IMG/VR virus record: IMGVR_UViG_3300023082_000256
Coordinates: 1 to 39,188 of that record
Direction: 5' to 3' (one strand)
Source of the DNA: a virus
Length of the DNA stretch: 39,188 bases
Positions within the stretch are counted from its first letter, which is position 1. Each line of letters opens with the position of its first letter. Below are positions 1 to 39,188 of this stretch, in pieces. The position numbers were made by a program, and so were the translations under genes. The notes below the pieces were generated by a model, which ran no database searches, was not told where the DNA came from, and worked only from the letters and a program-made list of their open reading frames with translations.

Positions 1-1002
1 CGCCCCGGACTTGCCGTCATAGAGCTTGGCACTGATGGCCGTCGTATAGCCGCCGGTCTTGGTGTAGCCGTGCGTTGCCGTATCGATAACGTAAGGCACG
101 CCGTCGAGCCCCGGACGCACGTTCTGAAACAGCAGCGCGCAGCCGGCGGCGATCGAGGTATCGCCGATCACGGTTACCGATGCAGCCCCCTCGCCGCGCT
201 TCAGTTCCTTGGCTTTTGCCTGGGCGGCTTTGTCTGCTTCCTTCAGGCTGGCATAGGGTTCCGGGATCCTGAACACGCTGTCGCCATCTGCATCGGCGTC
301 CGCCTCGATCTCGACGCGCTCGGCCTTGTCCTTGTCCTGATGATAGGCCACGACCTTGCTGTATTTCGTCCGGTCGTTGGCCTCAAACGAGCACGAGCCC
401 TGCATCAAGATATCGGGCGTGACAACCACCGTGCCGGCAAAGGTGCCGCTGGCCGACTGCGCCGAGCCACGCGCGCTAAAGATCACCTGCTTGCCTTTGA
501 TCGAGAACAGCGCGTTGTGCCGTTTGGCCAGGCGTTGCAGGAAGTGGATGTTACTTTCGTCCTGCTGACCGACCCAGTCGAACACGAAACTGCCGATCTC
601 GGGATCTACCGAGGCGGTCATGTCGCTTTCGGCCGCTACTCCGGTAACGATGTCCTTCAGCGTCGTGTCGTCCCAATGACGTTCCTGCCGCGCCTTCAGC
701 TTGCCCGATCGCATGTCAACGGACTTGCCGGAAATCGACATGCTGTAGGGCAGGCATTTCACCGTCACCTTGTCGACCGTGAACTTTCCGAGCGACCGCA
801 GGCTGGCATAACCAAGCTTCACCTCGATCACCGCGCCCTTGCGCGGGATGGCGAGGAAGGCCGGCGGCCCGTCGTTAAGCTCGATGTCGACAGTATCGGA
901 CCGCACACCCTCCTTGTCGGTCACCGTCACCGACATCAGCCGTTCATAAAAAGCACCGGCCACCGCCTTGCCGTCGATCGTTACCTCGATTTGCGGGTGC
1001 AT
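1..1002 (-). CDS. D: P2 gpD-like late control / tail hub protein (partial, C-terminus cut off by window edge)
   Basis: The ATG at 1002 opens a minus-strand frame with no stop down to base 1, so at least 334 codons are present and the end is missing. The translation begins MHPQIEVTIDGK and has the beta-rich, charged pattern of the P2 gpD / phage late control D family, the baseplate hub that joins the tail tube to the spike in contractile tails. A late segment with repeated Gly-Tyr-Thr residues (HGYTKTGGYTT) is typical of the gpD C-terminal region. The start lies 4 nt after the stop of gene X, in the order U-X-D seen in P2-type tails. The long plus-strand frame over the same bases is its antisense shadow. 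Confidence 0.85.
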   Translation of the reverse strand, partial: MHPQIEVTIDGKAVAGAFYERLMSVTVTDKEGVRSDTVDIELNDGPPAFLAIPRKGAVIEVKLGYASLRSLGKFTVDKVTVKCLPYSMSISGKSVDMRSGKLKARQERHWDDTTLKDIVTGVAAESDMTASVDPEIGSFVFDWVGQQDESNIHFLQRLAKRHNALFSIKGKQVIFSARGSAQSASGTFAGTVVVTPDILMQGSCSFEANDRTKYSKVVAYHQDKDKAERVEIEADADADGDSVFRIPEPYASLKEADKAAQAKAKELKRGEGAASVTVIGDTSIAAGCALLFQNVRPGLDGVPYVIDTATHGYTKTGGYTTAISAKLYDGKSGA

Positions 1003-1006
1003 TGGA

Positions 1007-1219
1007 TCAATCCCAGAGTTTCACGAGGTCTTTGGCGGCAGCCTGAGCAGCGATCGTTGGCAGCACCAGCACCGTTCCGATGGGCAGCAATGGACCGATT
1101 GCGGCCAAACCCGGGTTGGCAGCCAGCACCTGTTCGGTCACGTCGCGTGTGCGCCCGTAGAAACGCGAGCAGACGAGATCGACTGTCTCGCCCTGCCGGG
1201 TCGTATAAGTGTTCGCCAC
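1007..1219 (-). CDS. X: P2 gpX-like tail protein (LysM-like)
   Basis: This 70-residue protein begins [17 protein letters not shown] from a GTG codon with GGGAG about 8 nt upstream. It has the gpX / LysM-like form: an N-terminal short strand, then a Gly-rich turn, then a Pro-containing segment ([11 protein letters not shown]) and a final Trp-Asp. In P2-type phages gpX is a small tail protein essential for tail completion. Its stop lies 4 nt before gene D. The family call is clear; the exact molecular contact is not known from the sequence. Confidence 0.85.
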
Positions 1220-1289
1220 GGTACATACTCCCGGTCTCGACTCCCCTTCCGGTTGCGGTTACGATCCCGCAACCACTGGGGGAATGATA

Positions 1290-1469
1290 ATGAAACGTTT
1301 TGCATTGCCACTGACAATTCTGGCCTGCCTTGCAGCCGCCCTGCCGGCGCAAGCGCGCAACCAACCTTGTTCCGGCAAGAAAGGCGGCATTGCCAGTTGC
1401 ACCAGCGGCGGAAAATTCCTGTGCCGAGACGGATCGACCAGCGCTTCCAAGCGGCAGTGCACCCGGTAA
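1290..1469 (+). CDS. Small secreted Cys-rich protein, candidate moron
   Basis: A 59-residue protein is encoded against the direction of the late operon. Its N-terminus is a clean signal peptide: MKRF, then a hydrophobic run, then AQA as the probable cleavage site near residue 20. The mature part is about 40 residues with four Cys and Lys-rich turns (CSGKKGG, CTSGG, CRDGS). A GGGGGA Shine-Dalgarno lies 6-7 nt before the ATG at 1290; an ATG at 1284 in the same frame is a weaker choice. Its stop is only 2 nt from the stop of gene U, which converges on it. I recall similar small secreted proteins in rhizobia but know no function. Being self-contained and opposite to its neighbours, it looks like cargo expressed from the prophage. 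Confidence 0.7.
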
Positions 1470-1471
1470 AT

Positions 1472-1906
1472 TTAGCCGAACAGACTGATCGGCAGCAGCG
1501 AGGCGCCCCCGGCGCCATAGCGCTTGAGGCTGATAGAATAGTTGTTTCGCCGCGGGACGCCGAACCGGTCGATATAGCCGCGGTCTTCGCTGACGGCCTG
1601 CACGGTAAACATGCCGTGTATAGTACCGAGACTGAGCCCACCGGAGACAAGCATCATCGGCAGGCCGGCGAGTTGGGCGGCAATGATGCCGTCCAGCTGC
1701 GACTGCCCGCCGAACTCGACAGGAAACAGCACACCCTTGATTTCCACCTCGTCGGAGGTCGGGCCAGTCCACTGCTGCGGATTGAGCACCTGCGCCACCG
1801 GCATATCCACCCAGGGCGTCTGCACACGCCGCCCGACCCCCTCATAGCCAAAGCCGATCGCCTCGAAAGCAAAAGCCCCGAGGATCATGGAAACAGGTCC
1901 GGACAT
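1472..1906 (-). CDS. U: P2 gpU-like tail protein
   Basis: This 144-residue protein starting MSGPVSMILGAFAFEA matches the P2 gpU family (tail terminator or completion protein of contractile tails). Visible family traits are the FGYEG segment, the W-x-D-M stretch, the QLDGI helix and the C-terminal segment with RYGAGG. I take the ATG at 1906, preceded by AGGA, rather than upstream in-frame codons, because everything upstream is low-complexity and overlaps the convergent gene at 1986-2294. It sits between the tape measure protein and X, as expected. The plus-strand gene 1290-1469 is in the 3' gap after it. Confidence 0.88.
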   Translation of the reverse strand: MSGPVSMILGAFAFEAIGFGYEGVGRRVQTPWVDMPVAQVLNPQQWTGPTSDEVEIKGVLFPVEFGGQSQLDGIIAAQLAGLPMMLVSGGLSLGTIHGMFTVQAVSEDRGYIDRFGVPRRNNYSISLKRYGAGGASLLPISLFG

Positions 1907-1985
1907 GGTTTTCTGATCCTTGCGTGCCGCTGACGGCCGCATTAGGGTTGTGGCACGGCTAGATTGGTGCGGGAGGGAATGGCAG

Positions 1986-2294
1986 ATGGTCAAGAAAATG
2001 CTGGTAGCACCAGCGATCGGCGCGCTGCTGTTTTTACCGTCGGCGACAGTGGCGCCGGCGGAAGATGCTGATAAGCTGCCAGACGCCCTCTTCTTCGAAT
2101 GGGTCGTAGCCAACTGCGACATAAAACATGTTGATCCGATAGCGTTTGCAGCGATCAACATGATTATCAATGGCAGCTCGCCGGACGATGTCCAAAGATT
2201 ACGCTCGCAACTTCAGACCGACATACGAGCTCGCTTTCCAGAGCCTAAAACGGCGTGCACCGAGGTAAGGGCAATAAAACCGGAGCTTTTTTAA
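1986..2294 (+). CDS. Small secreted protein of unknown function, candidate moron
   Basis: A 102-residue protein starts at an ATG preceded by a strong GGGAGG at 1971-1976. Residues 1-22 form a signal peptide (MVKK, hydrophobic core, then APAED). The mature part has two Cys (NCDIKH and TACTEV) that could form one disulfide, a predicted helical middle and a charged C-terminus. I do not recognise a family. Like the gene at 1290 it is on the plus strand inside a minus-strand operon, and its stop overlaps the stop of the tape measure gene by a few bases. Two unrelated secreted proteins in the U-T-X interval suggest a preferred insertion point for host-fitness genes. Confidence 0.65.
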   Translation: MVKKMLVAPAIGALLFLPSATVAPAEDADKLPDALFFEWVVANCDIKHVDPIAFAAINMIINGSSPDDVQRLRSQLQTDIRARFPEPKTACTEVRAIKPELF

Positions 2295-5203
2295 TCGCTA
2301 AATGATCCTTCCACTGCCGACTTAATGGCATTGGCGGTCCGCTGAGCCATCTTGTCCGCAGCATACGGATCAGATGGAGAAGTGAACGTATTGACCATCT
2401 GCAAGTGGACCGTCACAGGCCCCGCCATACCACCCGCCCGCTGAGAAGATCCCGCAGCGGCAGCTTGATACGCTTCATGTGGACTGATCACACCCGATCG
2501 ACCGGGAGTGAACAACTCCATACCACGTTCGTTGACTTGGTAAGTCCGCCCGGCAACAACTGGGCCACCGCTTGCTCGCGCACCGTCGACTGACGGGGTG
2601 TTATTATTTGCAGCTGGAGGCGGCGAACCACCAAATCCAAGAAGAGATTTTACGCCGGACAATGGATTATAGGCCGACAAATCGATCTGCGAGATCAGCG
2701 CCTTGATACGACTTGGTATCTGCTGCATCCACCCCATCATCTCTTCGAACTTGCTGCTGATCCCATTCCACAGCGACTGGATCATTGCCGAGCCAACCGC
2801 CGACAGGTCGATCGACCCGATCGCTGCAATGATACGCGCCGGAATATTCTGCGCCCAAACCACCAGGTCGTTGACCTTGACCCCGGTGCTGTCCTGAAAA
2901 CTCTGGATCATCTTGGCGCCGTAAACGGACAGGTCGATATCGAACAATCCAATAACGAGCCCGTTCAGCAGCTGCGCACCAGCTTTGATGCCCGCGCCCA
3001 TCGTCTCGACGACAGTCCGACCAACATTTAGCCAGTCAAAACCGGTTATCGCACTGGCAAGCGACTGGCTCAACGTGCGCGCCAGTCCAGGGCCGCCCGA
3101 GCTGCCGGTCCAGGACGACAGGATGGCGCCACCGATGTCGACGATCCCAATCAAAGATTCGCGGATGGCCGAGCCGATAAACTCGCCTATGCCCCCCCAG
3201 TTGAGAGAACGATAGGCAGAGGTGATCGTCTCGAACAAGCCAGTTATACCCGCACCAAGGCCTGCACCAGCCGCATTCCAATCTATCGATGTAATCGCCG
3301 AGGTGATGGACGAACGCAGCGACGTGACGATCGACACCGCGCCGGCAAAGCCCCGACCGATCCCGTCCAGAATATTGCGACCCAGTGCCGACCAGTCGAT
3401 ACTGGAAAATGCCGTCTTGAACGATGTCGTCAGCGACGCGGCAATGCCGGAGGCACGTGAGAATGCACCGCTGATTCCGGCCAGCATAGACTGGCCCACT
3501 CCGCTCCAATCGGTGGTCGATAGCGATCGCGGCAGGTCCGCCATCCATCGTGTCACCGTCACCACCGCGTCGCCTACAGCTTTACCAGCAATCCGACCCA
3601 TGGAAAACCATGACTGGCCGAGGTTGTCGACCGGTCCAAGCAGGTTCGAAACGCTGTCGTAAAGGCCGCGGACGGCCTTGATGATCGGGCGAATGATCGG
3701 CAGCACCGGCTTCACAGCCTTGCGGAACGAAGATCCGAAAGCGGAGAACAACGTCACCAGATTGCTCCAGTTGTTGTAGATCAGCAGTCCGCCCGCAGCC
3801 ACGGCCAGCACGATCGCGCCGACGCCTGTCGACAGCATCGCGATGCGCAACCCAATCAAGGCATTGCGCACCAGTGCGAGAGGGTTGAGTACCGTCAGCA
3901 GGGCGCTGGCCATCCGGACAGCGCCTGTTGCAGCCGCGATCAGCCCGCCTTGCGCAAACAGACCGACAAAACGCAGGCCAGTCAGAGCTACGCGTAGCGC
4001 AATCAGGCTCGCCGTTGTGCCGATGATGGCGGCGGTGGCGCGCGGGTAAGTCTCTGCCAGAGACGAGATCTGGTTGATGATAGGCACAAATGTATCGATC
4101 ACCTGGTTCATCGCCGGCAGGAGGGCCGAGCCGATACTGATGCTGAGACCTTCGAGCGTCGCCTTCATCCGCAAGAGCGCGCCGCGGGAAGTCATGATGC
4201 GCCGATCATAGTCGGCCTGCACCACGCCTTGTGCCTTCATGGCATCGGCGCGGATCTGCCGGTAAAGATCTATGTTCTGGATCAGCGGCCGCAAGCCGGC
4301 CTGTACCTGCGCGTCGCTGAACAGGTCGCCGATTTTCGAGAGGTCGCCTTTCAGGGCCTTGTTGGTGATTTCGGCAATGGCTTCGATCGGCGTCAGCCCG
4401 CGCTTGGCGGATTTTGCCAGCTCCTTTTCGAGGTTGACGCCCATCTCCTTGAAGGCCTTGACGGTCTGCGGCGCCTTGATCTTCTGGATAACGTTTTTCA
4501 GGTTGTTGGCGGCCTCGCTGCTGTCGCCAGCCCCCTTGCGCACGATCTGCAGCGCGGCCGCGAGATCCGCCACGGCCGGCACACCTTTCTGGCCGAGAGC
4601 CTGGTAGCCCGCGCCCAGCGCCGGGAAATACTGGCTCATGTCCTTCAGCTCGAATGCACCGGCCTTGCCGGCCAGCGCCATCGCATCGAGTGCGCCAGCA
4701 AACTGGTTGGCCGGCACTTTCAGATTGTCGAGCGCGGCGTAACCGGCATTCGAAAGATCGACGATGCTGGCGTTATAGGCCGTTGCTGCTCGGCCGATGG
4801 CCGGCAGCAGGCCAAGCGCATCCGATTCCGAGGCGCCCATCCCCATCAGCGTATCCATGCCGGTGGCGATATCGGTGCCCGACTGGTTGGTCTGCCGTCC
4901 GACTTTCTGCAGCTCGGCTCCCAGCGCTCGCAACCGCGCAACCGGGATATCCGCCTTCTGGCCGATATCTTCCAGTTGTGTCTGGAAATTGACGCCAGCC
5001 ATCACCGGCGCCTGTAGACTGCGCGCCAGCGCATAGCCCATGCCAAGCGAGGCCGCCATGCGACCCCGCATCCCGTCGAGCGCAGCCGTGTTACGGGCCG
5101 CCGCAGCGTTCAACTGGCTGAGCGACCGTGTGACCGCCTGGGCGGGGCCGCTGACCGCATTGATCAACGCAACCCGCAGCGTGGATTGAAGGACTGCAGC
5201 CAT
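2291..5203 (-). CDS. T: Tail tape measure protein (P2 gpT-like)
   Basis: At 970 residues this is the longest gene in the window and lies in the invariant place after the E/E' frameshift pair. The N-terminus (MAAVLQSTLRVALINAVSG, then helices rich in Ala/Leu/Gln) contains the TMP core, with a segment asking for coiled coil around residues 30-120. Residues about 380-470 hold long hydrophobic helices that could insert into the host membrane at DNA ejection. The C-terminal third has repeated W-S-G/D-I motifs (for example IDWSALGRN, IDWNAAGAG, LNWGGIGEF) and then a flexible Gly/Pro/Ala tail. TMP length sets tail length; 970 residues would predict a tail of roughly P2 size or somewhat longer. Its ATG overlaps the E' stop as TGATG. 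Confidence 0.92.
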   Translation of the reverse strand: MAAVLQSTLRVALINAVSGPAQAVTRSLSQLNAAAARNTAALDGMRGRMAASLGMGYALARSLQAPVMAGVNFQTQLEDIGQKADIPVARLRALGAELQKVGRQTNQSGTDIATGMDTLMGMGASESDALGLLPAIGRAATAYNASIVDLSNAGYAALDNLKVPANQFAGALDAMALAGKAGAFELKDMSQYFPALGAGYQALGQKGVPAVADLAAALQIVRKGAGDSSEAANNLKNVIQKIKAPQTVKAFKEMGVNLEKELAKSAKRGLTPIEAIAEITNKALKGDLSKIGDLFSDAQVQAGLRPLIQNIDLYRQIRADAMKAQGVVQADYDRRIMTSRGALLRMKATLEGLSISIGSALLPAMNQVIDTFVPIINQISSLAETYPRATAAIIGTTASLIALRVALTGLRFVGLFAQGGLIAAATGAVRMASALLTVLNPLALVRNALIGLRIAMLSTGVGAIVLAVAAGGLLIYNNWSNLVTLFSAFGSSFRKAVKPVLPIIRPIIKAVRGLYDSVSNLLGPVDNLGQSWFSMGRIAGKAVGDAVVTVTRWMADLPRSLSTTDWSGVGQSMLAGISGAFSRASGIAASLTTSFKTAFSSIDWSALGRNILDGIGRGFAGAVSIVTSLRSSITSAITSIDWNAAGAGLGAGITGLFETITSAYRSLNWGGIGEFIGSAIRESLIGIVDIGGAILSSWTGSSGGPGLARTLSQSLASAITGFDWLNVGRTVVETMGAGIKAGAQLLNGLVIGLFDIDLSVYGAKMIQSFQDSTGVKVNDLVVWAQNIPARIIAAIGSIDLSAVGSAMIQSLWNGISSKFEEMMGWMQQIPSRIKALISQIDLSAYNPLSGVKSLLGFGGSPPPAANNNTPSVDGARASGGPVVAGRTYQVNERGMELFTPGRSGVISPHEAYQAAAAGSSQRAGGMAGPVTVHLQMVNTFTSPSDPYAADKMAQRTANAIKSAVEGSFSD

Positions 5204-5618
5204 CAGCTTTTTCCGTTCTTAGCCTTGATGATCCGCACGGCGGCATCGTAGTACCGCAGCGCCTTTGACGGCCGCATTCTCTCGACATCGAGGATCGAGG
5301 TGGAGAGTTCGCAGGCGACAACACTTATGACGTCGGTCCAGTACCCTGGCCCAACGTCACGGCTTCCCCCATCAGGGGCGCAACCTTCTCGTTGAGCGCC
5401 TTCAGGTCGCTGGCCTTGATCTTCTTGATCACATGAATCGATACGTCCGCCATGCCGGCGAGAATGGCCAGTGTCTTGGTCAACTCGCCCGTAATGCTGT
5501 CGGCAAGCGCGAGATCGCCGGCAGTCGCCTCGTTGAATGTCAGGCTGGTGTAGGTTTTGCCATCCTGCTCGATCGGCTTTTTCAGGGGGAAAACCACCTG
5601 GTCGCTTGTGTCAGTCAT
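5203..5618 (-). CDS. E': E+E' tail assembly chaperone fusion by -1 frameshift
   Basis: Between gene E and the tape measure gene a second frame stays open to a TGA at 5205-5203 but has no usable start of its own. It reads a coherent peptide with a Tyr-Trp-Thr-Asp segment, SVVACELSTSIL, then VERMRPSKALRYYDAA, then a Lys-rich end, which fits the conserved E' extension of P2-type phages. It is in the -1 frame relative to E. A G-run (G GGG GAA, 5370-5364) near the end of E is a possible slip site. The fusion would be about 138 residues, close to the 142 of P2 gpE+E'. The heptamer is not the classic X XXY YYZ form, so the exact slip point is uncertain. Confidence 0.7.
5325..5618 (-). CDS. E: P2 gpE-like tail assembly chaperone
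   Basis: A 97-residue protein starting MTDTSDQVVFPL, with the family motif of a short beta start, then YTSLTFNEATAGDLALAD, then a helical C-terminal half (HVIKKIKASDLKALNEKV). This is the phage tail assembly (gpE) family, which coats the tape measure protein during tail building. I prefer the ATG at 5618 (AAGGAA six nt upstream) over the ATG at 5624, which has the same purine run with no spacing. The gene follows a terminator-like hairpin at 5633-5656, so its level is probably lower than that of the tube protein. Confidence 0.88.
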   Translation of the reverse strand: MTDTSDQVVFPLKKPIEQDGKTYTSLTFNEATAGDLALADSITGELTKTLAILAGMADVSIHVIKKIKASDLKALNEKVAPLMGEAVTLGQGTGPTS

Positions 5619-5632
5619 CGTCATTTCCTTTG

Positions 5633-5656
5633 AAAAAAGCGCCTCTAAAAGACGCT
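5633..5656 (-). terminator. Terminator-like hairpin between tail tube gene and E
   Basis: On the minus strand a 7-bp stem (AGCGTCT / AGGCGCT, one G-U pair) with a 5-nt loop is followed by a run of six T. It lies 29 nt after the tube protein stop and 15 nt before the E start. Full termination here would silence E, T, U, X and D, so it is more likely a partial terminator that lowers expression of the low-copy tail genes relative to the abundant tube and sheath. Confidence 0.65.
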
Positions 5657-5684
5657 GAATTGATGGGTGAAGTGGATCGAGCCG

Positions 5685-6191
5685 TTACAACAGCAGCGCG
5701 TCTCGGATGCCCTGGTACTGGCTGACGCCCCCGATCCGGATGTCGAAATCATCCATTTCGATCAGCTCATTACCGTCGACTTCGAGCTTGTAGTAATTGA
5801 CCGATACCTCGTGGTCGCTCTCCGACAGGTCGCCAGGCTTCCAGCTGCCATGGTCGTTCTTCGTCAGCATCCCGCGCAATGTCATGACAGCCGAGTGGTT
5901 GGCACCATCCTCGTCGACCAGGGCGCCGGTGATCATGAATGGCGTTTCGGTGCCGGGGGTTAGGCCATAAAGCTTGATAATCTGGGGATCGAAGCTCGGG
6001 GTTTTGAAGCTGAAGTTCAGCTTTTCATAGCCTAGGTTGACCTCGCGCGGCTTGATCATGCCAGCGTTGCGCATTTCCTCAAGCTTGACCTGAGGGATCG
6101 GCGGCGTGATGTCGCCGATCTGGCCAAGCTTGCTGACACGGTCGGCCCACAGCATGCAGTTACGCATCAGGAAACTGGGTAGATTGGACAT
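5685..6191 (-). CDS. FII: Major tail tube protein (P2 FII-like)
   Basis: A 168-residue protein that begins MSNLPSFLMRNCMLWADR and matches the P2 FII tube family along its length, including PPIPQVKLEEMRNAGM and the C-terminal segment DGNELIEMDDFDIRIGG followed by a short helix. It forms the inner tube of the contractile tail. The start has an AGGAGG ribosome site five nt upstream, the strongest in the tail region, which fits a high-copy structural protein. It follows the sheath gene with a 30-nt gap and is followed by the hairpin at 5633-5656. Confidence 0.95.
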   Translation of the reverse strand: MSNLPSFLMRNCMLWADRVSKLGQIGDITPPIPQVKLEEMRNAGMIKPREVNLGYEKLNFSFKTPSFDPQIIKLYGLTPGTETPFMITGALVDEDGANHSAVMTLRGMLTKNDHGSWKPGDLSESDHEVSVNYYKLEVDGNELIEMDDFDIRIGGVSQYQGIRDALLL

Positions 6192-6221
6192 GTCGTCCTC
6201 CTTATGAAGATGAGAAAGGGC

Positions 6222-7685
6222 TTAGTCCGCGACGGTCAGCGGGCCGTTTTCGATGGCACCGCGAACCTCATCCAGCAGCAGCTGGTAGTAGAGAATGTTG
6301 CGATGCGTGGTGAGATGGATCTGCTCCATCAGGCCAACAGGCTCAAATTCCACTTCAAGGAAGACCTTGCCTTGGGCGTTGACGGTCGGCTCGTTGAGAT
6401 CGGACAACCACACCCGGCCACCGAGTATGTCGTCATTGTTCTTGAAAACACGCAAGGCGGCGTTGCCGTCCTCGATCATCATTTTCAGGTTGCCCTTGGT
6501 GAACTTGCGATCGACATAGAGGAAGTACAGATCCTCCAGTGTTTCGTTCACCATATCAGCGGTCGCGCGCACGCTGTCGAACTGCCAGATCGGATCATCG
6601 ATCGCCAGTCGCGAGCCCCAGGTGCGGAAACCGCCGCGCTCGTTGATGATGGTCGAAACCTGCCGCTCGTTGAGATAGTTGCTGTCGGCAGGATACTGAA
6701 CCGTGCGAGCAACGCCGTCGATCGTGCGGATCAGCTTGTTCGAGACCGAGCCAGACACGCCCTCGGCCGAGGCGACGACGCGCGACCGGACGCCGGCAAA
6801 AACCGGGGCGACCGGCTTGATCACCGGCACGCCATCGACGTTTTTGACCGTCTTCGGGTCGATGATCAGGATCCGTCCCGAATTGACCGTGGCGCGGAAA
6901 CGGGCCGCATCGGCATTCGTGGTGCTCGGGCCGGCGATATAGGCCCGCGCACGCAGCTGAGGGGCGATCGTCGCCAACGCCGAGACAAAAGGATTGGCGA
7001 CGTCGCCGACATTGGCGGTGGCCGTCGGTAGCACCTTGGCGCCATCGGACCCGCCGCCGGCAAACACGACGGCCGGGGCAACCGACATGTTCTTGCCCGG
7101 GCTGGTGATTGTCACGTCGACCACCTTGCCGGCATTGAGCCCTGAACCCATCACAGCCACGGCTGTCGGCAGGGTCTTGCCCGGGTCGGAACCGCCCCCG
7201 GTAAAGGATACAGTCGGCGCTTCGGTCAGGTTGCTGCCACTGGTCGCCAGCGCCACCGAAACGACGCCGTTGGCAACCCACGACCCGGTGTCACCGGCAG
7301 TGACCAGCACGCGAGGCTGGACACCCAGCAGCGACTTGGCTCGCAAGGCGGCATAGAGCCCGGTACGCAGCGATGCGTCGCCGATCAGGTTGGCCTGCAA
7401 CGTTGCGGGCGTTTCACTGTGCTCGACGCGGTTGACCATGACCATGGAACCACCTTCGCCGAACACAGTCGTCACGTCTTCCAGCAGCGTGCCGGCCGTA
7501 CCCAGCAAGGCCGCCGTCGCCAGCGACGTGATCAAGGTAGGAATGTTCAGCGGAAAGGTTGCCTCGTCTGCGGCTGGCGCAGTACCGTTGATAAAGGTGA
7601 CCCCATAATTACTGACACGCATCAGTGACGGAGTATCGGCGCTTTCGTCAAGTTTGACGCCGTGGAAATAGGATAGGTCGACCAT
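6222..7685 (-). CDS. FI: Tail sheath protein (P2 FI-like) with an inserted repeat domain
   Basis: A 487-residue sheath protein. The N-terminal part (MVDLSYFHGVKLDE to LLGVQPRVLVTAG) and the C-terminal part (from NPFVSALATIAPQLRARAY to the end) are typical of the contractile sheath family. The C-terminus contains the FRTWGSRL and NGPLTVAD segments expected of the P2 FI core. Between them, at about residues 131-227, lies an insertion of two similar units, each ending in FtGGGSD or FaGGGSD plus LPTA. The insertion falls in the region that is usually a surface loop, so it probably decorates the outside of the tail. Confidence 0.93.
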   Translation of the reverse strand: MVDLSYFHGVKLDESADTPSLMRVSNYGVTFINGTAPAADEATFPLNIPTLITSLATAALLGTAGTLLEDVTTVFGEGGSMVMVNRVEHSETPATLQANLIGDASLRTGLYAALRAKSLLGVQPRVLVTAGDTGSWVANGVVSVALATSGSNLTEAPTVSFTGGGSDPGKTLPTAVAVMGSGLNAGKVVDVTITSPGKNMSVAPAVVFAGGGSDGAKVLPTATANVGDVANPFVSALATIAPQLRARAYIAGPSTTNADAARFRATVNSGRILIIDPKTVKNVDGVPVIKPVAPVFAGVRSRVVASAEGVSGSVSNKLIRTIDGVARTVQYPADSNYLNERQVSTIINERGGFRTWGSRLAIDDPIWQFDSVRATADMVNETLEDLYFLYVDRKFTKGNLKMMIEDGNAALRVFKNNDDILGGRVWLSDLNEPTVNAQGKVFLEVEFEPVGLMEQIHLTTHRNILYYQLLLDEVRGAIENGPLTVAD

Positions 7686-7726
7686 TGAAGGCTCCTTGCA
7701 AGGTTGAACAAGTTTTGATGATGTTT

Positions 7727-8320
7727 TTAGTCCTGAAGAGGCCAGACAATAGCGTCTAGATCTTCGGCAGTTTCGGTCGCTATCGCCTGCGCCACAAGCG
7801 CTTCAAGTGTGCCTTGGCAGGTGACGACATGCGCTTTGCCATCGCTGCCAGCTGACTGAATTTGTGCCGCTGTGTGCCCCCGAAATTCCCATAACCCAGC
7901 GGCATCTGCGCACCAGAATGGCGTCTGCCATTCGGCGGAAACGCCAGGCAACAACGATGCCGTGACGGAGCCCATCATGTTGATCTGGTCGGTGATGCCA
8001 CTCGGATAGGTATGTGGTTCGCCCAGGGCCGATGACAGATAGCCGCCGACAATAGCCGCCGCACAGGATGCGGTGAGACGTTCGATGGCTAACGCCTTTG
8101 GGTCCGGCGCCCGGAGGGTCAGTCCGTGGGCAGCGAGGACGGACGCAAGCTCGGCCTCACTGTCATTCCCACCTATGTCTGTCGGGTATGGCGTCGCCCT
8201 GTTGCCGAGAGCGCGCCACTCTTTATAGCCGGTGTTGGAAGGGGCATATTCCCGCTGGCGTGCCGACGAATAGACCTTTCCGTCCTGTTTGATCCAATAC
8301 CAGTCGGCCGGGTTAAACAT
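7727..8320 (-). CDS. Tail fibre assembly-type protein (P2 G position)
   Basis: A 197-residue protein starting MFNPADWYWIKQDGKVYSS, with GGGGGG-type ribosome site just upstream and an 8-nt overlap with the fibre gene. The N-terminal W-Y-W segment and the short strand-turn pattern resemble proteins that accompany phage fibres. The middle holds a DUF4376-like stretch (KALAIERLTASCAAAIVGGYLSSALGEPHTYPS, described here by position about 95-130), and the end is acidic. By position it is the equivalent of P2 G, which helps fold fibre protein H. The fold assignment is from memory of the family and is moderate. Confidence 0.7.
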   Translation of the reverse strand: MFNPADWYWIKQDGKVYSSARQREYAPSNTGYKEWRALGNRATPYPTDIGGNDSEAELASVLAAHGLTLRAPDPKALAIERLTASCAAAIVGGYLSSALGEPHTYPSGITDQINMMGSVTASLLPGVSAEWQTPFWCADAAGLWEFRGHTAAQIQSAGSDGKAHVVTCQGTLEALVAQAIATETAEDLDAIVWPLQD

Positions 8321-10031
8321 ATTGCCCCCCTGTTGTGATGAGCCCTGCTGTGGTGCCGGGGAAGTAGTTTTCGCCGGCGCCTTGCGTGTTGATGACGCCA
8401 TTGGCCGAGGCCCGGAATTTGCGGCCCGAGACGATATTGGCGGCACCCGTCATGGAGGCATACGTGAAGTTGATAGAGCCATTGGTGGACACGACGAAGT
8501 CACCGACGGCAAGAACAGCCGGCACAACAAGAGCCGCGTTTGGCCCCGCGCGGATCGTCCCGCCATCGGCAGCAAACATATGCGCGTTGTTGGCGCTGCC
8601 GACATATGACTGCAGACCGTCCACGATCAATGTGCCGCCGTTACCAGCAGACATATGCGAGTTGGTTGCGCTTGTTCCCCACGACATTGCGCCAATGGTG
8701 CAGAGTGCGCCGAGGACGTAGAAGTGAGGCTGCCCCGAGGCGCCGGTCGGCTGGAAACCCTCGATATAATACCCTTCATGGGTGACGGTAATCCCGCGAT
8801 CTCCTGCACCGGCGCTGACGGTAACAGCGGCCGGATTTGCAACATTTCCGCGGATCGACGTAGAGCCAGGACCAAGAAGAGGTGCAGTTCTAAACGCGGG
8901 ATAAGCACCGTTGGCGACCTGAACATCCAGCGCGAACCCGTTTCGATTGATACGGCTGATGGTGTCGATCGCCTTCTGAATCGTTCGGAACGCTCCGGAA
9001 GGGGTGTTGGTCAGGCCGTTATTCCCGTCGGCGCCGTCCGGCCTGACATAATAGATGCCGTTGGTGACAAGGGCGGGTTGCGTGACGCCGGCCCACCAGT
9101 TTGCACCGTCGAATACCATGGGAACGGCACCAATCAACTCGCGCCCACCAAGAGGGGAGCCGAAAAGGTTGACGATCGGGTAACCGTTTAGCGTTGCAGG
9201 GCCTGTGTTTGTCGTTCCAAAATACGCGGCAATCGCCAGGCCGGCAGTCATCGCAAGAGGCGCCGGGGTGAGCGCCACCGTGTAATTGTTGCCGACGCCT
9301 GTGGCGATGGCATAAGTCCACTTCCCGGATTGAGCATCGAGAGCTATCTTTTCGATGTAAACGCCGGATACTTTTTCGAAGATGCGCCCGTCCGGCAAGC
9401 TGATGCCGTGCCCTTCTGCGGCGATCATCATTGCCCAGCCGCCGGTGGTAAACTCCGCAATTTTTCCGGCCTGCCCTGCCCATGCGCCGGTCGCGCCGGT
9501 CGGGATCAGATAGCAGTCGCCAATCGTGGCTGCAGGTGGCGCGGTGGCCGTCATCGAAATGACAGGGATCCATGGCAGGCGCGACAAACGCTGCAACGCA
9601 ACCTTGAGCGAAGGATCGACGACAATCGAGATATTGGCGATGTTCGAAAATGCAATTTCCAGCCGCACGACAGATTCGATCACCTGCCCGCTCGACGGAA
9701 TTGGCTTGTTGATCGGCGGATCGTAATGCGCGATCGCGATCAGGGCGCCGGTATTGTCATGCAGCCCCGCTTCGCGGATCGTGAAAGGACCTTCGTCCGC
9801 CGCTAGAAAGGCATCGAAATAGGCTGCATTCGACGCGCCAACAACCGTTCCCGATCCGATGATCGTCTTGCGGGCGATCTCGTGGTAAAGCGCGGTCTCC
9901 CCGCCCGATGGTACCGTAAGCCCATCACCAATGGAAATATGCGTGATGACGATGGGGGTGCCACTGGCAAGCGCCGCCGCCTCTTTGGCGAGGCCCATAT
10001 TGGTCATTAAAGAAAATGATGTCTGTGCCAT
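8313..10031 (-). CDS. H: Tail fibre (P2 gpH-like) with DUF2793-like and beta-helix modules
   Basis: A 572-residue receptor-binding fibre. Residues 1-160 are the tail-collar / DUF3751-type domain that attaches the fibre to the baseplate (MAQTSFSLMTNMGLAKE, ISIGDG, IREAGLHD, YDPPINKPIP). Residues about 175-250 resemble DUF2793 (TAPPAATIGDCYLIP, GAWAGQAGKIAEF), a domain seen in alphaproteobacterial phages and gene-transfer agents. From about residue 320 a YYVRPDGADGNNGL motif starts a DUF1565 / pectin-lyase-like beta-helix that runs to the C-terminus. The distal part is the likely host-specificity region. It overlaps the assembly gene by 8 nt. Confidence 0.88.
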   Translation of the reverse strand: MAQTSFSLMTNMGLAKEAAALASGTPIVITHISIGDGLTVPSGGETALYHEIARKTIIGSGTVVGASNAAYFDAFLAADEGPFTIREAGLHDNTGALIAIAHYDPPINKPIPSSGQVIESVVRLEIAFSNIANISIVVDPSLKVALQRLSRLPWIPVISMTATAPPAATIGDCYLIPTGATGAWAGQAGKIAEFTTGGWAMMIAAEGHGISLPDGRIFEKVSGVYIEKIALDAQSGKWTYAIATGVGNNYTVALTPAPLAMTAGLAIAAYFGTTNTGPATLNGYPIVNLFGSPLGGRELIGAVPMVFDGANWWAGVTQPALVTNGIYYVRPDGADGNNGLTNTPSGAFRTIQKAIDTISRINRNGFALDVQVANGAYPAFRTAPLLGPGSTSIRGNVANPAAVTVSAGAGDRGITVTHEGYYIEGFQPTGASGQPHFYVLGALCTIGAMSWGTSATNSHMSAGNGGTLIVDGLQSYVGSANNAHMFAADGGTIRAGPNAALVVPAVLAVGDFVVSTNGSINFTYASMTGAANIVSGRKFRASANGVINTQGAGENYFPGTTAGLITTGGQYV

Positions 10032-10034
10032 CGG

Positions 10035-10694
10035 CTATGTCCTTGGGCGAGCAGTTGCAGTGATGAATGACGCCGCAGCCGCACCGACGACGACGGTTGC
10101 ACGCAACACAGGCACCTGAAAAATGAGGGGACGGGCTGTCGCAACAATTGATGAATGAGCGACGGCGCCGATGTAGGTTTGTCCGGCCGCACGCAGGGTC
10201 GCCCGAGCCGTGAAAACGCGGCTTTTAGGCTTGGCAGCATCGACCGACTGGATAGCAAATCCATTGACCTTCTGATCGAAGATTGGCCCACCGTTTTCGT
10301 AGACAAGATCGATGCGGAAAGTGCCGCGGCGTGAACCGTCCTGCCACCACTCGACCACGGATGCCCGAAGATCGAACGCCGCAAGAGCGCGCTCGACAGC
10401 CCCGAGAGTGCCCTTGAAGCGGTGGACCAGTGGAGACGCTGCAATGACGCGGCGTTTTTGCGCTTCCGTCCAGTCGGCTGACCAGACGTCCACCGAAACG
10501 GCCTGCGCCAGAAATGGCAGAAGTTCGACCGGGCACGTCTCTGGATTCCAGATGCTGACGATCACCGTCGGATCGACGAGCGCGATGCGCGCCAGTTCGG
10601 CCGCCAACAGTGCCCGCTCGATTGGTGTGGAATTGCGCGGCAGCAGGGCGACCGCTACGTCAGCAACGGCTTCGATTGCTTCCGCCGGGGTCAT
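10035..10694 (-). CDS. I: Baseplate protein I (P2 gpI-like)
   Basis: A 219-residue protein starting MTPAEAIEAVADVAVALLP. It has the gpI family core: a helical N-terminus with LLPRNSTPIERALL, then IWNPETCPVELLPFLAQAVSVDVW, then QKRRVI and HRFKGTLGAVERAL, followed by a variable C-terminal half. In P2 gpI is a baseplate/tail-tip component. The ATG at 10694 overlaps the J stop as ATGA; an in-frame TTG at 10700 is possible but less likely. GAAGGG lies about 8 nt upstream. The fibre gene starts 3 nt after its stop. Confidence 0.9.
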   Translation of the reverse strand: MTPAEAIEAVADVAVALLPRNSTPIERALLAAELARIALVDPTVIVSIWNPETCPVELLPFLAQAVSVDVWSADWTEAQKRRVIAASPLVHRFKGTLGAVERALAAFDLRASVVEWWQDGSRRGTFRIDLVYENGGPIFDQKVNGFAIQSVDAAKPKSRVFTARATLRAAGQTYIGAVAHSSIVATARPLIFQVPVLRATVVVGAAAASFITATARPRT

Positions 10695-11740
10695 GTCCAA
10701 GACCCTTCGGCCTGAATAGTCGTGACCGTGATCATGCCGACTTGCCCCACACCTTTAGGGCCGGGATTGATGTCTGCGGCCGGCGACGTCACCGTCACCG
10801 TGACATTGTCGTCGATCGCAGCGCGCCCGCCGATCACGTCCTTCTGGACGGAAAGTCCGATACGGCGGCGGGCGGCTGCATAAGCAACCAGCCGCGCCTG
10901 AGCAGCCGTTGCCAGCGCGGTAGCGTCAGCGCCTGGAGCGTAGCGCAGAGTGACGGCGATGTTGTAGGCGGTGACCGTTGCAGGTTCGATCCGAACGTTG
11001 TCGCCGATCGGACGGACGTCTTCGGATGTAACTGCCGTGAAGACGCGGTTCAAAAGGGGCTGGTTGGCCGCGCCGTATGCGATGGTCGGCAATGCGACAA
11101 TCAGGATCTCGGGCGCCAACACCGGGTTGCCGGTAGCTCGACCAGCGAACGGAGTGGCGCGTTTGCCCATTGAGTAGGCGTCGGCATACAGACCTGCCGT
11201 ATAGACCGCAGCGTCCTCTTCCGAATAAACGACGACGTCCGACAGATCGCGAACGCCATCCAACTCGAGAGCGTGAAAGATGTATGCGCCTTCGGGGCCC
11301 GCTGTCGAAAATGCCTCAAAAGCCAGAATGATACGAGCGCGGAAGATGTCGTCAGCCTCGACCCACTGGCCAAGGGTGGCATCCCATTGTGAGTTTGCCG
11401 GCTGGTCGTCTTCGGCATTATCGTAGACCAGCCTCGAGATGCCAGCATACGTGCCGCCGATGTGGTCAAGATCACCGCCAATGGCAGTTGCCAGTGACAG
11501 GCCGCGAATGGCTTCATTGACGCGCTGGCGAAAGAGTACCTCCTGGTATCCGCCACCTTCGGAATAGGCGATCACCATCGGATCAGTCTCGAGTTTTGTG
11601 ACATCGTACGCTATGCCAAACCGGGCAAGTGCTGCGATCAAATATTCGTCGCGGCTGGCCTTGATTGCCTCGAAATCGACCGGCACGACCTGCGGTACAT
11701 CGCCGAGCGCGGCAAGATCGGGCGCAACAAAACGGCTCAT
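10691..11740 (-). CDS. J: Baseplate wedge protein J (P2 gpJ-like)
   Basis: A 349-residue protein of the baseplate J family, which forms the wedge ring of contractile tails. The N-terminal part (MSRFVAPDLAALGDVPQVV and VLFRQRVNEAIRGLSLA) and the central FRARIILAFEAFSTAGPEGAY with the following acidic stretch are characteristic. The C-terminal third shows the conserved PIGDNVRIEPA and the TVTVTSPAADI segment. It is about 45 residues longer than P2 J, mainly in loops. Start and stop both sit in ATGA overlaps with W and I. Confidence 0.93.
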   Translation of the reverse strand: MSRFVAPDLAALGDVPQVVPVDFEAIKASRDEYLIAALARFGIAYDVTKLETDPMVIAYSEGGGYQEVLFRQRVNEAIRGLSLATAIGGDLDHIGGTYAGISRLVYDNAEDDQPANSQWDATLGQWVEADDIFRARIILAFEAFSTAGPEGAYIFHALELDGVRDLSDVVVYSEEDAAVYTAGLYADAYSMGKRATPFAGRATGNPVLAPEILIVALPTIAYGAANQPLLNRVFTAVTSEDVRPIGDNVRIEPATVTAYNIAVTLRYAPGADATALATAAQARLVAYAAARRRIGLSVQKDVIGGRAAIDDNVTVTVTSPAADINPGPKGVGQVGMITVTTIQAEGSWT

Positions 11741-12117
11741 ATCGCCCCCTGGAAAACAACTCTGGTCACAGCATCCTGGGCGATCGAATAATCGCCCAGG
11801 TGGCCACGTGGAAAATAGGTGCCGTGTATTGCAAGCGAGACGCGACCGGAGACCGCAGCCTCGTCAATCCGGCCGGAAGTCATCCGAAATCGAGGCTCCC
11901 ATTTTTCAATGGCGGCAGCCGCAGACGAATAGACTTGCAATATGTTTTTCGGCGTCATCTTTGCGTCGACCAGATCGGGAAGATCCGATCCAAATGTGCG
12001 CCGCATCAAACGCGTGCCGATCGGCGTCGACAGGATTTTCTCGATCGATTGCTGCGTGTGCGCCCAGTCGGTTAGGGACTGGCCGTTCACGCCGCTCAAA
12101 CCTGCGGAATCTGACAT
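11737..12117 (-). CDS. W: Baseplate protein W (GPW/gp25 family)
   Basis: A 126-residue protein of the gp25/gpW baseplate family, related to the lysozyme-like gp25 of T4. Visible traits are IEKILSTPIGTRLMRRTFGSDLPDLVD, which forms the family signature with the RTFGSDL turn, and the later WEPRF segment. It links the baseplate ring to the tail tube. It overlaps J by four bases, so the two are probably translationally coupled. Confidence 0.93.
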   Translation of the reverse strand: MSDSAGLSGVNGQSLTDWAHTQQSIEKILSTPIGTRLMRRTFGSDLPDLVDAKMTPKNILQVYSSAAAAIEKWEPRFRMTSGRIDEAAVSGRVSLAIHGTYFPRGHLGDYSIAQDAVTRVVFQGAI

Positions 12118-12137
12118 GGTCGTTTCTTTCTGTCTGA

Positions 12138-12668
12138 TCAGACAGCGAAGACGCGCGACGAACTTCCAACAGCCACGTCACCCCCACTGTCGAGATCGCC
12201 CTTGCGATGAAGCAGTTGCCCGCCCTCGCCGCCCAGATGAACCTCGCCGTCGAGGACAATTTTTGTGGCTGACAAGCTGATTAGATCATCGCCGAAAAAC
12301 AGCCGGCTATTACCCTTGGTGATCACAGCCTCCGGGCCGTCATGGGGCCTCGGGTTGGCATTGGACGGGGTCGACATATCGATGACTGCATCTGTCATGT
12401 CGCCACTCTCCGACACAACGTCGACCTGCTCGCCCTCGGTGGGAGGGATATGGCTCTTGATCCCGCCAGAGGCGACTTCTTTCCAAGGCAGCCAGGGCGA
12501 CAAATATTCCTTGCCGTCCGGCTTGGAGATCATCACTCGGGCGAGGCCCTTGGCATTGTCGACGGCTTTCACAGTGCCGGTGCGTTTTCGGTTTCTGCCG
12601 CGACGCTCCAGCTCTGCAATCCGGTTGTAGAGATCCGCCATCTGCTCGGGCAGCGTTGACGGGATCAT
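12138..12668 (-). CDS. V: Baseplate spike assembly protein V (P2 gpV-like)
   Basis: A 176-residue protein starting MIPSTLPEQMADLYNRIAE, with the OB-fold segment RTGTVKAVDNAKGLARVMI and the LSPWLPWKEVASGG stretch of the gpV / baseplate assembly V family. The C-terminal portion (repeating short strands such as SLSATKIVLDGEVHLGGEGG) would form the triple-stranded beta-helix spike. This is the membrane-piercing tip. I use the ATG at 12668, which overlaps the preceding stop as ATGA, not the longer upstream extension. Confidence 0.92.
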   Translation of the reverse strand: MIPSTLPEQMADLYNRIAELERRGRNRKRTGTVKAVDNAKGLARVMISKPDGKEYLSPWLPWKEVASGGIKSHIPPTEGEQVDVVSESGDMTDAVIDMSTPSNANPRPHDGPEAVITKGNSRLFFGDDLISLSATKIVLDGEVHLGGEGGQLLHRKGDLDSGGDVAVGSSSRVFAV

Positions 12669-13462
12669 GATGACGGCCCGAACGGCTGGGCATCGATATC
12701 CACTCCGGCGATGTTGGCATCCGTATCGTCGATCGGATTGAGCAGCATCCCGTCCATCTCCGCAACCGTCATGCCATGGCGACGCTGCTCCATCTTCCAA
12801 GAGCGCGGGTCGCCGTCAATCTGCGCAAGCATAACAGCCAACTGCTGCGCCACGACAGGATCGTTGAGCGTGGTGGCTTTCGCCAGGAACTTGCCCATTC
12901 CACTTTCCGGGCGGACCGGCTGACCCCGCACAGGATCGGCCACAAGGTTAACTGTGATCTTCGTCTGATGACCGGCCAGCCGCGTGCCGGCGTCAGCGCC
13001 GCTGGTGCGCAGACGCTCGACCGTGACCATGCTGTTGATGAGGCTGCGAAAGATTTCAGCCCATTCGTTATCCGGGTCGGTGATGACGTCGCCGATCTGG
13101 CGTGAAATGATGTCGAGATAGAACTCAAAAGCGCGGTCGGTCGCGGGGATTGCCAGCCCGATCAGCGTGCTTTCGTCCGTCAACGTGTTAGTTTCGGTCA
13201 TGGCGGCCGTGATACCGGCCTCAAATACGATGTCCGTCGCACCATTGATCAGCATCGCCCGCAAGCTGTTGTCGCTTCCCTTGGTTGATGCTGCATCGGT
13301 GTAAACGGTGATGAATGGTGCATCCTCGTCGGTTTTGAGTGTGCCGTCAGCGTCGACCTGCAGCGATCCTATCTCGCTGTCGAGCACGTTGTCACCCACC
13401 AGCGTCCGCCCCTTGAGGGCTTCGACTGCGGCGATGCGGGCAGCGATTCGAACGAGGCTCAT
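12665..13462 (-). CDS. Virion protein of unknown function between neck and baseplate genes
   Basis: A 265-residue protein in the late operon, starting MSLVRIAARIAAVEALKG. Family is not recognised. Visible features are a short helical N-terminus, then PFITVYTD, which recalls minor tail or tail-terminator proteins, a central charged segment with SLINSMVTVERLR, and a C-terminal acidic tail. By position, between the last head-tail joining protein and spike V, it could be a tail completion or neck component replacing P2 R/S. ATGA overlaps join it to both neighbours, so it is almost certainly expressed with them. Confidence 0.6.
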   Translation of the reverse strand: MSLVRIAARIAAVEALKGRTLVGDNVLDSEIGSLQVDADGTLKTDEDAPFITVYTDAASTKGSDNSLRAMLINGATDIVFEAGITAAMTETNTLTDESTLIGLAIPATDRAFEFYLDIISRQIGDVITDPDNEWAEIFRSLINSMVTVERLRTSGADAGTRLAGHQTKITVNLVADPVRGQPVRPESGMGKFLAKATTLNDPVVAQQLAVMLAQIDGDPRSWKMEQRRHGMTVAEMDGMLLNPIDDTDANIAGVDIDAQPFGPSS

Positions 13463-13842
13463 TTTTCACCAAGCTCCAGAATGAGCCGCGTATGATGGCG
13501 GTCATTGACGAAAAGGACTTCAAAGGCGGGCTCTCCGATACGGGAAACCGCACGTAAAGCATCACCCTTTCTAGGAAGCGGGCCCAAGTAGGTAGTGCGG
13601 TCAATGTGCAGCTCGCCCTTGCCAGCAGAGATCCTTGCCAACCAGGTCTTGTTGGAGCCGCCGTCCATACCTCCACCTTTGGGCGGTCCAGTCCGAAGCA
13701 CCGCTTCAAACTGAACCTGAGGCCGCAGCGGGTCGGTGACGCCGTCCTTCATCGGAGAGAGACGGATGGGCTCGGCAAATTTGAGATCAACCGATGCCAT
13801 CACCCGGTCGCGCAGTTCATGAAAGCGAGCAGCTACTGGCAT
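13459..13842 (-). CDS. Head-tail joining type protein, family uncertain
   Basis: A 127-residue protein starting MPVAARFHELRDRVMASVD, preceded by GGCGGAG. It has an N-terminal helix followed by a mainly beta protein (EPIRLSPMKDG, VQFEAVLRTG, LHIDRTTYLGPLPRKGD, FEVLFVNDRHHTRLILELG). Size, fold pattern and place after the capsid genes match lambda gpFII-like or other head-tail joining proteins, but I cannot name the family with certainty. The upstream codons of the same frame are not used because they overlap the previous gene. Confidence 0.6.
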   Translation of the reverse strand: MPVAARFHELRDRVMASVDLKFAEPIRLSPMKDGVTDPLRPQVQFEAVLRTGPPKGGGMDGGSNKTWLARISAGKGELHIDRTTYLGPLPRKGDALRAVSRIGEPAFEVLFVNDRHHTRLILELGEK

Positions 13843-13855
13843 CGGTGTCTCCGCC

Positions 13856-14128
13856 CTACGTTTCCGACGTTTCCAGAAGCGTTTCTTGCGGGATTTCTTC
13901 CTCGGATACGATAGTATCCTCGGCGCGGGCCGCAGCGATGTCGAGCTTTGTGGCTTCACGCACGGAATTCGAAGCCTTTAGCTCGTTAAATTCTTTCTGC
14001 GTCGCTTCGAAGATCTGGCCTGGCTTGATCACGTTGATCTTGGCTGCCTTGACCACTCGGCCTTGATCATTGCGCTTCCCGGCTTCTTTGCAGATGTGCA
14101 CGGTGTTTAGGGCGACAACTTTTACCAT
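13856..14128 (-). CDS. Small head-module protein (lambda FI position)
   Basis: A 90-residue protein starting MVKVVALNTVHICKEAG. The N-terminal half is beta-rich and basic, with a KPGQIFEATQKEFNELK segment typical of small head-tail connector or ribosomal-like SH3 turn proteins; the C-terminal 30 residues are strongly acidic. I choose the ATG at 14128 because an AGAGGA site lies about 7 nt upstream; the in-frame ATG at 14146 has no such site. Position after the major capsid gene matches lambda FI, but sequence identity to FI is not evident. Confidence 0.6.
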   Translation of the reverse strand: MVKVVALNTVHICKEAGKRNDQGRVVKAAKINVIKPGQIFEATQKEFNELKASNSVREATKLDIAAARAEDTIVSEEEIPQETLLETSET

Positions 14129-14159
14129 TGTACTGTCCTCTGACATTCAAGTGGGGGAA

Positions 14160-14186
14160 GACGTCGGCAGCTCGGCCGCCAACGTC
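14160..14186 (-). terminator. Strong intercistronic hairpin after the major capsid gene
   Basis: On the minus strand a 9-bp stem (GACGTTGGC / GCCGACGTC, one G-U pair) encloses a 9-nt loop, 8 nt after the capsid stop. The following bases are TTCCCCC, too poor in T for a good intrinsic terminator. It may be a weak attenuator or a 3' stabiliser of the capsid mRNA, either of which would raise capsid protein relative to the neck proteins. Confidence 0.5.
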
Positions 14187-14194
14187 AGGATTGC

Positions 14195-15253
14195 TTAAAG
14201 CAGCACAGTTGCCTTCAGCGTTGCATTGGGATTGACCGGGACCATCAACGGAGCTGACTGCGTGACGATCTGTTCGATCGCGACGTCTCCGCTGACGATA
14301 TAGTTTCGCGGAAAGATCGGAATGGCTTGGAACTGCGCGTTGACGTCCTGAATGGCGCCAAAGCAGCGGTAGCCCTCAACGTTCGGACCCGACAGAACTA
14401 TGTCCTTCGACGACATGAACGGCGTTACTGTGCCGCCAGCCGTGTAGTAGTCGTTGTAGACATAGACATCCAAGTTGGCACCGAGTCGGCCGACGAAGGT
14501 GGCTTCATCCGTTCCGATGATATCGCGACGCAGGTCCGTAGTGCTGCCACGGACGTCGGAACGCAGAAGACCATAGAGATCGCCGCCCTCCTGCATTTCG
14601 AATTCCATGGCGCCCCACACATCCACCCCGACTGTGAGCCGGTTCGGGCGCCCACCGAACTCAGCGAGGTGCATCATATTGGACCAGGCCGACAGGTTGC
14701 CCTTGATGGAAACACCGGCATCACCCCAACGTGCGCCGGTACCAAGCACGATCGTGTGGCCAGCAGCACGGCCAAAATCGATCAGCTTGGAGGGATAGTC
14801 GTCACCATCGATCGTGACTTTACCGTCGATTGCCGCCTTTGCAGCGAGCCATTCCCAGCGGCGCTCGATAGCTGTGCGATGATACGCGAGAATATCGGTC
14901 TTGATCGCGTCATAACGCGCCTGCGGGGAGGATGCTTCCGGACCCAACAGGGTTCCCGGTCGGCGCTTCAAGACGCGAGATGGGGTCACGGGGTCGGAGG
15001 GCTTGATGTAAGCCGGTTTGAAACGCGCAACCCGACCACCTTCTTCATAGATCGGCCGACCTTGCGCCAACGGCGCGACGAAAGGTGCAAGCTTGCGACC
15101 AACGCTCGGGATCTTTTCGAAGTCGATGTATTCGTCAGTGGACGAAATTTCGTTGGGGAAAAGCAAGTCCAGCCAGTATGTGCTGCCGGTTTCCGTTTCG
15201 CGATAGACATCGACGAGTGTGTGGGTGTCCCACAGTTCATAACGCTCGAACAT
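14195..15253 (-). CDS. Major capsid protein (lambda gpE family)
   Basis: A 352-residue protein starting MFERYELWDTHTLVDVYR. It fits the lambda gpE major capsid family (HK97 fold), with the N-arm motif FP-x-E (LLFPNEISSTDEYIDFEKI), the RRWEWLAAKAAIDGKV helix, and the C-terminal segment with NP. The lambda E length of 341 residues is close. It sits directly after the decoration gene, as in lambda D-E. Both the order and the length make this a confident call. Confidence 0.95.
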   Translation of the reverse strand: MFERYELWDTHTLVDVYRETETGSTYWLDLLFPNEISSTDEYIDFEKIPSVGRKLAPFVAPLAQGRPIYEEGGRVARFKPAYIKPSDPVTPSRVLKRRPGTLLGPEASSPQARYDAIKTDILAYHRTAIERRWEWLAAKAAIDGKVTIDGDDYPSKLIDFGRAAGHTIVLGTGARWGDAGVSIKGNLSAWSNMMHLAEFGGRPNRLTVGVDVWGAMEFEMQEGGDLYGLLRSDVRGSTTDLRRDIIGTDEATFVGRLGANLDVYVYNDYYTAGGTVTPFMSSKDIVLSGPNVEGYRCFGAIQDVNAQFQAIPIFPRNYIVSGDVAIEQIVTQSAPLMVPVNPNATLKATVLL

Positions 15254-15277
15254 TTGGATCTTCCTTTTGGCCAGACG

Positions 15278-15679
15278 TCAGAGACGTTCGCGGACGATGA
15301 TGTTGGTGGGGGTCGGCGAGCCACGGAAGGCCGCAACCCTCTTTGCGGACGTATCGTAATCGGCGTGCCAGTTCAGAGCGGCCGGATTAAAATTTCCAGC
15401 CCGGAAAATGGCAATCCGGTCCGTCACGCCAGCACCCGTCACAACCGGCGCAGTGGTTACGCCGATCGGCACCACGGCGGTTGCACTGGTTTTGGCGAGG
15501 ACCAGGAGCCCGGCCGCGAGACCTACGACCGAAAACGCGGGAAGAGTGGTGTTTTCGCCGACTGGGAAGTCTTCGGTGACAGGATGAGGGATGGCCGAAT
15601 TGAACAATTCGGTTGATGCAAAGCCGTCGCTGATCTCAAAACCAGCAATACCAGCCTCGCCATAAGGGATATTATTCAT
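15278..15679 (-). CDS. Capsid decoration protein (lambda gpD family)
   Basis: A 133-residue protein of the head decoration (HDPD) family. It has a flexible N-terminus, the PVTEDFPVGENTTLPAFSV stretch and the C-terminal beta segment with AALNWHADYD. Lambda gpD (110 residues) binds as trimers on the capsid and stabilises it after expansion. Position between protease/scaffold and capsid gene is exactly that of lambda D. Confidence 0.9.
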   Translation of the reverse strand: MNNIPYGEAGIAGFEISDGFASTELFNSAIPHPVTEDFPVGENTTLPAFSVVGLAAGLLVLAKTSATAVVPIGVTTAPVVTGAGVTDRIAIFRAGNFNPAALNWHADYDTSAKRVAAFRGSPTPTNIIVRERL

Positions 15680-15706
15680 TACCTTTTTCCTTTGGACTGG
15701 GAGTTG

Positions 15707-16105
15707 TTAGGCTCGCTTGGTGGTGCCTGTGACGGCGCGATAGTTTGCAAGTATCGCACTTGCCTTGCTTGGCTTGTCGTCCCCGCCGGACGTGTTGAGG
15801 CCCGAGCCGTTCAGGCGTCGACGCTCCAGCTCTGCAACTTCGTCCGGCGCATTGCCGGCGGCGGCTTTAGGCAATGTCAGAAGGATGGTCTTCGCGGCGT
15901 CGGGCGTCATACCGGCGGTGCCAGCAAGCGCAGTCGCTAGCGTTTCCCGTCCGGCAACCTCTGGCAATGCCATGATGGCATCCTTGCGATCGCGTTCGTC
16001 CTTTTCCGCCTGAAGGGCGGCAAGGGCGTCCGCGTTGGTCTTTGAGGCCGACTGCAAAGCGGCCAGCTCGTTAGCGAGCTGATCCGCACGTTCTTTATCA
16101 GTCAT
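15707..16105 (-). CDS. Nested capsid scaffold protein from an internal start (lambda Nu3-like)
   Basis: Inside the protease gene an in-frame ATG at 16105 has AGGAGA five nt upstream, one of the best ribosome sites of the late operon. It would give a 132-residue protein (MTDKERADQLANELAALQ) consisting of the heptad-rich, Ala/Glu/Lys-rich C-terminal domain only. In lambda, gene Nu3 starts in the same way inside gene C and supplies the scaffold. The domain is separated from the protease by a Pro/Ala/Ser linker. The protein is inferred from the site and the precedent. Confidence 0.65.
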   Translation of the reverse strand: MTDKERADQLANELAALQSASKTNADALAALQAEKDERDRKDAIMALPEVAGRETLATALAGTAGMTPDAAKTILLTLPKAAAGNAPDEVAELERRRLNGSGLNTSGGDDKPSKASAILANYRAVTGTTKRA

Positions 16106-16786
16106 AGGATTCTCCTGTGTTTGACTGGGTGGAGCGGCGGAGACCGCCGGTTTGGTTGCACGAGGTTTCCATCCGCGTGCCGTCGCGATCGAAGCGATGC
16201 GCTCTGGCACGTGCTTGTAAGTTTCGATGGCAAATGTGATGGGCTCGATATCGGCCGTTGCATCCGCGACGCCGATACGGTCTGCGAATCCTTCAGAGAC
16301 GGCTTCTTGCCCCGTCAACCACCGCTCTGTTTTCATGACCGTGCGCATCTCTTCGACCGATTTCCCGGTCTTCTTTGCGTAGATCTCGGCAGCAGCATCT
16401 CCGATTGCGTTTAGCTGATTGATTTTTTTGACGTGTTCAGCCACGTCTCCGAACGTGATGCCCGCAGGGTCGTGAATCATCATCGTCGCACCCAGGCTCA
16501 TGGTGACGGTCTTGCCTGCCATTGCCAGCAGACTGGCGGCGCTAGCTGCCCAGCCCTCGACGACAACGTCAACACGACCGCCGTGATTAGCGAGGGCCGA
16601 GTGAATAGCAGCCCCTTCGGAGGCAGCTCCCCCCCCACTGTTGACGCGTACAATGACGTCAGCGTTTCGGCCCACGGCAAGGAGAGCCATAAAGACGTCG
16701 GCCGAAGAAAAACCGTCCTCTTCCCAATAGTAGCCGCCGACCGTGCCTGTCAGCACGATCTCGTTTCCGTTCACAATGCATGCCAT
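15707..16786 (-). CDS. Prohead protease (ClpP/S14-type, lambda gpC-like) with scaffold domain
   Basis: A 359-residue protein. Residues 1-180 are a ClpP-fold serine protease: the oxyanion Gly-rich segment SGGGAASEGAA, nucleophile Ser82 in GWAASAAS, His105 in MMIHDP, and an acidic residue about Glu154 in the TERWLTGQEA segment, where ClpP has Asp. Residues 228-359 are the scaffold domain, also made separately from the internal start at 16105. It processes the scaffold during head maturation. The start at 16786 (MACIVNGNEIVLTG) is chosen for the conserved N-terminal strand; upstream codons look non-coding. Confidence 0.92.
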   Translation of the reverse strand: MACIVNGNEIVLTGTVGGYYWEEDGFSSADVFMALLAVGRNADVIVRVNSGGGAASEGAAIHSALANHGGRVDVVVEGWAASAASLLAMAGKTVTMSLGATMMIHDPAGITFGDVAEHVKKINQLNAIGDAAAEIYAKKTGKSVEEMRTVMKTERWLTGQEAVSEGFADRIGVADATADIEPITFAIETYKHVPERIASIATARGWKPRATKPAVSAAPPSQTQENPMTDKERADQLANELAALQSASKTNADALAALQAEKDERDRKDAIMALPEVAGRETLATALAGTAGMTPDAAKTILLTLPKAAAGNAPDEVAELERRRLNGSGLNTSGGDDKPSKASAILANYRAVTGTTKRA

Positions 16787-16796
16787 TTCATTATCC

Positions 16797-17054
16797 TCAG
16801 TACGGTCGCATGATGCCGCGGATGGCATATCGGGTGCGTCTAGGGCGATCACCTTGGCTGATTAGACAATTACGCGTTGCCTCATCCAGCGCCGCTTTGA
16901 CATCGGACAGCTTGGCGGTTGCATACTTGGCCATATCCTCGCCAAAGCGTGCCTCGGTCACCATCTCACCGGTGAGCAATGCCATCTCAACTTCGCGCAA
17001 CTTGAGCGCACGGGCGCACCAGTCGACAACAGGCGCAAGTCTTTCGTTCATCAT
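16797..17054 (-). CDS. gpW-like head-tail joining protein
   Basis: An 85-residue protein starting MMNERLAPVVDWC. The central segment (LREVEMALLTGEMVTEARFGEDMAKYATAKLSD, positions about 18-50) matches the gpW form: a helix, LLTG, a short two-strand turn, then a helix. Lambda gpW is 68 residues and joins head and tail. In lambda W lies between A and B; here it follows the portal gene, so the order is changed. The ATG overlaps the portal stop as TGATG. Confidence 0.7.
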   Translation of the reverse strand: MMNERLAPVVDWCARALKLREVEMALLTGEMVTEARFGEDMAKYATAKLSDVKAALDEATRNCLISQGDRPRRTRYAIRGIMRPY

Positions 17055-18724
17055 CACGCTGCGTCTTTCTGCACGTCGCGCGTGCCTTCGGTCGCAGCAC
17101 CTTGCGGCCCTGCGCCGCCCTGTGAGCGTCCAAACGGATGTGGAATTCCGTTCGCTTCCATGAGTTTCTTCTCCGCGCCAATAGCCACGATCTGCTCCTG
17201 GGCATTTTTCCCACGCTTCGCGCAGATGTCGGCATAAGTGGACAGACAAGTTTCAAGCTCGATCTTGTCGGCCAATGCTGACTTGTAATCATCAGCACTG
17301 GGCGCTGCTGGGCCATTCCACTCGGCCTGATACACACTCTCGGGATCTCGAAGAAAGGCACGAACGCCGCCCTTAAACGGGATGCGACCTTTGACAATCA
17401 TTTCTTCGAGCCACTTCTCGTAGATAACCTGCAAGAACGGTATCGCGATGCGAGTCCTACGGCGCATGACGATCGGCCAGATGCTCGCAATAGCCATGCG
17501 AACAGACGAGTAGGTTGCGCTCGAATGATCCATCGCCAGAGATTCGTAGGTAATTCCAAGACAACGGGCGAGCTCTCGCAAAAGGTTGCGGAAGAATGGA
17601 AGATACTGATCGCCGGGTGTGCCAGCGGTGTGCATCTCGAATTCTTCGCCTGGGCCAAGGTGATTTATCCGAGCAGAATCTGCCATCGAGATCCCTTTTT
17701 CCTTCAAGGCACCGATTCGGGCTCCCCAGACGTCGATCAGATCTCCAGCGATACCGCCGGCGTATTCGGTCCAGTCGCCGTTAACATCGGCGTCCCATCC
17801 TTTTGGCTCCTCCATATCGGCCAACGTCTGGATTGCCTGAAAGGCCGTCTCGCTAGGCTCTGGGCTCTTGATTGTCGCCGCAAAAACCGTCTGCAACAAC
17901 ATCGTAGCTAGAGTTGCGTCTGCGAGCTGATCCGACTGCGCAGCAATCTTCAACGCTGGAGCAACAGGCGAGATACCCCTGGGGCTGTTGAGATTTTCAC
18001 CACGATCCATGACGTGGATGACCGAGTGCGCAGCTATGTCCCTATTATAATCCAGGCCGTCCCGGGTTTCGCGAAACCGATATTTCGAAGGGCGGCCGTA
18101 GCTGTCGTGAAAAATACCCTGTTCTAACCCCTCGAACGCCGATGTCTTTTGCGGGCAACGGTGAGGTGCGACCAGCGAAATCTTGGTAGAGGTTTTAACT
18201 CCAAGGCGCTTCGTTTCACCATCGGACAAATAATCGAGGATCCCGAACGCTTCACCGTAAGCAAGATAAGATCTGATGACCCCGTCAAGCATTTCAGCAA
18301 TCGTGGCCTTGCCAGCAAGGTCACACTCATTCTTGTTCCACGCCCAAGTCCGCCAGGCCTCTTCCACTTCACGACACCAGTCGGTGGCCTGCTTAGGCGA
18401 ATAGCCGAACTTTTTAAGCTTCGCACGGCAATTGAGCTTCAGTTCTTCGCCAATAGTATCAGTTAGAATCTGCTGCGCAGCGCCAGCAAGCCAACCAGAG
18501 TTTTGCATAAAATCCACCGCGAGCGCGGCAGCGCGCGCAGCAGATTCCTTGACGTCTATTTTGGCATCGCGGGTGATGGCCCGGCGCATCGCAAGTGTGC
18601 CGGCACTATCGCCGCGAAGATAGCGGTTTGTAGGAGGCAGCGAGGCCTTGGGCCGCGCGACTGCCGCAGAAGCGTTCGGGCCTCTTACGGCTTTAGTGCG
18701 GCTCGCGGGCTTGGTGATCGTCAT
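17054..18724 (-). CDS. Portal protein (lambda gpB family)
   Basis: A 556-residue protein of the lambda portal family. Visible segments are the N-terminal NSGWLAGAAQQILTDTIGEELKL region, the YGEAFGIL, the VIHVMDRGENLNSPRGISP block (the loop preceding the portal wing), and the C-terminal LARCLGITYESLAMDHSSATYSSVRMA signature. It forms the dodecameric DNA channel. I use the ATG at 18724, which overlaps the large terminase stop as ATGA and has GGAAG upstream, rather than the ATG at 18739. Confidence 0.95.
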   Translation of the reverse strand: MTITKPASRTKAVRGPNASAAVARPKASLPPTNRYLRGDSAGTLAMRRAITRDAKIDVKESAARAAALAVDFMQNSGWLAGAAQQILTDTIGEELKLNCRAKLKKFGYSPKQATDWCREVEEAWRTWAWNKNECDLAGKATIAEMLDGVIRSYLAYGEAFGILDYLSDGETKRLGVKTSTKISLVAPHRCPQKTSAFEGLEQGIFHDSYGRPSKYRFRETRDGLDYNRDIAAHSVIHVMDRGENLNSPRGISPVAPALKIAAQSDQLADATLATMLLQTVFAATIKSPEPSETAFQAIQTLADMEEPKGWDADVNGDWTEYAGGIAGDLIDVWGARIGALKEKGISMADSARINHLGPGEEFEMHTAGTPGDQYLPFFRNLLRELARCLGITYESLAMDHSSATYSSVRMAIASIWPIVMRRRTRIAIPFLQVIYEKWLEEMIVKGRIPFKGGVRAFLRDPESVYQAEWNGPAAPSADDYKSALADKIELETCLSTYADICAKRGKNAQEQIVAIGAEKKLMEANGIPHPFGRSQGGAGPQGAATEGTRDVQKDAA

Positions 18725-20844
18725 GAATATGACTTCCATGTTTTGCGAACCCGGGCTTTACCGGGCGTGCTCGATTTCACAGGTGTCTTTTTCTGTGGCT
18801 TAACGAACGGACTTTCATCTGCAGCTGCAAACAGATCCGGTTCCGCGTCTGGCACACCGTGCAGGTCACGGATGAGATCGGCCCACCGATCGAGCGTTAG
18901 GCGGCGCTTGCTCTGCAGGTGCCAAGCCAGCGCGTAGGCGTAGACCGTGGCGTCGAACCAGTCGTTCAACCGGCCAACGATTTTCTTCCATTCCCGGCCG
19001 GCCTTCGGATTGATAAGCCGGCGAGCGCGACGGCTGACGCTGGCCCGGGCCTCCTCATCAGGATCGACAAGCCGTTCAGCCGTCATTTCCTTGGCAAAGT
19101 CCTCATCGCAAAGGTCCGATGCGAAGTGGATTGTGCCGCGCGGCCACTGGCCAAGGTCGTTTGGTCCCTGCACCAGGTTGGCAAGACCGGCGGTGACGGC
19201 GGTTTTCACGTCGTAAAGACCGACTGGATACAACAGCACCTTCGCTATGATACGCTTGCGATGGTCCTTGATGTCTTTTTTGACCGGTGAACCGAGCCAT
19301 GGCAGGCCCTGCGTATGACGGCCGTCGAGCGCGTAAACATTAGGACGGCCGGCACAGAAGCGGTAAACCCGATCGGTGGCAAAGCCGGAATCGACCCCGC
19401 TGAGATCGATTCCTTTTTCCTTGCCTCCCGACGCTGTCGGATAGGTTTTGGCCAGCGCATCGGAAAGCGCGATCCATGGCTCGTCGTCTTGGTCAGGCTT
19501 TCCCTCGAAGATTTGGCGATCGACAAGGCAGAACTGATCACGCGGCCCGAAGGCATAGACCAGGTTCTTGATGCCATACCCCTGGACGTCGGACGCTGAA
19601 ACGACCATCGCCGCCCATGATGGAATGAAGCCGGTCGGTATCTCTGCTTTTTTAGCTGCCTGTACGATTTTCTCCCATTCGACGGCGACGCCGCCCGGAT
19701 CGTAAGGCTCGGCCAGATCCTGCTGGAAAAACGTCCGCAGTTTCGTGGTGTCACCCTGCGCATCCAGCCACTTGGCCCAGATGTCCGACCATTTTTCCCG
19801 AGGCGCATAGGCCGCCCAAAGGTGATAGCTTGGTTGCCAGTCGCGGCATCTGCCTTCACAAGGTGGGCAAACCCACCGGTCAACCTCACCAGCGGGGATA
19901 AACCACGGCACTTGGTCGCCACCATCTGCAATTCGGCGTGCAATCCAATGCGCCCGGCGCTCCATCTCAGGTTTGTGGCCATCGAGGATGACGCCGTCGC
20001 AAGACAGGCAGCGCATGTGCACCGGCAAGCCTTTGTCCGGGTCCGCCCCGCGCATCTGATCGAAGGTCAGCGGCTGGAACACATCGCAGTGCGGGCAAGG
20101 CATATATCGGTAGCGCTGGTCTCCGTTCTCAAAGTCATCCGAGATGGCGCACTCGCCGAAAATCCCCGGCGTCGACCCCTGCCATTCCTTTGCGAGATCG
20201 CCGTACATTTTCTGCCGGGCACGCGCCTGGTCGCGAGGGCTTCCTCGACCATCCACGTCCCGCGGATAACCGGTGACTTCGTCCATAGCCAGATATTTGA
20301 TGGAAACCATCTGCAGGCCCTTGGAAGAACCTGCGTTGACGATCTGGCAGAACCCCCCCGCGTAGCGCTTGAAGGATGTCGTGCTGCCCTGCTCGTCCCG
20401 GCTGTTGACCGGCATGACCTTGTGCGAAATGCGCTTCGACGCCTCGATCGTCGGCTGCAACTTTACGCGGTTAAACTTCGTCGCCTCTTCCAACGTCGGC
20501 AGAACGATCATCATCGAGCCGGGAGACTGGTCGACGATGAAGCAAAACCAGTTCTCGATCGCGGTCGACTTGCCGAGCTGCGCTGCCCAGCGGCAGGTAA
20601 CCCGCCGCGCCGGGTGATCCGGATGCAGGCAGTCCTGCGGTTCGCGCAGATACGGAACGCGATCGGTGCGAAACTGGCCAGGCCACGGCGAACCGGATTC
20701 CTCGGACACGTAACGGTACCGGTCTGAAAATTCGCTGATGGTCAGCTCATCCAACGGCCGGCTTGCCGCTTCGAGACCCTTGAACAGGACCTGAGCACCA
20801 AGCACCAGGTCAGGAAAGCGGTCGCGAGCGCTGTGAAACGTCAT
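18721..20844 (-). CDS. Terminase large subunit (lambda gpA family)
   Basis: A 707-residue ATPase-nuclease. The Walker A-like segment is WAAQLGKST at residues 86-94 and Walker B is YLAMDEV at 184-190. A zinc-ribbon-like pair CPHC (250-253) and CLSC (279-282) and a further Cys pair near 330 follow. The C-terminal nuclease domain begins near ASDVQG. This is the gpA type, which cuts at a cos site and makes cohesive ends. It is translationally coupled to the small subunit (ATGA) and to the portal gene (ATGA). Confidence 0.95.
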   Translation of the reverse strand: MTFHSARDRFPDLVLGAQVLFKGLEAASRPLDELTISEFSDRYRYVSEESGSPWPGQFRTDRVPYLREPQDCLHPDHPARRVTCRWAAQLGKSTAIENWFCFIVDQSPGSMMIVLPTLEEATKFNRVKLQPTIEASKRISHKVMPVNSRDEQGSTTSFKRYAGGFCQIVNAGSSKGLQMVSIKYLAMDEVTGYPRDVDGRGSPRDQARARQKMYGDLAKEWQGSTPGIFGECAISDDFENGDQRYRYMPCPHCDVFQPLTFDQMRGADPDKGLPVHMRCLSCDGVILDGHKPEMERRAHWIARRIADGGDQVPWFIPAGEVDRWVCPPCEGRCRDWQPSYHLWAAYAPREKWSDIWAKWLDAQGDTTKLRTFFQQDLAEPYDPGGVAVEWEKIVQAAKKAEIPTGFIPSWAAMVVSASDVQGYGIKNLVYAFGPRDQFCLVDRQIFEGKPDQDDEPWIALSDALAKTYPTASGGKEKGIDLSGVDSGFATDRVYRFCAGRPNVYALDGRHTQGLPWLGSPVKKDIKDHRKRIIAKVLLYPVGLYDVKTAVTAGLANLVQGPNDLGQWPRGTIHFASDLCDEDFAKEMTAERLVDPDEEARASVSRRARRLINPKAGREWKKIVGRLNDWFDATVYAYALAWHLQSKRRLTLDRWADLIRDLHGVPDAEPDLFAAADESPFVKPQKKTPVKSSTPGKARVRKTWKSYS

Positions 20845-21464
20845 TGCAGGTGCTGCCCGTTCTCAACAAAATCGACCGGCTGCTCACCGGTTTCCGCTTG
20901 GCGACGCATGGCATCGAGGCGCAACAGCATCTCGCGGTTGAATATCCCAAGCCCTGTGCGGCTGAATGCCTTGAGAGCGATGCGCAAAACACGCTCATCC
21001 CAGCCATATTTAAGCGACAGGGTTGCCGCTTCCGTCTCGATGGCCCGCTCAAAACCGCTCATCATCAGCGCGATTGCATCGCGGCCGCCCTGATCAACCT
21101 CGGATACGACGGTCAGCTCATGCCGCCGCTCTGCAAGATCCATCTCTCGAAGCTCTGCGTCGGCTTGCGCCTTGCGGGCCGCGCCATCGGACTGAGATCC
21201 GGAAAACCGCGTCGACGTCGCGCCACGTTGGGCCGGAGCCTTGGTCGGCGTCACCGTCGGGCGAATGCGGATGTTCTCGCCGCGGTGCGCAAACAGCGCG
21301 TTGATCTCAACTAGGTTCGACTTGCCGTCCGGCTTCAGTGGCAAAGCCTCGCCGTGCTGCTTCAGGTATCGCGACAGACTGGATCGGTCGATCCGATCGC
21401 CAGCATCGGTCAACCGTGCGGCCGCCTCGGTTATCGAGACCCATTCCTCATCGCCAGAAGCCAT
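20841..21464 (-). CDS. Terminase small subunit (Nu1-like)
   Basis: A 207-residue protein whose N-terminus (VSITEAAARLTDAGDRIDRSSLSRYLKQHG) is a winged HTH of the Nu1 type, used to bind cos. A Pro/Thr-rich linker and a helical C-terminal half (AELREMDLAERRHELTVVSEVD and on) follow, which would bind the large subunit. It is a little longer than lambda Nu1 (181 residues). Its start is next to a 172-base gap that may hold cos. Confidence 0.85.
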   Translation of the reverse strand: MASGDEEWVSITEAAARLTDAGDRIDRSSLSRYLKQHGEALPLKPDGKSNLVEINALFAHRGENIRIRPTVTPTKAPAQRGATSTRFSGSQSDGAARKAQADAELREMDLAERRHELTVVSEVDQGGRDAIALMMSGFERAIETEAATLSLKYGWDERVLRIALKAFSRTGLGIFNREMLLRLDAMRRQAETGEQPVDFVENGQHLQ

Positions 21465-21636
21465 CGTGTTTCATCCGTGCATGACACGCGTGCAGCACGT
21501 GTGCAGCGTGTACCGCTTTCCAACAGTGCAACTGCCCAAGACCCGCAGTCGCGCGCTTCCGTGTGGGGTAAATCCCGGGAAACGGTCCCTAAATGGGGGG
21601 GGGCACATGTCCGTTTGATGATAATCGACCCTTGGG
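21465..21636. other. Noncoding gap before small terminase; possible cos region
   Basis: The gap between gene Z and the small terminase is longer than any other within the late operon. It has two GTGCAGC direct repeats (21490-21496 and 21501-21507) inside a partly palindromic run, a GGGA-N5-TCCC dyad next to CCCGGG at 21574-21589, and a run of nine G at 21595-21603. In lambda, cos and its terminase binding sites lie immediately upstream of Nu1. No match to a known cohesive end is claimed. Confidence 0.3.
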
Positions 21637-22218
21637 TCAGCCCATAAGCTTTCGAAGCACCTGATCGACCCTGATGGGCAGCGTTGTGTTGACCTCGGTC
21701 TCAAAGGCCTGCTTCGTCATGCCTTCGATCATTTCCTTTGGGATGAATACCCCAGAGCGCGCGAACGTATAGTGACGACCCGACGATCTGTTGCGGAACA
21801 TCACATGTCCATCCCATTTCGAAACCGTCTTGCGATCAGGGAATGTCCCTGCTCTCATGAAGGTGCGCGGATACAGCGTCTTCTTGCCGAATGGCGTTGC
21901 CACCACACCCGCATCCGTCTCTCTCGGGTTGAGATACTTGAGCCGAACATTGCCGCCTCTCGATCTCAGATCATAGGTCAATCTTCCCGAAAATGCCCGG
22001 TTCGTGTTCTCTACCGCTTTCAGGATAACCCCACGCTTCAACCCGGTCTGCTTGGTGAGCGCCCGGACAACCCGTGTTTTCGCTCTATCGCCAACCTGAT
22101 TGACGATACGCGGCAGGACTTTCGGGAACTTCTCGTTCAAAGCAAGAATTTGCTTTTGGAACTTATGAAGCCCGCGAACATCTTCCCAGCGAATATCGAA
22201 GGTAGGAGCACCGGCCAT
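21637..22218 (-). CDS. Gene Z-like minor tail / tail completion protein
   Basis: A 193-residue basic protein starting MAGAPTFDIRWEDVRGL, with AGGTG five nt upstream. Helical N-terminus (FQKQILALNEKFPKVLPRIVNQVGDRA) then a basic stretch with LTKQTGLKRGVI and a beta-rich second half matches the prophage minor tail protein Z family (lambda gpZ is 192 residues), which helps join the tail to the head. In lambda Z lies far downstream with the tail genes; here it is the first gene of the late operon. A TTG at 22236 in frame is a less likely start. Confidence 0.75.
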   Translation of the reverse strand: MAGAPTFDIRWEDVRGLHKFQKQILALNEKFPKVLPRIVNQVGDRAKTRVVRALTKQTGLKRGVILKAVENTNRAFSGRLTYDLRSRGGNVRLKYLNPRETDAGVVATPFGKKTLYPRTFMRAGTFPDRKTVSKWDGHVMFRNRSSGRHYTFARSGVFIPKEMIEGMTKQAFETEVNTTLPIRVDQVLRKLMG

Positions 22219-22482
22219 ATAAGCACCTGCATTCAAGAGGATGCCGCCATTACAGCGGCGAGTTCATGATCGCCTCCTATCACCCGGATGGAGCGCTGAT
22301 TGCTTAGCTCGCCTATCTATAGGAATGCAAAAGGCGACCTCTCGGCCGCCTGTCGTCATTCTAAATTTTGGTCATAGCGGTAGCACGTGCCCTGAATCGG
22401 TGTCTCGCTTGGGAGACTGTCGGGGCCGGGTTCCTGACGCGTAATCGCTAAGAGCAGGATGATCCGTTGGAACGATTTGTAG
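22219..22482. other. Intergenic control region between NusG-like gene and late operon
   Basis: This 264-base gap holds the terminator at 22329-22351, a small perfect dyad CCTAT-N2-ATAGG (22312-22323), a GTCTC-N6-GAGAC dyad (22402-22417), and a strong AGGAGG followed by a 5-codon frame at 22267-22250 that runs into a second 5-codon frame. I cannot assign a convincing sigma-70 promoter. It is the natural place for a late promoter, a pause site or a recognition site of the NusG-like protein. Confidence 0.5.
22329..22351 (-). terminator. Rho-independent terminator before the late operon
   Basis: On the minus strand an 8-bp stem (AGGCGGCC / GGTCGCCT, one G-U pair) with a GAGA tetraloop ends in TTTT. 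It lies 132 nt after the NusG-like stop and 111 nt before gene Z. Transcription of the early operon would stop here unless it is overridden, so it is a good candidate target of antitermination. Confidence 0.75.
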
Positions 22483-23193
22483 TCATGAAGTTGAAAGCAT
22501 TGCAAGCGGAATCATGATCGGCGTCTTTCGTCCGAAAATATCCAGCTCGACAATCGGCGTCCCCTTTCCAGCACCCCCAAACGCAATGACCGGACCGCAG
22601 AAGCCGCCGAACGGACCGCTGTTTACCCTGATCATTTGGCCGTTTCCAAAGGTCCTGTGATCAACCTGCACCGCATCAGGCGCAGCAACGGCAGCAGCGG
22701 ATTGATCGACAACTTTCGCGTCCCAATCATAGGCCCCAGCACATGCCATCTGTCGGAAACTACTTATTGTTTCGTCCGTCAGGCGTAGAGGACGCTCCCA
22801 TCCGCCGACGACGCTCCCGACGTAATTGAACGACATCAAAGCTTGCAGAGCATCCGCAGTCGGCACACAACGAACAAGCGTATATCCATTAAAAACAGGC
22901 TTGTCGGAAGGCGGCAGTATCGTCTGCCGGCGTCGCCGCTCAGGCCCCTTGCAGGTCGGTACGCAGGCCTCAATACCCGCCTCATCAAGCGACTTTTCCA
23001 CAGCCCACTCCTGCCCAGAAGCAACGGAAAGCACCAACCACTTGGCATCCATCGGCCTTTCGGCAGCGATTCGCCGGCTGGCCGCATCGATCTGCCGCGC
23101 GCGAATCGCCGCTTCCAATGCGATTCGCTCAAGCATCCGCTCGCCTTTGTCCGAAACCCGACCACCAAACATCCTGCCATACTGCATGGTCAT
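22483..23193 (-). CDS. NusG/RfaH-like antitermination protein
   Basis: A 236-residue protein. Residues 1-50 are a helical, Arg-rich extension. Residues about 51-150 form a NusG N-terminal domain (KWLVLSVASGQEWAVEKSLDE, then VPTC, VFNGYTLVR and the VGGWERPLRLTD turn). Residues about 182-236 are a KOW domain with the diagnostic GPFGGFCGPV and IFGRKTP motifs. NusG-family proteins bind the RNA polymerase clamp and alter pausing and termination. It is the last gene of the early operon, coupled by ATGA to the initiator gene, and is followed by a terminator and then the late genes. This suggests the late gene activator role. It is not the host nusG: it has the extension and no rpl/sec neighbours. 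Confidence 0.85.
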   Translation of the reverse strand: MTMQYGRMFGGRVSDKGERMLERIALEAAIRARQIDAASRRIAAERPMDAKWLVLSVASGQEWAVEKSLDEAGIEACVPTCKGPERRRRQTILPPSDKPVFNGYTLVRCVPTADALQALMSFNYVGSVVGGWERPLRLTDETISSFRQMACAGAYDWDAKVVDQSAAAVAAPDAVQVDHRTFGNGQMIRVNSGPFGGFCGPVIAFGGAGKGTPIVELDIFGRKTPIMIPLAMLSTS

Positions 23194-24356
23194 TGCCCCA
23201 ATCCCTCGTTAACCCGCTTCTCAAAATCTGCGATTGCGTCCTCAGGCTCGCCTGCCGGCAGGAAAAGCCATTCCAGCCGACCGGCATCAGGCACCCAGGG
23301 CCATCCCATGCGTTCGTGAAATGCCCGCCATCTGGCAGCCAGATCGCTGTCGCGGCGCACCTTCTCGAAGCTTTCGGAGATCGCAAACAGCTGCGGCGGC
23401 ACGGTCACGCCCTGCGCGCCCTCGGCTCGCTGATCCATCGTGTTGACCTTCGGCCAGCCATATTTTTCACGGCGCTGCCGTTCGATCCGCCTTGCCACCT
23501 CGCCTCCGGCAGCCACCTGGTCACGCTGGAAACTGGTCAAGGGCGGCATGGCCGGCGACATCGGTTTCAGCAGTTCGGCAAGCCGCATGGCGTGCCATGC
23601 CCGGCTAAATGGGTTGTGGACCGATGGCGGCGCGACGTCGGATCTCGGGTCGGAAAGCTTTTCCCAAGCCTTCGAGGCGAGATAGGTGCTGGCTGCAAAC
23701 CATTTCGTGCGACCGCTAGCCTTCACCGCCGCGATATAGGCCGGCGTGCGATCGATGCAGGCAGCACGCTCGTCAGCCGTCAGAGCGAACCATGCCTTGC
23801 GCGCGTTGTCGTCGCCATCGCTGACGAAGGTCGGCCACGTCGGATGCCAGCGTTTGAAGTCCCGGTTGATCCGCTTAGGATCTTCCTTGTCCAAAATCTC
23901 GCCTGCGCCCTCTCTCTCAGGTAATGGTTCTAATAATGGTTCTATTACGGTTCGGGTGTCATGGTGACACCCGTCTCCGTCGTCAGTGTCACCCGTCTCT
24001 GTCGCCAGTGTCACGGGTGACATGGTGACACCCGTGACATGGTGACACCCGTCTACCGGTGTTTTCGCGTCAGGAAGCTTCTCGATCGCAGTCAAATCGA
24101 AGTCATAACGTGTCGCAGATCCGGGGCGTCCGGAGGCCTCACGAACGACAACCAGAAGGCCTTCCTCGACAAAATCACGCAACGTCCGCTGGACGGTCCG
24201 CTCCGAAAGTTCTGTCTCAAATGACAGGCGCGCCACCGTGGGCCAAATTCCTTTGCCCTCGTCGTCCGCAAAATCAGCCAGGCGCACCGCCAGCATTTTT
24301 CGGCTTGCAGACCCGAGCTGCGCCTTAAACAGACGGCTCATGATATAAATACTCAC
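23190..24356 (-). CDS. Replication initiator-like HTH protein with internal iterons
   Basis: A 388-residue protein. It starts at GTG 24356, which overlaps the methylase stop as GTGA and has AGGGAGG seven nt upstream. Residues about 5-95 are a winged HTH (MSRLFKAQLGSASRKMLAVRLADF, ELSERTVQRTLRDFVEEGLL), as in phage replication proteins of the O type. Residues about 102-134 are encoded by tandem DNA repeats and read DGCHH twice. The rest is helical and basic (KRWHPTWPTFVSDG, KWFAASTYLASKAWEKL) with a final Trp-rich segment. An initiator with repeats inside its gene repeats lambda O logic. A regulatory HTH protein is the alternative. Confidence 0.7.
   Translation of the reverse strand: MSIYIMSRLFKAQLGSASRKMLAVRLADFADDEGKGIWPTVARLSFETELSERTVQRTLRDFVEEGLLVVVREASGRPGSATRYDFDLTAIEKLPDAKTPVDGCHHVTGVTMSPVTLATETGDTDDGDGCHHDTRTVIEPLLEPLPEREGAGEILDKEDPKRINRDFKRWHPTWPTFVSDGDDNARKAWFALTADERAACIDRTPAYIAAVKASGRTKWFAASTYLASKAWEKLSDPRSDVAPPSVHNPFSRAWHAMRLAELLKPMSPAMPPLTSFQRDQVAAGGEVARRIERQRREKYGWPKVNTMDQRAEGAQGVTVPPQLFAISESFEKVRRDSDLAARWRAFHERMGWPWVPDAGRLEWLFLPAGEPEDAIADFEKRVNEGLGQ
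23957..24053. repeat. Iteron-like repeats, putative phage origin
   Basis: Five related units of about 17-22 bp share the core GGTGACACC or its complement. The 17-mer TGACATGGTGACACCCG occurs at 24018-24034 and again at 24035-24051 with no gap. TGTCATGGTGACACCCGTC at 23957-23975 differs from the unit at 24035-24053 by one base in 19. Diverged units in the opposite orientation lie near 23981-23997 and 24006-24022. Each unit contains a small dyad. The repeat lies inside the HTH protein gene, as the lambda ori iterons lie inside gene O. Confidence 0.65.
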
Positions 24357-26749
24357 TCCGCAGCCTCCCTGAACGGCTGATCCACGAAACCCCACTCAAG
24401 CGGCGGACGATAGTTTTCGACGATGACAGCGGCGGCCGGGCGCCGGCAGACGGAGTTCCCGATCTTGTGGCGCTGTTCGGTCTCGGAAAGGGTGCCACCC
24501 TTGTAGGGTGCAGCAAGGATATAACTGTCGGGAAAGCCTTGCGCCCGCGCCAGCTCGCGCGGCGTCAGCATCCGCATACCGATATCGATGATGATGTAGG
24601 CTTCGCCTTTGATCGAGAGGGTTACGAACTCCCCCCCATCCCAGCAGCCATGCCGCCGCATAAAATCCGCTACCTGCCGCGCTCGGTCGCATTGCTGCTC
24701 GGACAACGGCGGCGGCGCAGCATCCGCTTCTGTCAGCCCAAACCGCGCCTTGGTGGGCACTGCAAGCATTGGATCGGCCACTGTCGCGCTCTGGCCACCA
24801 GTGGAATAATACGCGGTCATCAACGGCAGGGTAACGACGGCCGAATGCTGGCCGCTGGCACACACGGCCGGGTGCGCATCTGCGCAGCTGCCGTCCCTGC
24901 GGTCGGATCCCTTCAGCGATAGCATGTTGGCCGCCATCAGCTGCATCTTGCCACTGCCGCCAGCCGTCACGGCGTTGGTCGGTGCATCCATGGCCTGCCC
25001 GACAGAATTGCCGAAATCCTGCTTGATGAATGTTGCAGCGACAAGCTGCTGCTGTGAACCCGCCTGCATTGTCGTCGACAACGGAACGTCGATGTCGCGG
25101 CCAACCGGCGCCCGAGGCCCGCCGTTGTGCTGGGCGACGTAGACGGCAGCCAGCGATTGCGTCGGATTGGCGGTCACGGCGCTAAGGGCATCCTCGGCGC
25201 TGCGCCCGGCCCGGAAATATTCCGAGCCGTCCGGCTTGCGGTCGTTATTGTTCTGCACAACGAACGGCGCCACCTCGGCGGCCACCACCTGATTTTGATC
25301 TTTGGTCGATGCTGCAACCGTATGGAGCGGCACACCGGCAGCCCGCGAGCTGCCACCGTGCTGACCGAGCGAGACAAATGGCGCCACCTCGGTAGCCGCC
25401 AGTCCGATCGGCGACGCGCCGCCAGGGCGCTTTATAAAGCTGTTGGCGGTGACCGTACCTAGCGCGTCGGTGATCGCCCTTCCGACTTGGTCACCACGAA
25501 ACGAAACCACGTGCGGCGCGATCAGAGCATGCCGCGGCGCAGTGGGAACGGTTGTTATGGGCTGATCGACTGACGCCGACCGATCCGTTCCGCCAGCGCC
25601 TTTGCCGTAGTAAGCCGAAAGGTGTGGAACGACGATGCCATGGGCATCGCGCGCGCGCGTCACCGTCTGGAATGGCTCACGCAACCCCTGTCCGCGGAAC
25701 CCCTCACCGCCATGATTGCACGTGACGATAAACGCCTCGGCCGCTTCAAGCACATGCCGTTTCACACCTTTGGCAATCCGCGCGTCCGTCTTGACGGCCA
25801 ATGGCCGTATGATCCGCACGCCAGTCGCTTTCGTGTATTCCTTGGCTTCTGCCTTGGTGAGGAAGATTGAAGGCGTCGGACGATCGAAATCAATAATGTC
25901 CGCAGCCACCGGCCACGGCAGCAGCTTGCCCGCCTTCACAGCATCGGACTTTGGCGCCGCGTGCGTCGGCTTGGGCCATTTCACACGCTTGCCGTCGCGC
26001 CGCATCACCATATGCAGGCGACGACGGATTGTCGGGTCGCCAAATTCGCAGGCGACCAGCTCTTTCCAACCGACCGAATAGCCAAAAGCGGCAATGGCAT
26101 GCACGAAGCGGTGAAACACTTCGCCCAGCCGGGTTTCGTCCCGCTTGAAGCCGCCGTCCGGATGATCGACCAGAGGGCTCCATTTCGAAAACGCCGGGAC
26201 ATTTTCCAGAAAGATGGCGCGTGGCCGCTGCCAGTCCGGCAGCTCTTTCAGCCAGCGGATCAGCACCCAGGCGAGATCACGCACCGAACGTGACGTGATC
26301 GGCCCACCCTTTGCAGGGGAATGGTCACGGCAATCCGGCGAAAGCCAGAGCAGCCCGAAGAAATCGTCTCCGAGCAGCTCGCGCATTGAGACCTTCCAGA
26401 CATTGTGCGGCAAGTGCACCGTGTCGCGATGGTTGATGGCGTGCATCGCGAGTGCCGGCTCATCATGATTGACCGCAAAATCGACATCGAGGCGATGTCC
26501 CACCGGCAACAGCCCCATCGCTTCCAATGTTTCGAATGCCAGCTGAATTCCGTTGCTGGCGCCACCGCCCCCCGCAAATGAATCCACCGACTTTGTCCGG
26601 CGCGGTCCGAATTTGGCTGGCGGTGGCGGCTCCATCCGCACCTTGGCCGCGCGTACAAAGCCTGTCGGGCCGAGCGGCCGAAACAGTTTCTTCGTTGCAG
26701 GGATTTCGGTCCCGAACAGGTCGCCATCCGTGTTGACGGAAATGTTCAT
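24353..26749 (-). CDS. DNA cytosine-C5 methyltransferase with a repetitive insertion
   Basis: A 798-residue methylase. Motif I is VDSFAGGGGASNG (about 55-67), the catalytic Cys140 is in WLSPDC (SPDC in place of the usual PPC), ENV is at 182-184, an RRRL motif VIII-like at 242-245, motif IX is ELARAQGFPDSY and motif X KIGNSV near the C-terminus. Between residues about 340 and 670, where target recognition lies, are about seven diverged units with F/A-V, a His-Gly-Gly-like turn and a P-x-x-TVTA end. It probably protects phage DNA from host restriction. The start is coupled (ATGA) to the 99-residue gene and the stop overlaps the initiator start. Confidence 0.9.
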   Translation of the reverse strand: MNISVNTDGDLFGTEIPATKKLFRPLGPTGFVRAAKVRMEPPPPAKFGPRRTKSVDSFAGGGGASNGIQLAFETLEAMGLLPVGHRLDVDFAVNHDEPALAMHAINHRDTVHLPHNVWKVSMRELLGDDFFGLLWLSPDCRDHSPAKGGPITSRSVRDLAWVLIRWLKELPDWQRPRAIFLENVPAFSKWSPLVDHPDGGFKRDETRLGEVFHRFVHAIAAFGYSVGWKELVACEFGDPTIRRRLHMVMRRDGKRVKWPKPTHAAPKSDAVKAGKLLPWPVAADIIDFDRPTPSIFLTKAEAKEYTKATGVRIIRPLAVKTDARIAKGVKRHVLEAAEAFIVTCNHGGEGFRGQGLREPFQTVTRARDAHGIVVPHLSAYYGKGAGGTDRSASVDQPITTVPTAPRHALIAPHVVSFRGDQVGRAITDALGTVTANSFIKRPGGASPIGLAATEVAPFVSLGQHGGSSRAAGVPLHTVAASTKDQNQVVAAEVAPFVVQNNNDRKPDGSEYFRAGRSAEDALSAVTANPTQSLAAVYVAQHNGGPRAPVGRDIDVPLSTTMQAGSQQQLVAATFIKQDFGNSVGQAMDAPTNAVTAGGSGKMQLMAANMLSLKGSDRRDGSCADAHPAVCASGQHSAVVTLPLMTAYYSTGGQSATVADPMLAVPTKARFGLTEADAAPPPLSEQQCDRARQVADFMRRHGCWDGGEFVTLSIKGEAYIIIDIGMRMLTPRELARAQGFPDSYILAAPYKGGTLSETEQRHKIGNSVCRRPAAAVIVENYRPPLEWGFVDQPFREAAE

Positions 26750-27045
26750 ACCTGATCCTCCAGCGGCAACCCCGCGTCGGCCAGCAACTGGTCGCGCGCC
26801 GCCGCCAGCATCGCCAGCGTCGTCGGGCGGTGTTCGCCGTTGGACTGCCGCACGGCCTGATGAAGCGACATTTCTGCCTCGATATAGGCAATTCCCTGAG
26901 AGAAAAACGCGTTGTAGAGCCGGTTGCGGATCGTGAATTCATACTTGAACAGGATGCCCCGCGGGCATTGAAGCAGCCAAAGTGCCCGCTCGGCATCCGT
27001 CTTGCAGTTGGCAAGTTCCTCTATGATCGGCAAGAGTTCGTTCAC
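26746..27045 (-). CDS. Unknown 99-residue early protein
   Basis: Begins at GTG 27045 (VNELLPIIEELANC), with GGAGG seven nt upstream, and overlaps the XRE gene stop as GTGA. It is mostly helical with one basic-aromatic block (FKYEFTIRNRLYNAFFSQGI) and an acidic end. I do not recognise a family. Its position before the C5 methylase and its coupling at both ends suggest an accessory of the replication or modification genes. Confidence 0.65.
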   Translation of the reverse strand: MNELLPIIEELANCKTDAERALWLLQCPRGILFKYEFTIRNRLYNAFFSQGIAYIEAEMSLHQAVRQSNGEHRPTTLAMLAAARDQLLADAGLPLEDQV

Positions 27046-27350
27046 GTGCGCGCCTCCGGACGTTTCACGGTGGACCCGGTGAAACATGTTGTTTTCATTG
27101 ATGGATCGGGTTCGATGTAAAAATGTTCGACAGGTACGCCGAGCCAGTGACAGAGCGCGATCACTTTGCCGACCGAGACATGCTGCCCGCCCATGGCCCG
27201 ACTGAAATCGGAAAGCGTCACGCCGATTTCCTCGGCCAGCGGACGTAGCGCCCGCCCGGTATCAAACTGTTTCTTGCGCAGGGCGCGGGCAAAACCGCGC
27301 AGGTCGTAATCTGCACGTGAGGGATTGGAGCCGTTCTGTAGGCCGGTCAT
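27042..27350 (-). CDS. XRE-family regulator
   Basis: A 102-residue protein with a helix-turn-helix of the Xre/Cro type at about residues 17-75 (RGFARALRKKQFDTG, LAEEIGVTLSDFSRAMGG, VSVGKVIALCHWLGVP). The N-terminal 15 residues are Asn/Ser-rich and the C-terminal 25 are basic. It is a third HTH regulator in the early region, besides the Cro- and CI-like proteins. It may repress or activate late early-operon genes. ATGA overlaps link it to the preceding gene. Confidence 0.8.
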   Translation of the reverse strand: MTGLQNGSNPSRADYDLRGFARALRKKQFDTGRALRPLAEEIGVTLSDFSRAMGGQHVSVGKVIALCHWLGVPVEHFYIEPDPSMKTTCFTGSTVKRPEART

Positions 27351-27652
27351 GCCGCGCGCTCCTGCTTGCCGAGATCAAGAAGGCGGATGCCATAGTCCGC
27401 AGGATCAATGCCCAGCGCGCCCCAGAGCCGCGCGCGCGGCACGACGCTCAAAGCCCGGCCGTGCCAAGCCATATCGAAATGAACAGCGGTAACACCCGCC
27501 GCCTTGCGGATACGCGCTTTAACCCCATCCTCGATTTTCTTCGGGTGCTCCGGCCGCTTTGGCGGCGCTGGATAGGCGGCGTTCATCACCAGATAGCCGA
27601 CGCGAATACGAAGGAAGGATTTCAGCATGTCGGCGGAGAAATCAGGCGTCAT
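27347..27652 (-). CDS. Unknown 101-residue basic early protein
   Basis: Starts MTPDFSADMLKSFLRIRVG with AGGAGG just upstream and overlaps the small membrane-protein gene as ATGA. It is basic and helical, with a Pro-rich turn (YPAPPKRPEHPKK) and a segment HFDMAWHGRALSV followed by a Trp-Gly-Ala-Leu-Gly stretch. No family recognised. The size and basic charge would fit a DNA- or host-factor-binding early protein, but that is only a guess. Confidence 0.65.
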   Translation of the reverse strand: MTPDFSADMLKSFLRIRVGYLVMNAAYPAPPKRPEHPKKIEDGVKARIRKAAGVTAVHFDMAWHGRALSVVPRARLWGALGIDPADYGIRLLDLGKQERAA

Positions 27653-27807
27653 CGGACCTCCTCCAGATGCTGGACGAGCATGATGCCGGCAACGAAGAAC
27701 GCGATTTCGGCCAGCCGCAGCCACCACCATTCCTGCCGGCGGTGGCGCTGGGTGAAATTGGACAGATAAACCACCAGCAAGGACATGATGAGAACGGGGC
27801 GGCTCAT
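27649..27807 (-). CDS. Small membrane protein, 52 residues
   Basis: A short frame from ATG 27807 (MSRPVLIMSLLVVYLSNF) to TGA 27649, with AGAGGTG about 6 nt upstream of the start and ATGA overlaps at both ends. It has one hydrophobic helix at residues 5-17, a basic Trp-rich middle (RRQEWWWLR) and a second hydrophobic helix (AEIAFFVAGIMLV). Coupling on both sides makes it very likely real. Function unknown; small phage membrane proteins may act in exclusion or membrane sensing. Confidence 0.65.
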   Translation of the reverse strand: MSRPVLIMSLLVVYLSNFTQRHRRQEWWWLRLAEIAFFVAGIMLVQHLEEVR

Positions 27808-29279
27808 GCCAACACCTCTTCAAGCGATTTGCCGGCGCGAAGCGCTTTCGTCATCTCGACTGCACCAACAGTGGCGATCGTGTTCATGCCCTTGGCAGTG
27901 GGGAACCAAAGTCCGTCATCGCCCCGCGAGATCAACTCATTGGCCGCAAATGCATCGATCAGGGCCTCAGCCACGATTTCGCGTAGCCCCACGCCTTTGC
28001 GCATCATGGCAACGTCGAATGCTTTGAGATCCTTCATCCACATCACAGAGCGGGTGAATTCCTCTTCAACCCGCTCGGTTACACTCTTGCGTGGCGTCGT
28101 ACGGGTAAAATCTTCCTCATCCGCATCCGCAAACACCATAGGAGCGGCATGTATGCCAGCACCCGGCACAAGGACATCCGCCTTCTGGTAGTGTTCCCAA
28201 TCAATGCGGATGGTCTCGAACGACCCGTTGCCCCGCCCATAGGAACCATCGTCGTTACGCTCCCAAACGAACCATGCCGTATTCATCTGGCTGCTGGCCT
28301 TCGGCCCCTCCCAGCCGTCGCGGTGCATCATTGGCAAGCGGCGGGAAAACACATAGACCCGGCTCGGTGGGTTTTCATGCATCACGTAGCAGCGATCGGG
28401 ATCGTCGAAGCCGCACATGAAATTGAGGTTCAGCAGCGCTGCCATCTTTTGCGGCTTGTGCACGCGCAGCGCATGGGCAAGGAAAGCATTGGCAACGTCG
28501 CCATAGGGCGGGTTGATGACCAAATCCATGCCTTCGGTCTCACCCGGCTCGGAGAGCAGGAAATCGCCAACCTGCTGCAGCTCGCCATGCTGCGTCGAGA
28601 CCGAGCGATCCAGTAGGTCAGAGATCACCACCTCGTAACCGGCGTTTTCCAACACGCGCAGAATCGCACCGCGACCAACAGCCGGATCTTTCACAGTCGC
28701 GGAAAAGCTTTCGAGCGCCAGCAGCGATCGCGTCGCTTCTGCCGGCGTCTCATAGAGCTGCGGTCCCTTTTCCTCGTTGCTTGCACTACGAGTACCGATG
28801 GCATGGCTGATGCTGCGCCGGCTTGGTTCCAGGCCTTCCGCAAGCCGCGCCTCGACGACACGTTCGATAAAAGCCGGCTCGACCCGCACCTCATCCCGCA
28901 GCTTTCGCGCATGATGAAGTTGCTGGCGATCGAGCCCGATTTCCTCAATCGTAAAAACGTTTTCATGACCAACGTTTTTCGGACGGCCAGCAGTCGCGAC
29001 CCGGCCTTCGGATTGCGCCTGGTCAACGGTGTCGGCCATACTGACGTAGCAGATGCTTTCAATCTTGACCGCCTCGGCCTGCATGCGCCGCGCCTTGTCG
29101 ACCAGGTCACGCGAAGTCTTCACCTTTACTGCATAGGTGGCTGCCGCTTTCGCCTGTTCGTAAACGCCAGTCGAAAGCAACAACGCGCCCTGCACATCGC
29201 CAGCATCGAACATCGCGCGCGCCGTCTCAAGGGCGACAACCAGATCGGAAGAGATGTGAGTGACCGGAGCGAGGGTCAT
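27804..29279 (-). CDS. N6-adenine DNA methyltransferase with N-terminal extension
   Basis: A 491-residue protein. Residues 1-170 are helical and Ala/Val-rich, with a GRPKNVGHENVFTIEEIGLD region of the kind found in ParB/KorB-like HTH proteins. The methylase part has motif I DPAVGRGAIL (198-207) before NPPY (256-259), the I-to-IV order of gamma-class N6-adenine enzymes. A helical C-terminal domain follows (380-491). No restriction partner is adjacent. In alphaproteobacteria adenine methylation times the cell cycle (CcrM) as well as blocking restriction, so either role is possible. Confidence 0.8.
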   Translation of the reverse strand: MTLAPVTHISSDLVVALETARAMFDAGDVQGALLLSTGVYEQAKAAATYAVKVKTSRDLVDKARRMQAEAVKIESICYVSMADTVDQAQSEGRVATAGRPKNVGHENVFTIEEIGLDRQQLHHARKLRDEVRVEPAFIERVVEARLAEGLEPSRRSISHAIGTRSASNEEKGPQLYETPAEATRSLLALESFSATVKDPAVGRGAILRVLENAGYEVVISDLLDRSVSTQHGELQQVGDFLLSEPGETEGMDLVINPPYGDVANAFLAHALRVHKPQKMAALLNLNFMCGFDDPDRCYVMHENPPSRVYVFSRRLPMMHRDGWEGPKASSQMNTAWFVWERNDDGSYGRGNGSFETIRIDWEHYQKADVLVPGAGIHAAPMVFADADEEDFTRTTPRKSVTERVEEEFTRSVMWMKDLKAFDVAMMRKGVGLREIVAEALIDAFAANELISRGDDGLWFPTAKGMNTIATVGAVEMTKALRAGKSLEEVLA

Positions 29280-29506
29280 TGCTGGCGCGCCCTCGCCTGG
29301 ATCTGCGGGCTAGCCGCATGCGGGTCGCGCCAGCAGACCCCACTTTCGAGATAACGGCGGGTCGCCATGTCGATCCCGCTGGCCGAGCCCGCGTCACAGC
29401 GCACACCGGCGAGTTCGCGGATGGCGTCGGCGTCGAAATGCGCGAAAGTGGCGCGCAGATTGCGGCCACGCATTCGCTCGATCAGGGCTTCGAGGCGCGC
29501 CGGCAT
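29276..29506 (-). CDS. Unknown 76-residue protein
   Basis: Starts MPARLEALIERMRGRNLR and ends in an ATGA overlap with the adenine methylase; its start overlaps the stop of the DGQHR gene as TAATG. It is helical with a mid-protein FAHFDADAIRELAG and two Cys (VRCD, GVCW). It has the size and coupling of a small early regulator. No family recognised. Confidence 0.6.
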   Translation of the reverse strand: MPARLEALIERMRGRNLRATFAHFDADAIRELAGVRCDAGSASGIDMATRRYLESGVCWRDPHAASPQIQARARQQ

Positions 29507-30306
29507 TATGGCTGCACCCCAAAATAGATCGAGTTGACCGACAGGCCGCGATTGTAGAGGTCGGTCACCGTACGCGCCAGATTGGTATCCCCGGACCCGC
29601 CCGACAGTTTGCGGATCGCTTCCGCATGCGCCGTCATTTCGGCAAAGCTTTTGGGCCTCAGAACCGAAATCAGACGGTCTGTGTCTATCTTGGCGTTTGT
29701 TTCGATGATTCGCGCCAGCGCCGTGATCAGCGTTCCGCGCAGCGCCTTGTCCTCTCGCGGCCAGGCCTTGCGCACCGCTTCCAGCGCCAGGCGAGTGGCC
29801 TTGTCGCCATAGCGCTCGACGCACCGCGTCAAGGCGGTGACCGAGTTCGTCAGGTGCGGCTTGTAGGTTCCCTGATCCGGAGCGACATCGCAGCCTGCGC
29901 TCTGCAGGATGGCCCGGACACGAGCCGCCATAACATCGCCAGATGCCAGTCCGGCCCAATATCGCTCAACCGCATTGACCGTCTTGCGGTCGCGGTTGAT
30001 GACAAGAAAGTTCTCGGCCTCCGCCTGAGCGCCGGACCGGCTAATGATCATGGCCGGCACCTTAGAGATGCGCGGGTGCAGCTGGGCGGTCTTTACCCGG
30101 TGCTGGCCGTCCGTGACGGTAAACCGCCCCCCCCCTTGTGCGGCAAGGGTGACGGCGCCGAAATGGTCCCAGTGGAATTCTCGCAGCATCCGCTCGACTT
30201 TTCGCGCGTCAAGCTCGCGCTGATAGTTGCTGTCGACGTCGATCTTGTCGACGTCCACCCAGTCAAACGTCGGCTTGTCGCCGATCTGAAGGCTGATACT
30301 GCTCAT
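29506..30306 (-). CDS. DGQHR / ParB-like early protein (DUF6551-like)
   Basis: A 266-residue protein. Residues about 20-110 hold a ParB-nuclease-like domain: the VDKIDVDSNYQREL entry, then the TDGQHR motif, then INRDRKTVNAVERY. Residues 120-266 are helical, with a Cys-containing segment and an end of repeated short helices (SVLRPKSFAEMTAHAEAIRKL). The fold is used by ParB CTPases and by nucleases or sulfiredoxin-like proteins. A phage role in plasmid-like partition or DNA handling is possible. It contains a G9 tract in the coding strand (30127-30135). ATGA overlap with the next gene. Confidence 0.75.
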   Translation of the reverse strand: MSSISLQIGDKPTFDWVDVDKIDVDSNYQRELDARKVERMLREFHWDHFGAVTLAAQGGGRFTVTDGQHRVKTAQLHPRISKVPAMIISRSGAQAEAENFLVINRDRKTVNAVERYWAGLASGDVMAARVRAILQSAGCDVAPDQGTYKPHLTNSVTALTRCVERYGDKATRLALEAVRKAWPREDKALRGTLITALARIIETNAKIDTDRLISVLRPKSFAEMTAHAEAIRKLSGGSGDTNLARTVTDLYNRGLSVNSIYFGVQP

Positions 30307-30647
30307 GCCACTACCCTTTCCTGTTCAAGGATGCGGTAGCCACGGCCCCAGACGGTATCGATGCCGACACCAAGCGGGAGCAGTTTCTTGCGCACCTTAC
30401 AGATCATCACGTCGATAATTTTGATGTCCGGCTCGTCCTGGTCGTTGCGAAGCCAATAGGCCTCGCTCATCAACTGCTCGCGCGTGACCATCCGCGGCTT
30501 GGCCTTCCAGAGCATCAGGAACATGTTGAATTCGCTTTCGGTCAGCCGGGTAACTTCGCCCTTGGCCACGATGAAGCCGCCATCCATGTCGATGCGGATG
30601 TCCTGGTCGTTTCGCAGCGCATGGCCGCAGCAAGGGCAATCGGCCAT
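30303..30647 (-). CDS. CtrA/OmpR-type winged-helix protein with N-terminal Cys cluster, no receiver domain
   Basis: A 114-residue protein. CPCC at residues 4-7 is followed by a winged-helix DNA-binding domain of the OmpR/PhoB/CtrA class (VTRLTESEFNMFLMLW, VTREQLMSEAYW, IIDVMICKVRKKLL, TVWGRGYRI). No phospho-receiver domain precedes it, so it is probably active without a kinase. A single CXCC could bind metal by dimerisation. CtrA is the master cell-cycle regulator in this group; the protein may compete for its sites or control early-phage promoters. Confidence 0.85.
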   Translation of the reverse strand: MADCPCCGHALRNDQDIRIDMDGGFIVAKGEVTRLTESEFNMFLMLWKAKPRMVTREQLMSEAYWLRNDQDEPDIKIIDVMICKVRKKLLPLGVGIDTVWGRGYRILEQERVVA

Positions 30648-30651
30648 CGGA

Positions 30652-31158
30652 TCAGGCCCCGCCGACGATTTTGAGAGCCGGCGTCACATCGCCGCCGTTG
30701 GCGAGGATCTGCGCATAACGGGCCTTCTGCTCCATCGCTTGGCTGATCAGTTTGTCGAGGTCGGTCATCCCCTGCCGGGCTTCGAAGTTCGTCACCACCA
30801 TGTCGGAGAACGCCATCGACGCGTTGCGCTGATATTCGTTCGCCGCCGAGCCGACATCGAGTGAGCCGCGCACCAGGCACGTCCCGTCTTTGTTGGCTTC
30901 CTCCGGGTCCGTCAGCTTGCAGCCGTGCAGCCCGGCCATGACCCGGGTCACGCACGGATCTCCGCATTCCGCTTCCAGCCGCAGGACCGCGGGGATTGGC
31001 AACAACTCGGTATCGGAATCCGCATTGCAGCGACCTAGCTGGCTTTTGGACAGAGAGCAGACCGCCGCCGCTGCTTCGATGCCGCCGTTCTTCTTGATGA
31101 GCGTCCGGTTTGCGGCTTTCAGCTGGTGAAACCAGGCATTCGTCATCGTGTCCTGCAT
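30652..31158 (-). CDS. CII-like / phage regulatory protein
   Basis: A 168-residue protein starting MQDTMTNAWFHQLKAANRTL, with GGAGG five nt upstream. An HTH-like core (IEAAAAVCSLSKSQLGRCNADSDTELLPIPAVLRLEAECGDPC, about 25-68) is followed by GLHGCKLTDP and an acidic helical tail. This resembles the phage CII/CP76-type regulators more than lambda CII itself. It is the second gene after cro, beyond a terminator, in the lambda cII position, and has two tandem dyads just upstream of its start. Activation of lysogenic genes is a reasonable guess. Confidence 0.65.
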   Translation of the reverse strand: MQDTMTNAWFHQLKAANRTLIKKNGGIEAAAAVCSLSKSQLGRCNADSDTELLPIPAVLRLEAECGDPCVTRVMAGLHGCKLTDPEEANKDGTCLVRGSLDVGSAANEYQRNASMAFSDMVVTNFEARQGMTDLDKLISQAMEQKARYAQILANGGDVTPALKIVGGA

Positions 31159-31183
31159 GCTGTCCTCCAAACAATGAAACGTC

Positions 31184-31200
31184 TTTCCCGCCCCGGGAAA
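31184..31200. promoter_or_regulatory. Operator-like dyad 1
   Basis: TTTCCC-N5-GGGAAA, 26 bases upstream of the CII-like start. It shares its half-sites with the dyad at 31213-31227, so the two are probably bound by the same dimeric regulator. Confidence 0.5.
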
Positions 31201-31212
31201 TCCGGGTGGGTT

Positions 31213-31227
31213 TTCCCATAGTGGGAA
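31213..31227. promoter_or_regulatory. Operator-like dyad 2
   Basis: TTCCC-N5-GGGAA centred 28 bp from dyad 1. Just upstream on the minus strand is a perfect TTGACA (31234-31229), which resembles a -35 box but has no clear -10 at the usual spacing, so the promoter may need an activator or be dead. Confidence 0.5.
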
Positions 31228-31301
31228 GTGTCAAAAGCTGTGATTGATCAGTCCGTTAGCAACGCATCGGAGGCCCACATGCACAGGCAGTCACAAATCG
31301 G

Positions 31302-31348
31302 AAAAAAGACGGCGAGGCGGTCCGCAAGACAGTATCTGCCCCGCCGTC
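31302..31348 (-). terminator. Terminator between cro-like and cII-like genes (tR1-like)
   Basis: On the minus strand a 10-bp stem (GACGGCGGGG / CCTCGCCGTC, one G-U pair) with a 21-nt loop is followed by six T. It lies 57 nt after the Cro-like stop. In lambda tR1 lies in the same place and is overcome by N; here no N-like gene is recognisable. Confidence 0.7.
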
Positions 31349-31404
31349 AGAGGCCGCACGAACGCAATACCGTGGCGTGCGGGGGGAGAGGATTTGCAGG
31401 CGCG

Positions 31405-31629
31405 TCATTCCGCAGCCTCGCTAATCGGCGGAGGACCAAAAACATCAGGCCTCATCTCATGGCGAGAAACTCCCGTCTCACGCTCGACATCGAGCACCCG
31501 CTCCGGCGGCACGGCGCGCCACTGTGCGACGGCTTGAGGCGTAATACCGAGCCGACGTGCCAAAGCGCTGGCGCTGCCAGCTGCTTTGAGAACTTTATCA
31601 AGTGCATCGGTATGAAGGGCTTGTTCCAT
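31405..31629 (-). CDS. cro: Cro-like HTH protein
   Basis: A 74-residue protein (MEQALHTDALDKVLKAAGS) with an HTH at residues about 14-38 (ASALARRLGITPQAVAQWRAV) of the YdaS/Cro type. It is divergent from the CI-like gene, separated from it by an 85-base operator region, and is the first gene of the minus early operon. No ribosome site precedes the ATG, and the -10 box ends 8 nt before it, so the mRNA may be leaderless. The symbol is by position and type. Confidence 0.8.
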   Translation of the reverse strand: MEQALHTDALDKVLKAAGSASALARRLGITPQAVAQWRAVPPERVLDVERETGVSRHEMRPDVFGPPPISEAAE

Positions 31630-31637
31630 GGTCGCGG

Positions 31638-31666
31638 ATAAAAGCACAGCTTTAAAAAACGTGCAA
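31638..31666 (-). promoter_or_regulatory. PR-like promoter for cro-like gene
   Basis: On the minus strand TTGCAC (31666-31661), a 17-base spacer and TTTTAT (31643-31638) give a fair sigma-70 promoter. The 17-bp operator lies inside the spacer and the -10 box, so a bound repressor would block polymerase. The plus-strand early promoter at 32764 has the same arrangement. Confidence 0.55.
31640..31656. promoter_or_regulatory. OR-like operator
   Basis: AAAAGCACAGCTTTAAA, a near dyad (AAAGC-N3-GCTTT). The inverse complement of the site at 32774-32790 matches it in 16 of 17 positions. It overlaps the cro promoter. Confidence 0.6.
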
Positions 31667-31714
31667 GCAATACTTAAATGGACCGAAAGGTCGTTTTTGC
31701 CTCAAAACCTTTTT

Positions 31715-32410
31715 ATGATCGACAACGAACTGAAAATAAAAATAGGTGATGCAATCCGCACCGCCCGCAAACAACGCGGACTAGTGATGCGCCAAGTGGC
31801 AGCAGCTGCCGGGGTGAGCACGGGAGCAGTGGGCAATTGGGAGCGTGGCGCGAACGTACTCGCCATGGAAAATCTGCAGTCTGTCGCGTCGTTTTTGCAA
31901 ATCGATCCCGTTGCTCTTTCTAACGGCGAGCTAAAATATCTTGGCGACGAAGTGACACTCGCCGATGCAGAGATAATCAGCGAATTGGGGCCGGCACCAT
32001 CTGGACCTATGGATGTCGAAATTTTGGGTGTTGCAGTTGGCGGGGACGACGGCGACTTCACGTTAAACGGCGAGGTCTCTGGTTATGCACGACGCCCACC
32101 CGGAATAGCGCACTTGAGGAAAGTATTTGCGCTACACGTGCTCAGCGACAGCATGGTTCCGCGTTACGACCCGGGCGAGATGATTTATTGTGGAGGCCGT
32201 GACGCGGTACCAGGCGACCATGTGGTCATCGAAACTTTCCCGGAAAAAGACGAGCAAGTGGGCAAAGCGTACGTCAAAAAACTGGTGTCCCGAACCCAAA
32301 AAGAGCTAGTCTGCCTCCAGTACAACCCCAACAAAACACTCACATTTAATCCATACGCAGTCAAAAATGTCTGGCGCATCATCCCGCTTCGCGAACTTCT
32401 AGGCTTCTGA
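31715..32410 (+). CDS. cI: CI-like repressor with LexA/S24 protease domain
   Basis: A 231-residue protein. Residues 8-65 are a Xre-type HTH (IKIGDAIRTARKQRGLVM, VAAAAGVSTGAVGNWERG). The C-terminal half has the S24 signature: nucleophile Ser146 in VLSDSM and Lys188 in YVKKLV. The usual Ala-Gly cleavage pair is not obvious; a VAVGG stretch at 106-110 is the nearest, so self-cleavage in SOS cannot be assumed. I use the ATG at 31715, which gives a standard HTH start, instead of the one at 31628 that overlaps the cro start. No ribosome site is visible before either. Confidence 0.85.
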   Translation: MIDNELKIKIGDAIRTARKQRGLVMRQVAAAAGVSTGAVGNWERGANVLAMENLQSVASFLQIDPVALSNGELKYLGDEVTLADAEIISELGPAPSGPMDVEILGVAVGGDDGDFTLNGEVSGYARRPPGIAHLRKVFALHVLSDSMVPRYDPGEMIYCGGRDAVPGDHVVIETFPEKDEQVGKAYVKKLVSRTQKELVCLQYNPNKTLTFNPYAVKNVWRIIPLRELLGF

Positions 32411-32666
32411 TTCGACCGGCTTCAGCGCGAATGCGGTCAATTTCATGCGCGAACGCAGCTTGGATTACCACGTTCTTCCCTGGCATCCCTTCATCTTTGC
32501 ATGACGAACAAGTCAAACGCGCGCCTAATTCTGAAAGCGCCGTGGTCGGCCCAATCCCATTTACATAAAGGTCGCGGGGCTTGCGCCAACGCATGCGACC
32601 GCAATCCGCACATTCGATCGATACCGAGATCACCTGCTTTAACGTCGGCTCGATTGCCACAAACAT
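32379..32666 (-). CDS. Small zinc-ribbon-like protein
   Basis: A 95-residue protein starting MFVAIEPTLKQVISVSI, with GAGG six nt upstream. Two Cys pairs, CADC (about 21-24) and CSSC (about 53-56), suggest a single zinc site; between them is RWRKPRDLYVNG. The 3' end overlaps the cI-like 3' end on the opposite strand by 32 bases. The Cys arrangement recalls small alphaproteobacterial zinc-ribbon proteins, but I cannot name the family. It is transcribed against the plus early operon from the same AT-rich gap. Confidence 0.65.
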   Translation of the reverse strand: MFVAIEPTLKQVISVSIECADCGRMRWRKPRDLYVNGIGPTTALSELGARLTCSSCKDEGMPGKNVVIQAAFAHEIDRIRAEAGRIRSLEVREAG

Positions 32667-32763
32667 CACCAACCTCAATCTATGTTCCTGCTACGTTCTC
32701 ATAATTGATTCTTTTTTCGGGTTTGTCGAATCGATTTGCGACTTTCACAATTTAAAGTATCAC

Positions 32764-32792
32764 TTGCAAAATATTTAAAGCCGTGCTTTTTT
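32764..32792 (+). promoter_or_regulatory. PL-like promoter of the plus-strand early operon
   Basis: TTGCAA (32764-32769), a 17-base spacer and TTTTTT (32787-32792). The -10 box is poor, but the layout, with the operator inside the spacer, copies the cro promoter. A second candidate is TTGCGA (32736-32741) with TATCAC at 32758-32763, 16 bases apart. Confidence 0.45.
32774..32790. promoter_or_regulatory. OL-like operator
   Basis: TTTAAAGCCGTGCTTTT, the second copy of the 17-bp site found before the cro-like gene, in the orientation facing the plus early operon. A further TTTAAAG half-site is at 32751-32757. Confidence 0.6.
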
Positions 32793-32831
32793 CTCGGTGT
32801 CCGGTCGACCTCCCATCCGGACCATCCAGAA

Positions 32832-32869
32832 GGTCGCCGCTGCTTTACCCCCTCTGAGCAGCGGCGACC
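32832..32869 (+). promoter_or_regulatory. Leader hairpin with anti-Shine-Dalgarno loop
   Basis: A perfect 13-bp inverted repeat (GGTCGCCGCTGCT / AGCAGCGGCGACC) with a 12-base loop lies in the leader of the plus early operon. The loop contains CCTCTG (32851-32856), complementary to the CAGAGG of the first gene's ribosome site (32882-32887). There is no T-run, so it is not a normal terminator. Confidence 0.6.
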
Positions 32870-32892
32870 GGTGGCGGGAGGCAGAGGTTTCC

Positions 32893-33144
32893 ATGATCCA
32901 GTATCGCACCAAGCAAGAGGCCACGACGGCGCGCATCGCCGCCCAGCCACGTTGCCGTCAGTCGCTCGTCGAGCGCATGGCAGAAGACATCCGGGAAATC
33001 GGTGGCGCGGGCCTGCCGGTAACCGAGCAGGATTGGTCACAGCGCGGATACTCGCCTGAGATCGTTGCCCGCTTCGCCCCTCAGGCCCAGGCTGAAGCGC
33101 GCCGCCGCTTTGTACGCCAGACGGCAGAGGATGCACGGGCATGA
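32893..33144 (+). CDS. Unknown 83-residue basic early protein
   Basis: Starts MIQYRTKQEATTARIAAQP with AGAGG five nt upstream; the upstream extension of the frame is not used because it crosses the leader hairpin. It is helical and Arg/Gln-rich (FAPQAQAEARRRFVRQ at the end), with a short acidic middle. It has no recognised domain. First gene of the plus early operon; its stop overlaps the next start as ATGA. Confidence 0.65.
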   Translation: MIQYRTKQEATTARIAAQPRCRQSLVERMAEDIREIGGAGLPVTEQDWSQRGYSPEIVARFAPQAQAEARRRFVRQTAEDARA

Positions 33145-33302
33145 ACGCCTTTACCCCCTTCGCTCCCCCCCGCGTCGATCTCGGCACCTTCGTCAAGCCT
33201 AAGCCTCTGGATCTTACGCCTGAATTCTTGATGATCGAACTCGGTTCGCTGCTGATCACGCTCGGATGCCTGACGGCCATGGTTGTCGCGAGGTTATTGT
33301 GA
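33141..33302 (+). CDS. Small membrane protein, 53 residues
   Basis: Starts MNAFTPFAPPRVDLGTFV and has one hydrophobic helix in the C-terminal half (LGSLLITLGCLTAMVVARLL). It overlaps the preceding gene as ATGA and the following as TGATG, so it is probably translated with them. No family recognised. Confidence 0.6.
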   Translation: MNAFTPFAPPRVDLGTFVKPKPLDLTPEFLMIELGSLLITLGCLTAMVVARLL

Positions 33303-33580
33303 TGACCGGCAATCTTTCTCTCGCCATCATGACCGGTCTTTGCGCAGTGCAAAGCATAATTCTGGTGTTGGCCTGGCTGAATACGCGACGCTTGCACCGG
33401 GAATCCACGGCCGAGATCCGCGCCGCGGTCAACTTTGCCGTCCAAATGCCTTGGTCGCGCGAGGGCATTTTGTTCCTCCGCGCCTTCGACGAGGGCGATG
33501 CGGCGCACATCGAGCGCCGCTACCCCGACTGGTATAACTTTCGCACGGCCTTTCTGCTCGCCGATCGCGAGGTGCTGTGA
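33302..33580 (+). CDS. Small membrane-anchored protein, 92 residues
   Basis: Starts MTGNLSLAIMTGLCAVQS. An N-terminal hydrophobic helix (about 3-26) is followed by a soluble charged part with FLRAFDEGDAAHIERRYPDW. The start overlaps the previous stop as TGATG and its stop the next start likewise. This looks like a single-pass protein; role unknown. Confidence 0.6.
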   Translation: MTGNLSLAIMTGLCAVQSIILVLAWLNTRRLHRESTAEIRAAVNFAVQMPWSREGILFLRAFDEGDAAHIERRYPDWYNFRTAFLLADREVL

Positions 33581-33909
33581 TGGGCGAAGTCTTATCGTTT
33601 CCAGCGGCAAGCCGTCGCGTTCGCATCGTCGAGCATGAGTGCCGCGACTTTCTCGACAGCCAGCTCGCCGGCGCAGCCGTCGCACTCCATCTGGCCTCCG
33701 GCGCCATTATCGATGCCGGAAACTTGGTGCGCGAAGGCAGGCAGCCTGGCCCACGCCACGCCATCAATTCCGGCCAGGCGCTGGAAGCGGCGCTGCAGGC
33801 TGTCGTCCACCTGATCAATATTCGTAGCAAGACAACCGATCGCCCCGTGTTCCAGGCCGCGATCGCATGGTTTGCTGCCAGTGCGGGAGAGACCCCCGAT
33901 GCCGGTTGA
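33580..33909 (+). CDS. Unknown 109-residue early protein
   Basis: Starts MGEVLSFPAASRRVRIVEH. Contains HECRDFLDSQLAG and a His-rich helical middle, then VVHLINIRSKTTDRPV. No recognised domain. The start is at 33580 with a TGATG overlap; a GTG at 33577 is also in frame. It overlaps the next gene by 11 bases. Confidence 0.6.
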   Translation: MGEVLSFPAASRRVRIVEHECRDFLDSQLAGAAVALHLASGAIIDAGNLVREGRQPGPRHAINSGQALEAALQAVVHLINIRSKTTDRPVFQAAIAWFAASAGETPDAG

Positions 33910-34486
33910 CCTGACCACTCTCGAAAACCTGGCGTCCGAGTTTGGCGATCGCGGCTTCAAGCTGCCGTTCAAACCGTCCAGGAACGATATCGGGGCCGTC
34001 CTCGACAGCGACGGCAATGATATCTTCGTCGTCGACGTCAACAACCAGCCCCCCGATCAGCAGGTGGCCGACGTCGCAGAGCTGATCACCGTATGCGTAA
34101 ACTACGCTGCGCTTGTCGGCGGCCGCGCCGCTGGACTTGCCGATGACAGAGCGCTTGACCGACAGCGCTACCGTTTCGCACGTCAGGTGAGCGACGAGAT
34201 CGAGAAGCGCCGCGGCGAATCCATCGGCCCTTGCGAGGCTTGCGGCGGTCCAATTTTCGAAGACGAGAACTGGTACCGCGGACCGACGATCGTCTGTGAG
34301 GAATGCGCGCCAACCATCGGCATGTTGCTGACCGACAATGAAGGCTTCGTCGACCTGGTCGACGAGGAGCCCCTTGGCCCCATCAAATGCCGCGCGCTTT
34401 ACGATGCCCATATAGCCGCCGGAGGAAAGCCGACCGACAGCATGGCCTACCCGGTCAGGACGGAGGGCGAAGCCAATGCCAGCTGA
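33899..34486 (+). CDS. Unknown 195-residue protein with a zinc-finger-like cluster
   Basis: Starts MPVDLTTLENLASEFGD. N-terminal part has alternating strands and helices (IGAVLDSDGNDIFVVDV); the central region is basic (RQRYRFARQVSDEIEKRR). CEAC at about 121-124 and CEEC at about 141-144 can bind zinc. The C-terminal third is soluble and Pro-rich. It may be a DNA- or RNA-binding early protein. GGGAGAG lies about 8 nt upstream of the start. Confidence 0.65.
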   Translation: MPVDLTTLENLASEFGDRGFKLPFKPSRNDIGAVLDSDGNDIFVVDVNNQPPDQQVADVAELITVCVNYAALVGGRAAGLADDRALDRQRYRFARQVSDEIEKRRGESIGPCEACGGPIFEDENWYRGPTIVCEECAPTIGMLLTDNEGFVDLVDEEPLGPIKCRALYDAHIAAGGKPTDSMAYPVRTEGEANAS

Positions 34487-34640
34487 CACCGAATTTCGCG
34501 TCCATTTCGCCGACGGCCACAAGATCCTCGTCGCGGCCGCGAACGCCATGGCCGCTCGCAAGCTCGCCGAAAAACGGCACGACGCGCACATCACCAAGAT
34601 CAAGAAGATTGGCGGAGGCACCTCAAATGCAGAAGCGTGA
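34476..34640 (+). CDS. Unknown 54-residue basic protein
   Basis: Starts MPADTEFRVHFADGHKIL, overlaps the 195-residue gene by 11 bases, and has GGAGG nine nt upstream. The first part reads as two strands (EFRVHFADGHKILVAAAN); the second is a Lys-rich helix (KLAEKRHDAHITKIKK). Overlaps the HTH gene that follows by 14 bases. No family recognised. Confidence 0.55.
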   Translation: MPADTEFRVHFADGHKILVAAANAMAARKLAEKRHDAHITKIKKIGGGTSNAEA

Positions 34641-35088
34641 CACCATCATTTTCCCACGGCCCGAGCAGATCCTTGCCGACCGGAAGGCTGGCATGACCGT
34701 CAAGCAGATGGTCGTAGCCTACGACATTTCGCTCCATCACCTCACGAACTACATGCGAGCCAACGGGTTGACACAGGGCGTCCCTCTGATGGAGCTCGAC
34801 GACGAGCAGATCACGAAGGATCTGCATGCAGGTCTGAAACTTGCCGACATTGCCGCCAAGTTCGATATTTCGCAGGCCACCCTACACTCGTACATGACGC
34901 GCAAGCGGATCCGGACGGCAGACGTTCGTGACGGATATGCGGATCTGCACAACCCAACCAAGATCACATTGCTGCGGAAGGTTTTCGATCCTGAATCCGG
35001 CATCACACGAGTGCGCCGCACCAGCCTTGCGCCGGTCTCGCTGCTGATCGCTGCCGCCAAGGACGGACAAGTGAGGGCCGAGGCATGA
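34627..35088 (+). CDS. Double-HTH DNA-binding protein
   Basis: A 153-residue protein with two similar HTH units: ILADRKAGMTVKQMVVAYDI (about 15-34) and DLHAGLKLADIAAKFDI (about 65-81), each followed by a helix with a basic tail (LTNYMRAN and LHSYMTRKRIR). A basic C-terminus follows. Two tandem resolvase/recombinase-like HTHs suggest sequence-specific binding to repeated DNA. Its stop overlaps the next start as ATGA. Confidence 0.75.
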   Translation: MQKRDTIIFPRPEQILADRKAGMTVKQMVVAYDISLHHLTNYMRANGLTQGVPLMELDDEQITKDLHAGLKLADIAAKFDISQATLHSYMTRKRIRTADVRDGYADLHNPTKITLLRKVFDPESGITRVRRTSLAPVSLLIAAAKDGQVRAEA

Positions 35089-35903
35089 GCGGTCGGAAAA
35101 CCATCAACCTTGGCCACCTTCCTGCCAAGTATCTCTGGGCGCTTCAGCCATTTGTCGATTGGCAGAGCAACGCCGGCGACGCCCGCTTTCTGGATGGCAG
35201 CATTTTTATCGAACCTGCGAGACAAGGTGGCGCCTATATCGGCGCGGTCTGCGGCGTCGCGATGGCAGTGCTCTACGAGAAGGACGCGAAGATCTCGGCG
35301 CCCGTCACGCTGGCTGTGCCCGATGCGGCATTCGAGATAGCACGCGGGCCAACGCCGGTTCGCATGTTCTTTGAGAACGAAGCATACCGGCCACCTATGC
35401 CGGAATGGATGCAGCCCGATGACGTGTTCGTCAGCGATGCCGGGATGTTCATCACCACCAAAATGCGTCACCCGCATTGGTCGGATGAGCACGGTGAGTT
35501 TCACCCATGCCTGTTTCAGCGAATTGCTGCCGGGCACATGCACACGGTCGGCCTCGATTACAAAATGACACCAGGCGCGCCGGGTGATTGGCGACGGGCA
35601 ATCGAGGCTTGGCGCACCGGCGACGCCGCGACAAACGGCATCACCAACTTTGCACCTGAGATTGGCGGCCTTTTCACCCGGCTGCACCAGCTCTTCATCG
35701 AAGACGACAAATCCATCCCGGCTGTCTGGCACACCGCGCGCGAAGGAAAAGATGGCATGTCGTCCGGGATCGTCGTGACGATCGAGAAACATCCTGAATT
35801 TCTCGGCATGTTCATGCCCATGAAACGCAGCACGCCGCACGACGTGCCGGCGCATTTCTTCGACCGCATGGAGCTGCATCAGGCGCCGGAGATGAAGCAA
35901 TGA
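35085..35903 (+). CDS. Unknown 272-residue early protein (faint sliding-clamp-like end)
   Basis: Starts MSGRKTINLGHLPAKYL. It is a soluble alpha/beta protein with no clear catalytic motif. The C-terminal GIVVTIEKHPEFLGMFMPM is weakly similar to the strand that ends in MPM in DnaN-type clamps, so a processivity-factor-like protein is possible but not established. ATGA overlaps both ends, so it belongs to the operon. Confidence 0.6.
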   Translation: MSGRKTINLGHLPAKYLWALQPFVDWQSNAGDARFLDGSIFIEPARQGGAYIGAVCGVAMAVLYEKDAKISAPVTLAVPDAAFEIARGPTPVRMFFENEAYRPPMPEWMQPDDVFVSDAGMFITTKMRHPHWSDEHGEFHPCLFQRIAAGHMHTVGLDYKMTPGAPGDWRRAIEAWRTGDAATNGITNFAPEIGGLFTRLHQLFIEDDKSIPAVWHTAREGKDGMSSGIVVTIEKHPEFLGMFMPMKRSTPHDVPAHFFDRMELHQAPEMKQ

Positions 35904-36106
35904 CAATCGTCAGGCACGAAGGCAAACAGCAGATCACTTGCGACAGCTGCCCCAGCTCGCACCGCAAGATTTATGATGTCCAGGACTTCGACATCATGCT
36001 CGACGACATCAAGGCGGACGGTTGGCGCGTCGTCCTTCGCGCCGGCGCGTGGACCCATATTTGCTCGTCGTGCGTCCACCAAAGGTCTACGGGGTCGCTG
36101 CTATGA
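35900..36106 (+). CDS. Small zinc-finger-like protein, 68 residues
   Basis: Starts MTIVRHEGKQQITCDSCPSSHR. CDSC at about 14-17 and CSSC at about 55-58 form a possible C4 zinc site, with a helical and aromatic middle (VQDFDIMLDDIKADGW). ATGA overlaps at both ends. No named family. Confidence 0.65.
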   Translation: MTIVRHEGKQQITCDSCPSSHRKIYDVQDFDIMLDDIKADGWRVVLRAGAWTHICSSCVHQRSTGSLL

Positions 36107-36501
36107 CGCGCCCTGCCCGCCTTCGTCTGTCCCGCGCCAGAGGTTTTGATCTGCAGGCGGTGTCGATCGCCACCAATGACCTCCCTGCCGTGAACGTTGC
36201 ACGTCCGTCGCGATGGGGAAATCCCGTCACCCGGGAGGACTTTGACCTGGTCAACAACGTTCTGCGGCATTCAGGCATAGAGCCCCTGCGCGGCACGTGG
36301 CAGGAACATGCAGTCAAATGCTTTGAGGGCTGGATCGGCGGCGCGATCCCCGAGATGGGTGAACCGCCGACCGTCGAAATGATCACAACCGAGTTGCGCG
36401 GCAAAAACCTTGCATGCTGGTGCGCCCCAAGCGATCCCTGCCACGCCGACGTGCTGATCGCCCTGGCGAATGGCCCGCGCTGTGACGAGGTGCCGGCATG
36501 A
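36103..36501 (+). CDS. DUF4326-like protein
   Basis: A 132-residue protein with the family signature: VNARP-like segment VARPSRWGNPVTRED, then ELRGKNLACWCAPSDPCHADVLIALAN at the end. The family is widespread in phages and bacteria and of unknown function. The CWCAP motif with the later Cys and His may bind a metal. ATGA overlap with both neighbours. Start at 36103 rather than the longer upstream frame. Confidence 0.85.
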   Translation: MTRPARLRLSRARGFDLQAVSIATNDLPAVNVARPSRWGNPVTREDFDLVNNVLRHSGIEPLRGTWQEHAVKCFEGWIGGAIPEMGEPPTVEMITTELRGKNLACWCAPSDPCHADVLIALANGPRCDEVPA

Positions 36502-37028
36502 GCGGCATACAGCGCATCGACGGCCGGGAAAAGCTGCAACAGATCCGTAAGCGCCACGATCGCGCCAACCCGGCGCAGATCGTTTACGGCCCCGAGGGCA
36601 TGCAGCTTGCGGTGATCAGCGATGAAGGCATCGACCCGATCTTCACGTTCGCTCTCACGACCGCCCAGGACGACAAGGATTTTCACGGCAGTTCGCACGA
36701 AGATATGGGCTTCGTGCTGCGCCAGCTCGTCAGGCTGATGGACCGGATCGAGCAGCTTTATCAGAAATACCCGGACGAACGGCCGACCCCACCAGTTGAC
36801 CCTAAAGACTTCACGACCGAATGCGCGATGCTCTGCAACGACCAGGCATTTCGTCGTTTTTTGATTGAGCAAAAAGGCATGACCGACGCGCCGGATACGG
36901 AGCGCGTCGTCACATATCTGCGCAAGATCTTGAACATCGTGTCGCGCACCGAACTGAACACCGACAAGGCCGCCGGCCAGCGCTGGCAGGATCTCCGAAA
37001 AGATTTCAAACAGTGGAGCAGATCATGA
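36498..37028 (+). CDS. Unknown 176-residue early protein
   Basis: Starts MSGIQRIDGREKLQQIRK. A beta-rich middle (EGMQLAVISDEGIDPIFTF) is followed by helical segments (HEDMGFVLRQLVRLMDRIEQLY), then DFTTECAMLCNDQAFRRFL and a C-terminal ...WQDLRKDFKQW. No family recognised; two Cys in ECAMLC could be a weak metal site. Fully coupled to the operon by ATGA overlaps. Confidence 0.6.
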   Translation: MSGIQRIDGREKLQQIRKRHDRANPAQIVYGPEGMQLAVISDEGIDPIFTFALTTAQDDKDFHGSSHEDMGFVLRQLVRLMDRIEQLYQKYPDERPTPPVDPKDFTTECAMLCNDQAFRRFLIEQKGMTDAPDTERVVTYLRKILNIVSRTELNTDKAAGQRWQDLRKDFKQWSRS

Positions 37029-37858
37029 CACGAATTCAAGTTGCCGTGTCCACCAGCCCCGTTCCGGGCATTCCGACGCGTTCGTTCGAAACGACAGTCG
37101 ACGCGAAGTTCACCACGCCAGAAAGCGCGGCGGATCTGCTGCGCAGCATCGGGGAGAAGATTGAGGAGTTTTCGGGCGTCGCCATCAACACGCACCGACC
37201 AGTTAAGCCGTCGCCGGAAAACCAAGCCAGAACCGGAAAGACGGCTAGGGGAGAGGATCGTCACCTCTCCCCGCCACCCTTGACGGCTGCCATCGCGCCG
37301 ATCGCCAAGATCGTTCGCGCGGTGGCCGATGACAAACAAGGTTTCGTGGGCGAATATCTTAACGGAGGCCCCATGCCGGTGGGCACTCTGCTTTTCACCC
37401 CCTCACCCGAAACAATTTTGAGCGGTGACGAGACATTGCGCCATCAGAAACGCGTATTCGATATCCTCGCAGAAGAGGGCGGCGGAACGTGGGCCGCGTA
37501 CATGATGATGGAGATCGAGGCTGCATTCCCAACCACGCCTGTATTAAACAGCCGCTACCAGCAATTCGGCCAAAAAATACAAGACGATCGATGGCCTGAA
37601 CCCAATGAGGTAGCCCAGACCTCCACCGAATTGAAAGAAAAGCATTGCGCCGAGCCAATCTCCCAGCGCAAATCCGAGCCATCCGCCGCTAATAATCCCA
37701 ACGACGGTCATGACAATAGTAAAGACGGCTTGAAGCTTGCCCATAATGAAGAAGATGTGTGTGAGACATCAGTCGTGCAAGATGGAGACGGCCCAACACC
37801 CGAACTAAAAGATAGAGTGGAGCCAAGCCACGGCTTTGGTGTCGGTGATCGTGAATGA
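37025..37858 (+). CDS. Unknown 277-residue protein with polar C-terminus
   Basis: Starts MTRIQVAVSTSPVPGIP. Residues 1-60 look like a compact fold; 65-95 are Lys/Pro-rich; 100-180 contain a folded region with FDILAEEGGGTWAAYMMMEIE. The last about 100 residues are very polar (Asn/Asp/Glu/Lys) and lie opposite an antisense frame that could encode a membrane protein (37544-37744). The start and stop are both ATGA-coupled, which supports this strand. Function unknown. Confidence 0.55.
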   Translation: MTRIQVAVSTSPVPGIPTRSFETTVDAKFTTPESAADLLRSIGEKIEEFSGVAINTHRPVKPSPENQARTGKTARGEDRHLSPPPLTAAIAPIAKIVRAVADDKQGFVGEYLNGGPMPVGTLLFTPSPETILSGDETLRHQKRVFDILAEEGGGTWAAYMMMEIEAAFPTTPVLNSRYQQFGQKIQDDRWPEPNEVAQTSTELKEKHCAEPISQRKSEPSAANNPNDGHDNSKDGLKLAHNEEDVCETSVVQDGDGPTPELKDRVEPSHGFGVGDRE

Positions 37859-38202
37859 CCGGCGCAAATATTTCATTGATGCCTCCAGAGGAGGCCGCTC
37901 GTCGGCTCGGCATCTCGGTCAAGCAGTTGCGGGACTTGACCGACGAGGGTCTTTTGAGATGGATTAACATCGGCCTTGGCAAAAAACGCGCCACCAGGCG
38001 CTACACAGAAGCCGATCTAGAAGCCTTTATCACGGAGCGCGCCGTTAAATGTCGGTCTACAAGAGAGCCGCACAAGCCACCTACTCCTACGACTTCCAGC
38101 TACAGGGTCGTCGATTTTCAGGGGATACTGGCGCAACGACAAAACGCGAAGCAGAGCGCGTCCAAGTCGAGCGCAAGGAAGCCGCCCGCGCCCAGATCCT
38201 GA
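37855..38202 (+). CDS. xis: Excisionase-like MerR/HTH protein
   Basis: A 115-residue protein. Residues about 8-62 are a winged HTH of the excisionase/MerR type (MPPEEAARRLGISVKQLRDLTDEGLLRWI, then RRYTEADLEAFI). The C-terminal about 50 residues are basic and overlap the integrase start by 154 bases in another frame. Xis bends the attachment sites so that Int excises the prophage. The position next to int and the winged HTH support the name; this specific family is variable. Confidence 0.75.
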   Translation: MTGANISLMPPEEAARRLGISVKQLRDLTDEGLLRWINIGLGKKRATRRYTEADLEAFITERAVKCRSTREPHKPPTPTTSSYRVVDFQGILAQRQNAKQSASKSSARKPPAPRS

Positions 38203-39188
38203 GCGAGGCGGCCTTCTTTGCCGACGAGATGACGTTCGAAATCGCAGCCTCGCGCTGGTGGCTTGAGGTCGGCGTCCATAATAAGAATTCGGAAACCACC
38301 CTGAAAAATCTAGAATGGCTGAAAAGGCACGTTGGCGCGACAACACATCTGACGGCAGTTACCGATTCCATTGTCGCCAGCCTGGTCGCCAGACGGCGCG
38401 GCGAGCGAGTGAAGGGGCGGGAAAAAGCTAATTTCGTATCGCCCGCGACCGTCAACCGCACATGCACCCAGCCCCTGCGCGAAATCATCACCAGGGCAAA
38501 AAAGATCTGGAAGGTGTCAGTCGCGGATATAGATTTCGGCCGCCACATGCTGAAGGAGCCGCAAGAGCGGGTGCGTGAAGCATCCCTCGATGAAGAGTCC
38601 GCCATCATGGGCAAGCTGGCGCGCGGCTACGATGTTGCCGTAAATTTTGCGTTCCTATCGGGTTGCCGGCGGATGGAAATACTTGGCCTTCGATGGACGG
38701 ACATCGATTTCTTTTCGCGGCGTTTCACCGTAACCGGCAAAGGCGACAAGATCCGCACCCTGCCGATGTCGGATGCGATTTATGAGCTGCTTTGGGCCGA
38801 GCGCTCACACCATGCGGATATCGTTTTCACATATGAGGCAAAGACCACACGCAAGGATATCAAGATCGTGCGCGGCCGGCGTTACCCTTTGACGGAATCA
38901 GGGCTGAAGAGCGCGATGCGCCGGGCAGTTCCTAATGCAGGGATCACCAATTTCCGCTTCCACGACACCCGCCACACAGCCGCCACCCGCATCCTACGTG
39001 CATCGAACTTGCGTGTGGCGCAGGTCGTGCTTGGACACTCGGATATCAAGACGACGACGAAGTATGCCCACGCAATGGACCAAGACATCAGGGACGCGTT
39101 GAACGCTGCATCGAGTACCACGAAAAATCCCACGACCGAGGCCGAGCGAACATCTAACATATTGGGGAAGAAAGAAGATTTGGGCTGA
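38049..39188 (+). CDS. int: Tyrosine-type site-specific integrase
   Basis: A 379-residue recombinase that ends at the last base of the window. The N-terminus (SVYKRAAQATYSYDFQLQGRR) has the arm-binding strand pattern; a core-binding helix region lies around 60-150. The catalytic domain shows Arg207 in GCRRMEIL, a Lys at about 231-234 in GKGDKIRT, His305-x-x-Arg308 in HDTRHTAA, His330 in LGHSD and Tyr339 in TTKYAH. All catalytic residues are present, so it should be active. The att site is expected just right of the window. Confidence 0.95.
   Translation: MSVYKRAAQATYSYDFQLQGRRFSGDTGATTKREAERVQVERKEAARAQILSEAAFFADEMTFEIAASRWWLEVGVHNKNSETTLKNLEWLKRHVGATTHLTAVTDSIVASLVARRRGERVKGREKANFVSPATVNRTCTQPLREIITRAKKIWKVSVADIDFGRHMLKEPQERVREASLDEESAIMGKLARGYDVAVNFAFLSGCRRMEILGLRWTDIDFFSRRFTVTGKGDKIRTLPMSDAIYELLWAERSHHADIVFTYEAKTTRKDIKIVRGRRYPLTESGLKSAMRRAVPNAGITNFRFHDTRHTAATRILRASNLRVAQVVLGHSDIKTTTKYAHAMDQDIRDALNAASSTTKNPTTEAERTSNILGKKEDLG

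Follow-up and report, generated by a model that had tools for sequence, protein, structure and literature searches.

Many rhizobial phages appear, from comparison of their sequences, to turn on late genes with their own copy of NusG. In the analyzed window (the whole stretch of 39,188 nt, IMG/VR virus record IMGVR_UViG_3300023082_000256), the gene of a NusG paralog is followed by a conserved hairpin element, an intrinsic terminator and the late operon (Table 1), and the phage NusG probably boards RNA polymerase at this hairpin signal. The probability that the late genes are switched by NusG-based processive antitermination, in place of the Q protein of phage lambda, is estimated at roughly 0.8.

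Table 1. Location of the features discussed in the text (positions in the window)
Feature	Position	Strand	Evidence
HTH replication initiator, directly upstream of the NusG-paralog gene and overlapping it by 4 nt	23190..24395	-	profile match; order in five phages
Phage NusG paralog, 236 aa, proposed late-gene antiterminator	22483..23193	-	Pfam/PHROG/NCBIfam, AlphaFold2, Foldseek
Accessory helix TCCTG/CAGGA enclosing boxA-like TGCTCTTA (22449-22456)	22432..22459	-	9 sequences only, moderate support
Conserved 61-nt element, only strong copy in the window	22373..22433	-	covariance model R1, 72 bits, E 2e-18
Covarying hairpin in the element: 7-bp outer helix (one C-A mismatch in the window), internal loop, 5-bp inner helix, loop of 6 nt	22389..22426	-	covariation and fold
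GTGCTACCGCTATG, nearly invariant motif GTGC[NNNN]GCTATG	22373..22386	-	alignment; compared with RfaH ops
Intrinsic terminator stem-loop, then TTTTG; kept in relatives between the element and the first late gene	22332..22351	-	terminator scan, fold
First late gene, tail completion/neck, PHROG 27	21637..22236	-	profile match
Late block: terminase, portal, protease, capsid, tail	2291..22236	-	profile matches

Phage NusG Paralog

The gene product is a specialised paralog of the NusG/Spt5 family. The NGN domain was recognized by the Pfam NusG profile (PF02357, E 6e-14, residues 51–147), PHROG 6386 ('transcription antiterminator') matched residues 45–233 (5.3e-30), and the alignment with TIGR00922 reached residue 228, so that the C-terminal KOW is present. 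The NCBIfam models of NusG, UpxY and LoaP also matched, all below their cut-offs. According to the curated models, the protein is neither RfaH (TIGR01955, 17.4 bits vs. a cut-off of 144.5) nor LoaP (NF033641, 30.5 bits vs. a cut-off of 125). 3D modeling in AlphaFold2 (mean pLDDT 89.7) shows N-terminal helices (residues 15–37 and 40–45), the NGN domain (about 51–151) and a KOW beta-barrel (187–235), the latter being a prediction that need not show RfaH-type fold switching. The Foldseek search with this model returned NusG, RfaH and a NusG–RNA complex. Pfam, PHROG, TIGR00922 and AlphaFold2 thus agree with an earlier note on this DNA, which had proposed a NusG-type protein that combines NGN and KOW domains with an N-terminal extension.

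Both phage-type and housekeeping NusG are present in host genomes. In the constructed tree, the host NusGs formed a single clade (support 100/100) and the phage NusGs fell outside it. Since the host NusG is a separate clade, a recent pick-up of the housekeeping gene by the phage was rejected. As for the N-terminus, the sequences in alignment A5 start with MMQH, and M3 and Q4 are more than 90% conserved in a protein that averages 31% column identity; the cause may be that the gene overlaps that of the initiator, or that the tip is functional.

The family of this gene, under an antiterminator label, has been reported in all phiLM21-like prophages (PMC12429752). In the passages found, the label is an annotation only, given with no target, element, terminator or mechanism. 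In addition, prophage-borne rfaH-like genes were mentioned earlier (PMC7593976).

Gene Order and Late Block

NusG homologues with 26–37% identity were found in Agrobacterium phage Rivra, Nostoc phage Nsp-JY10, Rhizobium phage PPF1, and Sinorhizobium phages phi2LM21 and phi3LM21. The order of initiator, NusG and gap is constant in all five, with NusG coming directly after the HTH initiator, and terminase and head genes come next after the gap in JY10, phi2LM21 and phi3LM21, whose records extend past it. In the window, the same-strand genes located 3' of the terminator encode neck/tail-completion, small and large terminase, portal, protease, decoration, capsid, sheath, tape measure and fibre proteins. 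The earlier note had described about 22 kb of late genes on the same strand; the strand and the content stand, but the block ends near position 2291 and its length is therefore about 20 kb. The same note placed the NusG-paralog gene last among the early genes, before a clear intrinsic terminator, and this terminator is indeed the top match of the terminator scan (28-nt hairpin, −16 kcal/mol, z −4.3). Lambda Q has the same map position, as the last early gene, with a terminator and then the late operon after it.

A second stretch shared with PPF1, GGAGGCG..CATGA.CTC.GC.GCTGTAATGGCGGCA.CCTC, was noted before the first late gene, after the terminator, in the window (about 22235–22285, minus strand) and in locus L005.

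Structure of the Conserved Element

The likely recruitment element, which was absent from the earlier note, has the consensus of an outer helix GCCCTGA/TCAGGGC, an inner helix GYCTC/GAGRC, three nucleotides and GTGC[NNNN]GCTATG, followed by the terminator. When the gap was compared among relatives, the element proved far better conserved than the NusG protein. Its pattern occurs once in the window, against 0.01 copies expected, and no further copies above noise were detected there. None of the 4227 Rfam families matched the element region at E ≤ 1, and a known RNA family was thereby rejected as its identity.

In 81 sequences, 93.4% of pair cells were standard, and double changes numbered 54 vs. 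15.3 in shuffles. On four of five measures, none of the 500 shuffles reached the observed covariation, and slid controls scored far lower. The inner helix provides the cleaner evidence, because the exact pattern used for searching left little of the outer 3' arm free to vary. In addition, the loci found through the protein carry new compensated outer stems, namely CCGTGA/TCACGG (L170), GGCCTGA/TCAGGCC (L181) and CCCTTA/TAAGGG (L195). The mini-loop (NNNN of the motif) is mostly GAAA or TACN. Single-sequence folds with a clipped 5' arm were left out.

In the short-gap class, most relatives have TCCGG/CCGGA as the accessory helix, and relatives of this class have TTCTTA at the place of the boxA-like TGCTCTTA within it. 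In the long-gap loci (e.g., L005–L007), the 110–150 nt gap before the hairpin contains possible extra stems, CCCT...AGGG around two hairpins, which RNAalifold did not resolve on a mixed alignment.

Distribution of the Element and Its Linkage to NusG

At least 120 viral contigs carry the element according to the exact-pattern scan; the genome scan returned 34 contigs of named genomes, all rhizobial. To look for the element outside Rhizobiaceae, 289 genomes of the class were sampled, and only the starting genome matched. A NusG ORF lies upstream of the element in 117 of 128 loci; in most readable remaining loci, the stored sequence starts too near the element to show it.

The linkage was assessed by searching the same 200 whole genomes independently by protein alignment and by covariance model. 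As a result, 22 element matches were obtained, and for 21 of them a same-strand phage-type NusG lies 55–130 nt upstream (20 of these pairings come from the search tables, and that of genome G176 from fetched DNA). No element beside the housekeeping NusG was found in the 200 genomes. A search that started from NusG revealed the element in all 16 top-scoring protein loci (L163–L178) and also in L181. By sequence, the element is linked almost exclusively to phage-type NusG. A weak element-like match (27 bits) in genome G030 (L198, 1495–1541, minus strand), with no NusG nearby, is probably due to chance.

A divergent clade of phage-type NusG has neither the element nor a convincing terminator. It includes loci from the same host family (L179, L180, L182–L184, L188, L190), in whose leaders different hairpins occur, e.g., GGTGAGGC..GCCTCACC. 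Two loci, L181 and L076, carry the element without a clear terminator, and both group with the divergent clade in the tree; because of them, read-through of that terminator cannot be the sole function. Their condition may represent an earlier or different role of the element.

Terminator and Limited Promoter Space

Under strict criteria, a terminator follows soon after the element in 117 of 129 loci, compared with 8% of random positions, and for most of the 129 the distance is no more than about 45 nt. Relaxed criteria gave 123 loci vs. 21% of random positions. In L065, L083, L114 and L123 an insert is present, and the terminator still lies directly before the late gene. The inserts of L083 and L114, located between the element and the terminator, contain a T-loop-like string, GGTTCGAATCCC; a tRNA-like nature of these two inserts was rejected, as ARAGORN finds no tRNA gene in them.

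In most loci the late ATG comes 14–17 or 39–43 nt after the terminator, and a separate late promoter there is therefore unlikely, with little or no room for it in most relatives; the space in the window itself is about 90–110 nt. A promoter scan of positions 14000–30000 returned 5 sites vs. 4.7 in shuffles, which accords with the claim of the earlier note that no strong promoter is visible and on its own weighs little.

Proposed Late Switch and Alternative Explanations

According to the proposed mechanism, RNA polymerase from the early promoter would transcribe the replication genes, with the NusG-paralog gene last, and then reach the element. Here the polymerase would meet a nascent hairpin and GTGC[NNNN]GCTATG, a putative pause and non-template-strand signal, 10–30 nt before the intrinsic terminator. 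At the early stage it would stop at the terminator. Once accumulated, the NusG paralog would be recruited at the element and would use its NGN domain to grip the polymerase clamp, and the modified complex would pass the terminator and continue along the late operon. A dedicated NusG antiterminator is strongly favoured by comparison because of the fixed gene position in five diverged phages, the terminator before the late start, the NusG-linked element, and the joint absence of element and terminator in the divergent clade. The replacement of lambda Q by a NusG paralog, suggested in the earlier note, thus gains comparative support from gene position, terminator, element linkage and the divergent clade. 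At somewhat less than even odds, and hence tentatively, the site may be composite, uniting a nascent RNA hairpin of the LoaP kind with a non-template-strand pause motif of the RfaH kind, and would then define a widespread, undescribed class of late switch that replaces lambda Q.

One alternative is a variant modelled on lambda Q, which loads at the late promoter on an early elongation complex and then takes it through the terminator. A late promoter would lie in the 80–150 nt that separate the hairpin from the NusG stop codon, and NusG would load there and pass the terminator. The length of the gap would allow this, and read-through of the terminator would still be required; however, promoter-like scores in the gap were not above those of shuffled sequence and no conserved −35/−10 pair was seen, so that a sigma-70-like promoter was rejected as a candidate. 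This argument is a weak one because alphaproteobacterial promoters are poorly modelled, and we consider the variant unlikely. The inverted repeat could also be a DNA operator of a late-gene activator or repressor, with the NusG paralog serving another role, such as anti-Rho or translation coupling. Inverted repeats are common as operators, and the count of G-U vs. A-C in the inner helix (10 vs. 5) makes no decisive split between an RNA hairpin and a DNA inverted repeat. However, the loop of the main hairpin ranges between 1 and 9 nt and the spacing of its arms between 18 and 27 nt, unlike a dimer site, which favours a hairpin. Moreover, the 3' motif lies outside the repeat, the element occupies the sense strand, with NusG before it and the terminator after it, and no other regulator is always adjacent. 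An operator is accordingly judged improbable.

Two further explanations are given very little credence. The element might be an autonomous antiterminator RNA that needs no phage protein, as in the case of the HK022 putRNA (PMC9378689), and a structured leader is indeed present in the phage; against this, the element is nearly always found beside NusG, with a single weak match standing without it. The NusG paralog might instead act on its own transcript, by autoregulation or pausing, and not on the late genes, since the element and the terminator come directly after its gene. Lying after the gene, they would therefore not control NusG synthesis; the terminator separates the NusG gene from the late genes, for which no other entry point is visible.

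What was already known is the antiterminator annotation of the gene, which databases give with no mechanism. In the open-access literature, to which the search was confined, no description of the element, its NusG linkage or a phage-encoded NusG late switch was found. If the NusG-based switch is true, a NusG-family solution is added to the late-gene control of temperate phages, and the bare 'antiterminator' label in many rhizobial phages gains a testable mechanism. A cis-element absent from Rfam, with more than 100 natural variants, would also become available for testing target choice by NusG paralogs. If the composite site is real, two known recruitment modes of the NusG family would be joined in one place.

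Comparison with Known Systems

The job proposed for the phage NusG is the same as that of the lambda Q/qut/tR' system. Lambda Q is unrelated in sequence to NusG and loads at the late promoter, whereas the NusG-paralog locus has no visible promoter. The HK022 putRNA resembles the element as a structured phage RNA tied to terminator read-through, but put acts in cis, in early operons and without a protein (PMC9378689).

The ops site of RfaH forms, in the non-template strand, a hairpin whose tetraloop is closed by a C-G pair (PMC5995543). The phage motif, GC[NNNN]GC..TATG, bears a resemblance to it, namely GC-tetraloop-GC with a closing C-G pair, then T|G. RfaH is a NusG paralog recruited at a paused complex, and a similar recruitment may be supposed for the phage paralog. 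In contrast to RfaH, the phage protein scores nearer NusG, its KOW is a predicted beta-barrel, and a covarying hairpin precedes the motif.

As for LoaP, its dfn leader contains a small hairpin and an intrinsic terminator, and the LoaP/dfn-mln system of Bacillus velezensis shares with the phage a NusG paralog and a leader hairpin followed by an intrinsic terminator (PMC12691694). LoaP promotes read-through of a long operon (PMC12691694), and the same job is proposed for the phage paralog. The differences are that LoaP serves antibiotic operons of Gram-positive bacteria and binds a UNCG hairpin, whereas the phage system has a late operon, another hairpin with the 3' GTGC[NNNN]GCTATG, and an N-terminal helical extension of the protein. 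A LoaP-type UNCG tetraloop was not found in the phage element, whose main hairpin loop is variable. LoaP is the closest functional counterpart: the phage switch would work like the LoaP system without being a member of it.
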